Shown here: in pieces, positions 1 through 64,000 of the stretch
Position numbering within the stretch: the stretch's first letter is position 1
How the letters are laid out: every line of letters begins with the position of its first letter
Source of the DNA: Pontibacter rufus
GTDB taxonomy: Bacteria; Bacteroidota; Bacteroidia; Cytophagales; Hymenobacteraceae
Assembly: GCF_015694705.1 (NCBI RefSeq)
Contig: NZ_JADQDR010000014.1
Location: forward strand, 1 to 64,000
Direction: 5' to 3'
Length of the DNA stretch: 64,000 bases
Notes under the pieces: generated by a model
Databases searched by the model: none
Seen by the model: only the letters and a program-made list of their open reading frames with translations
Told to the model about the DNA's origin: nothing
Position numbers and translations under genes: made by a program

Positions 1-61
1 ATTTATTTTTTCCCTCTCTGCCCGCTATCCCGCTAAACCCCGCCCCTGCTGAACCGGAATG

Positions 62-91
62 CAAAAGTAACACTTATTTGTCGGAGGGCAA
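62..91 (-). promoter_or_regulatory. Predicted Bacteroidota-type promoter firing leftward
   Basis: On the minus strand a -7 element TACTTTTG (fits TAnnTTTG, positions 62-69) follows a TTG at 89-91 with 19 bases between them, the spacing known for the primary sigma factor of Bacteroidota. It would drive a gene lying to the left of the window. Positions 1-267 hold no gene that I can see. Confidence 0.5.
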
Positions 92-267
92 GACAAGAAA
101 CCAGAATTAACCCCCGCAACCAGCTAACAACATGAAGCTCAACAGGAAAATATTTATACATCCCCGCACAATCAGACACCAACCTGGCCAAGCCCCCGCA
201 TGCTCTTCGAAATAAACTATCCCAAAAGACCTTTCGTTCCTGTTGCTAAACTTCTTTTAGGCATACC

Positions 268-1512
268 CTAAGCTGTCTCACTCTTCTCTTTATTTCTTGC
301 AGCACTATCTGCATACTCCTGCAAGTAACTATAGCGCGGAGTTAAACTGCCGCCCTTCGCAATGGTACCTCTTTCCAGCACGCCCTCTGCATCTCCGTTA
401 AATAGATGCGGTAGCACATTGTCTATCAGGTGGCGGCCAAAGTCGCGGGAGGCATTGCGTGGCAGCTCGCAGGGCAGGTTATCAACTGCCATTACTGTGA
501 TGTTGCCCTGGCGGCTGTAGGCTGGCTCTAATTTTCCAGTGTGTGGGTTGTAGTCATAAGCTGGCTCCGTAATAGTAGCGGATCGCTTGGTAACAGGTAT
601 GGAACCACAAATATCGCAGGTAATATCGGCAATGGTGTTTATTTTGAAATCCGGCGCCAGGGTTTCCGCTTCGGTAAATAATTGAGGCGCACTTGGGTGC
701 CAGTAGGCACAGGCCAGTAATAGATCTGTCACGCGGGTAAATTTGCGGAAGGTACTCTTATATAAGTGTGGATGGGTGTAAAAATCCGGCGAGTCCCATA
801 CTTCTACATCGGGGCGGGTGTTGTAATCGCCGGAGTGCAATTGGGCATACACCGGTTCGGTAAACTGCTTGTAGAGGTAATCGAACACGCTCACTTTCCT
901 GATTCCCATTTTGTCGAGCACCTCCATTGCGCCATTGGCTACACGCCCTCCGCCTGTAACAGCAATTTTAATGGGCGGCAGCTTTACCTTAAAATACTCT
1001 TCCTGCATGTCTTCCATCTCGTGGCACAGGTAAGCCGGCTTCAAATCGAACAGGCCATGCTTTTTGCCATAGGTCAGGATACCGTTGTAAGCGCCCACAA
1101 TGCCGGCATAGCGGCCAAAAGCTACTACCCGCTGGCCCTGTGGCGTAGTCAGGGTTTCATAATCTATCAAAGTGATGCGCTTGTCAAGTATAGCGCGGAG
1201 CAGCTTAGCATTATGCGGCTGCTTTTTTATAGTATGAGAAAAGAAGAAATACGTTTTATCCGGGATGAGCTGCTCTACCGGCACCTCCTTCACGCCCATC
1301 AATATATCGCAATCGCCAAGGTCTGGCTGCAGCGGAATGTGCAGTTCGGCATACTCGGCATCAGAAAAACAGCGGATATCGCTTGGTTGCACCGCCAGTT
1401 CCAGTTCCGGAAAGGCCTGTAGTGCCTCCACGCATTTTTTGGGCGTAAGCGGCACCCGTTTATCCACAGGCGTTTTTCCTTCCTTGATGATTCCGATTTT
1501 AAGTTTGTGCAT
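268..1512 (-). CDS. AlaDH/PNT-family NAD(P)-dependent dehydrogenase (saccharopine dehydrogenase / LKR-like)
   Basis: This 414-residue protein belongs to the alanine dehydrogenase/transhydrogenase superfamily. The N-terminal substrate domain has the family opening (GIIKEGKTPVDKRVPLTP, about residues 7-24) with the conserved Lys and Arg. A segment near residues 92-105 (SHTIKKQPHNAKLL) resembles the lysine-ketoglutarate reductase/saccharopine dehydrogenase branch rather than true alanine dehydrogenase. The Rossmann nucleotide site is at about 183-200 (AVTGGGRVANGA). It is probably cytosolic and likely reduces or oxidises an amino-acid/2-oxoacid adduct such as saccharopine; the substrate cannot be decided from sequence. 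The start at 1512 is the first Met of a family-typical N-terminus. The gene stands alone, divergent from gcvP. No partner saccharopine reductase is visible. Confidence 0.8.
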   Translation of the reverse strand: MHKLKIGIIKEGKTPVDKRVPLTPKKCVEALQAFPELELAVQPSDIRCFSDAEYAELHIPLQPDLGDCDILMGVKEVPVEQLIPDKTYFFFSHTIKKQPHNAKLLRAILDKRITLIDYETLTTPQGQRVVAFGRYAGIVGAYNGILTYGKKHGLFDLKPAYLCHEMEDMQEEYFKVKLPPIKIAVTGGGRVANGAMEVLDKMGIRKVSVFDYLYKQFTEPVYAQLHSGDYNTRPDVEVWDSPDFYTHPHLYKSTFRKFTRVTDLLLACAYWHPSAPQLFTEAETLAPDFKINTIADITCDICGSIPVTKRSATITEPAYDYNPHTGKLEPAYSRQGNITVMAVDNLPCELPRNASRDFGRHLIDNVLPHLFNGDAEGVLERGTIAKGGSLTPRYSYLQEYADSAARNKEKSETA

Positions 1513-1689
1513 CCGGGCCTTTTCTTGAATTGTTAGACAAACAGATTTGTTACGTATAAATGTCAGATATAAAGGGGGTCCAGCAGCAAAGCGCGCTATT
1601 ACTATTTATAGTATAAGCTCTCCTGTAAGTATAGGCGGCTAAACCTTAACTATTTAAATCCAAGCCTCAATATAATAAAGATTTACGCT

Positions 1690-1697
1690 TACTTTTG
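1690..1697 (+). promoter_or_regulatory. Predicted -7 element upstream of gcvP
   Basis: TACTTTTG matches the Bacteroidota TAnnTTTG element about 80 bases before the gcvP start. No convincing TTG lies 17-23 bases upstream, so this is a partial match. No glycine-riboswitch-like structure was recognised in the leader. Confidence 0.35.
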
Positions 1698-1778
1698 CAG
1701 AATTATGGAGCACGGCAGTATTGCACTGGTTCCAGATGCACATAAACGCTAAAAATTTCCTATCCATACATCGTTGTT

Positions 1779-4697
<2,919 letters not shown>

Positions 4698-5241
4698 ACC
4701 TTTGATTAATCGTGATTTACATGACTTACAGGATGCCAGAAGTATAAATAAAAAGTATACATTCTGGAAATGCTAAGTAGACAGAATTAAGTATAAGTAT
4801 AAAAAGGCAAAAGCAAGTATAACTATCTGGTTCATAAGGCATCCCATACTTTAGGTCTTTCGTCCTTTGTCATACTTTCTTTTGTCTTTATACTTAGTAT
4901 TGTACGGCACCAGCTTAAAAAGCAGCAGTCCGGCACTTGTTGTGTTTCGGTATACCTGATGGATTTTACCTCCTATACTTAACTTGAAAATCGCAATGGG
5001 AATAAGAAAGTAACCTGAACTACACGAATATATGTTATAACTAATCTTATTAATCTCGATTAAGCAACAGTTTTTTGGTTTTGGCTTGATAATTGGCTAC
5101 TTTTAGATAAGTGCGGGTAACCCGACAGGATTTGCTATTCAATCACTTTCAGCAACTTATACTTTCCATGGCTTATGGTACCGGAAAGCGGGCGACCCCA
5201 TCTTTTAAATTTATCTTTTAACCCAATCCTAAAACCAAACT
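4698..5241. other. Intergenic region with clustered AGTATAA motifs and an imperfect inverted repeat
   Basis: No convincing gene. It holds at least five AGTATAA/TTATACT copies between 4741 and 4900. An imperfect inverted repeat has its left arm at about 4795-4820 and its right arm at 4871-4895, and could fold as a long hairpin after gcvP. Near 5100 a TACTTTTA element preceded by TTTTTTGG may be the promoter of the DUF4168 gene, giving a leader of about 130 bases. Confidence 0.5.
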
Positions 5242-5733
5242 ATGGGACTAATAAAGAAAGGGACTATTGCAGCTGCATTCATTGTGGCATCCATGTCTTA
5301 TGTACCTGCGGCTTACGCTCAGCAGGCGTCAGCCTCTCCAACAGGAAGCCAGCAGACCTCGAGTAAATTTTCTGACGATGAACTGAAGAAGTTTATTGAG
5401 GCAAACACTGAGGTTACTGAAATACAGCAAGCAAACCGGCAGGCTGTGGTAGCCGCCATTGAAGAGCAGAATTTAACGCTGGATAGGTTTAATGAGTTAG
5501 TGAAAGCCCACCGGCAGCAAAAGCTGGAAGAAGTAGCCGCTAACCCGGAAGAGATTTCCGCCTTCAGTGAGGCTGCGCAGAGCGTCGCTAAACTGCAACC
5601 CGAGACAAAGGAAAAAGTAAAGCAGGCCATAGAAAAAACAGGCCTGACAGCAGACAAGTATAAAAAAATTATGCAGGCCTATGAGAACAATGCTGCTGTT
5701 CAGGCTAAGATAGCAAAACTGGTGAACCAGTAA
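5242..5733 (+). CDS. DUF4168 domain-containing secreted protein
   Basis: A 163-residue protein with a signal peptide (hydrophobic residues 8-25, likely cleavage after AYA at 26). The helical, charged body ends in two copies of a helix pattern (about residues 45-75 and 120-160). This matches the DUF4168 family of small periplasmic proteins of unknown function, common in Bacteroidota and Cyanobacteria. Key repeated elements are the ITxxxYxxI/LTADKYKKIMQAY-type segments. It should be periplasmic. An upstream in-frame start is not available; the alternative frame from 5175 is a shadow. A strong hairpin terminator follows 24 bases after the stop, so it is probably transcribed alone. No function can be assigned. 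Confidence 0.85.
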   Translation: MGLIKKGTIAAAFIVASMSYVPAAYAQQASASPTGSQQTSSKFSDDELKKFIEANTEVTEIQQANRQAVVAAIEEQNLTLDRFNELVKAHRQQKLEEVAANPEEISAFSEAAQSVAKLQPETKEKVKQAIEKTGLTADKYKKIMQAYENNAAVQAKIAKLVNQ

Positions 5734-5757
5734 CAACAACTCCCTTCATCCAAAAAA

Positions 5758-5796
5758 GCAAAGGCTCCGGGTAATTTTCCCGGAGCCTTTGCTTTT
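5758..5796 (+). terminator. Intrinsic terminator after the DUF4168 gene
   Basis: Perfect 14-bp stem (GCAAAGGCTCCGGG at 5758-5771 with its complement at 5779-5792), a 7-base loop, then TTTT. It is also preceded by an A-run, so it could work in both directions. Confidence 0.93.
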
Positions 5797-5941
5797 AAAT
5801 CCGCCCTATTCTAGCTATTATTCTGCTGCCGCTCCTTAACCTTACAGTGCGCACCCAGAACAAGAACCCTTTTATACTTATACCCCTGGCCGGTTGTTGT
5901 GCCGTATACGTAGCTAAACGATTTAACACAACAAAAGCCAC

Positions 5942-6547
5942 ATGCCGCTATCCCGCTATACTTTACCAACCCTGCTACTATTAAGCCTGCTGCTCTTTGG
6001 CGGTTGCGCCCGCATCATTGATGTGCAGAGCGCTTACGATCCCGACATACAATTTAAACATTACCAGACTTTTGCCTGGTACCAGGCCGAAGTGCCCCGG
6101 CAACCCGTAGGCGTCGGTCCCAACTTCAACCCCTTGCTGGATATGCGCATCAAAGAAGCCATCGCCAGCGAGTTGGTAAAAGAAGGTATTACGCCTGCTA
6201 TCAGCAACCCCGGTTTGCTGGTTGCCTATGATATTGCCGTTGATCCGAAACTGGCACCTGCTGCGATAGGCGACGATGTGGGTCCTGGCTTTGCGTATGG
6301 CTACAGCTATTGGTACGGCTATCGTTACCGCTACGACTTCTCGGATATTCCGGACTATAAATCCATAGACAAGTATAGCCCCGGCACCCTTGTAATTGAT
6401 TTGATAGATGCCAGCACCAACGAACTGGTATGGCGTAGCGCAGCGACAGCAAACTTAAACCCTACCCAAATCGAGGAGACACGCATAAACGTAATTGTGG
6501 CCAATATCATGTCGCAATACCCGCCTGTACCAGATTCGGTTTACTAA
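5942..6547 (+). CDS. DUF4136 domain-containing lipoprotein
   Basis: A 201-residue lipoprotein with the signal peptide ending in the lipobox FGGC (Cys22). The body matches DUF4136: an early Y-D-x-x-x-x-F-x-x-Y-x-T-F-A-W motif (about residues 32-47), and later LVIDLID and ELVWRSAA (about 140-165), typical of this family of outer-membrane-anchored proteins of unknown function. It is likely attached to the periplasmic face of the outer membrane. A Tyr/Gly-rich stretch (GYSYWYGYRYRYD, about residues 120-132) is a local oddity. The stop codon is one base from the stop of the convergent TonB receptor gene, with no room for a terminator. Confidence 0.88.
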   Translation: MPLSRYTLPTLLLLSLLLFGGCARIIDVQSAYDPDIQFKHYQTFAWYQAEVPRQPVGVGPNFNPLLDMRIKEAIASELVKEGITPAISNPGLLVAYDIAVDPKLAPAAIGDDVGPGFAYGYSYWYGYRYRYDFSDIPDYKSIDKYSPGTLVIDLIDASTNELVWRSAATANLNPTQIEETRINVIVANIMSQYPPVPDSVY

Positions 6548-6548
6548 A

Positions 6549-8837
6549 TTATAGCTTATACTTCAGAGAAAGACCGCCGTAGTAGTTGCGGTTGGGGGCG
6601 GGCTGGTAGTAACGGCCGCCAAAGGCATTCAGGTCATTGCCCAGGCTATACTTCTCATCCGTCAGATTATCCACACCGCCAAATATTTCCAGCACCAGTT
6701 GCTTTGGCAGTTGTTTCCGCCAGCCGGCGCGGACTCCCATTACCAGGTAGCTGTCAGCAAAAACGGTGTTCTCGTCCGTCAGCGGAATCTCATCTGCATA
6801 ACTGGCGGTCAGGTTTAAGTATAACCCAGGCTTGGTTGCAGCATCCAATGCAAGCGTAGCAGTGTTTGGCGCTACACCGGTCAGTTTATTTCCTGATAAA
6901 TCGGTATCGTCTTTCTGATAATCTTTAAAACGGAAGTGGCTGTAAGTATAACTGCCCCATACTTTCAGCAGGTTTATTGGCAGTGCCGGATCATTTATAA
7001 AGGTATAGCCGAGGCTGGTTTCGAGGCCTGCCTGGCTGGTAGCGCCCACATTCCGGAACACGGCCACGCCCGATACATCCTGGCGGCTCACAATCGTTTC
7101 CTTCAGCCGGAAATAAAATCCTACCACATCAAAGCTAAGTTTGCCATGCCCGGCAAAACCACGGATGCCGGCTTCATAATTAGTACCTTTCTCGGCCTCC
7201 AATGCGGTGTTCAGGCTACCATCAGAAGGCAGAATTTCTTCCTCGGTAGGTGGCGAAAAACCGGAACTTACGCTGGCATGTACTGAAATCTGGCGGGTAA
7301 TGCGCTTAAGCAGCGCGAGGCGGGGCGAGAGCACCGTTTTAAAATCACGGGTGTATTCATACTGTCCGCCGCTGGCAGCCTGCCGCAGCCGCGTAATTTT
7401 ATACTGTGCATCGTTCAAGCTAAGCGCGGCTGTGGCGATAATGCCAGCGGGAAGTTCTACCTCTGCCTGTGCAAACACAAAGCCCGCTTTCGAAATCACC
7501 TCATCGTCGGTGCGGAGGCTGTCGGGCGTGCCGCCCTTGTTATCATAGGTGCGCGCTGTCTGGAAACCCCGCTGAAACTCTCCGCCGAAAGTATAGGTAG
7601 CGGCCATACTTCCGATATGGCTGTTATACACCAAGCTGCTGCGCCCGCCCAGTTCCTGATTAGTGTTCCGCTCGTAATCAGTGTTAAAAGGATTGTCTTT
7701 GAAGCGGTGCAAACCATACAGCGATGTTGTATTTTGCCAGCTATTGTTAAACCTGTATTCCTGCTTCAGGCCGATGTTAATGCCATCCTGCCGGATAGAG
7801 GCATGCTGCGCAACGCTGCCAAACAAACCGCCCCTTGCCTGCCGCGGGTTCTGCACGTATTGCTCCTGCGTGAGGCCGCCCGGCAACTCATAGTATAAAT
7901 CGGAGTAGATGAAGTTGGCGGCAATTGTTCTTTTCTCCGAAGTATAAAACTCAGAAGACAGCAGCAGCACCTGCCGGTCCACCGCCGACTGCTCCCGGTA
8001 GCCATCGTACTGCTGCCGCGTGTACTGCACCAGCAGGTTCGCTTTGTCGGAGCCGGAGCTATAGGAAGCCACATAGTGCCGGAATCCGTAAGAGCCGGTA
8101 GTTGCATTTACCTGTAGCTCTTGCCCGTCCGTCGCACGCTTTGGTTCCAGCAGAATCGTTCCGCCCGTGCCTGCGCCATACACGCTGGCCGTGGGACCTT
8201 TCAGGATTTCGATATTGCCGATGTTGGCGGCATCCAGCAGGTTGAGCGCCGTAGTGCCGTTGGCTTCTGTGAGCGGAATGCCGTTGAAGTATAGCTTGAT
8301 GTTGCGGATGCCGTAGGGCGATCGGAGCGTGCTGCCGCGGATAGAAAGGCGATAGCTGGCGGGGGCTCGTTCGTCCATGCGCACACCCGGTACCGTGTTG
8401 ACGGCCCGCACGATAGAGCTTTCGTTAAACCTGTTCAGCACTTCGCTGCCGATTACGCTGATAGCGCCGGCTGTTTGCAGCAGTGGCCGGTTGGTTTCGT
8501 AGCCCTGTACTTTTACCTCCTGCAAGGTTGCCGCCTGTGGCCGGAGCAAAGTTTGCTGCAGCCCCTGTTGCCTGAGGTCGGTAATCGTATCTGGCGCAAA
8601 CCCCAGGTATGATATCAGCAGAAAAGCAGTGTTTTCCGGCACTGTGATAGTATAACCACCATCTGGGGCTGTGAGCACCTGTGCGCCGGTGTTTGCCGTT
8701 ACCGAAGCGCCTTCCAGCGGCTGCTGGTTACGGGCATTTAGCACCTCACCTTTTACGGTAATTTGTGCCAATAGCAGTTGCGGCATCCCCAGCAGTAACA
8801 GTATAAGCAGGAAGATATAGAAGGGTGTTGTTTTCAT
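6549..8837 (-). CDS. TonB-dependent outer-membrane receptor
   Basis: A 762-residue TonB-dependent receptor. I set the start at 8837 (MKTTPFYIFLL) because it begins a proper signal peptide cleaved after LAQ; the open frame continues upstream to 8990 without signal-like sequence. Domain order: signal peptide; carboxypeptidase-regulatory-like beta domain (about 25-105, KGEVLNARNQQPLEGASV); plug (about 120-235, with VRMDERAPASYRLSIRGS); 22-strand barrel ending in an aromatic/Leu residue (GGLSLKYKL). It imports a ligand across the outer membrane using TonB energy. The architecture fits small siderophore, metal or vitamin receptors more than SusC, but no substrate can be named. It converges on the DUF4136 gene. 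The phosphoesterase gene lies 177 bases upstream on the same strand. Confidence 0.92.
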   Translation of the reverse strand: MKTTPFYIFLLILLLLGMPQLLLAQITVKGEVLNARNQQPLEGASVTANTGAQVLTAPDGGYTITVPENTAFLLISYLGFAPDTITDLRQQGLQQTLLRPQAATLQEVKVQGYETNRPLLQTAGAISVIGSEVLNRFNESSIVRAVNTVPGVRMDERAPASYRLSIRGSTLRSPYGIRNIKLYFNGIPLTEANGTTALNLLDAANIGNIEILKGPTASVYGAGTGGTILLEPKRATDGQELQVNATTGSYGFRHYVASYSSGSDKANLLVQYTRQQYDGYREQSAVDRQVLLLSSEFYTSEKRTIAANFIYSDLYYELPGGLTQEQYVQNPRQARGGLFGSVAQHASIRQDGINIGLKQEYRFNNSWQNTTSLYGLHRFKDNPFNTDYERNTNQELGGRSSLVYNSHIGSMAATYTFGGEFQRGFQTARTYDNKGGTPDSLRTDDEVISKAGFVFAQAEVELPAGIIATAALSLNDAQYKITRLRQAASGGQYEYTRDFKTVLSPRLALLKRITRQISVHASVSSGFSPPTEEEILPSDGSLNTALEAEKGTNYEAGIRGFAGHGKLSFDVVGFYFRLKETIVSRQDVSGVAVFRNVGATSQAGLETSLGYTFINDPALPINLLKVWGSYTYSHFRFKDYQKDDTDLSGNKLTGVAPNTATLALDAATKPGLYLNLTASYADEIPLTDENTVFADSYLVMGVRAGWRKQLPKQLVLEIFGGVDNLTDEKYSLGNDLNAFGGRYYQPAPNRNYYGGLSLKYKL

Positions 8838-9014
8838 AAGTAGCGGGCGACGCTTTCTGAACGCAACACCTGCGGCCAGGGTTGGCCATACTTCCCAACC
8901 TGGGCAGCTAAATTGCCTGATGTTCCTGGCGTCCGCATCGAAAGCATTAACATCCAGCTTCTTTGTTAGCTCCGACCTCCCAGCGTGCACAGCTCTGCGA
9001 AGCCGGAGCTATAC

Positions 9015-10433
9015 TTATACTATGTCCGCTTGCTCTTCGTATTGCTTGCCAAAGCGGTCAGTAGCTATCACTTTCAGCTTCTTTACCTCCGGGCCAAAGT
9101 GAGCGACAAAGAGGTGGTCTGTTTTATTAGGCTCTGCAAAGGCCCGTTGCCTGGGTAGTTTGTCTCCTTTGTATAAAGCGACAGCCACTGGGTCAAAACC
9201 CTTTGTATTCTGCAGATTGCCCATGTATTTTTCATCTGCCCACCATTCTACCTTCCATTCCGGGCCCCAGTTCCATACATTAGCCACCATACGGTTCTGA
9301 TTCGTTAATTGCTCCACATGGATGCTCACCTGATAGTTTTTATCCAGGCCTGTGGGTTTGTAATACCATTTTAAGTCAGTGCCGTCTACTTCGTAAACGC
9401 CATAGCCTCTGGGCGTACCGTCACCGCAGATAGGGCCTGTCCACCAGGCGCCGCAAACGGCGCCGTGGTTATGCTCATAAATGCCGTCTTTAATTACATT
9501 CCGGTTGTAGTGCGTGTGCCCGGACATAATATGTGCTTTATATCCCTCTAACAAGGCATATAACGCTGCATTGTTTTTTACGCCGTTATGCACAGGAATA
9601 TGCAGGCACACAATAACTAAATTATTTTTGGGAACATACGCGAGGTCCTGCTTTAGCCAGTCTAATTGCTGCTGTGCAATATACCCGTCATACTTCCTGT
9701 CTTCGCCGAGGTAACGCACGTCATCCAAAACCACGTAATGCACTTTGCCGCGGTTAAATGAATAATGAGTAGGGCCATACAAGCTTTCAAAGGTATCATC
9801 CGAAACCTCATCCCCACCTTTGTTGTAATCCATGTCGTGGTTGCCCAGCGCCTGAAAGAAAGGGATGTTCATTTCTGCTACTGCTTGGTTGTAGCGGTCG
9901 AAAAGGGAATGATTGTCCCACACAATATCACCCACCGTAACACCATGAATCAGGGCTCCTGCGCCAAAGGATCGGACAAGCTGCTGTACATCCGGTACGG
10001 ACTGCGTAAGCATCTGCTCGACATCATTTTCATTCTTTACCTGCGGATCGGCCCAGATAATAAAGTTGTGCTTTGTGTCATCTGTCTGTAAGGCCGTCAG
10101 TTCAAAATTATACTGCTGCCTGCCGGTTTTGGTTATAGGATGATAATGCCTGGCTATTCCTTTTTCGTCAGGGAAAGCATACCCCGATGGCGTAGACAGG
10201 AAAACAAACTTCGCCTGCTTGTTGAGAGGAAGTTTATACTTTCCTCTCGCATTCGTCTGTACCACGCTGTACCCGTCTGATACGGTTACATTGGCAAGTG
10301 CTTTGCCCTGGGCAGTTACGCGTCCTTTAAGCTTTGTTGTAGCTACATTTGCCTGAGCAGTAGCATGGTTATCCGGCAGTAACAAGCCTCCCGTTAGCAG
10401 CAAGAGGCTTTGGAGGAAAGGCCTTCTCTTCAT
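9015..10433 (-). CDS. Secreted calcineurin-like metallophosphoesterase with N- and C-terminal accessory domains
   Basis: A 472-residue exported phosphoesterase. The N-terminus (MKRRPFLQSLLLLTGG) is signal-like with a twin-arginine-like RRxFL, followed by a small beta-sandwich domain (about 33-115, MetallophosN-like). The catalytic core (about 120-330) shows the dimetal motifs IIWADPQ, GDIVWDN, GNHD, CLHIPVH and GHTHYN. A C-terminal domain (about 335-470, MetallophosC-like) follows. It hydrolyses a phosphomonoester or diester in the periplasm or on the surface; the substrate is unknown. It lies on the same strand downstream of the SusC/SusD genes and the glycerol phosphate genes, which suggests (inference) that it frees phosphate from glycerol phosphate before GlpF takes up glycerol. 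A hairpin at 10581-10605 separates it from susD, so it may have its own promoter. Confidence 0.9.
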   Translation of the reverse strand: MKRRPFLQSLLLLTGGLLLPDNHATAQANVATTKLKGRVTAQGKALANVTVSDGYSVVQTNARGKYKLPLNKQAKFVFLSTPSGYAFPDEKGIARHYHPITKTGRQQYNFELTALQTDDTKHNFIIWADPQVKNENDVEQMLTQSVPDVQQLVRSFGAGALIHGVTVGDIVWDNHSLFDRYNQAVAEMNIPFFQALGNHDMDYNKGGDEVSDDTFESLYGPTHYSFNRGKVHYVVLDDVRYLGEDRKYDGYIAQQQLDWLKQDLAYVPKNNLVIVCLHIPVHNGVKNNAALYALLEGYKAHIMSGHTHYNRNVIKDGIYEHNHGAVCGAWWTGPICGDGTPRGYGVYEVDGTDLKWYYKPTGLDKNYQVSIHVEQLTNQNRMVANVWNWGPEWKVEWWADEKYMGNLQNTKGFDPVAVALYKGDKLPRQRAFAEPNKTDHLFVAHFGPEVKKLKVIATDRFGKQYEEQADIV

Positions 10434-10580
10434 CTGTATAATTTAAGTAGAGTTTAAGATGTATAAATCTGAAGCACGGGCTTTCAGAATGCTAATGAAT
10501 GGAAGAACAACGTTTAATTTATCTACCTATACATAGATTTATCAGGCAGCGGATATCCATACTTATCTGAATCCGATGTG

Positions 10581-10605
10581 CAGGCGAGGTTGCATTCCCC
10601 GCCTG
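10581..10605 (-). terminator. Hairpin downstream of the susD gene
   Basis: A 9-bp stem with one G-U pair (CAGGCGAGG at 10581-10589 facing CCCCGCCTG at 10597-10605). It lies 20 bases beyond the susD stop. No U-tract follows on the minus strand, so termination may be partial. Confidence 0.5.
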
Positions 10606-10624
10606 AGTTTAGCGCTCTGGAATA

Positions 10625-12199
10625 TTAATAATTAGGATTTTGCTCCAGGTTCGGGTTCAGATCTGTTTCAGTTAATGGAATAGGCCAGAGATAATCCCTT
10701 GCCGGATTAAAAGTTCTCACTTCAATCTGGCTACCGTTATAGGTGTATATGGGTGCATTTAATACATCCTCGGCAGTTTTCCAGCGGCGGATATCATTAT
10801 AATAATATCCTTCGCCCGCAAATTCAATCCTGCGTTCATGCCGGATAATTTCTCTCAATTCTTCCTGGGTATGCGGAGGGACTATTTCAGGCATATTAAC
10901 ACTTGGGCGCTGCCTTACTTTATTCAGAGCATCATACACAGCAGGAGATGGGCCAGAAAACTCATTCATCGCTTCGGCATACATCAATAAAACATCGGCG
11001 TAGCGCAGAATAATGTAATTCGTTTCAGACTGACCGGATTTAAGGTCAGACATGCCGGCAGGTGCAGGACCCTCGTCATAAATCGTATATTTTTGCATAC
11101 CGAAGCCCGTTACAGCGAAACGATCTTCGTCAACCACCTGCTCCATTAATGTATCGCCCGGATAAAAGATAGTTGCATATAAACGCGGATCACGGTTGGC
11201 ATAAGGCTCCTCCTCGTTATATCCCGAAAGAGGATCCGAAGCGGGCAGGCCATTTTTCATATCATAAGCCTGTGCCAGCCCAAGCAGCGGTGCATTGGTA
11301 TTATACTGCTTCCCAATCAGGTCAAAAGAAGTACCAAGCCCTGGGAAGATATACTGTACGTCGAAAATCACCTCTTTATTATTCTCATTCTGGGGCATAA
11401 ATAATTCGCGGTAATCATCATATAATCCATAGCCGGCTTCAGACAGGTCCATTACCGCTTTCGCAGCATCGGCCGCAGCTTGCCATTTCGTTATATCATT
11501 TGAGGGATTAAATAAAGGGCTGGCCTCGTATAACAAAACCCGCGCTTTTAATGCCAGGGCAGCGCCTTTAGTTGCCCGTCCTACATTACCGCCGCTATAG
11601 TTTAGTGGCAGCACCAATGCGGCACTGTCTAAATCCTGTATAATCTGTGCCACTACTTCTTCGCGCGGTGTGCGGGACAGGTCTGATTGCGTATCGGGGT
11701 TAGGCTCATCTAAAATAAGGGGCACACCACCGTAATAATTCTCCAGCATAAAATAATACAGGCCGCGTAGAAAATGAGCTTCGCCTTTCATCCTGGTTTT
11801 AATATCCTCACTCATCTCAACCCTGTCCACATTTGCCAGAAAGGTGTTGCAACGGCCTATACCTACATAGCTGTCGTGCCAGCGCTGGGCAATGATCCCG
11901 CCGTTGCTGGACTGCTGGCGGCCTTCGGCAATCAGATTAAAGCCCATCGCGTTGCTGTAGTTATAGGCATTTGGTGTTGCGGTTTCTTCCCAGAGGGGAG
12001 TTGCATCGCCGCCAAACAAGCCATCCGCAGTAAGCGGGTTGTAGCACCCTGACAGTGCGGCCTCCACGGCTGCTTCCGACTCCCAGAAATTCCCTTCATT
12101 ATACTTGTCAGTTGGCTGTGTTTCCAGCAGCTCTTCTTCACAGCCGCCCGCACCCAGGAGCACGACAAGCAGCCCGGTTATAATTGCTATATTTTTCAT
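10625..12199 (-). CDS. SusD/RagB-family nutrient-binding lipoprotein
   Basis: A 524-residue SusD-like surface lipoprotein. The start at 12199 (MKNIAIITGLL) gives a lipoprotein signal with the lipobox GAGGC (Cys20). The open frame continues 15 codons upstream into the susC stop, but those lack signal features. Typical SusD hallmarks follow: the TQPTDKYNEGNFW segment after the Cys, a TPR-rich helical core (RGLYYFMLENYYGGVPLI), the NYIILRYADVLLMYAEA motif (about 395-412), and the C-terminal RRIEFAGEGYYYNDIRRW and LWPIPLTE. It caps the SusC pore and binds the ligand at the cell surface. It begins 20 bases after the susC stop, so they form one operon. By position next to GDPD and glp genes the ligand may be a glycerophosphodiester (inference). 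Confidence 0.95.
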   Translation of the reverse strand: MKNIAIITGLLVVLLGAGGCEEELLETQPTDKYNEGNFWESEAAVEAALSGCYNPLTADGLFGGDATPLWEETATPNAYNYSNAMGFNLIAEGRQQSSNGGIIAQRWHDSYVGIGRCNTFLANVDRVEMSEDIKTRMKGEAHFLRGLYYFMLENYYGGVPLILDEPNPDTQSDLSRTPREEVVAQIIQDLDSAALVLPLNYSGGNVGRATKGAALALKARVLLYEASPLFNPSNDITKWQAAADAAKAVMDLSEAGYGLYDDYRELFMPQNENNKEVIFDVQYIFPGLGTSFDLIGKQYNTNAPLLGLAQAYDMKNGLPASDPLSGYNEEEPYANRDPRLYATIFYPGDTLMEQVVDEDRFAVTGFGMQKYTIYDEGPAPAGMSDLKSGQSETNYIILRYADVLLMYAEAMNEFSGPSPAVYDALNKVRQRPSVNMPEIVPPHTQEELREIIRHERRIEFAGEGYYYNDIRRWKTAEDVLNAPIYTYNGSQIEVRTFNPARDYLWPIPLTETDLNPNLEQNPNY

Positions 12200-12218
12200 A
12201 TTGCCTTTTCTTAAGAAG

Positions 12219-15200
12219 TTAAAACGTAACATTGAAACCTGCACTAACAGTTTTTAACATCGGATAATGGTATATTGTGCTTGCATTAACGATCGACTCC
12301 GGATCAAACCCTTCATACTTAGAGAAGGTAAGGATATTTTGTGCATTAAGGTATACCGATGCCCCGCTGATTTTTACCTGAGACAGCCATTTGGCAGGCA
12401 GTGCATAGCTTAACTGGATATTTTTCATCCTTAAATAAGAACCGTCCTGCAGCCAGAAATCAGAAGCTACATAATTATCGTCATCCACATCGCTTGGTGT
12501 AACTTGTGGAAGCGGGGCATCCGGCCGCTCCGGTGTCCAGGAATCGGTCACCCATTCCCAGGTAGCATTTGCTCCGTTGTTGAATGGGAAAGCCAGGTTT
12601 GCTGTAGGATAAACCTTCAATCCGGTTACTCCCTGAAATAAAGCATTTAAGGTAAATCCCTTGTATCCCAAATCGAGGCCAAACCCGAAAGTATACTTAG
12701 GGATTTGGGTTGAGGTAGATATAATTACCCGGTCATCACTCGTAATTTTATTATCTCCGTTTACATCACGGTATTTTAAATCGCCTGCTGTAGTAGTAGC
12801 ACTTTGAAAAGGGCTGCTTGCTACTTCATCAGCACTTTGAAAAATACCGATAGCATCATATATAAAGTATGAATTTACCGGATAACCCGCCTGCGTGATG
12901 GTAGAAAGATTGGTATCAAAGCCGTATAAAATCTCGCCGTTTAAATCCACTACTTCATTCTTGTTATAGGAAACATTTCCATTAACAGCGTAGCTGAAGT
13001 CGCCAATATCATTTTGGTAGCCTAAAACGAGCTCAAAACCCGTATTCCGCATGGCCCCGATGTTCCTGTTCGGCCCGCCAAGCCCGCCAACCTGATCGGG
13101 AATATTGACGGCACGAAGAATATCGGTTGTATACTTCTTATATACATCTGCGCTAAAGCTGATCCTGTTATTTAGCAGATAGGCATCCAAACCCAGATCA
13201 TAGGCAGTGGTGGTTTCCCAGGAAATATTCGGATCGCTGTAAGCCGTTGCCGCGGCCCCGGAAGCTAATACGCCGCCAAAACTATAATCCTGCCCCAGGT
13301 TAATTGAATTTTCATAGCTATACAACGGTACGGCCTGGTTTCCCAACTCGCCATAAGAGGCCCGCAGTTTTAGCAGGTCAAATACATTTGTCAGGTGGAA
13401 GAATGGTTCTTTATCAATACGCCACCCGGCAGACACTGCAGGGAAAAAGCCCCAGCGATTTCCTGTTGCAAAGCGGGATGACCCATCATATCGGAATGTT
13501 CCTTCCAACAGGTATTTTCCTTTAAAGTCGTAATTTATCCTGCCGAAATAAGATATCAGGACGTCTTCATTAGAACTGCCGCTGATGTAACCTTCATAAG
13601 GAAGAGAACCTGCACTTATGGCAGTAAGCGTTCCATCAAGATAGCCGTATGATCCGCTGGAGAAAGAAATATCATCATAATTATCATAGCTGCCTCCGAG
13701 CATTATACTTACATTATGCTTCTCTGCAAAAGTTTTATCCCAGTTCAGGGTATGGTAAAAATGAAGGTTCAGCTCATTATAATCAATTGCTCTGGAACGG
13801 GGGGCAGTAGATGGGCTGTTCCAGTTGGTTGCCTTCTCTGTTTTAGGATTGTAATGCTTTACCTGCGGAGTAAAATTCTGTAAAAGGCCATCATATTTAT
13901 CAGCTCCCAACTTTGCATGATAGGAAATGTCAAAAGGCAGCTGATAATCTGCAAACACAGTAGTCAGAAAGCGGTTTACCGTCTTTTTGCTGTAACCGGT
14001 TTCAAGGATCATCCGCGGGTTTTCCCAGTTGTTCCGGCCTGGTGTACGCAGCCAGGAATCACCATACCGTCCGTCTGCCAGGGTATCGGTAAGAATTGGC
14101 AATGTCCGGCTCAAATAACTCCAGATACTGTTATAGTAAGGTTCGTTGTAGTGGCGGTAATAGCCATCTAATGTTAAGCCTACTTTTAGCCGTTCGCTCA
14201 CATTCATGCTGGCATTAAGCCCCAGCGAATATTTCTTTTCCTGATCATTGGGGCCAATGAGAATGCCTTTCCGATCTAAATAACCCAATGAAACCCGGTA
14301 TTGGTATTTATCAGTACTCCCGGAAACACTAATATCATGTTTTTGTATCGTGCCATTGTCAAGGGCGATATCAAACCAGTTGCTTGCAGGATAAGTAAAC
14401 GGATCAGTTTTCATTCCCTGCTCATATTCGGCAATTTCCGCATCAGAATAGTCATGCACCTTGCCAATATTTTCCAGCGCCTGGTTCTTCAGGTGCATAT
14501 AGGCAATCGGATCCCAGATCGCATCAGGCATAACCGTAGGATTTTGAATACCTGTATAAAAGCTATAGTTTACTTTAGGTTTGCCGTTGCCCTTTTTTGT
14601 TGTTACCAGGATAACTCCATTAGCCGCACGTGATCCATAAATAGCGGCAGATGCATCTTTAAGTACAGATACACTTTCAATATCAGCAGGATTTAATTCA
14701 TCCATGGAGTATTCAATACCGTCGACCAGGACTAAAGGATTGTTATTATTTAAGGTTCCCATTCCACGTATGCGGATGGTTGAGCGGTCGACACCGGGTT
14801 GGCTGTTGCCCAGATTAACAAACAGGCCGGGTGTTCCATGCAACGCATTACTTACGTTGGTAAGTGGCTGCCCTTCCTTCTCAGACATCTCTACTGTACT
14901 TATTGCACCCGTAAGGTTTACCTTTTTCTGTGTTCCGTAACCGACAACAACCACTTCATTTAAGCTCTGCGTATTTTCCTGCATCACAATCTGAAGGGTT
15001 GTCTGGTTGTCAACAGGAACTTCCTGCGTGATAAACCCAAGATAGGAAACCACCAATACCGCATTATCCGCTATACCGGACAAGGTAAAATTACCATCCG
15101 CATCTGTTGTAACGGCCTGGTTCGTGTCTTTAACCCTAACAGAAGCGCCGGGAAGCGGTTCGCCGTTCTCGTCGACAACTTTTCCTTTAACAGCCACATT

Positions 15201-15347
15201 TTCACTCTGAAGAACTGCTGCGGGGTGAGGGGCGCCCAATGTATGGGTAACTAAACCGGGACCTGAAAAAATAAGGCATGAGCAGAGTAACAAGCCTTTC
15301 CCAAGGCTGTACCTGCATTTTTCGGGAAATAGTAAACACTTCTTCAT
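12219..15347 (-). CDS. SusC/RagA-family TonB-linked outer-membrane transporter
   Basis: A 1042-residue SusC-type receptor. After a long signal peptide (hydrophobic about residues 16-38) come a carboxypeptidase-regulatory-like domain (about 53-125, VKGKVVDENGEPLPGASV), the SusC signature SLNEVVVVGYGTQKK (about 131-146), the plug with MDELNPADIESVSVLKDASA, and a large barrel ending SAGFNVTF. It is the energised pore that works with the downstream SusD lipoprotein in the outer membrane. Length and motifs are those of a complete transporter. The 263-base gap upstream shows no clear promoter match. Genes for GDPD, GlpF, GlpK and GlpD lie upstream on the same strand. This is unlike polysaccharide loci, where glycoside hydrolases would sit here. 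Confidence 0.95.
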   Translation of the reverse strand: MKKCLLFPEKCRYSLGKGLLLCSCLIFSGPGLVTHTLGAPHPAAVLQSENVAVKGKVVDENGEPLPGASVRVKDTNQAVTTDADGNFTLSGIADNAVLVVSYLGFITQEVPVDNQTTLQIVMQENTQSLNEVVVVGYGTQKKVNLTGAISTVEMSEKEGQPLTNVSNALHGTPGLFVNLGNSQPGVDRSTIRIRGMGTLNNNNPLVLVDGIEYSMDELNPADIESVSVLKDASAAIYGSRAANGVILVTTKKGNGKPKVNYSFYTGIQNPTVMPDAIWDPIAYMHLKNQALENIGKVHDYSDAEIAEYEQGMKTDPFTYPASNWFDIALDNGTIQKHDISVSGSTDKYQYRVSLGYLDRKGILIGPNDQEKKYSLGLNASMNVSERLKVGLTLDGYYRHYNEPYYNSIWSYLSRTLPILTDTLADGRYGDSWLRTPGRNNWENPRMILETGYSKKTVNRFLTTVFADYQLPFDISYHAKLGADKYDGLLQNFTPQVKHYNPKTEKATNWNSPSTAPRSRAIDYNELNLHFYHTLNWDKTFAEKHNVSIMLGGSYDNYDDISFSSGSYGYLDGTLTAISAGSLPYEGYISGSSNEDVLISYFGRINYDFKGKYLLEGTFRYDGSSRFATGNRWGFFPAVSAGWRIDKEPFFHLTNVFDLLKLRASYGELGNQAVPLYSYENSINLGQDYSFGGVLASGAAATAYSDPNISWETTTAYDLGLDAYLLNNRISFSADVYKKYTTDILRAVNIPDQVGGLGGPNRNIGAMRNTGFELVLGYQNDIGDFSYAVNGNVSYNKNEVVDLNGEILYGFDTNLSTITQAGYPVNSYFIYDAIGIFQSADEVASSPFQSATTTAGDLKYRDVNGDNKITSDDRVIISTSTQIPKYTFGFGLDLGYKGFTLNALFQGVTGLKVYPTANLAFPFNNGANATWEWVTDSWTPERPDAPLPQVTPSDVDDDNYVASDFWLQDGSYLRMKNIQLSYALPAKWLSQVKISGASVYLNAQNILTFSKYEGFDPESIVNASTIYHYPMLKTVSAGFNVTF

Positions 15348-15610
15348 GTATGGTAAGGCTTAAGTGGTTATGCAAGGTTGATGTAAGTTTCGTTTTTCCT
15401 TATTCCAGGTAAGGGCAGTGAAGAAGATAGAGAGTACACAGGCCGCCACAAGCATGATAAAGCCGTTGCTGTTCAAAAGAGTGCATACCTTCAGGGTTAT
15501 CTTAAGTAAGCGGACAAGAAAAACTACATACTCTCAATCCATCATCAAGTATAAATTGCTGGTTATCAAAGCATAGCAAGTATAAAAGTCTGTGGTTTAT
15601 GTTCTGCATG

Positions 15611-16537
15611 CTATAACCGGCTAAACAGATTCGGGTAGTCGGTGATAATGCCGTCCACTCCCATTGCTTTGAGCTCCTTCATTTCTTCCAGCGTATTCAC
15701 TGTCCAGGGGACGAACTTTATACCTTGCTCATGACACTTTTCTATCAAACTACTTGTGGCTAACTTGTAAGCAGGGCTATAAATCTGGGGAGCAAACCCG
15801 ATTTTCCGGATGTTGTCTTCAAAGGAAGCTTTGTTATCAGATGTTAGAAAACCGATTACGACCTGCGGGTATTGCCTGTGTACTTCCTGTATCTGCCGGA
15901 CATCGAATGACTGGATGTAGAACCTGTTATCCAGCTGCTTTTTGTTTACAACATCCATCACCAGCCTGATCAGCTCCTGCGGTTCAGGCTGATACACGCC
16001 GTCGTACTCAGGGTTGGCTTTTATTTCTATGTTATAAATAACATCAGGCAAACCCTTCGCGGCAGTATATTGCTCTACCGAATCAATCAGTTCGCCCAGC
16101 AAAGGAATATAAGCCGGCATCTTCTTTTGCTCCGGAAAGCTGCTGTAGTATTTAGAGCCTACATCAAACCTGCGGATGTCGGCATAGTCCATCTGGTGGA
16201 GAATGTAGCGCCTGGCGTCCTCTTCCGGGATTTCCCCGCCGTCAGGCAGCAGCGCGAAGTTGCGGTTTATGTAAGGATCGTGGGCAACCATCACCTGCCC
16301 ATCTTTGCTGATTTGTACATCCATCTCCAGCACATTGGCGCCTACGTCCACGGCCTTTTTCATGGCAGGTATCGTGTTTTCAGGCATCAGCCCCCTGGTT
16401 CCGCGGTGACCTTCTTTATAGAAATCCGGAAAGTGCTCCTTCATCGCCGTAGCCGGCGACTGTACCCTGCAACCTGAAAACAAGGCTGCTACCAAACAGA
16501 TCAGTAAAAAGGATTTCGCTGAATAAAACTTCTTCAT
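15611..16537 (-). CDS. Glycerophosphodiester phosphodiesterase, lipoprotein
   Basis: A 308-residue GDPD-family enzyme with a lipoprotein signal (lipobox FSGC, Cys23), so it should act in the periplasm or on an outer-membrane face. It hydrolyses glycerophosphodiesters such as glycerophosphocholine to glycerol 3-phosphate and an alcohol. The TIM-barrel motifs are complete: HRGTRGLMPENT (H44, E53), LEMDVQISKDGQVMVAHD (about 70-88), YNIEIK (about 165-170), and the C-terminal PWTVNT and GVDGIITDYP. It lies between the SusC/SusD pair and glpF on the same strand. A -7 element at 16566-16573 suggests its own promoter. It could also act on polymers with glycerophosphate backbones (not decidable here). 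Confidence 0.94.
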   Translation of the reverse strand: MKKFYSAKSFLLICLVAALFSGCRVQSPATAMKEHFPDFYKEGHRGTRGLMPENTIPAMKKAVDVGANVLEMDVQISKDGQVMVAHDPYINRNFALLPDGGEIPEEDARRYILHQMDYADIRRFDVGSKYYSSFPEQKKMPAYIPLLGELIDSVEQYTAAKGLPDVIYNIEIKANPEYDGVYQPEPQELIRLVMDVVNKKQLDNRFYIQSFDVRQIQEVHRQYPQVVIGFLTSDNKASFEDNIRKIGFAPQIYSPAYKLATSSLIEKCHEQGIKFVPWTVNTLEEMKELKAMGVDGIITDYPNLFSRL

Positions 16538-16565
16538 AGTACAATTAGTTTATTTAGTCTCGCTG

Positions 16566-16573
16566 CAAAAGTA
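16566..16573 (-). promoter_or_regulatory. Predicted -7 element for the GDPD gene
   Basis: TACTTTTG on the minus strand fits TAnnTTTG and would start transcription about 20 bases before the GDPD start codon. No matching TTG was found at the usual distance. Confidence 0.35.
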
Positions 16574-16683
16574 GACCAGCCAGTTTAAGCCATCTTTACC
16601 GCATTGTTATGTTACAGTTAGGTATAAAGCCAAAGCGTTAAATGGAAGCGATTCCGCTGGATAAAGCTTTTCCATAGTATAAA

Positions 16684-17415
16684 TCAGGCTTTGAGCAGTA
16701 AGTACAGAAGCGCCGCCAGGCCAGCACCCAGAACAGGGCCTATTACAGGAACCCAGGCATACTTCCAATCGCTGTGGCACTTGTTCTTCATGGGCAAAAG
16801 CGTATGAATAATCCTGGGACCCAGGTCACGGGCCGGGTTAATAGCATACCCCGTGGTGCCGCCCAGCGACAGGCCAATGGCCCAAACCAGGAAAGCAACA
16901 GGGATAGCGCCCAGCGACCCCATGCCGATAGGAGTTTTTTCATCTCCCATCTCAGGCCCAGTAAAATAAAAGATCACGAATATCAGTACAAAAGTGCCCA
17001 GTATTTCGCTGAACAAGTTCGAGAAAGGGTGCCGGATGGCAGGCCCGGTGCTGAACGTCGCCAACTGTAACAGCGGATTGTCGGTAATATCAAGATGGGG
17101 CTTGTAGAGCAGCCAGACCAGAAAGGCACCCAGCATGGCTCCCAACAGTTGCGCTATAATAAACAGCCCGACCTGATCCCAAGCGAACTTACCAGCGATG
17201 GCCAAACCCAGCGTTACAGCCGGATTTAAGTGGGCGCCACTATAAGGAGCAGCAATAACTACCCCGGCAAAAACTGACAGCGCCCAGCCGGTGGTAATCA
17301 CGATCCAACCGCTATCATGTCCTTTCGTGCCTTTCAGAACAACATTTGCCACTACGCCATTGCCTAGCAGTATCAAAAACATAGTACCTATCAGTTCGGC
17401 CGTAAATGCTGTCAT
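16684..17415 (-). CDS. glpF: Glycerol facilitator (MIP/aquaglyceroporin family)
   Basis: A 243-residue inner-membrane channel with six predicted membrane helices. The two half-helix signatures are intact: NPA at 64-66 (GAHLNPAVTLG) and NPARD at 193-197 (YAINPARDLGPR). The Asp after the second NPAR is the mark of the glycerol-conducting GlpF branch as opposed to water channels. It lets glycerol diffuse into the cytosol, where GlpK traps it. It lies 137 bases downstream of glpK on the same strand. A near-perfect palindrome TTATACA-A-TGTATAA lies at 17453-17467 in that gap. Confidence 0.96.
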   Translation of the reverse strand: MTAFTAELIGTMFLILLGNGVVANVVLKGTKGHDSGWIVITTGWALSVFAGVVIAAPYSGAHLNPAVTLGLAIAGKFAWDQVGLFIIAQLLGAMLGAFLVWLLYKPHLDITDNPLLQLATFSTGPAIRHPFSNLFSEILGTFVLIFVIFYFTGPEMGDEKTPIGMGSLGAIPVAFLVWAIGLSLGGTTGYAINPARDLGPRIIHTLLPMKNKCHSDWKYAWVPVIGPVLGAGLAALLYLLLKA

Positions 17416-17452
17416 GTTTAATCGGTTATACTATAAAATAATTCGGGTCGCG

Positions 17453-17467
17453 TTATACAATGTATAA
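17453..17467. promoter_or_regulatory. Palindrome between glpK and glpF
   Basis: TTATACA and TGTATAA face each other around one base. It could be an operator, but it also resembles the window-wide AGTATAA motif, so its meaning is unclear. Confidence 0.25.
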
Positions 17468-17552
17468 TAGGGAATCAGATGTAAAAGAGGCATACAACGA
17501 GTCTCTGTTCCTGTTGAAGCTACAACTCTCCCTCATCGAGAGCCATAATTCC

Positions 17553-19037
17553 TTATACCCAGGCTTTAGTAGCTCTCACAGCCCGGTGCCACCCTTCAAT
17601 CAGGCCATCCTTCTGTAATGAAGTATCCGGTTCAAAACTGCGACCGGTTTGCCATTGCTGCTGGATTTCCTCTATGCTGTCCCAGTATCCTGTAGCCAGG
17701 CCTGCCAGGTAGGCCGATCCAATAGCCGTTACCTCCGTTACCCTGGATTTTACTACACGAGTTCCCAGAATATCTGCCTGAAACTGCATCAGCAGGTCGT
17801 TCTCGGTGGCGCCGCCATCAACCCGCAGTTCTTTAATCCTGATTTTAGCATCGGCTTCCATTGCCTGTAACACTTCCAGCGTTTGGTAGGCAATACTTTC
17901 CAGGGCTGCCCGGGCAATATGGGCAGAAGTAGTGCCTCGGGTCATTCCCACCATCGTGCCGCGGGCGTGTTGGTTCCAGTGCGGAGCGCCCAGGCCGGCA
18001 AATGCCGGAACGAGGTAAACGCCGTCACTGCTTTCCACTTTCTGTGCCAGTTGCTCGACATCGGCGGAGGAGGAGATTACCCCCAACCCATCCCGCAGCC
18101 ACTGCACCACGGCGCCAGCTATAAAAATGCTTCCTTCCAGGGCATAATGCACCTGATCTTTAATCTTCCAAGCAACGGTAGTTACCAGTTTATGACTGGA
18201 GAGGATCGGCTTTTCCCCAATGTTCATGAGCATGAAGCACCCGGTTCCGTAAGTGTTTTTTACCATACCGGGTTTGGTGCACATTTGCCCGAACAAAGCT
18301 GCCTGCTGGTCACCGGCAATGCCGGCAATGGGAATCCGCTTTGCAAAAAGGGAACTGGAGGTTTCCCCCACTATTTCACTTGAGGATTTTACCTCGGGCA
18401 GCATATTTGCCGGAATTTCAAACAGTTCCAGGAGTTCCTCATCCCACGACAAAGTATTTATATTAAAGAGCAGTGTGCGGGAGGCATTGGTAACGTCCGT
18501 TACATGCACTTTGCCGCCAGTCATGTTCCAGATGAGCCAGGAGTCGATGGTGCCGAAAACCAGTTTTCCGGCCTCTGCCTTCTCTCTGGCGCCAGCCACA
18601 TTTTTAAGGATCCATCTCACCTTGGTAGCTGAAAAGTAGGCGTCTATCACCAAGCCGGTTTTTTCTCTAATCATGCCTTCCAGCCCTTGCTCTTTCAGGC
18701 TGTCGCAGTAATCTGCGGTGCGGCGATCCTGCCAAACGATAGCGTTATAGATTACCTCGCCCGTCTGCCGGTCCCATACCACAGTGGTTTCGCGCTGGTT
18801 GGTTATACCGATGGCCTCTATGTCTTGTGCGTGTAGCCCCGCCTTAAGTATGGCTTCCGCAGCCACTCCTACCTGCGTAGACCATATTTCCTTGGCGTTA
18901 TGTTCTACCCAGCCAGGCTTTGGATAGATTTGCGTGAACTCTTTCTGAGAAACTGAGATCAAGGCGCCTTTCTTATCGAAAATAATAGCGCGGGAACTGG
19001 TAGTCCCCTGATCGAAAGCAAGAATATATTTTGACAT
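17553..19037 (-). CDS. glpK: Glycerol kinase
   Basis: A 494-residue FGGY-family kinase (E. coli GlpK is 502) that phosphorylates glycerol to sn-glycerol 3-phosphate with ATP in the cytosol. Diagnostic segments: [17 protein letters not shown] at residues 4-20, [14 protein letters not shown] near 101, [14 protein letters not shown] near 169, [11 protein letters not shown] near 241, and the C-terminal [20 protein letters not shown] near 404. It is complete and without frameshift. It sits between glpD and glpF on the same strand with gaps of 203 and 137 bases, wide enough for separate promoters. The gap upstream contains no clear operator. Confidence 0.98.
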
Positions 19038-19240
19038 AGATATTAATTTATATGCTTTGAGATCGTTTTGTTGCTGTACTCAATACAAGGCATAGCTAGT
19101 GTAGATTGTCCTTGGTGCCATTCATCAACAATAAAAAACATAACTATCTACCTGTTATAATTACTATTCAGCTTAAAGTGCCCACTGTTGGCCAAACTCT
19201 TTGTACCATTTAGAGCAATGTTTCTTCTAAATCAAAGACC

Positions 19241-20872
19241 CTAATTATGTATTGTTGTTACCGGCACATAGGGTGCAAGCAAATAGCGATTCGCTAAGGT
19301 GGTAAAAGCGTTTACCTGCTTTTTTTGCCATACTTCATCAAACCCGAGTGCCGCCGCCATAACAACCGCAACTTTAGGCGCCATCTCAATAGCAGCTTTG
19401 GCATCCAGAAAAAGAATTCGTAATCTTCTTGCCAGCACATCCTCCACCGTTCTGGCCATCTCGTTTTGCACCGCCCATACCACCTCGGCTTCAATGTCAG
19501 GAAATTTCCCGTGCAACCGTTCCCCTAACGCAGGATTACTGTTTAACAGGCTCCTTATTGCTGGCGCATCGCTTCCATAAATACTTAGGTGATCAGACGT
19601 ACTACCATGCGCTGCATAGCCATGTATTTTTATTCCTGCCGTAGGGCAGGGCACGGCGGGCAGCTTCCCTACTTTGATAGCTTCATCCACGGTGTCTTCT
19701 GCCATTTTGCGGTAAGTTGTCCATTTGCCTCCTGTTATGGTGATCAGCCCGGATGAGGTTACCATCAGCTTATGGCTTCGGGAAATCTCCTTCGTGCTGC
19801 CTGTATCCTTTCCTGATGCCGCCAATGGGCGAAGTCCGGCAAAAACACTCAGCACATCGAGGCGCGTGGGTTTTCGGCTCAGATACCGCCCGGCAGTTTC
19901 CAGAATAAAAGCAATTTCCTCTTCCAGGGCGGTAGGTTCCAGGCTGTGGCTGTTCAGAGGCGTATCTGTTGTTCCGACCAGGACATGCTGGTGCCATGGA
20001 ACGGCAAACAACACCCGCCCGTCCGGTGTTTTGGGTATCATCAGGGCAGCACCTCCTCCCAGAAAAGAACTGTCCAGCACAACATGCACTCCCTGGCTGG
20101 GCTGTATCAACGGTTCCTGCGCAGGCGAATCCATCTGCAACACCTCGTCTACAAATACGCCTGTGGCATTAACCACCACTTTAGCCTGTAGCTGGTATTC
20201 CCGGCCGCTCTCCAAATCCTGGGCCTTTACCCCGGCTACTTTTCCTTTCTCATCTTTTAACAGATCCTGAACCTTAGTATAATTAAGCACAACACCGCCT
20301 TGTTCGGCGCATGTCTGGGCTATGTTCACGGCTAATCTGGCGTCATCGAACTGACCATCGTAGTATTCTATTCCGCCCTGCAGCCCTTTTTGCTCAATAG
20401 TAGGCAGCAACTTCACCACTTCGCTTTTGGAAAGAAAAGTTGTTTTCTGAAATCTGTGACGGCCAGCCATCCAATCGTATACCTTCAGTCCAACTCCGTA
20501 AAGCAGCTTGTCCCAGCGGGTATAACTGGGAATGACGAAAGGCTGCACTTTTACCAGGTGTGGCGCATTTTGCAGCAAAAGGCCTCTCTCATGCAAAGCC
20601 TCATACACAAGGCTGACATTTCCCTGAGCCAGGTACCGTACGCCTCCATGCACCAATTTGGTGCTCCGGCTGGAAGTACCTTTGGCAAAGTCCGACTGCT
20701 CCAGCAACAGGGTTTTAAAACCCCTTGAAGCCGCATCCAAAGCAACCCCCAGTCCGGTAGCGCCGCCGCCAATTACTATCATATCCCAGATGGATTGTGA
20801 TTCTTCTACTTCCTGCATAAACTGTTGGCGGTCAAACCAGCTTCTATTTGCTTCTACTTTCTTCGGGCGCAT
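19241..20872 (-). CDS. glpD: Aerobic glycerol-3-phosphate dehydrogenase
   Basis: A 543-residue FAD-dependent G3P dehydrogenase that oxidises glycerol 3-phosphate to dihydroxyacetone phosphate at the inner membrane and feeds electrons to quinone. The FAD site GGGATG is at residues 35-40, followed by SSRSTKLVHGGVRYL (about 68-82), the VVNATGVF segment near 215, and the C-terminal DAO domain (about 400-525). The length matches the family. The start at 20872 gives an N-terminal extension of about 30 residues before the Rossmann motif, which is usual. It is transcribed divergently from the DeoR/GlpR regulator over a 197-base AT-rich gap holding a palindrome at 21003-21025. Confidence 0.97.
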   Translation of the reverse strand: MRPKKVEANRSWFDRQQFMQEVEESQSIWDMIVIGGGATGLGVALDAASRGFKTLLLEQSDFAKGTSSRSTKLVHGGVRYLAQGNVSLVYEALHERGLLLQNAPHLVKVQPFVIPSYTRWDKLLYGVGLKVYDWMAGRHRFQKTTFLSKSEVVKLLPTIEQKGLQGGIEYYDGQFDDARLAVNIAQTCAEQGGVVLNYTKVQDLLKDEKGKVAGVKAQDLESGREYQLQAKVVVNATGVFVDEVLQMDSPAQEPLIQPSQGVHVVLDSSFLGGGAALMIPKTPDGRVLFAVPWHQHVLVGTTDTPLNSHSLEPTALEEEIAFILETAGRYLSRKPTRLDVLSVFAGLRPLAASGKDTGSTKEISRSHKLMVTSSGLITITGGKWTTYRKMAEDTVDEAIKVGKLPAVPCPTAGIKIHGYAAHGSTSDHLSIYGSDAPAIRSLLNSNPALGERLHGKFPDIEAEVVWAVQNEMARTVEDVLARRLRILFLDAKAAIEMAPKVAVVMAAALGFDEVWQKKQVNAFTTLANRYLLAPYVPVTTIHN

Positions 20873-20998
20873 TACACATGTTTACGTTTTGTTGTTATAA
20901 ACTAAAATAATAAAATTGATAATAACAAAAAGAAACATATAAATTTTTTCTTTTATAGCATGAAAAGTAAATCTGATTTCCTATTGACAATCATCATT

Positions 20999-21025
20999 TA
21001 GCTTTGCACTTTTACTAAGTGCAAA
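20999..21025 (+). promoter_or_regulatory. Predicted regulator promoter with overlapping GlpR-like operator
   Basis: TAGCTTTG (20999-21006) is a perfect TAnnTTTG -7 element for the rightward regulator gene. An inverted repeat TTTGCACTT (21003-21011) / AAGTGCAAA (21017-21025) overlaps its 3' end and the likely start site. A repressor bound here would block its own promoter. A partner TTG at the standard distance was not found. Confidence 0.5.
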
Positions 21026-21069
21026 TACGAAAGTCTCTTTTTTACAAGAAATATTACTGAATTACATTT

Positions 21070-21834
21070 ATGATTAACACAATTGAGAGGCATCAATACA
21101 TTATAAACAAACTCCAGCAGGAGGGGCAGGTGAATGTGCTATATTTATGCAACGAACTGGATGTTTCGTCTGTAACTATACGAAAGGATTTGAAGCTACT
21201 GGAAGATAAAGGTTTGCTTTTTCGGACGCATGGTGGCGCAACCTTGCATAATCCCTATACTATAGATCGTTCCATTAATGAGAAAGAAAAAATTCATTCT
21301 ACAGAAAAGATGCACATTGGCGCTGCAGCGGCCAAGATGTTACAGCCCAATGATTCTATTCTGATCGCCTCAGGCACTACCGTGCTGGCGCTGGCTAAAA
21401 GTATACAGGCCCAGGAAAACTTAACAGTTATTACCTCTGCTCTTCCTGTTGCTATGGAACTGATCCGGTATCCGGAAATCGAAGTGCTTCAATTAGGGGG
21501 CGTATTAAGGAAAAGTTCGTCATCCGTTACCGGGCCTCATGCCGAAAGAAGTTTAGCTGACTTTTCTTGTAGTAAGCTGTTTTTAGGGGTAGATGGAATA
21601 GATATTGAGTTCGGTTTAACGACCACGAATGTAATGGAGGCGCACCTTAACCGCCAGATGATTATGATCTCCCAAAAAACCATTGTGTTGGCGGATTCTA
21701 CCAAATTCGGAAAAAGAGGATTCGGCAGAATCTGCGGGTTTGAAGACATTGACCAGATAATCACCGATAAAGGTGTGTCGGATTACAACGTAAAAGCATT
21801 GGAAGGCATAGGCGTAAAAGTAACCATTGTATAA
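21070..21834 (+). CDS. glpR: DeoR/GlpR-family transcriptional regulator
   Basis: A 254-residue DeoR-family repressor. The N-terminal winged helix-turn-helix (about residues 5-57) has the family motif LDVSSVTIRKDLKLLEDKGLL followed by RTHGGA. The C-terminal sugar-phosphate sensor domain (about 75-230) shows ASGTTVLALAKSI and LGGVLRKSSSSVTGP. By analogy with GlpR, the likely ligand is glycerol 3-phosphate, and the target genes are the divergent glpD and perhaps glpK, glpF, GDPD and SusC/SusD. The assignment to glycerol rests on position. The nearby 9-bp palindrome is a candidate operator. The next gene downstream is on the opposite strand. Confidence 0.85.
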   Translation: MINTIERHQYIINKLQQEGQVNVLYLCNELDVSSVTIRKDLKLLEDKGLLFRTHGGATLHNPYTIDRSINEKEKIHSTEKMHIGAAAAKMLQPNDSILIASGTTVLALAKSIQAQENLTVITSALPVAMELIRYPEIEVLQLGGVLRKSSSSVTGPHAERSLADFSCSKLFLGVDGIDIEFGLTTTNVMEAHLNRQMIMISQKTIVLADSTKFGKRGFGRICGFEDIDQIITDKGVSDYNVKALEGIGVKVTIV

Positions 21835-22017
21835 CGACTGTACTTTAACGCACATTTATACTATATACTTTATACTTAGAACTGCCAGGGAATGCTCTGT
21901 TCCGCACCAACTCCTTGCAAGCCGTACATCTATCAACCGGCTGCATATAAGAATAGCGCTATCAAGTAACAGAAAGGTCTTGTGTAGTGCCTTCATCCTT
22001 ATACCTTTCACTTAGCG

Positions 22018-23115
22018 TTAATCATCCGCAGAAATGTCGTACTTCTTTAGTATAGCCGTGATCTCTGGTTTCAGTTGATGCAGCATTCTGTCAAAGCCAA
22101 GATCATTAGGATGCGTTCCATCCACTGTTCCTTCATGATCCTGACCAAGCAGGTTTTTCGCTGAGATAAAGTATAGATCTTTAATGCCTTTCTGTTGCAA
22201 TAACCGAAACTGATCCTGAATAGCAGCATTCTGATCCGCAACTCTTTTTCCTACTTTCTGATCCCAGTAACTGTGTTCCCGGATAATGCTTTGTATCACG
22301 ATAATCGGGGCTTTGGGATGTTTTTCCCTTATGGTAGAAACTAAATAGCCGGTGCGTTCTTTTATTTGTTGCGGAGATGAATTCGGAACACAGTCCAGTA
22401 TGTACGCATCAGCAGGGATGGATGCCACCAGATCCGCTGCGGCTTTTTCCATTTTGGCGCTGCCGCTTAATCCAAGGTTCAGGAAGTTCAGCCCGGTTGC
22501 TCTTGACAGCCTGGCAGGATAAGCCATTCCGGGCCTGCTTGCGGATGCGCCCTGAAGAATGCTGGAACCGTAGATGAGAATACGCTTGCGGAAAGGATCT
22601 GGCAGTTTTTTTATCGAAGCGCCCGGATCAATGCCGATTTCCAGGTTAGAAGTTTCATCATATAACGGGAGATACAGCAGGCATTCTTTTTCGCTGTTGT
22701 CCATGTTTTTTACCAGGCTTGCTTCCGTGCAATCTTCACGGGGACGACCGACGCCTGCAAACTGCCATTTCCCATTTTTCTTGATATACAGATCAAGCCC
22801 CTCAGAAGCAATACCTGTCATATTGGACGATGCTTTGCGGCTACTGGTACACCATTTGGCGGATATTGCCGTACTGTTTGTTTTAAAAGTAACTGCCAGC
22901 CCGGCAGAATTGGTAAGCAGTCTCTTCACCGCCGGAGGCAGTGCCGGGAAATCGGCTGTATCTACCCTGTGATAAAGATTTTCTGTAGAAATTATTTTCC
23001 CAACCAGCGTTAAATCTGAAGCCGGAATATAAACCGGCTTCTGTGCCTGAATAGATGTCATCGCCATACCACATATGCCGGCGGTAATCACTAGCAGCCT
23101 AAAGAGTGCCTTCAT
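22018..23115 (-). CDS. Secreted SGNH/GDSL-type hydrolase
   Basis: A 365-residue exported esterase. A signal peptide (cleavage near SIQAQ, residue 24) precedes a beta-sandwich N-terminal domain (about 25-165) and an SGNH catalytic domain (about 170-360). Catalytic blocks: block I YGSSILQG (nucleophile Ser about residue 184), block II NLGLSG, block III at DCVPN (Asn) and block V DGTHPND (Asp/His about 334-337). It probably removes an ester group from a carbohydrate or lipid outside the cytoplasm; the substrate is unknown. It is separated from its neighbours by 183 and 850 bases, so it is likely a single transcription unit. Confidence 0.88.
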   Translation of the reverse strand: MKALFRLLVITAGICGMAMTSIQAQKPVYIPASDLTLVGKIISTENLYHRVDTADFPALPPAVKRLLTNSAGLAVTFKTNSTAISAKWCTSSRKASSNMTGIASEGLDLYIKKNGKWQFAGVGRPREDCTEASLVKNMDNSEKECLLYLPLYDETSNLEIGIDPGASIKKLPDPFRKRILIYGSSILQGASASRPGMAYPARLSRATGLNFLNLGLSGSAKMEKAAADLVASIPADAYILDCVPNSSPQQIKERTGYLVSTIREKHPKAPIIVIQSIIREHSYWDQKVGKRVADQNAAIQDQFRLLQQKGIKDLYFISAKNLLGQDHEGTVDGTHPNDLGFDRMLHQLKPEITAILKKYDISADD

Positions 23116-23236
23116 ATTCTTTCTTTTAAAATTAGCAGGTTAACCATTGATTATAGATGCTCTGGTTGGTATCGGTTATTATTAAACCGGATTATTGGCT
23201 GGCAAGCCGAAGCAGTAAATTATCCGGCTGATGTTG

Positions 23237-23293
23237 CGCATGCTGGTAGCAGCATATCAGGCATGAGGCTCGGTATACTACCACCAGCATGCG
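23237..23293. repeat. Stem-loop with 11-bp perfect arms
   Basis: Arms at 23237-23247 and 23283-23293 are exact complements, GC-rich in an otherwise AT-leaning gap about 120-180 bases upstream of the SGNH hydrolase gene. It could be a structured leader, a small RNA or an operator pair. Confidence 0.45.
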
Positions 23294-23880
23294 TAACAAA
23301 AATGTTATATTACAAGATGAAACAAGCTAAAACCCTAAGGGGAGTTAAGCCCCTCCAAACCCTTTCATATAGTTTCTAGTAATTTCGTTTAATATTATGT
23401 ATAATCTATAAAAAACCAAAATCGAAAAGTAAGTAAATAACGGAAGCAGGTATACTTATTCACTGGCGCAATAGAAGCCTCATTAAAAATGCGGTTTAAC
23501 TGTTAGATGATATGATGGACATTTATGAGGTGGCACATAGGAAGAGCTTTCACTTGTGCTGAGGTTTTCCTGACAGGGCTAAATAGTCTGGCAGAAAGCT
23601 GTTAGGCCATAAGAAGCTGTACAGTTGGAGTTGGCAAGTATAAGAGTAATGTAATGCTGAAACGCGTAAATGGCTGGCGTTAAGAGGCAAAAACAGCCGC
23701 TAACAAATCCGGCTGCATGGAGATCAGGCAAGCGACAGGTCATACTTGTTGCTGCGATCTATAGAAGCTTAAGGAATTATCATCATCGGTTTAATTATTA
23801 ACTACGCCCAAAGTGACAGGCATCTGATTGGGTACCGGTTAGGAGAAAAGAGAAAGCTTTATTACCCGCCTTGTTTAATG

Positions 23881-23939
23881 TATAAAGGATCAAGTATACC
23901 AAGTATATCTCTTATACTTGGTATACTTGATCCTTTATA
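23881..23939. repeat. 27-bp perfect inverted repeat downstream of the HEAT/DUF1080 gene
   Basis: Arms 23881-23907 and 23913-23939 are perfectly complementary around a 5-base loop. They contain AAGTATACC in tandem with AAGTATA. The repeat lies 28 bases past the stop of the leftward gene and may act as a transcript end or 3' stabiliser. No U-run follows. Confidence 0.85.
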
Positions 23940-23967
23940 TAAGTAATCGGGCTTTGTTACCGCCTGA

Positions 23968-26900
23968 TTACTTTTTACTCAGATCTTTTATCCGGATGTT
24001 CCGGAACCATACCGTGGAGCCGTGGCCCAGAAAGCCGATATACCCCTTGTCACGCTTCAGCCCGGGATGTTCCTTTCCGTCCAGGGTGCCGTTCTTCCGG
24101 GCATCAGAAATATCGCCATCCAGAATCGTAGTGCCGTTCAGTATCACCTTTATCTTGGGGCCTTTCACGATTACTTCTTCGTAGTTCCACTCGCCTACAG
24201 GTTTTAGATAACCCCGCTTGGCAGGAATAACGCCATACACAGAGCCATGATACTGGTACTTATGCAGGGTTTTATAAATATCGGCGTCGTTGTCTAATAT
24301 TTGCAGTTCCATGCCTTCATAAGCAGCGTCGCCTTCCAAAGGAGTGCGTATGCCCAGGCCATTGTTGGCGCCAGGCGTTAGTTTGAACTCGAAGCGGAAT
24401 ATAAAGTCGCCGTATTGCTCTTTGCTATACAGGTTGCCTCCGCTGCCGAATTTTGGTTCATGCACTACCAGTTCGCCATTTTCAATCACATAATCGGTGG
24501 TATTGCCTTGCCAGTGGTGCATGTTGGTGCCATCAAACAACACTTTAAAGCCTTCTTTCTTTTCGGCAGCGCTCAATTCAAACGGCTCCGGACGAGGAAG
24601 CTCCCGGATGTAAATATCACGGTAACCTACGCGGGAGCCATGCGCCTGCAGCTCTATCTGCTCTTCCGGGAAAATCGGCAGGCCCCTGTCCCAGTAATTC
24701 TCCAGAATCACATTATCTGTCACAAGTTCCCCGTTGAGGTATACCGTCACGCGATCGCCTTTCATGATAATATGAAAGTTGTTCCACTCACCCAACGGAT
24801 TATCAGCTACTTTCAGCGGTTTGCTTGGGTTAACCTGGTTGTTGTACAACCCGCCGGAGCCTACCTGTGCACCATCCTTCACACGGGAAGTATCCCACAT
24901 TTGTACCTGGGGCGTGCCCCGCAGGTAAATGCCCGCATCTCCGTCTTTGTTGCCATCGTCATAGATTTTCCAATCCACAAACATCTCGATGTCACCGTAT
25001 TTTTTTGCTGTCGTAAGGTTATCGAAGCCATGCCCCACAAATGTAATCTCGCCATTTTCTACTTTCCAGTCTTTGCGCATTTGCTCATCGGCCGCTTTCT
25101 GTTTCTGCGCCAGCGTTTCCTTGTCCATCTTGGCCCGCTCAATCGGGTTGGCCACCAAACCTTTCCAGCCAGTCAGGTCTTTGCCGTTAAACAGCGCTAC
25201 GAAACCTTCGCCTTGTGGCATTTCTGCCAAAAACTTCTGTATCGCTTTGATCTGATACTCGCTGTCAGGCCCCTCAAGCACCTGAGCGGTTTTATTAAGC
25301 AAATCCCGTACGATATCACCTGTATAGTTTTCGTCAGACAGCCCAATGTTCATCACGGCCTGGGCAGCCGCCTGTTGCAGCGCAGGCTTATCGAGGTACT
25401 TGCCGGCGAATACCAGCGCAGGGAAAGTATGTAATCCCGCTACTTCTTTCAGGATCAATTGCTGCTGTTCAGGTGTTTTCGCCAACGCCATGGCATCCCG
25501 CAGTTTCAGCAGCTTCTGTTCGGCAGGAAACTTAGAGAGACTGATTATGCGGATGTATCCTTTCAGCGCCTGATCCAGGTATGCCTCATTGGAAGCTTCC
25601 TGGCTGATGCGGTACAGCTCGCCGGCCGCACTCACATCAGACCACGCAGCCAGGGCAGCAACTGCGGCCTGCTTTGTGGCGGCATCGCCGGCATTAAAGG
25701 CTGCTGCAACAGCATCCAGGGCTTTTTCACCGCCAATATTGGCTAGTATGTTAAAGTATAGGGGCTTCTTCTCAGCCGGAGCCTGCGCCATTTGCTCCAG
25801 TATCAGGTTTGCCTGCTGTGCCTGCTCATCGTAACCGCGAACGGCTGCAACAATGGCCTCCTGCACTGCGCTTACTTCTTCAGGCCGCGCTGTTTCCTGC
25901 AGCAAAGAAAACAGCCGCGGCAGGTTCTCTTTTGTTGCCATTTGCTCCAGCGCAGTTAAAGCGGCCATACGCACGGCAGCATTTTCGTCTTTTACATAGT
26001 AGAACACCTCGTTTATTTTTTTGCTGGCAGCGCGGTTGCCCAAAACTGCAAGTGCGGCTGCCTGGGCCTCGGCGGGCATTTTAGGCAAAGCATCAGCTAC
26101 AGCATCAGTCAGACCGTCAGCCTCCATGATAAGCAGCGCTTCTTTGGCAGCAGCAATTTCTTCGGCATTGCCTTTTCTCATCGCCTTCAGTAACTTAGGA
26201 AGCGCCTCTTCGTCGCCCATCCTTCCTATAGCGCCGATAGCAACCAGCTTTACCTGATCTTTCCTGCTTCTGAGCGCTTTTATTATGGCAGGCAGGGCAG
26301 CTTTAGCGTTGTTCCGGCCCAGCATGGTAATAATCTCCGCTTCAATTTCAGGGTCTGCTTTCTTCGCTTTTTTCACCCACATAGCTGTTGTAGCAGGCGT
26401 AATGTAGTCGCCGGCGAACTTCAGGGCGGCTGCACGGTACTCAGGGTTCTTGTCTGTGGCTGCATTGGTTAACAGCGCTACACTTTTTTCTCCCTGTATG
26501 TCTGCCAGCTGTTCCAGGGCAGCCGTGCGGGTATGCACCTGCAGATCTTGTCCGGTACCATCTAACAGCGACTGTGCTATTTTTTCGGCCTGCTGCTGTT
26601 TTCCGCTTTCGGCCAGGCGCTGTGCATAAAGTAAATAAGCGGAGGTGGCATTGTCGTTGCCGAAAGTATAATTGCCTTGTTGCGCCGCTTGTGCCAGCAC
26701 CGCTTCCGAGGCCGGGTCTGCAATGTTGGCCAGGGCATAGAGCGCCAGCTTCCTGAGTTTGCTATCCGGGTCGGTTGCCAAAGGAGTAAGAACAGCCACA
26801 GCTTTTGCATAGCGGGCATCTCCCAGCGCCTCAACAAGCGACATCCGACAATCACCCTGCGCATTTGGCAAGGCCTGCAGCAAGGCTTCGCCGGCCGCGG

Positions 26901-27387
26901 GAGTATGAATATTGATCAAAGCTTTGGCAGCAGGGGCACACAGGCGCTCATCAGTCAGATAACCTTGCAGGCAGGCAACGGCATCGTCTTTGCCTACCAT
27001 TTCAAGCTGCCTGATCAGGAAGGCCTTGTTCTCTTCATTATCAGCTCTCTGCAACGCCTGGCAATAGGCATCTACGCTCATCTGCCGCCACTCTTCCCTG
27101 CCGGGCTGCGACACATAATAAGAGAAGCCGCCCATGGCATATTCCAGGCCGGTATTATCTCCCTTACCCGGTGCTGTAAGCATAGCGGCCATTTCTACCA
27201 ATCCTTCTTTACCCATGCCGGCAATCTCGTTCATGTCGGCGCTGAGTTGTGCGCTATCCTTGGCCGGCATCTGGGCCAGCAGGTCGGCAATTTTAGTAGT
27301 GAGGGTGCGCTGATCGTTTTCCCGCTGGGCTACCGCAGCAGCACTCAACGAGACAACAGCAATCAGCAGTAGTACTATTCTTTTCAT
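23968..27387 (-). CDS. HEAT-repeat protein with two tandem DUF1080 (3-keto-disaccharide hydrolase) domains
   Basis: A 1139-residue exported protein. The start at 27387 (MKRIVLLLIAVVSLSAAAVAQ) begins a clear signal peptide; the four codons upstream add nothing. Residues about 30-700 are Ala/Leu-rich helical HEAT-like repeats. Two DUF1080 domains follow: GEGFVALFNGKDLTGWKGL at about 728 and EGFKVLFDGTNMHHWQGN at about 942, each with an F-NG/DG-x-x-x-x-W opening and a later concanavalin-like core ending in FRNIRIKDL. DUF1080 proteins hydrolyse 3-keto-glycosides. It should be periplasmic or surface-exposed. It is 69 bases downstream of a Gfo/Idh/MocA gene on the same strand, so the dehydrogenase may make the 3-keto sugar that this protein cleaves (inference). 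The double domain and the long HEAT region are unusual compared with the single-domain version at 58862. Confidence 0.9.
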   Translation of the reverse strand: MKRIVLLLIAVVSLSAAAVAQRENDQRTLTTKIADLLAQMPAKDSAQLSADMNEIAGMGKEGLVEMAAMLTAPGKGDNTGLEYAMGGFSYYVSQPGREEWRQMSVDAYCQALQRADNEENKAFLIRQLEMVGKDDAVACLQGYLTDERLCAPAAKALINIHTPAAGEALLQALPNAQGDCRMSLVEALGDARYAKAVAVLTPLATDPDSKLRKLALYALANIADPASEAVLAQAAQQGNYTFGNDNATSAYLLYAQRLAESGKQQQAEKIAQSLLDGTGQDLQVHTRTAALEQLADIQGEKSVALLTNAATDKNPEYRAAALKFAGDYITPATTAMWVKKAKKADPEIEAEIITMLGRNNAKAALPAIIKALRSRKDQVKLVAIGAIGRMGDEEALPKLLKAMRKGNAEEIAAAKEALLIMEADGLTDAVADALPKMPAEAQAAALAVLGNRAASKKINEVFYYVKDENAAVRMAALTALEQMATKENLPRLFSLLQETARPEEVSAVQEAIVAAVRGYDEQAQQANLILEQMAQAPAEKKPLYFNILANIGGEKALDAVAAAFNAGDAATKQAAVAALAAWSDVSAAGELYRISQEASNEAYLDQALKGYIRIISLSKFPAEQKLLKLRDAMALAKTPEQQQLILKEVAGLHTFPALVFAGKYLDKPALQQAAAQAVMNIGLSDENYTGDIVRDLLNKTAQVLEGPDSEYQIKAIQKFLAEMPQGEGFVALFNGKDLTGWKGLVANPIERAKMDKETLAQKQKAADEQMRKDWKVENGEITFVGHGFDNLTTAKKYGDIEMFVDWKIYDDGNKDGDAGIYLRGTPQVQMWDTSRVKDGAQVGSGGLYNNQVNPSKPLKVADNPLGEWNNFHIIMKGDRVTVYLNGELVTDNVILENYWDRGLPIFPEEQIELQAHGSRVGYRDIYIRELPRPEPFELSAAEKKEGFKVLFDGTNMHHWQGNTTDYVIENGELVVHEPKFGSGGNLYSKEQYGDFIFRFEFKLTPGANNGLGIRTPLEGDAAYEGMELQILDNDADIYKTLHKYQYHGSVYGVIPAKRGYLKPVGEWNYEEVIVKGPKIKVILNGTTILDGDISDARKNGTLDGKEHPGLKRDKGYIGFLGHGSTVWFRNIRIKDLSKK

Positions 27388-27456
27388 AATATAATGCATA
27401 AGAGGCGAATAATCGTTTTTGATTTTTTCAGTTTAGATAGCTTTGGTAGTTGCAGG

Positions 27457-28734
27457 CTACAATACCATTGTCCAATCGGAGCGCATGGGCTGGTTGATCA
27501 GGCGGTTGGCACCTTCATCATCTATAAATTCCTGCTTCACCGGGTCGAACTTCAGCGATCGGCCTAAATGCAGCGCAGCTTTCCCCATGTTCACGAGCGT
27601 GCATGACCTGTGCCCGTTTTCTTCGTTAAGGGCAAACTTTTTGCGTTCTTTTACTGCCTCAATAAAATCAGTTACCTGTGGCTCCGGATCAGGGAAAGCT
27701 GCCAGCTTTCTTTCCAGGTTCGGAATATCGGAGCGGAAGCCGGGGTATAATTTTCCTTTCGGGCCTTCTATGTAAGGGATGTTTTCCTCTTTGCCTTCGC
27801 CGTCCAGCACAATCTGGCATCCGTCGGCATAGGTATACGTTATGCGGCGCCATGTACCCACAGCATCCGGATGCTGCTGCGGCGCATCTATCTCTACTGA
27901 AACAGGGCTTGTATTGTCTTTCCCCAGGAAGTATTGCACAGGATCCAGGTAATGCTGCCCCATGTCGCCAAGGCCGCCACCATCATAATCCCAGTAGCCG
28001 CGGAAGGTCTGGTGCACGCGGTGCGGGTTATAAGGCCTGTAAGGCGCAGGGCCCAGCCACATGTTGTAGTCCAGTTCAGGCGGCACCGGCATAGGGTCGA
28101 GGTTGGTTTTGCCTACCCAGTAAAACTTCCAGTCGAAGCCGGTGCCGCGGCCCACGGTTACTTTCAGGGGCCAGCCCAGCAGGCCACTGTCTACCAGCTT
28201 TTTGATAGGCTTAACGGGTGTGCCCATCCCGTAAAAGATATCATCGAAGCGGAACCACGTATTCAGCCGAAAAATGCGTCCGTGCTGTTGCACGGCTTCC
28301 ACCAGGCGCTTGCCTTCGCCAATTGTGCGGGTCATAGGCTTTTCGCACCAGATATCTTTACCGGCTCTGGCCGCATCTGCTGCTATAATGCCGTGCCAGT
28401 GCGGCGGGGTGGCAATGTGCACGATGTCGACTTCCGGGAGCTGTATAACTTCGCGGTAATCTGCAAAGGTTTTCACGCCTTTCCCGACCATCTCTACAGC
28501 CTTTTTCAGGTGGTTGCGGTCCACATCGCAGACGGCTACCACGCGGGTATCGCCATAAGGAATATGGTTACGGCCCATAGACCCTACTCCGATGATAGCC
28601 TTGGTGAGCTGATCGCTGGGCGCTACAAAACCTCTGCCGCCCAGCACAAAGCGCGGAACGATTACGAATGCAGCAACTGTAGCCGCAGATTTCTTTAAAA
28701 AGTCCCGTCTTGAATTGGTAGTATCTGAACTCAT
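27457..28734 (-). CDS. Gfo/Idh/MocA-family oxidoreductase with Tat signal
   Basis: A 425-residue dehydrogenase exported by the twin-arginine route (SRRDFLKKSAATVAAF, residues 8-23). Cofactor-containing enzymes use this route because they fold in the cytosol. The Rossmann site is AIIGVGSMGRNH (about 46-57) and the family EKP motif is at 131-133 (CEKPMTRT), with the Lys expected near the sugar. The C-terminal substrate domain includes GLGDMGQHYLDP. It likely oxidises a sugar or glycoside at C3 with tightly bound NAD(P), giving the substrate for the DUF1080 protein downstream. A palindrome GGTCTG-AAA-CAGACC lies 231 bases upstream. Confidence 0.9.
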   Translation of the reverse strand: MSSDTTNSRRDFLKKSAATVAAFVIVPRFVLGGRGFVAPSDQLTKAIIGVGSMGRNHIPYGDTRVVAVCDVDRNHLKKAVEMVGKGVKTFADYREVIQLPEVDIVHIATPPHWHGIIAADAARAGKDIWCEKPMTRTIGEGKRLVEAVQQHGRIFRLNTWFRFDDIFYGMGTPVKPIKKLVDSGLLGWPLKVTVGRGTGFDWKFYWVGKTNLDPMPVPPELDYNMWLGPAPYRPYNPHRVHQTFRGYWDYDGGGLGDMGQHYLDPVQYFLGKDNTSPVSVEIDAPQQHPDAVGTWRRITYTYADGCQIVLDGEGKEENIPYIEGPKGKLYPGFRSDIPNLERKLAAFPDPEPQVTDFIEAVKERKKFALNEENGHRSCTLVNMGKAALHLGRSLKFDPVKQEFIDDEGANRLINQPMRSDWTMVL

Positions 28735-29578
28735 AGAATATAAAGGTTATCTGTGTTAAGTAATGGCATTCCCAGAAAAATTGCTTTGCGAACCTAACCC
28801 GACAGGTAAAGCGCCCGTGCCCCACAGATGCTGATATAGCACAAGCATGCATCAGCTTAAACTCTCTGAGCCTGGGTTTGTCAGGTATAATTCCACCAAT
28901 ATACTTATTATCAACAAACTATATTCATAGATAAGAGTATTTTTATAGTACAAAGATCTGTTCCGGTCTGAAACAGACCACTTACCAGATGCAACTCATC
29001 AGCCATTTTAGTAACTGATAGCAGACTTTAAGTTGTAGAAAAAGAAAGCTGCAAATAACCTCCTGTATCATTTCCCGCCCTGATTGCCTTCGCTAATTTA
29101 TTAAACCGTTTATAAATTTTAACCGGCTTTAACCCGGTTTCTTGATTTGGCAGATAAATTCTATGCCGGCTGGCCGGGAGGGCTCCACATAAGTTATGGC
29201 CTTTCTCTTCATATTTCCGGTGGCAAAGCAGGCAAGTCAGATTTACCGGGCACAGAAGCGTTGATTTTTAAACCATTTACACGATAAAAATCCAATAATG
29301 CCAGAAATTTACCCAGGTGGATTAACTCAGAAATCAGGCGTTACGAGCAGTTTGCCAGCCCTTAATGGGCCATTACAGTTCGCACCAGTTTAGAAATAAT
29401 AAAGAAGCGGCAAGTATAAAGTTCAGGTATGGTAAGACCTTGGATTTCCTCTATACTACAGGAAGCAACATACGGCTTTCCTCAAATCAGAAAACAAATG
29501 TTACTGGCGTACATAAAAAAAGCCCTGCAGAAACTGCAGAGCCTTTCCAAACTATGAAAGCTAATGAAAATCTATGTA
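28735..29578. other. Intergenic region upstream of the Gfo/Idh gene
   Basis: No supported gene; short frames here lack coding character. Visible items: GGTCTG-AAA-CAGACC at 28965-28979, a candidate operator; AACCGG/CCGGTT arms at 29121-29126 and 29134-29139; and the terminator at 29514-29544. The rest is featureless. Confidence 0.45.
29514..29544 (-). terminator. Intrinsic terminator of the OmpA/PorP operon
   Basis: On the minus strand GGCTCTGCAG, a three-base loop and CTGCAGGGCT form a stem with one G-U pair, followed by seven Us. It lies about 35 bases past the OmpA-family stop. Confidence 0.9.
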
Positions 29579-31564
29579 TCAGTTTTTCCTGATTTTAAAT
29601 TCGGTGCGGCGGTTTAGCTGATGCTCCGCCTCTGAGCATTCCACGCCATCGGCACAACGGTTTACTAACCTGGTTTTGCCGTAGCCCCTTGCGGTGAGCC
29701 TGCTTCTGTCTATGCCCATCGACACGATGTAATCCACAGCGGCCTGTGCTCTTTTTTCTGACAGCTGCTGGTTGTAGTCCACACTTTCGCGGCTGTCGGT
29801 ATGGGAGCTCATTTCGATCTCTAACTTAGGGTTATTTTTCAGCATCGTTACTACTTTGTCCAGCTCTTTGGCCGCATCCGGGCGGATGTTCCATTTGTCG
29901 AGGTCGTAGTAGATGTTATCCAGCACCACCGCACGTGCTACTTCGTTTTTGTCGAAGAGCAGCGCCACTTGCACTGTATCGCCGGCTGTTTCCGGTACTT
30001 GTGCCACTACTTCCTGCTTCAGGTAACCATCTTTGGAGCCCAGGAAAGTATAGGTATTGCCCTGGAGGCCATTCATAAAGTATGCGCCATTTTCATCAGA
30101 CACTATCATCTCTGAACCTGTTGCGCTTTGCTCAGATACTTTGATATTTACCTGTGGCAGCGGCACCTGTATGTTCTGCTTCAGGGCATTCTGTTTGCGC
30201 TCCAGTGTTGTTACAGCCAGCACAACAGGTTTCCTGAGGTCACTGAATTTAAAAATATCATCGGTGCCGTTCTGAGAATCGCGGTTCGAAGACAGCAGGC
30301 CGCTTTCGCCTGGTTTGGTAAACATAATGCCATAGTCGTTTTTAGGCGAGTTGATGGGATAGCCGAGGTTGCGCACCCCTGTCCAGGCAGCCTGTGCGCC
30401 TTCGGCTGAAAAAATATCCATACCGCCCATACCTGTGTGACCATCCGAAGCAAAGTATAGTTTGCCGTCGGCATCCACATAGGGGAAGCTCTCGCGGCCC
30501 GGCGTATTCACGGTGGTGCCCGCGTTGACGGGCTCACCCCAACTGCCATCGGCCTGGCGCACGGAATAATAAATATCAGTGTCGCCCATTCCGCCGGGCA
30601 TATCGGATACAAAGTATAGCGTGTTGCCATCCGGTGTTACCGCCGGGTGCCCTACCGAGTACTTGTTCACGTTGTTGTAGCTGAATGGCTGAATGTTGCT
30701 CCAGCCACCATTTTGCTTTTCAGCAGAAAAAATTTCGAGGCGGTTTACGTACTCGTTTACCTCCGGCTTTACAACCCAACTGGTCGGGTCAGGATTAACG
30801 TTGCCGCGCTTCAGCACCAGGTGCGTGCGGGTGAAGTATAGTTTCTGGCTACCCGCAGCGGCAGAAGCTGTAGCATTGTGGTAATCCGAATTAACGACAT
30901 CCTGCAGTGCCATAGGGTTGCTCCAGTTGCCTTGCACATCCTGTTGCGCTAAAAACAGTTGCAGGTATGGGCGGCCCGTCCAGCCGTATACTTGCTCCTT
31001 CTTTTTCCTTTTGCTTACGCCGCGATCGGAGGTAAAGATAACGCCGTTTTTGCCATAAGGCGTCGGGCTGAAATCGGAGTAGCTGTCGTAGTTGATGTTC
31101 TGGAATGCCTCTACTTTTGCTACTGCCGGCTGGTTCATCCAAGCCTGGGCCAGGTCGCAGGCGCGCATCAGTTCCTGTGCGCGCTCGGCCTGCGCCGGCA
31201 TCTCATCGCCCCACTGCATGTATTGCGCTTTGGCCTCATTATACTTGCCATTGCTGCGCAGCGCCTCGGCATAATAGTACAGGCTTACAGGCTCATGGCC
31301 GGGCGTATTTACTACTTTGCCGTACCAATCTTCCGCTTCCCTGCTTTGGCGCGTCAGGCGGTATGCGTCGGCGATGTGCTGCATGGTTTGCAGTTCCGGC
31401 TGGCGTTTGCGGATAACTTTCTGATAGTCCTGCAGGGCAAGGGCATATTCGTAATTATCGAAATGCTTGTTTGCTTTACGCAGGTTTGATTGGGCATTTG
31501 CCACGGGCGACAGGCCAAGAATGGCAGCCATCACCAGGTATAAAGATGTATAAGTATAGTTCAT
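29579..31564 (-). CDS. OmpA-family protein with TPR, PD40 and carboxypeptidase-regulatory domains (PorE-like)
   Basis: A 661-residue envelope protein. A signal peptide (cleavage after ANA, about residue 24) precedes TPR-like repeats (about 25-130), PD40/WD40-like beta-propeller repeats (about 155-420, e.g. NTLYFVSDMPGGMGDTDIYYS and KLYFASDGHTGMGGMDIF), a CarboxypepD-regulatory domain (about 455-530), and a C-terminal OmpA peptidoglycan-binding domain (NIYYDLDKWNIRPDAAKELD, about 545-660). This domain order is that of PorE-type proteins linked to the type IX secretion system, which anchor the machinery to peptidoglycan. It is the last gene of a three-gene operon with PorP/SprF and the gliding-CTD protein. 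Confidence 0.92.
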   Translation of the reverse strand: MNYTYTSLYLVMAAILGLSPVANAQSNLRKANKHFDNYEYALALQDYQKVIRKRQPELQTMQHIADAYRLTRQSREAEDWYGKVVNTPGHEPVSLYYYAEALRSNGKYNEAKAQYMQWGDEMPAQAERAQELMRACDLAQAWMNQPAVAKVEAFQNINYDSYSDFSPTPYGKNGVIFTSDRGVSKRKKKEQVYGWTGRPYLQLFLAQQDVQGNWSNPMALQDVVNSDYHNATASAAAGSQKLYFTRTHLVLKRGNVNPDPTSWVVKPEVNEYVNRLEIFSAEKQNGGWSNIQPFSYNNVNKYSVGHPAVTPDGNTLYFVSDMPGGMGDTDIYYSVRQADGSWGEPVNAGTTVNTPGRESFPYVDADGKLYFASDGHTGMGGMDIFSAEGAQAAWTGVRNLGYPINSPKNDYGIMFTKPGESGLLSSNRDSQNGTDDIFKFSDLRKPVVLAVTTLERKQNALKQNIQVPLPQVNIKVSEQSATGSEMIVSDENGAYFMNGLQGNTYTFLGSKDGYLKQEVVAQVPETAGDTVQVALLFDKNEVARAVVLDNIYYDLDKWNIRPDAAKELDKVVTMLKNNPKLEIEMSSHTDSRESVDYNQQLSEKRAQAAVDYIVSMGIDRSRLTARGYGKTRLVNRCADGVECSEAEHQLNRRTEFKIRKN

Positions 31565-31672
31565 AAGTAAATGTGCTAATTTGTTAATGTGCTAAGGTGT
31601 AGACTATCAGAGAATAACACATCAATCGAGTCTGTTTAGTACTACCCGGTTACTTAAGTTAAATGCTTTTGA

Positions 31673-32611
31673 TTAGAAGTATTGCGGGGTCAGCATTTTT
31701 GTCTCTTTCTTTCGGAAGAAGTAGTAGCCTACCGAAACCTCGTGGGTGTCAAAGCCGCTCAGGTCGTTCAGCATCTTGTCGTAAGCATAGCCCAGCCGTA
31801 GCGACTTGCTTACCTGCAGTTCTGCTATCAAAGCCACGGCAGTACGCTTTGCTAATATTTCTGTTTCCTCCGGATCATCGCTAAACACACGCATGCTGGT
31901 ACGGTATGAGCTGCCCAGCCACAGCCGGTCGCCCAGCAGCACAAAAGCATTCATGTCGATGCTTGTCGGGGAGTTAAAGGTTTCTTTCACCAGCACACTT
32001 GGCTTCAGTTTCAGGAACGAGCCCATATCTAACACATAGCCTGCCGTAAAATAATAGTGGCGCTCCGGCTCCAGTTGCTCGTCCTCTTTAAACTGCAGCA
32101 GGTCTGAGGCAGAGATGCCGGCGTAAAAGCGGTCGTTGTGGAAATATGCGCCCAGCTTTATCTCCGGCTTTATACTTGTTTCTTTGCCGGAAGGAATAGA
32201 GGGATCATTGATGATGCCGAATTTAGAACCGTCAAGCGTATACTGTACCACGCCCGGCGCCACGCCCAGGCTTAACACACCTGATGCGCTTACCTGCAGT
32301 TTCACGGCTACGTTGGCATAGGCCGACATGGTCGTCTGCGCGCCAATCTGATCGCGGTTAAACTCCAGACCCAGGCCCATTCTGTTGCCGGCAGCTATGC
32401 CATCAATGCTGGCAGCCTGCGTGGCAGGAGCACCTTCGATGCCCGTCCACTGCGAACGATGGAAGAGATTAAGATTAAGTACATTTTTGCTGCCAGTATA
32501 AGCTGGGTTCAGGCTCATGCTGTTGAAGATGTACTGTGAGTACTGTGGGTTTTGCTGGGCACTAGCCGAAAGCGTCAGCAGTAGGGCCAGCAGGGTATAA
32601 AGTATTTTCAT
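31673..32611 (-). CDS. Type IX secretion system membrane protein of the PorP/SprF family
   Basis: A 312-residue outer-membrane barrel with signal peptide (cleavage after SASA, about residue 18). The opening QQNPQYSQYIFNSMSLNPAYTG (about residues 19-40) is the hallmark of the PorP/SprF family, and the barrel continues to a C-terminal VSVGYYFFRKKE. Such proteins handle surface attachment or export of type IX cargo carrying the gliding-type C-terminal domain. They usually sit next to a cargo gene, as here: the 948-residue cargo gene ends 31 bases upstream. The OmpA/PorE-like gene follows after 108 bases. Confidence 0.95.
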   Translation of the reverse strand: MKILYTLLALLLTLSASAQQNPQYSQYIFNSMSLNPAYTGSKNVLNLNLFHRSQWTGIEGAPATQAASIDGIAAGNRMGLGLEFNRDQIGAQTTMSAYANVAVKLQVSASGVLSLGVAPGVVQYTLDGSKFGIINDPSIPSGKETSIKPEIKLGAYFHNDRFYAGISASDLLQFKEDEQLEPERHYYFTAGYVLDMGSFLKLKPSVLVKETFNSPTSIDMNAFVLLGDRLWLGSSYRTSMRVFSDDPEETEILAKRTAVALIAELQVSKSLRLGYAYDKMLNDLSGFDTHEVSVGYYFFRKKETKMLTPQYF

Positions 32612-32642
32612 GATAGTATGGTTTTCAATGGTTCAGGCATCG

Positions 32643-35489
32643 TTATCGGAAGATGGTCACGTACCCTGTAAATTCTTTGGTTACACCGTCGCAAAGCTCC
32701 ACGCTCACTTTATAGAAGTAAGTGCCTTGTCCCAGTTTATTGCCGTTCCAGTTGTTCTGGTAGCCTTTCTGCCTGTATACTTCCGCCCCCCATCGGTTGA
32801 AGATAATTACCTCGTTGTCAGGAAACTTCAGCAGGTTGGTTATTACCCAGGTGTCGTTCTGGCCATCGCCGTTCGGGCTGAAAGCTTTCGGGAAACTCAG
32901 CTGGCCGTCGGCAAGGGCAACATTGATGCTGGCGCTGGTGGCTGCGCCGGCGCAGGAGGCGTTGTTGGCAACTACTGTTACCTGCCCTGCGGCTGCAGGG
33001 CTGTCGGCCTTCACTTTTATACTTGTAGTGCCCTGGCCAGCGGTAATCGTAAAGCCAGAGGGTACACTCCAGGTATAAGAAGTGGCGCCCGGCACGGCAG
33101 CTATACTATAAGTCAGGCCATCGCATACATTGCTGTTGTCGGTGATTAAGCCCGGCGCGGCAGGTGGCGTGGTAATGCGCACAGCCAATGTACCTGCTTC
33201 GCTGGTGCCACAGCTGTTTTTACCTTTCACACTGATAGTGCCTCCGGCTGTGCCGGCATTTACGGTTATCGTTCCTGTTCCTTGGCCTTTCACAAGCGTC
33301 CAGCCCTGGGGCAGATTCCAGGTATACACTGCGCCCTTTTCAGCATTTTTCAGGGTATAAGTCAGATTTCCGGAGTTAATGCAAACTTCTGTGTTACCGG
33401 TGATGCTGCCAATAGCCGGGGCGGTGATGCCTTTTACTGCCAGTGTGCCCGCTTCGCTGTCGCCACATTTATTACTTGCTACTATGGTTACATCGCCGGC
33501 ACTATTGCCCACTTCCACCGTTATACTTGTTGTGCGCTGGCCACTGATAATTTTCCAGCCCTGGGGTACGCTCCAGGTATAGGCCGTCGCATCTGCTACA
33601 TCAGCAATGCTATAGGTAAGCGTTGTGCCCACACAGGCGCCCGCCTCACCAGTTATAGTTGGCGCTGCCGGTTTTGATGCTACCTTAATAGCCAGGGAAA
33701 CCGCTTCGCTGCTACCGCAATTATTGTCGGCTGTTACCGTGATGTTGCCGCTTGTTTCGCCTGCTTTTATCGTTACAGTGCGTGGGTCATTTGTTGGGCT
33801 TATGGTCCAGCCCTGCGGTGCCTTCCAGGTATAACCAGTAGCACCTGGTATGGCTGCTGCTGTGTAAGTCCCTTCAGTGCCTGCGCAAAGTTCTGTGTTG
33901 CCCGTAATGCCGGCCGGTGCTGCGGGTTTTGTGATGGTTGTGACATCCATTTCTTTAGACACACCCGTTGGTGAACAGCCGTTTTTAGCAGTTACTTTCA
34001 GCTTGCCGCCTGTAGCGCCTACATTTACCACAACTGTTGCCGTATTTGCGCCGCTCACGATTGTTATGTCGCCGGTAGCTGTCCATTCGAAAGTCTCGGC
34101 TCCTTCGCTGCTAGCAGTGTAGCTCAGGTTCTGGCTGTTGGCACACACGCTCGCCGAACCGTTTATACCAGGTATAGCTGGCGCAGAAAATAAGCTTACT
34201 TCTTTTGTAACAGTATAAGTTTTGCCACAAACATCTGTTACAGTAGCCGTAAGCGATCCGTTGCCGGCGATGTTAGCGGCAACCGTTTGTTGGTTGCGGC
34301 TGCCGGGCAGCGTTATGCCTCCTGTAGCTGTCCAGCTGTACACGGCACCTTCTACCTGTGTTACCGTGTAGGTTGTGTTAAGCTGCGGTGCGCAAAAGCT
34401 GCTTTCGCCGGTAACGGCCAGCGCTGGCGCAGGGCAGCTTACTGTAATAGGGTCTTCGTCGTTGTTATCATCAGGGCTGGGATCCGGGTTATCAGGGTTA
34501 CTGATAATAACCACCTTGTTGGTTGTATTTGTTGCTGATATGATTTTAAACACGAGCCGCAGCGTAGCGCTCTCATTGAAGTTAAGCCTGCTGATTGTCC
34601 ATTTATTTGTCTTCTCATCAAAGGTGCCTTTGCTGGCCTGCAGCGTTTTCACAAACGCCAGTCCGGCGGGTATACGCTCTTCCAGCACCAGGTTAGTAGC
34701 ATTGCTGGGGCCATCGTTCTTAACAGTAATGGTATAAGCTACTTCCGAACCGACGGTGTACTCGCCCTCATCCGCTACTTTCTGCACGCTCAGGTCTGTC
34801 TGAATCGCAGTCGGCAGAAACAGTTTGTTGTTGTTCAGGCTGATATTACCTCCCAGGGAAATAACACGGCCGGTAACGTTAGAGCCTCTGCCCAATGTAA
34901 TATCACCGTTGGCTATAATGTTTCCATGGAAAACTGTGATAGGCTCAAAGTTTACCTTATTCTTCACAAGCCAGTAAATGTTTTTCGACTGCGCCCCGCC
35001 TGTCAGCAACACAGCCCCCGTAGAGGTGGTCGCATTCAGATCGCCATCGACGATAAAGATGTATATGGCATTTACATCGCCGCCTGCGTCCAGCGTAAAA
35101 ATGCCATCAAGCACTGCGCTGCCGCTTACCCTGTACACGCCGCCTGATAAAGAGCCATTCATGTTCAGCTTTGGCAGGATAGTAGTTACTGGTGCCGCTT
35201 GTATCAGGGAGTTGTATGCATCGGAAGCATCCTGGCGCGCAGTTGCCGCGGCGCTGTTGCCCAGGTCTTTTACTCCCTGCGCCTGGCTGATTTCTCCATT
35301 GTTGCTGATAGTAGTACCCGGCGAGATACCCATATCGCCGGCGACAACCGTAATGTTGGTGTTGTTGATTTGGTTGGATGCCAGCACAGCATAACTGCCT
35401 GCCTGCCCCAGTACTGGATCCTGCTGGGCAAAGCAAAGGGTGGTCGTGCCCGCAAGGAAGAGACAGATGAAAAGTAAAATTCTACTCAT
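32643..35489 (-). CDS. Large secreted adhesin-like protein: DUF3494 ice-binding-like domain, DUF11-like domain, six PKD-like repeats, gliding-type CTD
   Basis: A 948-residue type IX cargo. The start at 35489 (MSRILLFICLFLAG) opens a clean signal peptide cleaved near CFAQ; the frame runs 22 codons further upstream without signal character. Order: DUF3494 domain (about 25-245, GSYAVLASNQINNTNIT to NKLFLPTA); a DUF11-like domain (about 250-345, with PSNATNLVLEERIPAGL); six PKD-like repeats of about 80-86 residues (about 350-850), each with a conserved Y/F-x-W core and a paired Cys; and the gliding-motility CTD (about 860-948, FSPNGDGQNDTWVI ... GYVTIF). The DUF3494 fold occurs in ice-binding proteins and in adhesins; ice binding is not implied. 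It is cotranscribed with PorP/SprF, so it is probably a surface-attached filamentous protein. Confidence 0.93.
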   Translation of the reverse strand: MSRILLFICLFLAGTTTLCFAQQDPVLGQAGSYAVLASNQINNTNITVVAGDMGISPGTTISNNGEISQAQGVKDLGNSAAATARQDASDAYNSLIQAAPVTTILPKLNMNGSLSGGVYRVSGSAVLDGIFTLDAGGDVNAIYIFIVDGDLNATTSTGAVLLTGGAQSKNIYWLVKNKVNFEPITVFHGNIIANGDITLGRGSNVTGRVISLGGNISLNNNKLFLPTAIQTDLSVQKVADEGEYTVGSEVAYTITVKNDGPSNATNLVLEERIPAGLAFVKTLQASKGTFDEKTNKWTISRLNFNESATLRLVFKIISATNTTNKVVIISNPDNPDPSPDDNNDEDPITVSCPAPALAVTGESSFCAPQLNTTYTVTQVEGAVYSWTATGGITLPGSRNQQTVAANIAGNGSLTATVTDVCGKTYTVTKEVSLFSAPAIPGINGSASVCANSQNLSYTASSEGAETFEWTATGDITIVSGANTATVVVNVGATGGKLKVTAKNGCSPTGVSKEMDVTTITKPAAPAGITGNTELCAGTEGTYTAAAIPGATGYTWKAPQGWTISPTNDPRTVTIKAGETSGNITVTADNNCGSSEAVSLAIKVASKPAAPTITGEAGACVGTTLTYSIADVADATAYTWSVPQGWKIISGQRTTSITVEVGNSAGDVTIVASNKCGDSEAGTLAVKGITAPAIGSITGNTEVCINSGNLTYTLKNAEKGAVYTWNLPQGWTLVKGQGTGTITVNAGTAGGTISVKGKNSCGTSEAGTLAVRITTPPAAPGLITDNSNVCDGLTYSIAAVPGATSYTWSVPSGFTITAGQGTTSIKVKADSPAAAGQVTVVANNASCAGAATSASINVALADGQLSFPKAFSPNGDGQNDTWVITNLLKFPDNEVIIFNRWGAEVYRQKGYQNNWNGNKLGQGTYFYKVSVELCDGVTKEFTGYVTIFR
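32915..34440 (-). repeat. Six PKD-like domain repeats of about 250 bases within the adhesin gene
   Basis: Successive segments share the pattern [P-A-x-P]-[G-x-I-x-G]-C-[Y-x-W]-[P-x-G-W]-[I-x-V]-C. The DNA copies are diverged, so this is an old domain duplication rather than a recent tandem repeat. Confidence 0.8.
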
Positions 35490-35904
35490 AAAGATATGTA
35501 AAGTAAGCATTGACTCAACTAAATATAGATAGATTAGTCTATATAGATTAACCATTGCAATTTACTCTCAATATCTTTTTAAGTTGCACCGGATTTGAAA
35601 AATAGCATGAATTAATATAAATAATACTAAATATATTCAAAAATTTATATTATTATCTATTTCTTATCCCTGATATTTATAGACAGCAGGTAAATCCAGT
35701 CCAAAAAAATAGATATAAATAAACACACTTCAGCCCACTTAACAGAAATTTGCTCTTCTAAAGCGCTGTTGTTTAAGACTTGAAGACTGGCTCATATAAA
35801 AAGCCGAAAAAAGCCTGTAAAAAGGCAACTTTAAAACAGCACAAAAAATAAAGCCCTGCTACTGGTAGAGTAGCAGGGCTTACAACAGCTAAAAGCTGGT
35901 CTTT
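35490..35904. other. AT-rich gap between the adhesin gene and lipA
   Basis: Very AT-rich near 35510-35680, likely holding the adhesin promoter; no clear consensus match seen. The lipA terminator occupies 35851-35881. No gene. Confidence 0.5.
35851..35881 (-). terminator. Intrinsic terminator of lipA
   Basis: Perfect 13-bp stem (35851-35863 with 35869-35881) around loop GGTAG. A U-rich run follows on the minus strand. Confidence 0.95.
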
Positions 35905-36816
35905 TTATACGTGTACATGGCGTTCGGCATGGTACGAAGATCGGACCAAAGGCCCCGACTCCACATACTTGATTCCGCGCTTCAGGCCTTCTTCCCGGTA
36001 ATGGTCAAACAAATCGGGGTGAATAAACTCGGCAACCTCCAGGTGCATTTTAGTTGGTTGTAAATACTGGCCCAGCGTCAGGATATCGCAGCCATTTTCA
36101 GCCAGATCATCCATGGCCTGGTACACCTGCTCGCGCGTTTCGCCCAGGCCCAGCATAATACCTGTTTTGGTGCGCTTGCCATATTCCTTGGTGCGGCGGG
36201 TCTGCTCCAGGCTTCGCTCATACTTGGCCTGCGGGCGCACACGGCGGTAAAGTTCCTTTACTGTCTCCATGTTATGCGACACCACCTCCTGTCCCGGCGA
36301 GATCATGGTAATCAGCGCATCCCAGTTGGCTTTTACGTCTGGTATAAGGGTTTCGATGGTGGTGGAAGGCGACAGCAGTTTTACCTGCTTTACTGTTTCG
36401 TGCCAGATGGCGGCGCCACGATCTTTCAGTTCATCGCGGTTTACAGAAGTAATCACAGCATGCTTCACGCCCATCAGCTGGATGGCTTCTGCCACACGGC
36501 GCGGTTCGTCCTCGTCATATTCATTTGGCCGGCCGGTGGCTACGGCGCAGAAAGAGCAGCTGCGGGTACATACGTTGCCCAGAATCATAAAAGTGGCTGT
36601 GCCTGCGCCCCAGCACTCACCCATGTTGGGGCAATTGCCGCTCTCGCAGATAGTGTGCAGCTTATACTCGTCTACGATGTTGCGTACTTTTGCGTACTCC
36701 TTCCCCACCGGCAGTTTTACGCGCAGCCAGTTAGGCTTGCGTGGCTTGCCCAGCGCGTTAAGCCCCTCGGGCTGTACGTTAGGCTGTATTACCGGAAGTA
36801 TCAATAATTCGTCCAT
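35905..36816 (-). CDS. lipA: Lipoyl synthase
   Basis: A 303-residue radical SAM enzyme that inserts two sulfurs into the octanoyl group on lipoyl carrier proteins (GcvH, E2 subunits). The auxiliary [4Fe-4S] cysteines are C57, C62 and C68 ([12 protein letters not shown]). The radical SAM triad CxxxCxxC is C83, C87 and C90 (CTRSCSFC). The C-terminal [10 protein letters not shown] carries the serine that ligates the auxiliary cluster. It is complete and cytosolic. The start at 36816 sits only 5 bases from a -7 promoter element, so translation may begin at or next to the 5' end of the mRNA. Its products serve gcvP at 1.8 kb and the 2-oxoacid dehydrogenase at 39-41 kb. Confidence 0.97.
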
Positions 36817-36821
36817 GGGTG

Positions 36822-36829
36822 CAAAGATA
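36822..36829 (-). promoter_or_regulatory. Predicted lipA -7 element, start-codon proximal
   Basis: TATCTTTG on the minus strand is a perfect TAnnTTTG and ends 5 bases from the lipA ATG, implying a leaderless or near-leaderless transcript. No good TTG partner was found. Confidence 0.4.
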
Positions 36830-36926
36830 GGAAGTTATAAGGTAAGACATTAACCCGGGCAAAGTTTTGTGTGCCACCCTGGTTAACCTTCTAACAACTA
36901 CCTGCCGCTTCTTGTTCGGGCTGGCG

Positions 36927-37661
36927 CTATTTACGGCTTCCGTAATACAGGTTCAGGTATACGGAAGAAAAAACCTGGCTGCTTTGAGCCTGCGGAATGA
37001 TAACGAGCTTTTTGGGATAAGCCTCCACAGCAAAGCCTACTTCTATCCCCGTAATGCTTTCCTGGTAGCGGCCATACTCAAAGCTGAGGCCGGCTTTAAA
37101 GTGAACGCCCAGGTTAACGTTCGCTTCGCCCAGGCCCTGCAGGAAACTGGCACTACCCTGTATCCGGTCCAGGTTGCGGTGCTTGTCCGGATCGTATTGC
37201 TCAGTCCGGATGTCGGTTCCTCCCTGCCCGCCATAATCGTAGCGGATGTAATAGGGCACCAGCAACCCCAAAGAAGGGCCAATGGCTCCCACAGCGTTTA
37301 CCTGTACCCCTGACTCGGCAGCCTTACGGAACAGCACCAGTTCGCGGCCGTAATGCGGACGCACCACGAACAGGTAATTTTGCTTTCCGGCAACAAAAAA
37401 ATCGCCTGCGCCTAGATTATACAACCGGTTCTCTTTCGGATGCTTTACCTCTACTACTTCCAGGCCGCCAAACTGGTACATGCGCTCATTCATGTAATAA
37501 GCAGAACGGATAAAAGCTCCTCCAATCAGCCCTCCATTGGAATTGAAGTTAATACCGTAACTCAACTCGTTCTCGAAAGACTCATCTTCGTTGGTTTGGG
37601 CGGCTGCCGGCAAGGCCAGGCCTAAGGCAACTGCAAGTACAAGCGCAAGGTATCTGACCAC
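36927..37661 (-). CDS. Predicted outer-membrane beta-barrel protein of unknown function
   Basis: A 244-residue protein with signal peptide (cleavage after AAA/AQ, about residue 21). The body alternates polar and aromatic residues as in a small outer-membrane barrel: LSYGINFNSNGGLIGGAFIRSAYY near 33, HFKAGLSFEYGRYQ near 185, GFAVEAYPKKL near 210, and an ending SSVYLNLYYG. It resembles conserved hypothetical proteins of Cytophagales; I do not recognise a named family. It is divergent from the OsmC gene, with a predicted -7 element at 37714-37721. No operon partner. Confidence 0.75.
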   Translation of the reverse strand: MVRYLALVLAVALGLALPAAAQTNEDESFENELSYGINFNSNGGLIGGAFIRSAYYMNERMYQFGGLEVVEVKHPKENRLYNLGAGDFFVAGKQNYLFVVRPHYGRELVLFRKAAESGVQVNAVGAIGPSLGLLVPYYIRYDYGGQGGTDIRTEQYDPDKHRNLDRIQGSASFLQGLGEANVNLGVHFKAGLSFEYGRYQESITGIEVGFAVEAYPKKLVIIPQAQSSQVFSSVYLNLYYGSRK

Positions 37662-37713
37662 CTTTTTATTTAATTTAAAGATTGATTAAAAGTAACTAAT
37701 TTTACAATTATTA

Positions 37714-37721
37714 CAAAACTA
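37714..37721 (-). promoter_or_regulatory. Predicted -7 element for the barrel protein gene
   Basis: TAGTTTTG on the minus strand fits TAnnTTTG, about 50 bases before the start codon. A TTG lies 16 bases upstream (37738-37740), inside the start of the divergent OsmC gene. Confidence 0.4.
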
Positions 37722-37733
37722 TACTTAGCACAC

Positions 37734-38141
37734 ATGGCAACCATCAAAAGCATATACAAAGGCAGCCTGCGCACTTCCGCGCAGCACCTGGCTTCAGGCA
37801 ACACCATCATCACCGACGCGCCCGTGGACAACAACGGCAAAGGTGAGGCCTTCTCTCCTACTGACCTGGTAAGCGCGGCGCTGGGCAGTTGCATGATGAC
37901 TATTATGGGCATCGTGGCCAACCGCGCCAATATCGACATTGAAGGTATGGAGATCGACATTACCAAAATTATGGCCGCCGAACCGCGCCGCATTGCCGAA
38001 GTAGTGCTCGATTTTACCATGCCTGCCGGCAAAAGCTACACCGACAAAGAAAAGGCTATGCTTGAAAACGCAGCCCGCACCTGCCCTGTTGCCCTCAGCC
38101 TGCACCCGGATGTAAAACAAACGATTTCATTCCGGTATTAA
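37734..38141 (+). CDS. OsmC/Ohr-family protein (thiol-dependent peroxide reduction)
   Basis: A 135-residue OsmC-family protein, typical in length. Both redox cysteines are present: C53 in LGSCMMT and C117 in ARTCPVALS. Members reduce organic peroxides with a low-molecular-weight thiol or lipoyl protein in the cytosol. The pattern is of the OsmC/YhfA type rather than Ohr; the exact subgroup is uncertain. It is divergent from the barrel protein and convergent with a YtxJ gene; the bacillithiol link of YtxJ suggests that both act in thiol redox balance. A 21-bp perfect inverted repeat follows at 38209-38260. Confidence 0.92.
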   Translation: MATIKSIYKGSLRTSAQHLASGNTIITDAPVDNNGKGEAFSPTDLVSAALGSCMMTIMGIVANRANIDIEGMEIDITKIMAAEPRRIAEVVLDFTMPAGKSYTDKEKAMLENAARTCPVALSLHPDVKQTISFRY

Positions 38142-38208
38142 GTATAAGTGTGTCCACGCAAGGAAAAGCTTTGCCAGGTATAAATCAGGTATACCTTCCT
38201 CAGCTTTA

Positions 38209-38260
38209 GTTAAACTGTTATACCTGCATGATAATAGCAATGCAGGTATAACAGTTTAAC
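38209..38260. repeat. 21-bp perfect inverted repeat between convergent OsmC and YtxJ genes
   Basis: Arms 38209-38229 and 38240-38260 are exact complements around a 10-base loop. It lacks U-runs, but its place between converging genes suggests a shared transcript end. Confidence 0.88.
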
Positions 38261-38285
38261 GGCACAGCGGCAAGTATAAGTTGTG

Positions 38286-38627
38286 CTATGCCGTTACTTT
38301 TTTCTTCAGCGCCTCTACGCCAATGCTCATGTGCGAGGCATCATACGTACACACCCCATCCTGCACCAGCAGCAACTGCGGCGACTCGTGGTGCACGTGC
38401 AGTGTTTCGGCCACTTCCCGGGATACAGGACGATAACGCAGCAAGTCCAGGTAGTATGATTTCACATTGTCGAGGCCGGCGCCGTCCCACTGGCGCTCCA
38501 GGCGGCTTTTGGCCGTGGCGCTGATAGAGCAGGAGGTGCTGTGCTTAAATATTACTACGGGCGTACTTTTAGATTCTTCTAATATCTCATCCAACTGTTC
38601 GGGATTTGTAAGCGGAAGCCAGTTCAT
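38286..38627 (-). CDS. ytxJ: Bacillithiol-system redox-active protein, YtxJ family
   Basis: A 113-residue thioredoxin-fold protein of the YtxJ (monothiol bacilliredoxin-like) family. The active-site segment is FKHSTSCSIS with a single Cys33, the family's TxCxIS pattern, followed by YYLDLLRYRPVS and ESPQLLLVQDG. It is thought to remove bacillithiol from mixed disulfides in the cytosol, so it predicts that this organism makes bacillithiol. The biosynthesis genes (bshA-C) are not in the window. It is convergent with the OsmC gene. Confidence 0.9.
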   Translation of the reverse strand: MNWLPLTNPEQLDEILEESKSTPVVIFKHSTSCSISATAKSRLERQWDGAGLDNVKSYYLDLLRYRPVSREVAETLHVHHESPQLLLVQDGVCTYDASHMSIGVEALKKKVTA

Positions 38628-38808
38628 ATATGTTGTCTTTCTTTTCGGTTAGTTATACTTAAAGTTGCAGTGTACAAAAATCGGAAAGTGGTCCGTTCTG
38701 AAAGCTCGCCCCACCCAGGCGTAACTTATGCTCTTACTCATCAAGAGGGATTAGATTTCAACGTTATTTCCGAATTGCAACTTGTTTACATAGTGGTTAT
38801 ACTCTAAA

Positions 38809-39012
38809 TCAGAACAGTAGTTTCTTCCGCTTCTTAATGCGTCCATTCTTATCAAAGGGCACGCGGATGGCCTCCAGTTCGTTGCCGCCCCGGCCTTTTA
38901 CTTTACTCGTTTTGCCGCTCGGCTTTGGGCATGGAATACTTTTGCTCTGGCAGCCAGCAACAGACAGCAGCAGGCATAGCAAAAGGGAACAAAAAGGACG
39001 AAACAGGCGCAT
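38809..39012 (-). CDS. Small basic lipoprotein of unknown function
   Basis: A 67-residue frame with a convincing lipoprotein signal: positive start (MRLFRPF), Leu-rich core and lipobox VAGC (Cys21). The mature part is about 47 residues and strongly basic, ending NGRIKKRKKLLF. A P-F-D-x-N-G-R-I-K-K segment suggests conservation, but I know no family name. It lies 86 bases downstream of the E1 gene on the same strand and could be the end of that transcript or independent. Its short length leaves some doubt that it is real. Confidence 0.6.
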   Translation of the reverse strand: MRLFRPFCSLLLCLLLSVAGCQSKSIPCPKPSGKTSKVKGRGGNELEAIRVPFDKNGRIKKRKKLLF

Positions 39013-39097
39013 AGCGTGGTTGGGTTATGATTTATACCTGAGGAGAGATCAGGAGACAGCACAAGTATAAATCTTACCTCCTGATCTGCTCCCGGCT

Positions 39098-41077
39098 TTA
39101 GTAGTTCAACATGGACTCCACTTTCTCGCGCAGGCGCTGTTCTGGCAGGAAGTCCTGTTCCAGCGGCGGTGCAAACGGCACGGCGGTATCCAGGCTGGCC
39201 ACGCGGGCAACCGGCGCATCCAGCAGTTCAAAGCAGTACTCGCTTATCCAGGCAGCAATTTCGCCGCCAATGCCGCCGGTCAGCGTGTCTTCGTGCAGGA
39301 TGATGACACGGCCTGTTTTTTCTACGGCAGCACGCACGGCTTCTTTGTCCCAGGGCAGCAAGGTACGTAAATCCAGAATCTCGAAGCTGGCATCTGTTAG
39401 TTCCTGCTGCAGTTGTCTGGCCCAGTGCACGCCCATGCCGTAGGTGATGATGGTCAGGTCGGTGCCTTCGGCTACGGTGCGGGCTTTGCCTATTTCGATG
39501 GTATAATAATCGTCCGGAATTTCCTGCGAAATGGAGCGGTACAGCATTTTGTGCTCGAAGTACATCACCGGGTTCGGATCTTCGATGGCGGCATTCAGCA
39601 GGCCTTTGGCATCGTAAGGCGAAGACGGATACACCACTTTCAGACCCGGCGTATGAAAAAACCAGGCTTCGTTGCTCTGCGAGTGGAACGGACCGGCTGC
39701 CGTGCCCGCGCCCGTCGGCATGCGTACCACCACATCGGCATTCTGGCCCCAGCGATAGTGGCTCTTGGCCAGGTTGTTCACTATTTGGTTGAAGCCGCAG
39801 GTTACAAAATCAGCAAACTGCATCTCCACAATACTCTTCATCCCGCGCACCGACATACCCAAACCAACGCCAAGTATAGCCGACTCGCAAAGTGGCGTGT
39901 TGCGGATACGGCTCTTGCCAAACTTCTTTACAAACCCTTCGGATACTTTAAACACGCCGCCATACTCGGCCACGTCCTGCCCCATCAGTACCAGCTCGGG
40001 GTAGCGCTCCATACTTTGGCTGATGGCATCCGAAATGGCATCCACATAGCGCCGCTCTGTTTTGGCATCCGAAGCCGGCTGTATCACCTCCTGGTCAAAA
40101 GGCTGGTACATATCGGCCAGTTCTTCCGCGCGGTTCGTCTCGGGCATCGGCTGGGCAAAGGCTTCCTGCAGGCCGGCTTCTATTTCGGCTTTCAGCTCCT
40201 CTTTTATACTTTCCATCGCCTTCTGTGTCAGCACCAGCTCGTCCAGCAGGTAGCGCTCAAAGTTTTCTACCGGGTCTTTTTTGGCCCATTTTTCAAACAG
40301 CTCCTGCGGCACATACCTGGTACCGCTGGCTTCTTCGTGGCCGCGCATCCTGAACGTAATGGCTTCTATCAGCATCGGGCGCGGGTTTTTACGCATACTT
40401 GCCGCCGTTTGCCGCACGGTGTCGTATACTTCCAGCACGTTGTTGCCATCTATCTGCAGGGCATCGATGCCATAAGCCGGACCTTTGTCGATAAAGTGCC
40501 TGAATTTGAACTGCTCGTTGCTGGGCGTAGACAAACCATAGCCGTTGTTCTCTATCATAAAAATAACCGGCAGGCCCCACACCGCCGCCACGTTCAGCGC
40601 CTCATGGAAATCGCCTTCCGAGGCGCCGCCATCGCCGCTGAACACCAGCGTTATTTTCTCTTTGTTCTCCAGCAAATCGGCCAGCGCAATACCATCAGCC
40701 ACCGCCAGCTGCGGGCCCAGGTGCGAAATCATCCCTACAATGTGGTGTTCATTGGTGCCGAAATGAAAGGAGCGGTCGCGGCCTTTGGTGAAGCCGGTGG
40801 TTTTGCCCTGAAACTGTGCAAACAGCCTGCCCAGCGGAATATTGCGGCTGGTAAACACGCCCAGGTTGCGGTGCAGCGGCAAAATATACTCATCCTGCTC
40901 CAGCGCCATGGCTGCGCCAACCGAAATGCCTTCCTGCCCGATACCGGAAAACCACTTGCTTACCCGCCCCTGGCGTAGCAGCACCAGCATACGTTCCTCA
41001 ATTAAGCGGGGCTTCAGAATAGCTTTGTATAAAGTTAAAAGTTCGTCGTCTGTATAGTCCTTGCGGTTGTAATTCAT
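39098..41077 (-). CDS. Fused alpha/beta E1 component of a 2-oxoacid (branched-chain type) dehydrogenase
   Basis: A 659-residue thiamine diphosphate enzyme in which the alpha subunit (about 1-325) and beta subunit (about 340-659), separate in most bacteria, are one chain. The alpha part has the TPP motif GDGGASEGDFHEALN (about 148-162) ending in IENNGYG. The beta part has GQDVAEYGGVFKVSEG (about 365-380), TPLCESAILGVGLGMS and HEDTLTGGIGGEIAAWI. It decarboxylates a 2-oxoacid and transfers the acyl group to lipoyl-E2 in the cytosol. The fused form is common in Bacteroidota; the substrate (branched-chain oxoacids or pyruvate) cannot be fixed. E2 and E3 genes are not adjacent. Confidence 0.93.
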   Translation of the reverse strand: MNYNRKDYTDDELLTLYKAILKPRLIEERMLVLLRQGRVSKWFSGIGQEGISVGAAMALEQDEYILPLHRNLGVFTSRNIPLGRLFAQFQGKTTGFTKGRDRSFHFGTNEHHIVGMISHLGPQLAVADGIALADLLENKEKITLVFSGDGGASEGDFHEALNVAAVWGLPVIFMIENNGYGLSTPSNEQFKFRHFIDKGPAYGIDALQIDGNNVLEVYDTVRQTAASMRKNPRPMLIEAITFRMRGHEEASGTRYVPQELFEKWAKKDPVENFERYLLDELVLTQKAMESIKEELKAEIEAGLQEAFAQPMPETNRAEELADMYQPFDQEVIQPASDAKTERRYVDAISDAISQSMERYPELVLMGQDVAEYGGVFKVSEGFVKKFGKSRIRNTPLCESAILGVGLGMSVRGMKSIVEMQFADFVTCGFNQIVNNLAKSHYRWGQNADVVVRMPTGAGTAAGPFHSQSNEAWFFHTPGLKVVYPSSPYDAKGLLNAAIEDPNPVMYFEHKMLYRSISQEIPDDYYTIEIGKARTVAEGTDLTIITYGMGVHWARQLQQELTDASFEILDLRTLLPWDKEAVRAAVEKTGRVIILHEDTLTGGIGGEIAAWISEYCFELLDAPVARVASLDTAVPFAPPLEQDFLPEQRLREKVESMLNY

Positions 41078-41323
41078 CTCTGAAAAGGAAAACTTCGTTA
41101 TAGGTTGGCAAGTTAATGTATTAGCGCTTGCGCTGAAATTTATCCCGTAATTTTTTAATTTTGAGAAATTAGATGTTAGATACTAGGCATTAGACTTGAG
41201 TTTGTAACTCGGGAATATCCCTTAAGAGCAAATTGCGCCTTACTTCGGAAAGTAGTTGTATGATTGTACTTTACTCTTTTTAGTCCAGAGTCTAATGTCT
41301 AAAATCTAACGTCTCTCCAAACC

Positions 41324-42589
41324 ATGATACAATTCAAAGAATTTACCCTCGATAACGGCCTGCAGGTAATTGTGCACGAAGACCACACCAGCCCGGTAGC
41401 GGTGCTGAACGTACTGTACAACGTAGGCTCGCGCGACGAGGAAGAAGCCCATACCGGCTTTGCTCATTTATTTGAGCACCTGATGTTTAGCGGCTCTGTG
41501 AATATACCTGTGTACGACGAGCCGCTGCAGCGTGTGGGCGGCGAGAACAATGCTTTCACCAGCCCCGACATTACCAACTATTACCTGACATTGCCGGCGC
41601 AGAACATCGAAACCGGCTTCTGGCTGGAATCAGACCGCATGCTGAGCCTGGCCTTTAGCGAAAATGGCCTGGAAGTGCAGCGCAAAGTGGTAGTGGAGGA
41701 ATTCAAGCAGAACTACCTGAACCAGCCTTACGGTGATGTATGGCTGAAGCTGCGCCCACTAGCCTACAAAGAGCACCCGTATAAGTGGGCAACCATCGGT
41801 AAAGAGATTTCGCACATCGAAGAGGCTACCATGGATATTGTGAAAGCCTTCTTTAAAAAGCACTACGCGCCGAGCAATGCCATACTGGTGGTGGCTGGTG
41901 ATGTAACCTTTGACCGTGCCAAAGAGCTGGCCGAAAAATGGTTTGGCCCGATACCGGCCGGTGAGAAGTATGAGCGTAGTATAAAACCAGAGCCGCCGCA
42001 AACCGCGCCGCGCGTGCTGGAGGTTTCTGCCGATGTGCCCCTGAGCGCCATTTACAAAACCTACCACATGCCCGCCCGCACCGACGACGACTATTATGCC
42101 GTGGATTTAGTTAGTGATATCCTGGGCCGGGGCAAGTCGAGCCGCTTGTATGAGCAGCTGGTAAAAGAGCAGAAATTGTTCAATTCTATCTCGGCCTCTG
42201 TGTCCGGTTCCATTGAAGCCGGGCTGCTGATGATACAAGGCAAGCTGAACGAAGGCGTAGATCTGCAGCAGGCAAACGCTGCGATTGAGGCCATCAACCA
42301 GCAGCTAATGGATGAGCTGGTAGACGAGCAGGAACTGAACAAGGTGAAAAATCAGGCCGAAGCCAGCATTGTTTTTTCGGAGATTGAGCTGCTGAACCGT
42401 GCCATGAACCTGGCCTATGGCAAACTTTTAGGCGATGCCAACTTCGTAAACACCGAAGGCGAGAAACTGCAGGCCGTAACCCCACAGGACATCCAGCGTT
42501 GCGCCCGCCAGGTGCTAAACCCCAATAACTGCTCTACGCTACTGTATAAGGCGGAAAAGAAAGAAGTAGCCGTAGCAGGAGAAGAATAA
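41324..42589 (+). CDS. M16-family zinc metallopeptidase
   Basis: A 421-residue M16 (pitrilysin/processing-peptidase-like) protein. The inverted zinc motif HxxEH is intact (H48, E51, H52, in AHLFEHLMF) with the distal Glu in KVVVEEFKQNY (about 125-135). The second half is the M16C domain (about 175-355, VSDILGRGKSSRLYEQLVKEQKL). No signal peptide is visible, so it is probably cytosolic, unlike the many exported Bacteroidota M16 proteins. It is divergent from the E1 gene. In some genomes an inactive partner with an R/Y pair follows; here none does, so it likely works as a homodimer. A large hairpin follows at 42602-42646. Confidence 0.93.
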   Translation: MIQFKEFTLDNGLQVIVHEDHTSPVAVLNVLYNVGSRDEEEAHTGFAHLFEHLMFSGSVNIPVYDEPLQRVGGENNAFTSPDITNYYLTLPAQNIETGFWLESDRMLSLAFSENGLEVQRKVVVEEFKQNYLNQPYGDVWLKLRPLAYKEHPYKWATIGKEISHIEEATMDIVKAFFKKHYAPSNAILVVAGDVTFDRAKELAEKWFGPIPAGEKYERSIKPEPPQTAPRVLEVSADVPLSAIYKTYHMPARTDDDYYAVDLVSDILGRGKSSRLYEQLVKEQKLFNSISASVSGSIEAGLLMIQGKLNEGVDLQQANAAIEAINQQLMDELVDEQELNKVKNQAEASIVFSEIELLNRAMNLAYGKLLGDANFVNTEGEKLQAVTPQDIQRCARQVLNPNNCSTLLYKAEKKEVAVAGEE

Positions 42590-42601
42590 AAGAAGCTTTT
42601 A

Positions 42602-42646
42602 CCAGAGGTCCGGCTGGCAAAAAAGATCTGCCATCCGGACCCCTGG
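42602..42646 (+). terminator. Large hairpin after the M16 gene
   Basis: Eighteen-base arms (42602-42619 and 42629-42646) pair with two mismatched or wobble positions. No U-run follows on the plus strand, so termination strength is uncertain. Confidence 0.55.
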
Positions 42647-42783
42647 CTCCTACTGGCGCAAGCGGACACTTGTGCCATTGTGCACACGTAGCACGAGGTC
42701 AATTATAGAGACCAGTGCTTTTTGTCCTGCCATCATGCTACCTGCTACGATTTACAAACAGCACAACCTTATTTACTAAACAC

Positions 42784-42814
42784 TTGTATATACAAATAAC
42801 AAAGCCTACTTTTG
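42784..42814 (+). promoter_or_regulatory. MarR gene promoter with overlapping palindromic operator
   Basis: The perfect palindrome TTGTATATACAA (42784-42795) contains the TTG of the -33 element. A perfect -7 element TACTTTTG lies at 42807-42814, 20 bases after that TTG. Start of transcription would be about 10 bases before the ATG at 42830. This layout predicts autorepression. Confidence 0.7.
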
Positions 42815-42829
42815 TGGCACGTATATACT

Positions 42830-43279
42830 ATGCGGATAGAAGACGAAATACAGCAGAAAGATTTTAAGGACGATTACCGTCGCCTGCTCGTGAACCTGTT
42901 GTTTACCAACAACTGGGTGAATCAGCAGGTAATGCCGTTCTTCCGTGCGCATGGACTTACGCTGCAGCAGCACAACGTACTCAGCATTTTGCGGGGGCAG
43001 CATCCGGAGCCTGTTTGCTTTGGCGATATTCAGTGCCGAATGGCAGACCGCAGCTCTAATGTAACCCGCCTGATTGATAAACTGATTGAAAAGGGCTACG
43101 CTACCCGTGATATCTGCCAAGCCAACCGCCGTATGATTGAAGTGCGTTTAACGGAAAAAGGACTGCAGAAGCTGGAGGAAGTAGACGAAGATATGCCCGC
43201 CCTCTACCAGCGTTTCCATAACCTATCGCACGAGGAGGCCGTTTTAGTAAGCAACATGTTGGACAAACTGCGCGGCTAA
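42830..43279 (+). CDS. MarR-family transcriptional regulator
   Basis: A 149-residue winged-helix repressor. The start at 42830 (MRIEDEIQQ) fits the predicted promoter; the frame runs six codons further upstream into the promoter itself. The DNA-binding region is about residues 50-110, with QQHNVLSILRG, FGDIQCRMADRSSNVTRLIDKLIEKGY and NRRMIEVRLTEKG (the wing). The dimer helices lie at both ends. It likely senses an electrophile or phenolic compound and controls itself and the aldo/keto reductase that starts 65 bases downstream, since both promoters carry the same near-palindrome. Old Yellow Enzyme lies next in the row and may share the control. Confidence 0.9.
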   Translation: MRIEDEIQQKDFKDDYRRLLVNLLFTNNWVNQQVMPFFRAHGLTLQQHNVLSILRGQHPEPVCFGDIQCRMADRSSNVTRLIDKLIEKGYATRDICQANRRMIEVRLTEKGLQKLEEVDEDMPALYQRFHNLSHEEAVLVSNMLDKLRG

Positions 43280-43296
43280 GCGCAATTTTTTAACTC

Positions 43297-43313
43297 TATA
43301 TTTGTATACACAA
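43297..43313 (+). promoter_or_regulatory. Aldo/keto reductase promoter element with second MarR operator copy
   Basis: TATATTTG (43297-43304) is a perfect TAnnTTTG, and TTGTATACACAA (43302-43313) overlaps it. Its complement matches the MarR site over CTTGTRTATACAAATA, 15 of 16 bases, in the opposite orientation. Confidence 0.65.
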
Positions 43314-43344
43314 GTAATGTATAAACCTGAATTATAATATACTT

Positions 43345-44163
43345 ATGAAAGATATCAAAATAAAAGGAGCAACAATACCGGCACTGGGTTTCGGTACTTT
43401 TCAGCTGGATAGTGAAGCGGCAAACCACATGGTGAAAGCTGCGCTGAACGAAGGCTACCGCCACATCGACACGGCCCAGATGTATAAGAACGAGGAAAGT
43501 GTCGGAAAAGCCATCCGGGAATCGGGTGTGCCCCGAAGCGACGTATTTCTGACGACCAAGGTCATGCCCGGTAACTTAAGTAAGAAGGACTTTTTGCCCT
43601 CGGTAGAAGAAAGCCTGCAAAAACTGGGAAGTGAGTATGTGGATTTGCTCCTTATTCACTGGCCAAATGCTGAGGTGCCGGTAGAAGAATATATGGGTGA
43701 GCTGGTAAAGGCGCAGGAAAAAGGCTATACCAAGTACATCGGCGTGAGCAACCATACCACGGCTCTGCTGGATAAGGTACTGGCAACCGGTGCGGATATC
43801 ATCACCGACCAGGTGGAGTATCACCCTTTTATCAACCAGGATAAACTGCATCATTACCTGCTGGAGCACGATTTATCGCTAACCGCTTACAGCCCCATCG
43901 CACAGGGCAAAGTGATGGGCAACAGCACGCTGAAAAGCATCGGCGACAAGTATAACAAGAACGAAATACAGGTAACGCTGCGCTGGTTAATACAGCAGGA
44001 GGCTGTGCTCGCCATTCCGAGAAGCTCTAAGGAACAGCACATGAAGTCGAACTTCAACATCTTCGATTTTGAACTGACCCCTGACGAAATGCAGCAGATT
44101 GATGCACTGAAGCAGGAAAACAAGCGCCTCATCAATCCAAGCTGGGCTCCCGAATGGGACTAA
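43345..44163 (+). CDS. Aldo/keto reductase
   Basis: A 272-residue NADPH-dependent AKR of the bacterial 2,5-diketo-gluconate reductase/YvgN-like group. The catalytic tetrad is complete: D42, Y47, K72 and H105 (IDTAQMYKNEES, TTKVMPG, LLLIHWPN). The NADPH segment IPRSSKEQHMKSN lies near 226-238. It reduces aldehydes such as methylglyoxal or other reactive carbonyls in the cytosol. With the MarR repressor upstream and an Old Yellow Enzyme downstream it forms a small electrophile-detoxification unit (inference). A 122-base gap separates it from the OYE gene. Confidence 0.94.
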   Translation: MKDIKIKGATIPALGFGTFQLDSEAANHMVKAALNEGYRHIDTAQMYKNEESVGKAIRESGVPRSDVFLTTKVMPGNLSKKDFLPSVEESLQKLGSEYVDLLLIHWPNAEVPVEEYMGELVKAQEKGYTKYIGVSNHTTALLDKVLATGADIITDQVEYHPFINQDKLHHYLLEHDLSLTAYSPIAQGKVMGNSTLKSIGDKYNKNEIQVTLRWLIQQEAVLAIPRSSKEQHMKSNFNIFDFELTPDEMQQIDALKQENKRLINPSWAPEWD

Positions 44164-44284
44164 GTATAATTTTGAATAGCTAAATCTTGAATAACTGAAT
44201 GAGGGGGTTTCGGAGAACAGGACAGAAGCCGTTTACAAAACCTTCCACTCTCTAACCTTATAAATTTTAACTCTTTAACTTAAC

Positions 44285-45385
44285 ATGACACAAGCACTTT
44301 TAAAACCTATAAAATTACACGACCTGGAACTCAAAAACCGGGTAGTGATGGCGCCTATGACGCGCAGCCGTGCCAACAACGAAGGCAATGTGCCGAACGA
44401 CCTGATGGTAACGTATTATACCCAACGTGCCGGGGCCGGACTGATTATTACAGAAGGCTCCCAGGTATCGAAGCAGGGAGTAGGCTACGTGAACACGCCA
44501 GGCATTTACAGCCCCGAACAAGTAGAGGGCTGGAAGAAAGTTACCAAAGCTGTACACGACGAAGGCGGCAAGATCTTTATCCAGCTATGGCACGTGGGCC
44601 GCATGTCGCACCCCGATTTCCATAACGGAGAACTACCGGTAGCGCCTTCGGCCATTAACCCGAACGACAAATCCTATACACCGCAAGGCTTTAAGGATAC
44701 GGTAACGCCACGCGAGCTGACTATTCCGGAAATTAAGCAAATTGTGCAGGACTTTACCAATGCGGCACAGAATGCCATGGCTGCCGGTTTCGATGGCGTA
44801 GAGGTGCATGCTTCTAACGGCTACCTGCTTCACCAGTTCTTCGTAACGTCTGCCAACACCCGCACCGACGCATACGGTGGCTCCAAAGAGAACAGGGCGC
44901 GTATTCTGTTTGAGATATTGGACTCCATTAAAAAAGTTGTGCCTATCGAGAAAGTGGGCGTGCGTCTGAACCCGAGCCTGCACAAGGCTTTTGGTATCAC
45001 GCTGAACGAAGATACGATCCCAACTTACGATTACATTATCGCGCAGCTGAACAACTATAATCTGGCTTACCTGCACCTGACCGAAGCTGCACCGGCTAAC
45101 CATGAAGTACCGTTTATTGAAGCGCACATTGCCAAACGCTACCGTCCTGTCTATAAAGGTAACCTGATTATAAACGGGGGCTTCACACAGGAAAGCGGCA
45201 ACAAAGTAATTGCCGAGGGCGATACCGATATGGTTGCTTTCGGGGTGCCGTTTATCGCTAACCCGGACCTTGCAGAGCGTTTCGAACAGAACGCAGATTT
45301 GCAGCAACCGGATACAGGTACTTTCTATACGCCGGGTGCCAAGGGCTATATCGATTACCCTTCGCTGGCAGAGGTAGAGGCTTAA
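44285..45385 (+). CDS. Old Yellow Enzyme-family alkene reductase
   Basis: A 366-residue FMN-dependent ene-reductase of the NemA/classical OYE type. Recognised parts: the N-terminal LKNRVVMAPMTRSRANNEGNV (about 16-36), IQLWHVGRMSHP (about 100-111), the active-site VEVHASNGYLLHQF (about 176-189, His/Asn pair), RTDAYGGSKENRARILFEI (about 197-215), and a C-terminal phosphate-binding segment GGFTQESGNKVI ... DMVAFGVPFIANPDLAER. It reduces activated C=C bonds such as enals, enones, maleimides or nitro compounds with NAD(P)H in the cytosol. A hairpin terminator follows at 45407-45448. Confidence 0.95.
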   Translation: MTQALLKPIKLHDLELKNRVVMAPMTRSRANNEGNVPNDLMVTYYTQRAGAGLIITEGSQVSKQGVGYVNTPGIYSPEQVEGWKKVTKAVHDEGGKIFIQLWHVGRMSHPDFHNGELPVAPSAINPNDKSYTPQGFKDTVTPRELTIPEIKQIVQDFTNAAQNAMAAGFDGVEVHASNGYLLHQFFVTSANTRTDAYGGSKENRARILFEILDSIKKVVPIEKVGVRLNPSLHKAFGITLNEDTIPTYDYIIAQLNNYNLAYLHLTEAAPANHEVPFIEAHIAKRYRPVYKGNLIINGGFTQESGNKVIAEGDTDMVAFGVPFIANPDLAERFEQNADLQQPDTGTFYTPGAKGYIDYPSLAEVEA

Positions 45386-45406
45386 ACCAAAGGCGCTTTT
45401 ATAGAT

Positions 45407-45448
45407 GAAACAGCTGACCACTTTGCGGTGGCCGGCTGTTTCGTTTTA
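45407..45448 (+). terminator. Intrinsic terminator after the OYE gene
   Basis: Fifteen-base arms (45407-45421 and 45428-45442) pair with two G-U pairs, followed by GTTTTA. Confidence 0.85.
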
Positions 45449-45602
45449 TACTTCCCTATACTTCAGCAGCTCAAACAAAGTATAAACATCAAAAAGAAAA
45501 CCTGTGCCTTCCAGTTAAGCACAATTTAAGTTACTTTTACTTTTTGTATCAGCCTGAAAACAACAGGTTGGCAACGTTTATACTTTGCTGTAGCGCTAAC
45601 GC

Positions 45603-46088
45603 ATGAAACTGAAAATAAGAACCGGCTTTGGCTACGACGTGCACCAGTTGCAGGAAGGCCTCGACTTCTGGCTCGGCGGCATTAAAATTCCGCACACGCA
45701 CGGCGCCCTGGGCCACTCCGATGCCGATGTATTGATACACGTTATCTGCGATGCCCTGCTGGGCGCGGCCAACCTGCGCGACATCGGCTTTCACTTCTCC
45801 GACAAAGACCCGAAGTATAAAGGCATCGACAGCAAGCTGCTGCTGAAGGAAGTAATGCACCTGCTGGCCCGCGAAGGCTATGAAATCGGCAACATCGACT
45901 CTACCATCTGCCTGCAGGAGCCCAAAGTAAATCCGCACATCCCGGCCATGAAAACCTGCCTCGCCGAAGTGATGGGCATTCCGGAAGCAGATATTTCTAT
46001 CAAAGCCACTACTACCGAACAGCTGGGCTTTGTAGGCAAAAAAGAAGGCGTAGCTGCCTTTGCTACCGTTCTTATCGTAAAGCAATAA
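45603..46088 (+). CDS. ispF: 2-C-methyl-D-erythritol 2,4-cyclodiphosphate synthase
   Basis: A 161-residue enzyme of the MEP isoprenoid pathway that cyclises CDP-ME 2-phosphate, releasing CMP. The metal ligands and active-site motifs are intact: GFGYDVHQL (Asp and His, residues 8-16), HSDADVLIHVICDALLGAA (about 39-57), DIGFHFSDKDPKYKGIDS (about 61-78), and the C-terminal ATTTEQLGFVGKKEGVAAFA. It works as a homotrimer in the cytosol. It is followed 23 bases later by an unrelated M28 peptidase, so they may be cotranscribed. No other MEP genes are near. Confidence 0.98.
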   Translation: MKLKIRTGFGYDVHQLQEGLDFWLGGIKIPHTHGALGHSDADVLIHVICDALLGAANLRDIGFHFSDKDPKYKGIDSKLLLKEVMHLLAREGYEIGNIDSTICLQEPKVNPHIPAMKTCLAEVMGIPEADISIKATTTEQLGFVGKKEGVAAFATVLIVKQ

Positions 46089-46111
46089 ACCTAACCTAAC
46101 TTTAAAACAAA

Positions 46112-47776
46112 ATGAAGTATAATCACCTGTATGCCTTTGCCTTGCTGGCCGCCATGAGCGCCGGCTGTGCCAAAGGCCCTTCCACTTCTTCGGCTCCTGA
46201 AACTGCCAAAGCGCCGGTTACTGATGCGGCCAAGCTGGCAGAGGTTTCGCAGAAGTATGCCGAGACCATTACAGCAGCAGATCTTTCGGAACACCTGCAC
46301 GTTATCGCCTCCGACTCTTTTGCAGGCCGCGACACGGGTTCCAAAGGACAAAAAATGGCAGCGGAATACATCTCCAGCCACTTTAAAGAAGACGGTTTAG
46401 CCGGCCCTGTTAAAACCGGCAGCAATCCATACTACCAGTCTTTCGACCTGGAGAAAAGCCAGTGGGGCCAGGGTCATATCAGCGTGGGCAAAGAAAAGTA
46501 CCTGATGATGAAGGACTTCTTTGTGCTGGGTGGCTCACCTTACCAAACCGAGCAACCCGCCGATGTGGTGTTTGTGGGATACGGCATCGATGATCCGAAA
46601 TTTAACGATTATGCCGGCAAAGATGTGACCGGCAAAGTGGTAGTAGTGCTGGCCGGCGAGCCAAAAGATGCCAGCGGCAACTTTATCATCAGCGGCAGCG
46701 ACAAAGCTTCTGACTGGGGCAACGATTACCGCAGCAAGCGCAACGCCGCTACCGAACACGGCGCAAAGGCAGTCCTCATTGTTACGGGCACCAGCGATGC
46801 CGAATTTAACAGCCTGACAGAACGTTACAAAGCACGCGCCGGCCGGCCATCTATCGGCATGAAAAGCACCGGCGACCAGGCCACGGCGGCTACCATGTTT
46901 ATTTCGCCGGTTGTAGGCGCCTCGCTGCTGGGCACCACCATGGACAAGCTGTTTGACTACCCTGAAAAAGTAGCAGCTAAAGGAGCACCGGCGGTATCGA
47001 CCTTTACGGCAGCCAAAGACGTGAAAATACAGACGGAGCGTGTGGCAGAGCCGCTCTCCACAGAAAACGTGCTGGGCTTTATAGAAGGCACCGACAAGAA
47101 AGATGAAGTGGTGGTAGTAACTGCGCACTACGATCACGTAGGCACAGATTCCACGCTGGTGGGCGATAAAATATACAACGGCGCCAATGACGATGGTTCC
47201 GGCACCGTGGCTGTGCTGGAGGTAGCCGAGGCATTTGCCCAGGCAAAGAAAGATGGGTATGGTCCGCGCCGCAGCGTGTTGTTTATGACGGTTACGGGCG
47301 AAGAGAAGGGCTTGCTCGGCTCGGAATACTACTCCGAGAACCCGGTTTTCCCGCTGGAGAACACGGTAGCGGATGTAAATATCGATATGATTGGCCGCAT
47401 GGATTATGAGCATGAGAAAACCAACGACAGCAACTATATCTATGTGATTGGCGCAGACAAGCTTTCGTCTGAGTTAGACCAGATAAACACCGCTATGAAC
47501 GAGAAGTATACCCACCTGAAGCTGGATTATACTTTTAATGACGAAAACGACCCGAACCGCTTCTATTACCGCTCCGACCACTATAATTTCGCCAAAAACG
47601 GTATTCCGATCGTGTTTTACTTTAACGGCGTACACGACGATTATCACAAGCCGGGCGATGAAGTAGAAAAAATCAACTTCGAGAGCGCGCAGAAGGTGGC
47701 CAGGCTGGCATTTCACGTGGCCTGGGAGCTGGCCAACCGCGACAATCGCATTGTAGTAGACAGCAACAAAAAGTAA
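46112..47776 (+). CDS. M28-family zinc aminopeptidase, lipoprotein, with PA insert
   Basis: A 554-residue exported peptidase with a lipoprotein signal (MSAGC, Cys19). A protease-associated insert (about 135-310) lies between the N-terminal part and the M28 catalytic part. Metal ligands are visible: AHYDHVGTD (His, about 335), NGANDDGSGTVAVLE (Asp), TGEEKGLLGSEYY (Glu pair, about 395), VNIDMIGRMD (Asp) and the C-terminal HDDYHKPGDEVEKI (His). It releases N-terminal amino acids from peptides in the periplasm or on the surface. It lies 23 bases after ispF and ends in a hairpin terminator. Confidence 0.95.
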   Translation: MKYNHLYAFALLAAMSAGCAKGPSTSSAPETAKAPVTDAAKLAEVSQKYAETITAADLSEHLHVIASDSFAGRDTGSKGQKMAAEYISSHFKEDGLAGPVKTGSNPYYQSFDLEKSQWGQGHISVGKEKYLMMKDFFVLGGSPYQTEQPADVVFVGYGIDDPKFNDYAGKDVTGKVVVVLAGEPKDASGNFIISGSDKASDWGNDYRSKRNAATEHGAKAVLIVTGTSDAEFNSLTERYKARAGRPSIGMKSTGDQATAATMFISPVVGASLLGTTMDKLFDYPEKVAAKGAPAVSTFTAAKDVKIQTERVAEPLSTENVLGFIEGTDKKDEVVVVTAHYDHVGTDSTLVGDKIYNGANDDGSGTVAVLEVAEAFAQAKKDGYGPRRSVLFMTVTGEEKGLLGSEYYSENPVFPLENTVADVNIDMIGRMDYEHEKTNDSNYIYVIGADKLSSELDQINTAMNEKYTHLKLDYTFNDENDPNRFYYRSDHYNFAKNGIPIVFYFNGVHDDYHKPGDEVEKINFESAQKVARLAFHVAWELANRDNRIVVDSNKK

Positions 47777-47838
47777 CATACTATAATTATGCTAACTGGC
47801 GTTATACATAAATAAAGTTTAGCATTATTCACTTTCAG

Positions 47839-47876
47839 AAAAACACCCTAACTTTAAGGGTGTTTTTCTTTTTTAA
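47839..47876 (+). terminator. Intrinsic terminator after the M28 peptidase gene
   Basis: AAAAACACCCT (47839-47849) pairs with AGGGTGTTTTT (47857-47867), followed by CTTTTTT. The A-run on the left also allows leftward use. Confidence 0.93.
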
Positions 47877-47928
47877 ATAGCACCTCCTGCTGTTTTTACA
47901 TACCAGGAGACACCGTAGGGGAGACAGA

Positions 47929-49305
47929 ATGAGCAAGTTAAAACAGTTTCTGCAGGATGCAGAAACAAAAGCGTTTGACCAGGGGCATCGCGCCACTATA
48001 AAATTCAACATAGGCAAGTATGATGCCGCCGTGCAGCGTGGCCTTACCCAATATACTGACCACGAGCTGGCCCGGGAGCGCGGTTCGTATATCAAAACCA
48101 ACACCATCAACAACTTAGACAAGTACCTGATGGAGTTTGAAGCGAACTTTACGTCCCGTGGCGGCAAAGTAATCTGGGCGCGCGACGCACAGGAAGCTTT
48201 AAAGGAAGTCGGCGAGATTATGAAGCGCAAACGCGCGCGCTCGGTGGTGAAATCCAAGTCGATGAGCACCGAGGAAATTCACCTGAACGAGTACCTCGAG
48301 AAAAACGGCATTGATGTGGTGGAAACCGACTTAGGCGAGTACATTGTGCAACTGGCTGATCAGCGGCCTTACCATATTGTAACGCCAGCCATGCACATGT
48401 CTAAAAAAGACATTGCCGATCTGTTTGTAGAAAAACTGCACATCGCTCCCACCGACGATGCACAGGAACTGGTATTAACCGCACGCAAGCTGCTCCGCGA
48501 GAAGTATACTTCGGCGGAGATAGGCATTACGGGCGGTAACTTTCTGCTGGCTGATATCGGCGGTATTGCCGTAACCGAAAACGAAGGAAATGCACGCCTC
48601 TCCACTACTTTCCCGAAAACACATATCGCCATAGTAGGCATCGAAAAAATGTTGCCATCGGTAATGGACCTGGATTTATTCTGGCCACTACTCAGCACCA
48701 GCGGCACCGGCCAGCAGGTAACAGTATATAATACCATCCTGTCGGGCCCGCGCCAGCCGCAGGAGAAAGATGGCCCCGAGGAAATGTATGTGATCCTGCT
48801 CGACAATGGCCGCACAGATTTACTGGCCCTGCCCGAAAAACGCGAAGCGCTGAACTGCATCCGCTGCGGCGCCTGCCTGAACGTGTGCCCGGTATATAAA
48901 AACATTGGCGGCCATACGTACGAGAGTACCTATATGGGTCCGATTGGCTCCGTCATTACGCCGCATTACGATGGTATGGCCGAAAACAAGCACCTGAGCT
49001 TTGCCAGTTCGCTGTGCGGCGCCTGCACCTCGGTGTGCCCGGTAAAAATTAATATCCACAACCTGCTGCTGCTTAACCGCAAACAAAGCGTGGATGAGGG
49101 ACTGGCCGATAACCAGGAAAAAACAGCTTTTAAATTCTGGCTGAAGGCCATGAAGAGCCGCACGCTCCTGAACCTGGCCCCGGCCGGCGTCAAAAACTTT
49201 GTGCTGAAATATGTGCTGAAGGATACCTGGAGTAAGCGCCGTGAGCCGCTGCATGTACCTAAAAAATCATTCAACCAACTCTGGAAAGAAAAGAATAAAT
49301 CTTAA
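47929..49305 (+). CDS. lutB: LutB/LldF-type iron-sulfur protein of L-lactate oxidation
   Basis: A 458-residue protein of the LutB family (B. subtilis LutB is 476). The N-terminal LUD domain (about 60-290) includes VVKSKSMSTEEIHLNEYLE and GITGGNFLLADIGGIAVTENEGN. Two ferredoxin-like clusters follow: CIRCGACLNVCPVY (about 307-320) and CGACTSVCPVKINIHNLL (about 363-380). With LutA and LutC it oxidises L-lactate to pyruvate and passes electrons to the respiratory chain. LutA and LutC genes are absent on both sides, so the complex must be completed from elsewhere or this copy has another role. It is flanked by strong terminators, so it is transcribed alone. Confidence 0.92.
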   Translation: MSKLKQFLQDAETKAFDQGHRATIKFNIGKYDAAVQRGLTQYTDHELARERGSYIKTNTINNLDKYLMEFEANFTSRGGKVIWARDAQEALKEVGEIMKRKRARSVVKSKSMSTEEIHLNEYLEKNGIDVVETDLGEYIVQLADQRPYHIVTPAMHMSKKDIADLFVEKLHIAPTDDAQELVLTARKLLREKYTSAEIGITGGNFLLADIGGIAVTENEGNARLSTTFPKTHIAIVGIEKMLPSVMDLDLFWPLLSTSGTGQQVTVYNTILSGPRQPQEKDGPEEMYVILLDNGRTDLLALPEKREALNCIRCGACLNVCPVYKNIGGHTYESTYMGPIGSVITPHYDGMAENKHLSFASSLCGACTSVCPVKINIHNLLLLNRKQSVDEGLADNQEKTAFKFWLKAMKSRTLLNLAPAGVKNFVLKYVLKDTWSKRREPLHVPKKSFNQLWKEKNKS

Positions 49306-49433
49306 TCTTTGATTCAGGTCATGTTTATTAAGTGGCCTGAAGTATAAAATCCCGAAAGAATCAGACGCTCGCAGAGCTCCCGAAGCGTCTGGCTTCCATA
49401 AGAGGTCTGTTTTCAAAATAACACCTAAGCCAA

Positions 49434-49459
49434 AAAGGCCTGCAAGTATGCAGGCCTTT
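49434..49459. terminator. Bidirectional terminator between lutB and the asparagine synthetase gene
   Basis: AAAGGCCTGCA (49434-49444), loop AGTA, and the complementary TGCAGGCCTTT (49449-49459), with A/T-rich flanks on both sides. A second hairpin (CAGACGCT/AGCGTCTG, 49362-49391) lies nearer lutB. Confidence 0.88.
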
Positions 49460-49518
49460 CTATTTTATGGAATTCGCTGGATTATCTCCATTATCATTAT
49501 CATCCATACAGATATATT

Positions 49519-50472
49519 TTAGAAGATGGCAGAGGTGAATGGCTTGCGTGAGAAAGCAGTCACTTCATCCACATCTTTCAGGCGGCAGATAAAGCGGGTC
49601 ATGCGCTCCACACCGAAGCCTGCACCTGCAGTTTTGGGCAGTCCTCCCTCTTTCGCAACAGTCAGGTAATGGCTGAATGCCTCCTCGTTGGTACCTACAT
49701 CAGCCATGCGCTTCCGTATCTGGTGGTATTCATGCTCGCGCTCACCGCCGGATAATCCTTCGCCAAACCCTTCGGGCCAGATTAAATCATAGTTCAGGTA
49801 AGTACCTTGCTTTGCCGGATCTTCTTTGTCATAAAACTCCCGCTTGTGGTTCAGCAGCCAGAACGGAGTTGTCATTTCTTCTGATTTGATGTGTTCATAA
49901 TCTGGGCCCAGGGCAGCTTCCAGCTTCTCGGTGCGGAACACAGGCCATTTCTCAAATTGCGGCAACAACTCCCCGCGCAATTCCAGCAATAGCTCCGGAA
50001 TTTCCTTGTTGAGGCGTGCAAAAACAAAATTTACCAGTTCCTCCATAAATTCCATCACAAAAAAGCGATCTTTGCCTTTAAACTCGAAATCTATCTGAGT
50101 AAATTCGAACAGGTGGCGGCCGGTACCGGCACGGTCGGCAAACTCCAGGCGTACGTTGGGCGAAATAATATAGATACTGCTTAATCCAGGATTCAGCAGG
50201 GCCAGTTGCTTATGAAAGATCATCGATTTGGTCAGGCTCCAACGTTGCTCGGCATAACCGATAGTGGCATCAACCACACCATGGTTCAGAGGATCTGTAA
50301 TAGGAGAAAGCATGAGCGGCATAAGCTGCGTCAGGCCTTTTCTGAACATAAAATCGTGGGTAGCCCGCACAATGCCTTGCTGTACCTGTAGTACTTTGGG
50401 CAGCAGGGGGCGGCTGAGATGCTGTAAGGTAGTGTCCAGTTCCTTTGCCGTGTCGAGGGTTTGTAACTCCAT
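49519..50472 (-). CDS. Asparaginyl-tRNA-synthetase-like asparagine synthetase (class II core only)
   Basis: A 317-residue protein made only of a class II aminoacyl-tRNA synthetase catalytic core; the N-terminal anticodon-binding OB domain of AspRS/AsnRS is missing. Motif 2 is RHLFEFTQIDFEF (about 119-131) and motif 3 is GAGFGVERMTRFI (about 285-297). Such truncated AsnRS paralogues in archaea and some bacteria act as ammonia-dependent asparagine synthetases (AS-AR type), unrelated in domain layout to AsnB. Here it is divergent from an Lrp/AsnC regulator, the same pairing as asnA-asnC in E. coli, which supports asparagine synthesis as the role. Residue-level proof of the substrate is lacking. 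Confidence 0.85.
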   Translation of the reverse strand: MELQTLDTAKELDTTLQHLSRPLLPKVLQVQQGIVRATHDFMFRKGLTQLMPLMLSPITDPLNHGVVDATIGYAEQRWSLTKSMIFHKQLALLNPGLSSIYIISPNVRLEFADRAGTGRHLFEFTQIDFEFKGKDRFFVMEFMEELVNFVFARLNKEIPELLLELRGELLPQFEKWPVFRTEKLEAALGPDYEHIKSEEMTTPFWLLNHKREFYDKEDPAKQGTYLNYDLIWPEGFGEGLSGGEREHEYHQIRKRMADVGTNEEAFSHYLTVAKEGGLPKTAGAGFGVERMTRFICRLKDVDEVTAFSRKPFTSAIF

Positions 50473-50515
50473 GTTATTTTAGCAATTTGTTAACGTATGA
50501 TGATTTAATATTTAA

Positions 50516-50546
50516 CAAATATAAATAACGCTATTGTAAATTACAA
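50516..50546 (-). promoter_or_regulatory. Asparagine synthetase promoter with overlapping AsnC/Lrp-like palindrome
   Basis: On the minus strand TATATTTG (50516-50523) is a perfect -7 element, with a TTG at 50544-50546 and 20 bases between. The palindrome TTGTAA-A-TTACAA (50534-50546) overlaps that TTG. It lies midway between the divergent synthetase and AsnC-type genes. Confidence 0.65.
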
Positions 50547-50638
50547 ATTTATCAAAAATTAATTTTTAAAATTTTAAATATTGCAACGATATTATTTTTT
50601 GATTGAAACTTTGTTAAAACCACTAAGTATAGGGAGGT

Positions 50639-51097
50639 ATGAATTACGAAATTGATAATCTGGACAAGCAGATTTTACAGCTATTAATGAAGGACGTAAC
50701 ACGCGCCTATACAGATATAGCCAAAGAACTGAATGTTTCGGGGGGCACCATACATGTACGTATGAAGAAGCTGAACGAAATGGGCGTGGTGAAAGGCTCA
50801 CAACTCCTGGTAAACCCTTCAGCTGTTGGCTATGATATCTGTGCTTTTATTGGAGTGTTCCTGGAAAGAGGCTCTGAGTATAAAGAGGCCGTAGAGCAAA
50901 TGCGCCTGATACCGGAGATTGTAGAACTGCACTATACCACGGGTTCCTATAGTATGTTCGCCAAACTTATATGCCGCGATACAAAGCACCTGCGTGAGGT
51001 GCTGAACGAAAAGCTGCAAACTGTAAATGGTGTAGAGCGTACCGAAACACTGATTTCGCTGGAAGAAAGTATAAGCCGCCAGATAGTTTTAGAGTAA
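50639..51097 (+). CDS. asnC: Lrp/AsnC-family transcriptional regulator
   Basis: A 152-residue Lrp/AsnC regulator, the normal length. The N-terminal helix-turn-helix (about residues 5-50) contains LDKQILQLLMKDVTRAYTDIA and VSGGTIHVRMKKLNEMGVV. The C-terminal RAM domain (about 68-150) binds an amino-acid effector between dimers. It is divergent from the asparagine synthetase-like gene, and the 166-base gap contains a TTGTAA-A-TTACAA palindrome, so asparagine is the probable effector (inference). A GGGAGG ribosome-binding-like sequence lies just before the ATG, unusual for this phylum. A strong terminator follows. Confidence 0.9.
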   Translation: MNYEIDNLDKQILQLLMKDVTRAYTDIAKELNVSGGTIHVRMKKLNEMGVVKGSQLLVNPSAVGYDICAFIGVFLERGSEYKEAVEQMRLIPEIVELHYTTGSYSMFAKLICRDTKHLREVLNEKLQTVNGVERTETLISLEESISRQIVLE

Positions 51098-51122
51098 TAA
51101 CCCAGGTGTGAACTTAAGATAA

Positions 51123-51169
51123 AAAGAACCCAGCCCGGCCCCTTCGGGAGGAGCCGGGCTGGGTTCTTT
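51123..51169. terminator. Bidirectional terminator between the AsnC-type regulator and the aminotransferase
   Basis: A 17-bp perfect stem (51123-51139 with 51153-51169) capped by a CCC-TTC-GGG mini-stem. A-run and T-run flanks suit both converging genes. Confidence 0.95.
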
Positions 51170-51203
51170 AGCAATCTACAACCTAAGCTGTTTGCACTTA
51201 TAC

Positions 51204-52460
51204 TTACTTCAGCTTCTGCAAGGCAGCACGCAGGTTCTGCAGAGAGGCTTTAATGCTTTCCAGCGAAGCGCCGCCCACCGATAACCTGAACCAGTTCAGG
51301 TCGCGGCTGGTACCGAAGGCAGAGAACGGCACGACCGCCAGTTTGGCTTCCTGCAAAACGTAGAAGGTTACATCCTGGCTGTTTTGCAACTGTTTGCCAT
51401 CGGGAGTGGTTTTGCCGGCCAGATCAATTTTCACTGTGAGGTAGATGGCACCCATCGGCTCAATGGCATCTACGGCAAAGCCATCTGCTTTCAGTTGCCG
51501 AAACCCGTTATACAATACATCCAGGCTCTCCTGCACTTTGGGCTTAAAGGTACCCATAAAGGCAGCTACTTTCTCCGGCTGCTTCAGAAAAGCAGCCGTG
51601 GCTGTTTGCTCGGCTTTCGGCGCCCAGGCGCCCACGTGGCCAAGTATGGCTTTCATCTTACTCATCACCAGGGCAGGACCATAGGCATACCCTACACGCA
51701 CACCGGTGGCAGCAAAAGATTTGGAGATGCCGTCGATGTATACCACATAATCCTTTAGTTCCGGCCGCAGGCTTACGGGGTCGTAATGCGCGGCACCACC
51801 GAAGGTCAGCATCCAGTAAATCTGATCGTAGAGGATGTACAGCGGCTTTTCGCCTTCGGAGCGGCTGTGGTTTTCTTCCAGCACCAGGTCGCATATTTCC
51901 TGCAAGTCCTTCTTCGTAAACATGGTGCCTGTGGGGTTCAGGGGCGAACACAGAGCCAGCAAAGCAGCGCCTTTCAGGTGTGGTTTCACGTCGGCTGCCG
52001 TAGGCATAAAATTATTTTCCGGCCCGGTTTCCACCATCACGGGCGTCGCGCCCGACAAATGGCAATAGTGATTGTTGTTCCAGGAGGGCGTCGGGAAAAC
52101 GACTTTATCACCAGGGTCAACGATGGCCAGGTAGGTAGCATAAATCAGCGGGCGCGAGCCACCGGCTACCAGAATATCTTCCTCGGGGTAAGACAAGCCC
52201 AGCTTATCCTGAGTAAAGGCCGCCACTGCCTCCCGCAGTACCGCTACGCCATTGGCCGGCGGGTAATTGGTATGCCCCTGCTCATAAGCCTGTATGATTT
52301 GATTTTTGAGTTCTGTCGGAATTGGGAATATGCCTGGGTCGAAATCGCCGATGGTGAGGTTACAAATCGGTTCACCCCGGGCTATCATCGCGTTTACCTC
52401 GCCGGCTACCTTTATAATTTCAGAGCCAATGAGGTTTTGCGCCATTTTAGAAACGGTCAT
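51204..52460 (-). CDS. PLP-dependent class I/II aminotransferase
   Basis: A 418-residue fold-type I aminotransferase. Visible parts: GDFDPGIFPIP (about 38-48), YPPANGVAVLREAVAAF (about 63-79), the cofactor-contact AGGSRPLIYATYLAI, CSPLNPTGTMFTKKDL (about 172-187), YDQIYWML, and the PLP lysine in GISKSFAATGVRVGYAYG (Lys about 247). It is cytosolic and near the aspartate/aromatic or LL-DAP group; the substrate cannot be named from sequence alone. It is convergent with the AsnC-type regulator, and that terminator ends both. The DUF4407 gene upstream is separated by a large hairpin. Confidence 0.93.
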   Translation of the reverse strand: MTVSKMAQNLIGSEIIKVAGEVNAMIARGEPICNLTIGDFDPGIFPIPTELKNQIIQAYEQGHTNYPPANGVAVLREAVAAFTQDKLGLSYPEEDILVAGGSRPLIYATYLAIVDPGDKVVFPTPSWNNNHYCHLSGATPVMVETGPENNFMPTAADVKPHLKGAALLALCSPLNPTGTMFTKKDLQEICDLVLEENHSRSEGEKPLYILYDQIYWMLTFGGAAHYDPVSLRPELKDYVVYIDGISKSFAATGVRVGYAYGPALVMSKMKAILGHVGAWAPKAEQTATAAFLKQPEKVAAFMGTFKPKVQESLDVLYNGFRQLKADGFAVDAIEPMGAIYLTVKIDLAGKTTPDGKQLQNSQDVTFYVLQEAKLAVVPFSAFGTSRDLNWFRLSVGGASLESIKASLQNLRAALQKLK

Positions 52461-52538
52461 GGAAAGTCTTGTTTTAAGTTAATCTTTACAAGTTACGGTT
52501 TCCGGCAAAGTATGGTGTAAGCTCCCCGTTAAAAAGTA

Positions 52539-52600
52539 TAAACCTGACATCAGGCATTCGCGGGAGCTGCGCACGCCGCGGGTGCCTGATGTCAGGTTTA
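52539..52600 (-). terminator. Large two-part hairpin between the DUF4407 and aminotransferase genes
   Basis: Outer 18-bp perfect arms (52539-52556 and 52583-52600), with an inner CGCGG/CCGCG stem inside the loop. It lies 33 bases after the DUF4407 stop. It carries no U-run beyond the stem. Confidence 0.75.
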
Positions 52601-52633
52601 TTAATTAAAATTTATACTTCTGCTAAAGCTACA

Positions 52634-53809
52634 TTACCACTTGTAATAGCCGTTTTCCTCGTTGTCGTTCAGAATGTCGGCGGCTGTGTTAGGGCTACGG
52701 TGGATATCAGCCAGTTTGCGCTCTTTCCAGACGGCAGCCGACTGGCGCACTACTTCCAGGTGGGCATCCGATTTAACCCGCTCTTCCTCGCGCTTGGCAT
52801 CCACTTCATACTCGGTGCGTGCCGCGAATTTGGCATCGCCCACCATCTGGCGGGTATCATATTGCTTCTGGCGTTCGCCCACACGCTGCATTTCCTGGGT
52901 GGTGCGCTCGTGCTCTACGCCTTTCAGAATATCATCATAGGGGCCTTTACTGGAGATAAGCTTGGTAAAAATAGGCGCAGTTTCGAGGCAAATGAACAGC
53001 AGCGTAATAAAAAACACGGGGAGCCACGGCAGTTTGTCAAGCGCATTTACGCGCGCCATCAGGCCGTCGTAATGCGTAAAGCTTTCCTGTCCTTTTGCCA
53101 CGGTTGCATCATACTGTTTCATTAAATCCGCAATGCGCTGCTCCCGCAACTTTATCTGATCCTGCGCGCCGGCCTGCAGCAGTTTCAATTCTTCGTCTAC
53201 TTTGTCGTACTGCCGTTTTTTCTCCTCAAAGATAGGACCTTTGCCAATCTTACCCGTACCGCCGGTGCCATCAGCCTCAGCAGCCAGGGCATCGTATAGT
53301 TCGTTACGTTCCTGCAACTTGGCGGCTACACCTGCCTGTATGCCGGCAATCTCTGTTTTAATGGAGTCTACTTCGGCGAACTGCTTGCCTACCAAAGCCT
53401 TATGCTGAATAGCGAGCTCTGCCTGCTTTTCTTTCAGAATGGCCTGGATTTCCTTGTCAAAAATCTTTAGCTCCAGCGGCTTGGAGATGACCACAGCCAG
53501 CACCAGCGCCAGCAGAATACGCGGCGTTACCAGCAGCAGCTCTTTCCAGAACTTGCCCTCTTTACGCAGCGTGGAAACAATAAACCTGTCGAGGTTAAAG
53601 ATAACGGCTCCCCAGAACAAGCCGAAAACAATCGCCTGAAAGGCGGAGTCGAATACAGTATAAAGGGCATACCCTCCTGAGATAGCGGCCAGGAGCCCCG
53701 TAAACAGCACAGTAGCCCCTATACCGGCATATTTGATGTGCTCAGACTTAGAGCATTTTTCGAGGATGGTGTCGTCGGCGCCCGCGCACCACCAAAAGAA
53801 ATTCTTCAT
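52634..53809 (-). CDS. DUF4407 inner-membrane coiled-coil protein
   Basis: A 391-residue protein with the DUF4407 signature start MKNFFWWCAGADDTILEKC. Three predicted membrane helices lie near residues 30-50, 55-75 and 93-110. A long Glu/Lys/Gln-rich coiled coil follows (about 115-245), then a fourth membrane helix (LPWLPVFFITLLFICLETAPIF, about 255-277) and a charged C-terminal tail. The topology puts the coiled coil between membrane helices on one face. Function is unknown for the family. It is a single gene with no operon partner visible. A Gly-rich segment (EADGTGGTGKIGKG) interrupts the coiled coil. Confidence 0.88.
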   Translation of the reverse strand: MKNFFWWCAGADDTILEKCSKSEHIKYAGIGATVLFTGLLAAISGGYALYTVFDSAFQAIVFGLFWGAVIFNLDRFIVSTLRKEGKFWKELLLVTPRILLALVLAVVISKPLELKIFDKEIQAILKEKQAELAIQHKALVGKQFAEVDSIKTEIAGIQAGVAAKLQERNELYDALAAEADGTGGTGKIGKGPIFEEKKRQYDKVDEELKLLQAGAQDQIKLREQRIADLMKQYDATVAKGQESFTHYDGLMARVNALDKLPWLPVFFITLLFICLETAPIFTKLISSKGPYDDILKGVEHERTTQEMQRVGERQKQYDTRQMVGDAKFAARTEYEVDAKREEERVKSDAHLEVVRQSAAVWKERKLADIHRSPNTAADILNDNEENGYYKW

Positions 53810-54237
53810 GTATGTTTTATAAAACTAAACGGATATGGCGCTACAGAGAAAGCGTTAAACTAAGTAACGTAAAAAATGCTGAATATATACGCTTTAGCAG
53901 GCATAAATTACTAAAAGCCAACAGGCTACCCTAAAAAACGGCAACAGCCGCAGCCGCGGATTTAGTTCAAAGCTTTCTGCAGATTCATTCAGCATTTCGA
54001 AAGCAAAGATGCCATAGCACGAATTAGCCTGCCCGAGACGATGAAAGCTGCAAAACGAATGAAAGCAGAGCCTCGCTGTCATCCTAAATATAAAGAGCGT
54101 AAGCGCCCTCGCTTGTACCGGCTGTTTTGAGTCCTTCGGCCTCAGTGAAGCCGGATACTTCATATCATAAAAAGCGTAAGTCTGAAACTTGCGCCAGAGA
54201 AACATTTTTATACTTCAATTCAACTCGGAGCTCAGAA
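53810..54237. other. Intergenic region between the sdaA-type and DUF4407 genes
   Basis: No supported gene. One distant inverted repeat (AAATGCTGAAT at 53874-53884 and its complement at 53987-53997) is visible and could be chance. Nothing else recognised. Confidence 0.4.
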
Positions 54238-55143
54238 TTAACTTCCCTCTTCATCAGGCAGTATCTCTACGTCCTGCACCAGTACAAAATTCTCTATCTC
54301 GCGGGCTCTGGGCGTGTTGGCCAGTCCGCCTTCGGCTGTTTCTTTATACTTGCGCTCCATGCTTTCGCCTACCTCGCCCAGCGCTGCCACGCACTGGTCT
54401 ACAGGTATAACCGCGTTTACGCCGGCTATGGCCAGTTGTGCCGAGGAAAAAGCAATAGCTGCCGCGCTGGCGTTGCGCACAATGCAGGGCACCTCTACCA
54501 GTCCGGCTACCGGGTCGCACACCAGCCCCAGCATACATTGAATGGTAATGGCTACGGCCGTAAAAACCTCATCTACCGAACCTCCCAGACAATATACGAT
54601 GGCACCTGCTGCCATGGCCGCCGCGCTGCCTGTTTCGGCCTGGCAACCGCCCACAGCACCAGCCAGCGACGCATTCTGCTCAATAATGAGCGCAATACCG
54701 GCTGCTACCAGCAAGCCTTCGTGTATACTTCGATCTGACAGGCCGTGCAGTTCCTGCAGGGTGGTGAGTGTGCCGGGCAGAATACCAGAGGCGCCCGCCG
54801 TTGGCGCAGCCACCACACGGCCCATGCACGAGTTTACCTCTTTGGCCCCAAGCGCCCGCGACACCAGCATCTTAAACTCCGGCGATAGCACTGTAACCGG
54901 CGAGCTGGCAACTTTTTTGGCGCCATTGTTCACCATGCTCGAGCGGGAGCGCATGTCTTCGGTCAGGCCGGTGTGTACGGCATCCTTCATCACGTCGTAA
55001 GCGCGGGCAATATTCTCCCAGATAAATTCTTCGGTGCGATCTTTCTGCTCTATCTCGTATGCCAGCACCGGCTGGTACAGCAACTCGCCGGTTTCGGCGC
55101 AGTGCTTTTCCCAGCTTTTAAAATCATTGAATAATAACGACAT
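54238..55143 (-). CDS. sdaAA: L-serine ammonia-lyase, iron-sulfur-dependent, alpha subunit
   Basis: A 301-residue alpha subunit of the [4Fe-4S] L-serine dehydratase that deaminates serine to pyruvate. The start at 55143 (MSLLFNDFKSWEKHC) matches the family; the frame runs 13 codons further upstream with no support. Motifs: SSMVNNGAKKV, PTAGASGILPGTL (about 123-135), AGAVGGCQAETGSAAAMAA (cluster Cys), and MLGLVCDPVAGLVEVPCIVRN with two more cluster cysteines. The beta subunit (regulatory part) is not adjacent, although many bacteria keep both together or fused. Serine and glycine metabolism tie it loosely to gcvP. The last residues (EILPDEEGS) are acidic. Confidence 0.92.
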   Translation of the reverse strand: MSLLFNDFKSWEKHCAETGELLYQPVLAYEIEQKDRTEEFIWENIARAYDVMKDAVHTGLTEDMRSRSSMVNNGAKKVASSPVTVLSPEFKMLVSRALGAKEVNSCMGRVVAAPTAGASGILPGTLTTLQELHGLSDRSIHEGLLVAAGIALIIEQNASLAGAVGGCQAETGSAAAMAAGAIVYCLGGSVDEVFTAVAITIQCMLGLVCDPVAGLVEVPCIVRNASAAAIAFSSAQLAIAGVNAVIPVDQCVAALGEVGESMERKYKETAEGGLANTPRAREIENFVLVQDVEILPDEEGS

Positions 55144-55553
55144 ACTTATACTTTGTAAACCCGCTTCGCATCTGTGCCGCAAGGTGTGTTAAAGATAAAT
55201 CAATTTGAAGGAATCAGCTATACCTGAAGTAGACGAAAAGCACAGGATAAAGATGTAAGACTTCCCGCAGCCTGACAAGGAGCTTTCAGGTTCCTGCACC
55301 TGCCGTTTTTTCTGTTGTTCCTTTCCCCTCCTTCTAAACAAAATATCGCGTGTTATTCGTTCTGCGTGAGCCGACTTAACTGCTTATACTTTCGCCTAAC
55401 TTACAAGCGGCCCGTGCGTTCTTTTTAAAGGCAATCACTTATACATAATGGCGTAGCTTTATAGTATAAGCCGTTTGTCGCTAAACTATTTTATACCTGG
55501 CAACCTGTATCGTATACTTAACCTGATTTATACTTTAACTATACTTTTACAGC
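55144..55553. other. Intergenic region rich in TTATACT/AGTATAA motifs
   Basis: No gene recognised. Several copies of TTATACT or AGTATAA cluster at 55385-55550 just before the acylphosphatase start, and CTATACTTTTACAG at 55537-55552 may serve as its promoter region. The part 55190-55380 is featureless. Confidence 0.45.
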
Positions 55554-55841
55554 ATGAAAAACAGCAGCACCAAACACATTGCCATACGCGTGCATGGCAA
55601 AGTACAAGGCGTATTTTTCAGAGCTAGCACCCAGGAAAAAGCCGAAGAACTAGGCCTGACCGGTTTTGTACAGAACGAGCCTGATGGCACTGTTTACCTG
55701 GAAGCCGAAGGAACCGCCGAAGCCTTGAATAAACTGGAGCAATGGGTACACCAGGGCCCAAGGCGGGCACGAGTGGAAAAAGTAGCAGTTGAGGAAAGGC
55801 GGGAGTTGGCAGGATTCAGCAAGTTTGAGCAGCGGCGGTGA
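55554..55841 (+). CDS. acyP: Acylphosphatase
   Basis: A 95-residue acylphosphatase, typical in length. Catalytic residues are R23 and N41, in VHGKVQGVFFRASTQEKAEE and GFVQNEPDGTVYLEAEG. It hydrolyses acyl phosphates such as acetyl phosphate or 1,3-bisphosphoglycerate in the cytosol. It is preceded by a motif-rich gap and followed by 180 bases before the next gene, so it is probably transcribed alone. Confidence 0.97.
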   Translation: MKNSSTKHIAIRVHGKVQGVFFRASTQEKAEELGLTGFVQNEPDGTVYLEAEGTAEALNKLEQWVHQGPRRARVEKVAVEERRELAGFSKFEQRR

Positions 55842-55970
55842 GGGCATCTTTTTTTCAGAACAGGCTGCCATAAAGTCATAAATTCAGTTTTGTATTACAT
55901 AAAACATTGTATCAGCGAGATCAGAAACAATTTTTTATTGCAAAATTTGTAATAATACACTAAGTTTAGT

Positions 55971-55988
55971 TCGGACAATATTATCCGA
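55971..55988. promoter_or_regulatory. 18-base near-palindrome upstream of the cytochrome/HEAT gene
   Basis: TCGGACAATATTATCCGA is symmetric except for one pair. It lies 34 bases before the start of the first gene of the 56-62 kb cluster, next to a TAAGTTTAG element, and is a candidate operator for that cluster. Confidence 0.5.
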
Positions 55989-56021
55989 CGCGCAAACAAG
56001 CTAAATTTTAAAATATAAAGT

Positions 56022-58691
56022 ATGCCGAAAGTCTCCTTAAGTCTGTTCTTATCCCTCTCTATCCTGTTGGGCTGTAATCAAAAACAGGATCGCTCTGAAG
56101 CGCAAGCCACCAACGACGTTCAGAATGCAGATAGCACGAATGCTGCTGCCGATACGGCAAATGCCATCGTTGTACCCAATGATTTAAAGATCACCGAATT
56201 TGCAGGACCTGATCTAACACCCAGTCCTGCCTGCCTTGCTGTAGCGCCAACCGGAGAAGTCTTTGCGGGCGTTGACATGATTGGTTCACTGGGCAAAGAT
56301 CCGGGGAAAGGAAGTATCATTAAACTTGTTGATACTAACAACGACGGCAAAGCAGACGAGCATACCACCTTTGCAATGGTCGATAATCCGCGCGGCATTA
56401 TAGTGCTTGGCGATCAGCTCTTTGTCCTGCACACTACTTTCTCTGAAAAAACCGGGAAAGCGACCGGCATGGATCTGGTTGTTTTTGAAGATACAGATCA
56501 TGACGGTGTTGCAGATGGGCCCTCCAAACCGCTCATTCAGAACATAAGCTCCCCTAAATTCCTGCAGGAACGGGGTACCGACCACGCTACCAATGGTATC
56601 CGGATGGGCATTGATGGCTGGATATACATTGCTGTTGGCGACTTTGGATTCCATAATGCGGTGGACAGATCAGGAAAGAAACTTACCATGCTCGGCGGCG
56701 GAATTGTCCGGGTACGGCCGGATGGCACAGAGATGGAGGTTTATACCCACGGTATGCGTAACATCTATGATGTGGCAATTGACCCGTATATGAACATTTT
56801 CACACGCGGAAACACCAACGACGGCGGCGGCTGGAACATTCGCTTCAGCCATCAGATCCAATCCGGTGAATACGGCTACCCTGTTCTCTTCCAGAACTTT
56901 ACAGACGAAATTATTCCTGCGCTGGTAGACCTTGGAGGCGGCTCCGGTACCGGCGCCTTATTTATGGATGAGCCTACCTGGCCAAAAAAATACAATAAGG
57001 TTCCGATGATGGCAGACTGGGGAAGAAGCCAGCTTTATATTCACCGGGTTACGCCGGATGCTGCAAGCTTTAAGCAAAAGGAAGAAGCATTTATAAAATT
57101 ACCCCAGATTACGGATTTGGATGTTGACGGGTCTGGAAGGTTATACCTTTCTGCCTGGGATGGCGCGGGTTATTCCGGTAATCCTGACAAAGGATTTGTG
57201 GTACGGGTGGTGCCGGAAGACTGGAAGTATAAGCCCTTCCCCGATCTTGAAAAAGCATCTGTTGAAGAATTGGCAAACTTGCTGAAATCAGGTAGCTCCG
57301 TAGCCCGTTTGTATGCCCAGCAGGAACTTATTACACGCCCGACCGATGAGGCGACAAAGGCAGCGTGGGAAGTTGCCGCCGACAAAAGCCTGCCGCTTTA
57401 TGCGCGGGTAGCCGGCATGTATACGTATGCGCAGGCAGCAGGCGAAAGTGGCACCAGCAACTTAGTAAAGCTGACGCAGGATAGTAACATGAAGGAATTT
57501 GCTTTACGCGCCCTCAGCGACAGAAAAAAGCGTCTCGAAAATGTTCCCATCAAGCCCTTTTTCGATGGTCTCAAAAGCTCCTCTGAACGGGTGCAGGCAG
57601 CGGCCATTATTGGCTTAGGACGCCTCGGCCGTATAGAAGCTGCCCCGGCCTTGCTACAGGTAAAAGTTCCTGATTCCTTTGCCGCGCCGGCCAAAGGAAC
57701 GGAAGGACCTCATGCCACTCCCAACGCAGCCATTATTCCGGCACACCTTGCAGTGCAGGCTCTGGTGAAACTAAATGCTGTAGATGCATGCGTAAATGCT
57801 ATCGGCACAGATAACTCCACCATTGCGCTTTGGGCCCTGCGCTACATGCACGATCCGAAAGCAGTTAACGGATTGATCGCCGCTTACAAGCAGACCAATG
57901 ACGAGGAACTGCAAAAAGAAATCCTTACCACCTTATCGCGCCTCTACAAAAAAGAGGCTCCATATGATGGTTCCACGTGGTGGAGCACGCGGCCGGATTC
58001 GCATGGCCCTTATTACAACGGAATTACCTGGGAGTCTTCTCCTAAAATAGAAAAGTTCCTGAAGGCGGAATGGGCTAAGGCAGACAAGTCAGAAAAGCAG
58101 TTCTTCGCTGATCTGAACGGCAGACACCGCATGGGCATTACCGAGTTTGGGGGAGAAGAGAAACCCGTTGTAGCGAAAGAAGAAGTTAATGTTGACCTGG
58201 ATAAAATCAGAAACCAGAAGGGCCAGATTGGCAAGTCCTCTATTGAAGATGTGATGCTGGCAATGGCTAAACTGGACGGAGATCCTGTAAAGGGTAAAGC
58301 CCTGTTTACCCGCCAGGGTTGTATTGCCTGCCACAGCATAAAGGAAGGCGAAACGATGAAGGGCCCTTTCATGGGTCAGATCGGGTCTATCATGAACCGG
58401 GAGCAGATTGCAGAGTCCATTCTCAAGCCAAATGCTTCCATCTCGCAGGGTTTTGCTACGGTGCAGGTTACCACAAAAGGAGGTAAGAGCTATACCGGCT
58501 TTGTTACACAGGAATCTGCGGACAAACTCGTTATGCGGAATACCTCCGGTGAGATTTTCACAATTGATACCGGAGACATTCTGAAGCGTAAGGAACTGGA
58601 AACATCCATGATGCCGACAGGGCTTGCCAATGCCTTGTCCTACGAGGAGTTTGCATCTCTTATTACTTTCCTTTCACAACAGAAAAAATAA
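56022..58691 (+). CDS. Lipoprotein with dehydrogenase-like beta-propeller, HEAT repeats and a C-terminal cytochrome c domain (PVC-type heme-binding)
   Basis: An 889-residue lipoprotein (lipobox LLGC, Cys18). An Asp/Thr-rich linker follows. A six-bladed propeller (about 50-415) resembles the putative membrane-bound dehydrogenase/sorbosone dehydrogenase fold (KLVDTNNDGKADEHTTF, HGMRNIYDVAIDP, DLDVDGSGRLYLSAWDGAGY). HEAT-like helices span about 425-650. A heme c domain (about 750-885) has CIACH at 767-771 and a Met-rich MKGPFMGQIGSIM that could give the axial ligand. This is the architecture known from Planctomycetes/Verrucomicrobia. It likely takes electrons from, or carries out, sugar oxidation in the periplasm. 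It heads a row with DUF1080, SUMF1-like and Gfo/Idh genes. A 28-bp inverted repeat directly follows its stop. Confidence 0.88.
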   Translation: MPKVSLSLFLSLSILLGCNQKQDRSEAQATNDVQNADSTNAAADTANAIVVPNDLKITEFAGPDLTPSPACLAVAPTGEVFAGVDMIGSLGKDPGKGSIIKLVDTNNDGKADEHTTFAMVDNPRGIIVLGDQLFVLHTTFSEKTGKATGMDLVVFEDTDHDGVADGPSKPLIQNISSPKFLQERGTDHATNGIRMGIDGWIYIAVGDFGFHNAVDRSGKKLTMLGGGIVRVRPDGTEMEVYTHGMRNIYDVAIDPYMNIFTRGNTNDGGGWNIRFSHQIQSGEYGYPVLFQNFTDEIIPALVDLGGGSGTGALFMDEPTWPKKYNKVPMMADWGRSQLYIHRVTPDAASFKQKEEAFIKLPQITDLDVDGSGRLYLSAWDGAGYSGNPDKGFVVRVVPEDWKYKPFPDLEKASVEELANLLKSGSSVARLYAQQELITRPTDEATKAAWEVAADKSLPLYARVAGMYTYAQAAGESGTSNLVKLTQDSNMKEFALRALSDRKKRLENVPIKPFFDGLKSSSERVQAAAIIGLGRLGRIEAAPALLQVKVPDSFAAPAKGTEGPHATPNAAIIPAHLAVQALVKLNAVDACVNAIGTDNSTIALWALRYMHDPKAVNGLIAAYKQTNDEELQKEILTTLSRLYKKEAPYDGSTWWSTRPDSHGPYYNGITWESSPKIEKFLKAEWAKADKSEKQFFADLNGRHRMGITEFGGEEKPVVAKEEVNVDLDKIRNQKGQIGKSSIEDVMLAMAKLDGDPVKGKALFTRQGCIACHSIKEGETMKGPFMGQIGSIMNREQIAESILKPNASISQGFATVQVTTKGGKSYTGFVTQESADKLVMRNTSGEIFTIDTGDILKRKELETSMMPTGLANALSYEEFASLITFLSQQKK

Positions 58692-58749
58692 GTCATACCT
58701 GTTGTATAGCTGCCATTTAAATAAATGGCAGCTATACAACAGGTATGAC
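58692..58749. repeat. 28-bp perfect inverted repeat just after the cytochrome/HEAT gene
   Basis: Arms 58692-58719 and 58722-58749 are exact complements and begin immediately after the stop codon. It has no U-run and no flanking duplication that would mark a mobile element. Confidence 0.9.
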
Positions 58750-58861
58750 ACAAAGCAGCCGGAAAAACCATTCAGCAGATAGCTTCAATCCTATCACGGC
58801 TAATTGATTTAACTTTATCGTTTTTCGCAAATACAAAGACCCGGAACTTACCGGATAATAA

Positions 58862-59713
58862 ATGAAAATAACCGCCTTGTTTAGTATCTGCCTGCTTGGT
58901 GCGTGCTTATCCTGCGCCACACAGAAAAAGGAATCACAGGATGATGGATGGGTAAAACTCTTCAACGGAAAGGACCTGAACAACTGGGATGTAAAAATCA
59001 AGGGCCACCCCCTGAACGAAAATTTCGGAAATACTTTCCGGGTAGAAGACGGTAACTTAAAAGTAAGCTACGATAAGTATAAAAACTTTGATGAGCAATA
59101 CGGCCATCTTTTCAACAAGCAGAAATTTTCGGCTTACCTGCTGGTCATGGAATACCGCTTTACGGGCGAACAGGCAACCGGCGGCCCCGGTTGGGCTTTC
59201 CGCAACAGCGGCGCTATGCTGCATTCCCAGCCGGCCGCCACGATGGGCCTGGATCAGGACTTCCCGATTTCACTGGAGGAACAACTGCTGGGAGGCAACG
59301 GCCAGGATCCGCGCAGCACCGCCAACCTGTGCACGCCCGGCACCAACGTGGTGCTGCAGGATACGCTTTTCACGCCCCACTGCATTGATTCCAGCTCCAA
59401 AACCTACCACGGTGATCAATGGGTACGCGTAGAGGCGCTGGTTCTGGGCGATTCCATTATCAAACATATAGTAGAAGGAGACACGGTGCTGGTTTATAAA
59501 AAGCCTCAGATTGGTGGCGGCAACGTGAGCAACTATGATCCGGCGGTAAAAAAGGATGGCCAGCCTTTGAAGGAAGGATACATTGCCCTGCAAAGCGAAA
59601 GCCACCCCGTGGAATTTAGAAAAGTAGAGCTTTTTAACCTCGAAAAGTATATGGATGATCCGCAGAAACTGAAAAAAGTGTTGCAGGATCTGCAGAAACA
59701 GAAAGCACATTAA
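58862..59713 (+). CDS. DUF1080 (3-keto-disaccharide hydrolase) lipoprotein
   Basis: A 283-residue single-domain DUF1080 protein with a lipoprotein signal (LLGAC, Cys15). It shows the family opening WVKLFNGKDLNNWDVKIKG (about 30-48), the MEYRFTGEQATGGPGWAFRNSG core (about 96-117) with a GAMLH strand, and a late EGYIALQSESHPVEFRKVELFNL. It has the same fold as the two domains at 23968-27387 but stands alone. It would cleave 3-keto-glycosides made by the Gfo/Idh/MocA or propeller enzyme of this cluster, in the periplasm or at the surface. Its stop codon is part of a 12-bp hairpin (59712-59741). Confidence 0.9.
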   Translation: MKITALFSICLLGACLSCATQKKESQDDGWVKLFNGKDLNNWDVKIKGHPLNENFGNTFRVEDGNLKVSYDKYKNFDEQYGHLFNKQKFSAYLLVMEYRFTGEQATGGPGWAFRNSGAMLHSQPAATMGLDQDFPISLEEQLLGGNGQDPRSTANLCTPGTNVVLQDTLFTPHCIDSSSKTYHGDQWVRVEALVLGDSIIKHIVEGDTVLVYKKPQIGGGNVSNYDPAVKKDGQPLKEGYIALQSESHPVEFRKVELFNLEKYMDDPQKLKKVLQDLQKQKAH

Positions 59714-59741
59714 GTATAAAGCTGCTACGAGCTTTATACTT
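59712..59741 (+). terminator. Hairpin overlapping the DUF1080 stop codon
   Basis: AAGTATAAAGCT (59712-59723) and its exact complement (59730-59741) with a 6-base loop. The stem begins inside the TAA stop and contains the AGTATAA motif. Followed by TTGTAAA, so a weak terminator at best. Confidence 0.65.
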
Positions 59742-59815
59742 TGTAAATCCACCCGCCCCGGTAACAACTTATACCTCAGCACAACCGTGCCAGACAAGCT
59801 TTTATTTATTTAGAA

Positions 59816-60817
59816 ATGAACACTCCTAAAATATACTTTAAAGCATTTTTGATTGGGCTCACCTGTTTCGCGCTTATACCCGGCCCGGCGCACTCCCAAA
59901 AAAGTACCGCCAAACCCTACACACAGGACATTTCAGGTATGAATCTGAAATTTGATATGGTAGCTATACCTGGAGGTGAATTTAAAATGGGCAGCCCGGC
60001 CGATGAGCAGGGAAGGAACCAGGACGAAGGCCCCCAGCATACGGTAAAGCTCAGCCCGTTCTGGATGAGCAAGTATGAAATAACCTGGGATTTGTTTGAG
60101 CCTTTTTTATACAGGGATTATGAGGCAACCCAGAGTACCGGGGCCATTAGCCCCGAAGTAGATGCTGTGGCGCGCCCTACCAAGCCTTACCTCGACATGA
60201 CTTTCGGTATGGGGAAAGAAGGCCATCCGGCTGTAGGCATGACGCAATATGCTGCTATCCAGTTTTGTAAATGGCTGTACGCCAGAACCGGCGTCTTTTA
60301 CAGGCTCCCGACAGAAGCCGAATGGGAGTATGCCTGCCGTGCCGGAACAACAACAGCCTATTCTTTCGGCGACGCCCCTTCAGAACTTGATGCCTATGCC
60401 TGGTTTAAGGCCAACAGCAACGAAAAAACCCATCCGGCAGGTACTAAAAAGCCAAATGCCTGGGGCCTTTACGACATGCACGGCAACGTAGCCGAATGGA
60501 CAATCGACCAGTATATCCCTGATTTTTACGAGCAGTTTAAAGGGAAAGTAGCTGTTAATCCTGTTGCCGTACCCGAAAAGCTATATCCCCACGCCATCAG
60601 AGGAGGCGCATATAACGATGAAGCCCCGGCACTTCGCTCAGCCAACCGTGAGGCCTCCGATCCCAACTGGAAGCGAATAGATCCGCAGATACCTAAAAGC
60701 AACTGGTGGTTTCCGGAGGCACCTTTTATTGGTTTCCGGATTGTTCGTCCGCTGAATCCACCTTCCGCAGCAGAGATCGACGCATACTATAACCGCCAGC
60801 CTATCCCGGACTATTGA
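59816..60817 (+). CDS. SUMF1/formylglycine-generating-enzyme-fold protein lacking the catalytic cysteines
   Basis: A 333-residue exported protein (signal cleaved near AHSQ, about residue 28) with the FGE-sulfatase domain (about 45-315): FDMVAIPGGEFKMGSP, WMSKYEITWDLFEPF, AVGMTQYAAIQFCKWLYARTG, YRLPTEAEWEYACRAGTTT, GLYDMHGNVAEW, AIRGGAYNDEAP and FIGFRIVRP. In true formylglycine-generating enzymes the segment after RGG carries two Cys that bind copper; here it reads RGGAYNDEAPALRSANRE with none. No sulfatase gene is near. It is therefore probably a structural or ligand-binding member, as in other SUMF1-like secreted proteins. It sits between the DUF1080 and Gfo/Idh genes and may bind sugars or partners. 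Confidence 0.88.
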   Translation: MNTPKIYFKAFLIGLTCFALIPGPAHSQKSTAKPYTQDISGMNLKFDMVAIPGGEFKMGSPADEQGRNQDEGPQHTVKLSPFWMSKYEITWDLFEPFLYRDYEATQSTGAISPEVDAVARPTKPYLDMTFGMGKEGHPAVGMTQYAAIQFCKWLYARTGVFYRLPTEAEWEYACRAGTTTAYSFGDAPSELDAYAWFKANSNEKTHPAGTKKPNAWGLYDMHGNVAEWTIDQYIPDFYEQFKGKVAVNPVAVPEKLYPHAIRGGAYNDEAPALRSANREASDPNWKRIDPQIPKSNWWFPEAPFIGFRIVRPLNPPSAAEIDAYYNRQPIPDY

Positions 60818-61071
60818 GAAGTATAGCCTCTTGGGAAACCCGTAGGCTTTAGCTTTATTACCTGCTATACTCATCTTGTCTGGCAAAACTTGTCGGCTTG
60901 TTAGGCAAATAATTTACCTTGAGTTTAATAAGTGTCGGAAAAACATCAATTATATACATTGAAATCATAAATCAGGCATAAACATATAGTGTTCAGTAGG
61001 TTGTCATAAATAAATCTTGTATCTTATGCCTCAATACCTTTGTCCCTTTACTTACTTTAACGACACACAGA

Positions 61072-62406
61072 ATGGAGAAGAATGACAAAATTTTTGACTT
61101 AACCCAGCGGCGCGAGTTTCTGAAAGCCTCAGCCCTGCTGGCAGGAGGTGCACTGCTAAGTTCGGTTCCCCTGGCAGGTGCATACGCAGCAGGCAGCGAC
61201 ACCATAAAAATTGCATTGGTAGGATGCGGGGGCAGAGGTACCGGAGCCGCTTTCCAGGCTTTGCAAACCAAACAAAATATAAAACTGGTTGCTATGGCAG
61301 ATGCCTTCCGTGATCGCCTGGATGACAGCTATAAGCCACTGTTTGATAAGTTTGGAAAAGGGAAAGTAGATGTTCCGGAAGATAAGAAGTTTGTTGGGTT
61401 TGATGCTTATAAAAAAGCCATAGCCGAAGCTGATGTTGTGCTGCTTGCCACACCTCCCGGCTTCCGGCCTATTCATTTCGAAGAAGCCATTAAGCAGAAC
61501 AAGCATGTTTTCATGGAAAAGCCGGTAGCCACCGACTCGCCCGGCATCCGCAAAGTACTGGCGACTGCCGAAGAAGCAAAACGAAAGAAACTAAACGTGG
61601 TAGTAGGTTTGCAGCGCCGTTACCAGAATAACTACCGCGAAGCAATCAAGCGCATCCAGGATGGCGCCCTCGGCGATATTGCCTCAGGCCAGGTTTACTG
61701 GAACAGCGGTGGCGTGTGGGTACGCCCGCGCAAACCAGAACAAACGGAGATGGAATACCAGATGCGCAACTGGTATTACTTTAACTGGCTTTGCGGCGAC
61801 CATATCACCGAGCAACACATCCATAACATCGATGTGGCCAATTGGATAAAGAACGATTACCCGGTATCGGCCCAAGGCACCGGAAGCCGCTTCCTGCGTA
61901 CGGGCAAAGAATACGGCGAAATATATGATAACCATACAGTGGAGTTTGTCTACAAAGACGGTACCGTGCTGCAGAGCCAGTGCCGCCACTTTGAAGGAAC
62001 AGACAACCGCGTAGATGAAAGTTTCCAGGGAACAAAAGGCCGCGTATACCTTTCTGCTGATAACATCGCAAGGTTAACGGATTATAAAGGAAATGTAATT
62101 TATGATCATGCCGGAAAAGGTGATCCGAACCCTTACCAGACCGAGCATGACGAACTTTTTGCGGCCATAAGCGCCGGACAATTTAAGTTTGCCGATGCAG
62201 AACGCGGCGCTAAGAGTACCATGACTTCGCTCCTGGGGCGCTATGCTACCTATTCCGGGCACCAGGTAAAGTGGGATGAAGCGCTCAACTCTAATATCAG
62301 CTTAATGCCTGAAACTTTTGCCTGGGATGCCAAGCCAAAAGTGTTGCCGAACGCAGATGGATTCTATCCTGTTGCTATTCCGGGCAAGACAAAGGTGATA
62401 GGCTAG
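61072..62406 (+). CDS. Gfo/Idh/MocA-family oxidoreductase with Tat signal
   Basis: A 444-residue dehydrogenase exported by the Tat route (QRREFLKASALLAGGALLS, residues 12-30). The Rossmann motif is ALVGCGGRGTGAAFQAL (about 48-64) and the EKP motif is in FMEKPVATDSPG (Glu about 149). The C-terminal domain contains WLCGDHITEQHIHNIDVANW (about 242-261), a substrate-site helix of the family. It likely oxidises a sugar at C3 with tightly bound NAD(P). It differs clearly from the copy at 27457, so this is not a recent duplicate. It follows SUMF1-like and DUF1080 genes on the same strand; ApbE comes next after 241 bases and a terminator. Confidence 0.92.
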   Translation: MEKNDKIFDLTQRREFLKASALLAGGALLSSVPLAGAYAAGSDTIKIALVGCGGRGTGAAFQALQTKQNIKLVAMADAFRDRLDDSYKPLFDKFGKGKVDVPEDKKFVGFDAYKKAIAEADVVLLATPPGFRPIHFEEAIKQNKHVFMEKPVATDSPGIRKVLATAEEAKRKKLNVVVGLQRRYQNNYREAIKRIQDGALGDIASGQVYWNSGGVWVRPRKPEQTEMEYQMRNWYYFNWLCGDHITEQHIHNIDVANWIKNDYPVSAQGTGSRFLRTGKEYGEIYDNHTVEFVYKDGTVLQSQCRHFEGTDNRVDESFQGTKGRVYLSADNIARLTDYKGNVIYDHAGKGDPNPYQTEHDELFAAISAGQFKFADAERGAKSTMTSLLGRYATYSGHQVKWDEALNSNISLMPETFAWDAKPKVLPNADGFYPVAIPGKTKVIG

Positions 62407-62420
62407 CAAATCAACTATAG

Positions 62421-62495
62421 AAAAGGAATTGTCTCTCAGACTGCCTATACCTGCAACAAGCGCAGAGGTCAGGTGGAGTAGGGGCAATTCCTTTT
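62421..62495 (+). terminator. Terminator-like long hairpin after the Gfo/Idh gene
   Basis: AAAAGGAATTG (62421-62431) pairs with CAATTCCTTTT (62485-62495); the 53-base interior has further partial pairing. T-rich 3' end (CTTTTTATTC). Confidence 0.65.
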
Positions 62496-62647
62496 TATTC
62501 TCCATACTTTGCTGAGGCTAGCTCGCCTGCTCTTGTTTTTTGCAAAACACATGCAGGAAAGTATAAGATGGCAGGCAATATTATATTTCATACTCACAAA
62601 GTATAAGCCATACAGATCCCTGATAATTAGCACATTAATTTATACTT

Positions 62648-63649
62648 ATGCGCTGTGTATTGCTGTTCTGCCTTGCCTTTTTGCTCCTATCTTCGTTCAG
62701 CAAGCCAGCGCTAAAGCCATTTCATATTTACGGATTTACCCAGGGCACGAGCTACCAGGTAACCTACTATGCTGAAGATAATGTTATATCCAAAGCGCAA
62801 ATCGAGCATCTCCTGAGTGAGATAGATAGTTCACTCTCCATCTACAAACCTTATTCCTTGATTAGCCGGTTTAACCAGTCTGCTTCAGGGTTACAGGCAG
62901 ATGAACACTTAAAGAGTGTAGTGAAAAAGTCGCTGGAGGTTTCCCGAAAAACGGGAGGAGCTTTTGACATTACCGTACAGCCGCTCGTGCAAGCCTGGGG
63001 CTTCGGAACAAAACCTGTCGCTGCGCCGCCGGATTCAGCTTCTATACTATTACTGCTAAAATGTGTTGGCCCGGGCAAAGTAACCCTTCTCCGCAACCAG
63101 CTCCGGAAATCAGCTCCTTGTATACGGATAGATGTAAACGGAATTGCCCAGGGTTACACGGTAGATGTACTGGCGAATTACCTTGAAAAACAAGGTATCA
63201 GAAATTACCTGATAGAGGTGGGTGGCGAAATACGGGTAAAGGGGCGCAAGCAGCCGGGCGGCGCGTTAATGTCCATCGGCATTGAAGGCCCTGACGATCA
63301 AACACAAGGTGTTTTCCCTATCCAGAAAGTTATCCGGCTGGAGAACGGAGCCATAACGGCCTCCGGCAATTACAGAAAGTTTTACCAGAGCGGCAACAAA
63401 ACAATCTCCCACTTAATTGATCCCAAAACCGGCTTCCCCGTGCAGAACGAGCTGATAAGTGTTACCGTTTGGGCCAAAAATGCCCTTACAGCCGATGGCT
63501 ACGACAACGCACTAATGGGCATGGGGCTGGACAAAGCCTTGCAGTTTGTAAATGGGCAAAAGAACATGGAGGCATACTTTATTTACCACAGGCCGGATGG
63601 CACCGTAGCCGATACCGCCACCACGAGGTTTTATAAGCTGATGGAATAG
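62648..63649 (+). CDS. apbE: FAD:protein FMN transferase (ApbE family)
   Basis: A 333-residue exported ApbE protein. A signal peptide (MRCVLLFCLAFLLLSSFS) with no obvious lipobox precedes the flavin transferase domain (about 25-330): ISRFNQSASG, GGAFDITVQPLVQAWGFG (about 106-123), IDVNGIAQGYTVDVLANYL (about 159-177), YLIEVGGEIRVKGRK, and a C-terminal HLIDPKTGFPVQNE with SVTVWAKNALTADGYDNALMGMG. It attaches FMN to a Thr/Ser of a target flavoprotein outside the cytosol using Mg2+. Its target is not in the window. Its place by a cluster of exported sugar dehydrogenases raises the question of whether it serves their electron transfer. Confidence 0.94.
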   Translation: MRCVLLFCLAFLLLSSFSKPALKPFHIYGFTQGTSYQVTYYAEDNVISKAQIEHLLSEIDSSLSIYKPYSLISRFNQSASGLQADEHLKSVVKKSLEVSRKTGGAFDITVQPLVQAWGFGTKPVAAPPDSASILLLLKCVGPGKVTLLRNQLRKSAPCIRIDVNGIAQGYTVDVLANYLEKQGIRNYLIEVGGEIRVKGRKQPGGALMSIGIEGPDDQTQGVFPIQKVIRLENGAITASGNYRKFYQSGNKTISHLIDPKTGFPVQNELISVTVWAKNALTADGYDNALMGMGLDKALQFVNGQKNMEAYFIYHRPDGTVADTATTRFYKLME

Positions 63650-63660
63650 AGGTATAAGAA

Positions 63661-63716
63661 TATAAACAACGTTACAATCTACTGGAAAACTGCAGCAGGT
63701 TACAACGTTGTTTATA
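63661..63716 (+). terminator. Hairpin after apbE
   Basis: TATAAACAACGTT (63661-63673) and its exact complement (63704-63716), with a 30-base interior and an AT-rich tail. Thirteen perfect pairs. Confidence 0.65.
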
Positions 63717-63745
63717 AATAAAGTTTAACTGTCTTCCCTAAATGT

Positions 63746-63809
63746 TGTCCTCCCAAAAAGATTTTATGTGTGATAAGGACGCAATACACAAAATCCTTTC
63801 AGGAGGACA
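63746..63809. terminator. Long imperfect hairpin between apbE and the isomerase gene
   Basis: TGTCCTCC (63746-63753) pairs with GGAGGACA (63802-63809), and the inner AAAGATTTTATGTGT/ACACAAAATCCTTT arms pair imperfectly. It lies 21 bases past the stop of the leftward gene and could end both converging transcripts. Confidence 0.6.
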
Positions 63810-63830
63810 GACTATAATATAAATTACTGC

Positions 63831-64000
63831 TTAACTTAAAAATCTGTCGGCTTCTCTGTATGCTTTTATCAGCGCCAGTTCTCCTTCTTTCCCTTCTTTT
63901 GATTTTCCGTGTTCCATCCCCATTACGCCTTTGTACCCTTTTTCGTAGATGTGCTTGAATACATTATTGAAGTTGATTTCTCCCGTTGAAGGTTCTTTGC
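63831..64000 (-). CDS. TIM-barrel sugar isomerase/hydroxypyruvate-isomerase-like protein, 3' end only
   Basis: Reading the minus strand from the window edge gives 56 complete codons ending GELALIKAYREADRFLS and a TAA at 63831-63833. Before that come a KEPSTGEINFNNVFKHIYEK segment and GYKGVMGMEHGKSKEG. The EINF-x-x-V-F and G-x-x-G-x-E-x-x-x-S-x-x-G pattern is the last part of the xylose-isomerase-like TIM-barrel family (hydroxypyruvate isomerase, tagatose/sugar epimerases). These genes often accompany Gfo/Idh/MocA and DUF1080 genes in 3-keto-sugar clusters. The gene continues beyond the window. Confidence 0.8.
   Translation of the reverse strand, partial: KEPSTGEINFNNVFKHIYEKGYKGVMGMEHGKSKEGKEGELALIKAYREADRFLS

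What the first reader, a model, noticed from the sequence alone, without database searches (positions are those of the whole stretch)
9015..21834. A putative SusC/SusD-based uptake and breakdown locus for glycerophosphodiesters
Seen: secreted calcineurin-like phosphoesterase, SusD, SusC, lipoprotein GDPD, GlpF, GlpK and GlpD on one strand, with a divergent GlpR-type repressor. No glycoside hydrolase or polysaccharide lyase is present, which is odd for a SusCD pair. Known: GDPD yields glycerol 3-phosphate; GlpF admits glycerol but not glycerol phosphate; GlpK and GlpD lead to dihydroxyacetone phosphate. Inference: SusCD imports glycerophosphodiesters (or a glycerophosphate polymer), GDPD cuts them in the periplasm, the metallophosphatase removes phosphate, and glycerol enters through GlpF. 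This would be a phosphodiester analogue of a polysaccharide utilisation locus that supplies both carbon and phosphate.
Basis: partly seen in the sequence, partly recalled or inferred. Interest (0 to 1): 0.8.

Follow-up and report, generated by a model that had tools for sequence, protein, structure and literature searches.

The report
Outer-membrane locus for eating glycerophosphate esters
A Bacteroidota bacterium carries an outer-membrane import pair, of the kind normally used for sugars, wired to genes that cut and burn glycerol-phosphate esters; similar wiring recurs in related species, and here the import pair looks to have been swapped for a foreign one while a transporter next to it was lost.

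Summary
Every gene reported is there. The main idea holds and can be extended. In 9 of 9 genomes with a close CPPE (62-69%), SusC, SusD, GDPD and a GDSL esterase flank it and GlpT lies within about 12 kb. In 80 named loci, SusC is near CPPE in 75, GDPD in 70, a glp gene in 37. Those SusCD belong to another family (SusD-like_2). The window's SusCD type is also found beside glp genes in another order: 7 of 11 loci, against 0 of 21 distant SusCD loci. So two unlike SusCD types were recruited to one pathway. The window looks like a swap in place: a glpT remnant lies between GDPD and SusC, SusC keeps the resident signal peptide, its body and SusD are nearest to the other order. No GlpT match exists in the genome, so glycerol 3-phosphate is probably dephosphorylated in the periplasm and glycerol enters by GlpF. 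CPPE resembles phosphodiesterases, not a proven phosphatase. SusCD loci for organic phosphate (Pus) are already described; this is a carbon-coupled variant. Substrate unsettled.

The parts
21070..21834 (+). DeoR-family regulator (GlpR-like), divergent from GlpD
   Evidence: PF08220 + PF00455; AgaR model exactly at cut-off 260; 80-82% identical to the regulator at the same locus in 7 of 9 relatives
21003..21025 (.). Perfect 9-bp inverted repeat TTTGCACTT-N5-AAGTGCAAA between regulator and GlpD; candidate operator
   Evidence: single match in the window with up to 3 mismatches, 0.04 expected; exact core GCACTT-N5-AAGTGC not found in L048-L172, so unproven
19241..20872 (-). GlpD, glycerol-3-phosphate dehydrogenase
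   Evidence: PF01266, PF16901; best NCBIfam NF008899, 305 bits, below its cut-off of 360
17553..19037 (-). GlpK, glycerol kinase
   Evidence: TIGR01311 745 bits, over cut-off
16684..17415 (-). GlpF, glycerol facilitator (MIP family)
   Evidence: PF00230; TIGR00861 over cut-off
15611..16537 (-). GDPD lipoprotein, glycerophosphodiester phosphodiesterase; no acidic stretch after the lipid Cys (CRVQSPA), so probably facing the periplasm (export rule recalled)
   Evidence: PF03009 E 6.5e-44; 3ch0 E 8e-66; lipobox
15387..15464 (-). Remnant of the 3' end of glpT (GlpT residues 436-461), where close relatives have glpT
   Evidence: tblastn E 2.3e-8, 73% of 26 residues; DNA 73-87% over 50-84 bp to 25 other fetched loci, best E 8e-18
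12219..15347 (-). SusC, TonB-dependent transporter; mosaic: signal peptide (about 15228-15347) of the resident SusD-like_2-type SusC, body (12219 to about 14954) of a type found in another order
   Evidence: TIGR04056 948 bits; N-terminus test; 77% DNA identity to G809 over 10625-14954
10625..12199 (-). SusD, lipoprotein (mature end CEEELLE, acidic, suited to surface export; rule recalled); ORF opens at GTG 12244, likely start ATG 12199
   Evidence: PF07980, PF14322; 80% identical to G809; tree support 100/99 with G809
9015..10433 (-). CPPE: secreted calcineurin-like phosphoesterase, twin-arginine-like signal, MetallophosN and MetallophosC flanks
   Evidence: PF16371, PF16370; model pLDDT 85.9; nearest folds Rv0805 and GpdQ; D129, Q131, D169, N198, H278, H306, H308 invariant in 38 sequences
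6549..8837 (-). TonB-dependent receptor just downstream; membership uncertain
   Evidence: PF00593, PF07715; partial match to PqqU, below cut-off
22018..23115 (-). Secreted GDSL esterase with GxDLY domain beyond the regulator; a different GDSL subfamily from the one in relatives' loci; membership uncertain
   Evidence: PF14606, PF14607; two of the relatives' GDSL scanned, both PF13472

Best explanation
This is a SusCD locus for glycerol-phosphate phosphodiesters feeding the glp pathway. SusD on the cell surface binds, and SusC with TonB imports, an ester that contains glycerol phosphate. GDPD (a lipoprotein, probably of the periplasm) and CPPE (exported, probably by Tat) cut the diester bonds and release glycerol 3-phosphate. 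Because this genome has no GlpT match, a periplasmic phosphatase (most likely PafA, possibly CPPE itself) then frees phosphate, and glycerol enters through GlpF to be used by GlpK and GlpD. The DeoR-type repressor senses the supply. The locus descends from a version that took in intact glycerol 3-phosphate by GlpT; its SusCD pair was replaced in place by one of a type now found in another order, and most of glpT was lost. Shown: gene content, conserved neighbourhoods, lack of a GlpT match, remnant, mosaic SusC. Inferred: substrate, enzyme directions, regulation, phosphatase step, direction of transfer.
For: CPPE at 62-69% identity occurs in 9 other genomes of the 390 searched in the order. In the 20-kb stretches around those nine: SusC 9, SusD-like_2 9, GDPD 9, GDSL 9, GlpR 7, GlpT 7, GlpF 4 of 9; GlpT over cut-off lies within about 12 kb in 9 of 9 (places). 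In the best 80 of 383 confirmed CPPE relatives in named genomes: SusC 75, SusD-like_2 76, GDPD 70, GDSL 64, GlpT 27, any glp gene 37, SusC+GDPD+glp 31 of 80, within 8 ORFs. Window-type SusD at 55% identity or more: glp genes in 7 of 11 loci, GDPD in 5 of 11, against 0 and 0 of 21 loci of more distant SusC relatives; G968 (L167) has the window's own order GlpR|GlpD-GlpK-GlpF-GDPD-SusC-SusD. GlpT over cut-off: 9 of 9 SusD-like_2-locus genomes, 0 of 9 genomes with window-type SusCD beside glp or phospholipase genes, the window's own included. CPPE fold near GpdQ and Rv0805. PafA over cut-off in 18 of 19 genomes searched, two copies here. G021, the nearest SusC in the genus, has a MetallophosN/C phosphoesterase after SusD.
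Against: No enzyme, binding or expression data. 43 of the 80 CPPE loci show no glp gene within 8 ORFs (8 of the 80 are cut by contig ends). In 11 more distant CPPE loci (42-53%, chosen from 51): SusC 7, SusD-like_2 8, GDPD 2, glp genes 0 of 11. Window-type SusCD has no glp neighbour in 4 of 11 loci, nor in G1002 (49%), and its 44-51% relatives sit with another phosphoesterase (G021) or a sulfatase (G060, G051). CPPE has Gln where class III diesterases (as I recall) have His. Gaps of 137-263 bp between most of the window's genes leave a single transcript unproven, and the candidate operator is not repeated before susC.
Confidence: 0.7

Rival explanations
1. Poly(glycerol phosphate) reading: the ligand is a teichoic-acid-like polymer, often glycosylated, from Gram-positive walls. 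CPPE would cut inside the chain and GDPD from its end, as PhoD and GlpQ do in Bacillus subtilis; side-chain sugars and esters are removed by accessory enzymes in some species.
For: The pairing of a GDPD with a calcineurin-like diesterase mirrors GlpQ (exo) and PhoD (endo) of B. subtilis, and sugars on the chain block GlpQ (PMC7086022, passages; that PhoD is calcineurin-like is recalled). GH36 and NAGLU each occur in 5 of 80 CPPE loci and one Rufibacter locus also has a GH20; these would fit Gal and GlcNAc side chains (the Gal case recalled). The GDSL esterase in 64 of 80 loci could remove D-alanine. A polymer explains the need for SusCD.
Against: The glycosidases are few (5 of 80 each) and none is in the window. 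Phosphocholine-specific phospholipase C beside window-type SusCD points to phospholipids.
Confidence: 0.27
2. Phospholipid reading: the locus takes in glycerophospholipids or their deacylated esters (such as glycerophosphocholine); phospholipase C, GDSL esterase and GDPD strip the head group and acyl chains.
For: Phosphocholine-specific phospholipase C over cut-off (TIGR03396) lies beside window-type SusCD in G809, G819 and G968, and a gene with a like start in G978 (not scanned); GDSL in 64 of 80; PLD-like protein in 16 of 80; a fatty-acid hydroxylase family gene upstream of SusC in L091 (one locus scanned).
Against: The window shows neither phospholipase C nor PLD in the locus. Whole phospholipids are not known SusCD ligands (recalled), and deacylated ones are small.
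Confidence: 0.38
3. Phosphate scavenging (Pus-type) locus: the main yield is phosphate under phosphate limitation, and the glp genes are accidental neighbours.
For: PusCD loci with diesterases are induced by low phosphate in Flavobacterium johnsoniae (PMC8115612, sections 14 and 16). Some CPPE loci carry ECF sigma/FecR genes (14 and 13 of 80), and none of 11 more distant CPPE loci shows a glp gene.
Against: A DeoR-type regulator stands at the locus; GlpT, GlpF, GlpK or GlpD recur with two unlike SusCD types. I did not search for PhoB/PhoR or a Pho box.
Confidence: 0.15
4. Two separate units that merely abut: a glp operon with GDPD, and a SusCD-CPPE unit for some phosphorylated glycan.
For: 263-bp gap between GDPD and SusC; a second glpF-GDPD pair without SusCD elsewhere in this genome (C1, L148); G021 has SusCD and a phosphoesterase with no glp gene in the fetched stretch; 0 of 11 distant CPPE loci with glp genes.
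Against: The same joining in 7 of 11 window-type loci against 0 of 21 controls, and of the other SusCD type with GDPD and a glp gene in 31 of 80.
Confidence: 0.12

Closest known systems
Pus (phosphate utilisation system) loci of Flavobacterium johnsoniae, PusCD1 and PusCD2 (PMC8115612)
   Same: SusCD pair with periplasmic phosphodiesterases or phosphatase and no CAZymes; proposed uptake of organic phosphorus
   Different: Pus loci are induced by low phosphate, with an ECF sigma (PUSI) or FecR (PUSII) gene, and list no glp gene or separate GDPD in the table read (PhoA1 of PUSII carries a GDPD_2-type domain); here the locus is joined to glycerol catabolism and a DeoR-type regulator, in close relatives also to GlpT
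Polysaccharide utilisation loci (starch Sus type)
   Same: SusC, SusD, hydrolases and a local regulator, uptake of products across the inner membrane (recalled)
   Different: Phosphodiesterases take the place of glycoside hydrolases; the product is glycerol (3-phosphate)
glp regulon with GlpQ and GlpT of Escherichia coli
   Same: GDPD, GlpT, GlpF, GlpK, GlpD and a GlpR-type repressor (recalled)
   Different: No TonB/SusCD importer in E. coli (recalled); the window's version has only a remnant of glpT
GlpQ plus PhoD teichoicases of Bacillus subtilis (PMC7086022)
   Same: GDPD-family exo-enzyme with an endo-diesterase; PhoD as calcineurin-like is recalled
   Different: Self-turnover in a Gram-positive; no importer; CPPE carries MetallophosN/C domains; PhoD was not compared with it here
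Bacteroides thetaiotaomicron BT4724-25 (SusCD) and BT4727 (GDPD), listed in PMC10434189
   Same: SusCD close to a GDPD gene
   Different: Only a table passage was seen; no function assigned there, glp genes not checked

Membership tests
SusCD import pair | SusC of TIGR04056 with plug, barrel and CarbopepD domain, next to a SusD-family lipoprotein | tested here: met
   TIGR04056 948 bits over cut-off; SusD PF07980 and PF14322
Polysaccharide utilisation locus | SusCD with glycoside hydrolases or polysaccharide lyases | tested here: not met
   none among the window genes of the locus; GH36 and NAGLU in 5 of 80 related loci each
Pus (phosphate utilisation) locus | SusCD next to phosphodiesterases or phosphatases | tested here: met
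   GDPD and CPPE flank SusCD
Pus (phosphate utilisation) locus | induced only by phosphate depletion | not testable with these tools
   needs expression data
Pus (phosphate utilisation) locus | ECF sigma or FecR gene at the locus | tested here: not met
   DeoR-type regulator at the window's locus, no ECF/FecR among the genes scanned there; ECF/FecR in 14 and 13 of 80 related loci
glp regulon | GlpF, GlpK, GlpD and a GlpR-type repressor together | tested here: met
   the regulator's class is DeoR, its ligand unknown; GlpD below its NCBIfam cut-off
glp regulon | glycerol-3-phosphate transporter GlpT | tested here: not met
   no match in this genome; remnant only at 15387-15464
GDPD family | PF03009 over cut-off and close solved relative | tested here: met
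   151 bits; 3ch0 E 8e-66
GpdQ/Rv0805 class III phosphodiesterases | fold of the catalytic domain | tested here: met
   Foldseek E 3.9e-11 (Rv0805) and 1.6e-7 (GpdQ), TM by target 0.56-0.72
GpdQ/Rv0805 class III phosphodiesterases | D-x-H first metal motif | tested here: not met
   D129-P130-Q131, Gln for His; D129 and Q131 invariant in 38; motif expectation recalled

The most novel reading that the evidence does not exclude
The locus family is a utilisation system for poly(glycerol phosphate), glycosylated or not: SusCD pulls teichoic-acid-like polymers through the outer membrane, an endo-diesterase (CPPE) and an exo-diesterase (GDPD) take them apart, and two interchangeable SusCD types serve two ways of bringing in the product (intact by GlpT, or dephosphorylated by GlpF). 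The window records a switch from the first to the second.
Probability: 0.25. Interest if true: 0.85.

Novelty: new variant of a known kind. Interest (0 to 1): 0.62.

Why it matters
It would extend SusCD uptake from sugars and low-phosphate scavenging to a carbon-plus-phosphate diet of glycerol-phosphate esters, in a locus type found in Pontibacter, Rufibacter, Pedobacter and others. It gives a context to a phosphoesterase family without an assigned function in the libraries used (MetallophosN/C). The window is also a natural experiment: one genome in which the importer appears to have been exchanged in place and the inner-membrane transporter lost, which lets one test whether the SusCD type goes with the product route.

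Tried and rejected
Rejected: that the window's SusCD is the usual partner of CPPE (window-type SusD within 3 genes of CPPE in 0 of 80). Rejected: that another held genus member carries the same SusC (only G021 at 47% among the other 49). Tried: Bacteroidota-type promoter pattern (no match at the strict pattern between 5000 and 24000; pattern recalled); sigma-70-type promoters and terminators (29 found against 21.5 in shuffles, 12 against 14.3: uninformative); operator search in L048-L172 (exact core not found); CPPE tree (window placement unresolved); sequence search of CPPE in the PDB (none at E 0.01). Literature searches for SusCD with GDPD/glp genes or organic phosphate; of what they listed, only PMC8115612 described a comparable system. 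Open-licence papers only, so absence from print is not proven. Papers: PMC8115612, passages and sections 14 and 16; PMC8812569, PMC7086022, PMC10434189, passages; PMC10132767, term search with no hit; all others, listings only.

Neighbour labels come from my own ORF caller and blastp to reference proteins. The 11 distant CPPE loci were picked by me from the list. The 55% threshold was set after I had seen the neighbourhoods: one search gave 13 places in 12 genomes; of the two below it, G1002 (49%) shows no glp gene and G1033 (38%) stands among the controls. G021, G060 and G051 are in neither group. The 21 controls are SusC loci (about 33-39% to the window's SusC) that I had already fetched, not a random sample. 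One search did not label phospholipase C, so G809 counts there as having no glp gene and no phosphatase.
Full report
Observation. All eight genes are present as described. The order on the minus strand is GlpD, GlpK, GlpF, GDPD, SusC, SusD, CPPE, with a DeoR-type regulator divergent from GlpD. The genome is 5.0 Mb in 21 contigs.

Is the association real? I searched 390 genomes of the order with CPPE: 61, the window's own among them, had a match at E 1e-60 or better; nine others match at 62-69% identity over nearly the whole length. In 20-kb stretches around those nine, labelled by blastp: SusC 9, SusD-like_2 9, GDPD 9, GDSL esterase 9, GlpR 7, GlpT 7, GlpF 4, GlpK 3 of 9. Where GlpT is seen it stands next to SusC. 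It was identified in L050 by TIGR00712 at 742 bits against a cut-off of 633, and in all nine genomes a GlpT over cut-off lies within about 12 kb of CPPE (places). The fetched stretches end before GlpF in several, so 4 of 9 is a lower bound. In 11 more distant CPPE loci (42-53%) the picture is thinner: SusC 7, SusD-like_2 8, GDPD 2, glp genes 0 of 11. So SusCD-CPPE is the older and wider module, and the joining to glp genes belongs to the closer group.

A scan of named genomes with ten CPPE sequences gave 383 confirmed relatives, of which the best 80 were kept: Pontibacter, Rufibacter, Pedobacter, Daejeonella, Flavihumibacter, Niastella, Mucilaginibacter and a few others. Within 8 ORFs of CPPE: SusC 75, SusD-like_2 76, GDPD 70, DUF5689 protein 67, GDSL 64, GlpR 28, GlpT 27, any glp gene 37, SusC with GDPD and a glp gene 31, PLD 16, GH36 5, NAGLU 5, ECF sigma 14, FecR 13, all of 80. 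Eight of the 80 are cut by contig ends. In Daejeonella and in the Pedobacter loci that have it, GlpT follows GDPD instead of preceding SusC.

The window's SusCD is of another type. The relatives' SusD is SusD-like_2 (PF12771, scanned in L048), the window's is SusD_RagB/SusD-like_3, and the two SusC proteins are about 23% identical over their length. A window-type SusD lies within 3 genes of CPPE in 0 of 80. In this genome the best match to the relatives' SusD is 30% identical. In the genus, the only other SusC at E 1e-240 is G021 at 47% among 49 other genomes.

Where the window's SusCD type is found. In 395 genomes of the phylum, the best SusD outside this genome is G430 at 61%, in another order of the class. 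Searching 244 genomes of that family gave 12 with a match, the best G809 at 80%. In the 11 loci with SusD at 55% or more, glp genes are present in 7 and GDPD in 5; in 21 loci of more distant SusC relatives, 0 and 0 (how the groups were chosen is told under Tried and rejected). G968 has the window's order from GlpR to SusD. G430 and G975 have PafA next to SusD (G430's over cut-off; G975's split in two and below it). G809, G819 and G968 have a phosphocholine-specific phospholipase C over cut-off. G865 (two loci) and G943 show none of these, nor does G1002 at 49%. A tree places the window's SusD with G809 at 100/99, inside that family. So two unlike SusCD types have been joined to glycerol-phosphate genes.

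Evidence of a swap in place. The gap between GDPD and SusC holds 26 codons like the 3' end of glpT (15387-15464): 73% identical in protein, E 2.3e-8, and 73-87% in DNA over 50-84 bp to 25 other fetched loci, best E 8e-18 (several of these are the same genomes fetched twice). That is where the close relatives have glpT. The first 40 residues of the window's SusC score 42-91 against 13 SusC proteins, all from SusD-like_2 loci in the Pontibacter and Rufibacter genera; the other 125 of 138 score 38 or less. Residues 135-300 score highest with G809, and DNA 10625-14954 is 77% identical to G809. Residues 45-134 match neither source best. The gene therefore looks like a mosaic: resident signal peptide, foreign body.

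GlpT and route. The genome has no GlpT match at E 0.001. Over the curated cut-off, GlpT is in 9 of 9 genomes with the SusD-like_2 locus, and in 0 of 9 with window-type SusCD beside glp or phospholipase genes (G000, G809, G819, G978, G975, G430, G968, G1020, G828); the remaining 13 genomes of the 31 searched have none over cut-off either. Ten genomes below the cut-off gave weak matches of 65 bits or less, which I take for other MFS transporters. Without GlpT, periplasmic glycerol 3-phosphate needs a phosphatase before GlpF can help. PafA is over cut-off in 18 of 19 genomes searched, with two copies here. In F. johnsoniae PafA is essential for growth on several phosphomonoesters as carbon source; phosphoglycerol served as a phosphorus but not as a carbon source there (PMC8812569, passages). 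That the glp genes here would supply the missing carbon step is inference.

What CPPE is. AlphaFold2 model with 38 sequences, mean pLDDT 85.9. Nearest solved folds are Rv0805 (E 3.9e-11) and GpdQ glycerophosphodiesterase (E 1.6e-7). The metal-site residues are invariant in 38, with Gln131 where I recall His. This favours a diesterase; activity on monoesters is not excluded.

Substrate. A TonB-driven pair suggests something larger than simple glycerophosphodiesters. Two readings remain open: phospholipid-derived esters (phospholipase C, GDSL and PLD neighbours) and poly(glycerol phosphate) (diesterase pair like GlpQ and PhoD, PMC7086022, passages; occasional GH36, NAGLU, GH20 neighbours). I cannot decide between them.

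Regulation. One perfect 9-bp inverted repeat lies between regulator and GlpD (21003-21025; 0.04 expected at up to 3 mismatches). It is not repeated before susC, and its exact core was not found in L048-L172. Whether susCD shares the glp transcript is unknown.

Known or new. Pus loci (PMC8115612) already establish SusCD with phosphodiesterases. What I did not find in seven searches of open-licence papers is the joining of SusCD to GDPD, GlpT and the glp genes, its conservation, or the exchange of SusCD types. I rate it a new variant of a known kind.

Noticed in passing
G000:C1:122281-123060 (L148: GDPD 9761-10690, GlpF 10694-11425): A second glpF-GDPD pair in the same genome (GDPD 70%, GlpF 84% identical to the window's), with no SusCD beside it in the 20 kb fetched.
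   Followed up: partly
window 23883-23936 (approximate): Long inverted repeat (AAAGGATCAAGTATACCAAGTATA and its complement) between the GDSL esterase gene and the 1143-aa gene; read by eye.
   Followed up: no
window 23968-28734: A 1143-aa protein with HEAT repeats and a 3-keto-disaccharide hydrolase domain next to a Gfo/Idh/MocA oxidoreductase: possibly a glycoside 3-oxidation pair.
   Followed up: no
window 31673-35555: Ice-binding-like protein with PKD-like repeats and a type IX secretion signal domain next to a PorP/SprF gene.
   Followed up: no
L036 7093-10209 and 16230-19400 (G000:C5, beyond the window): Two SusC genes with identical first 40 residues, each with a SusD, close together.
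   Followed up: no
L164 (G975): SusC, GDPD and PafA are each split or cut in this genome: decay or sequencing error.
   Followed up: no
L072 44-4887 and L031 2301-8087: Other phosphate-type neighbourhoods: in L072 a SusD cut by the locus edge, a calcineurin-like phosphoesterase, a GDPD_2-alkaline phosphatase protein and a type I phosphodiesterase; in L031 a SusC-like protein with a type I phosphodiesterase.
   Followed up: partly
L070, L078, L081, L084, L087, L103, L112: GH36 and/or NAGLU near CPPE, five of these seven loci in Rufibacter; L087 also has a GH20. Suggests a glycosylated ligand in these species.
   Followed up: partly
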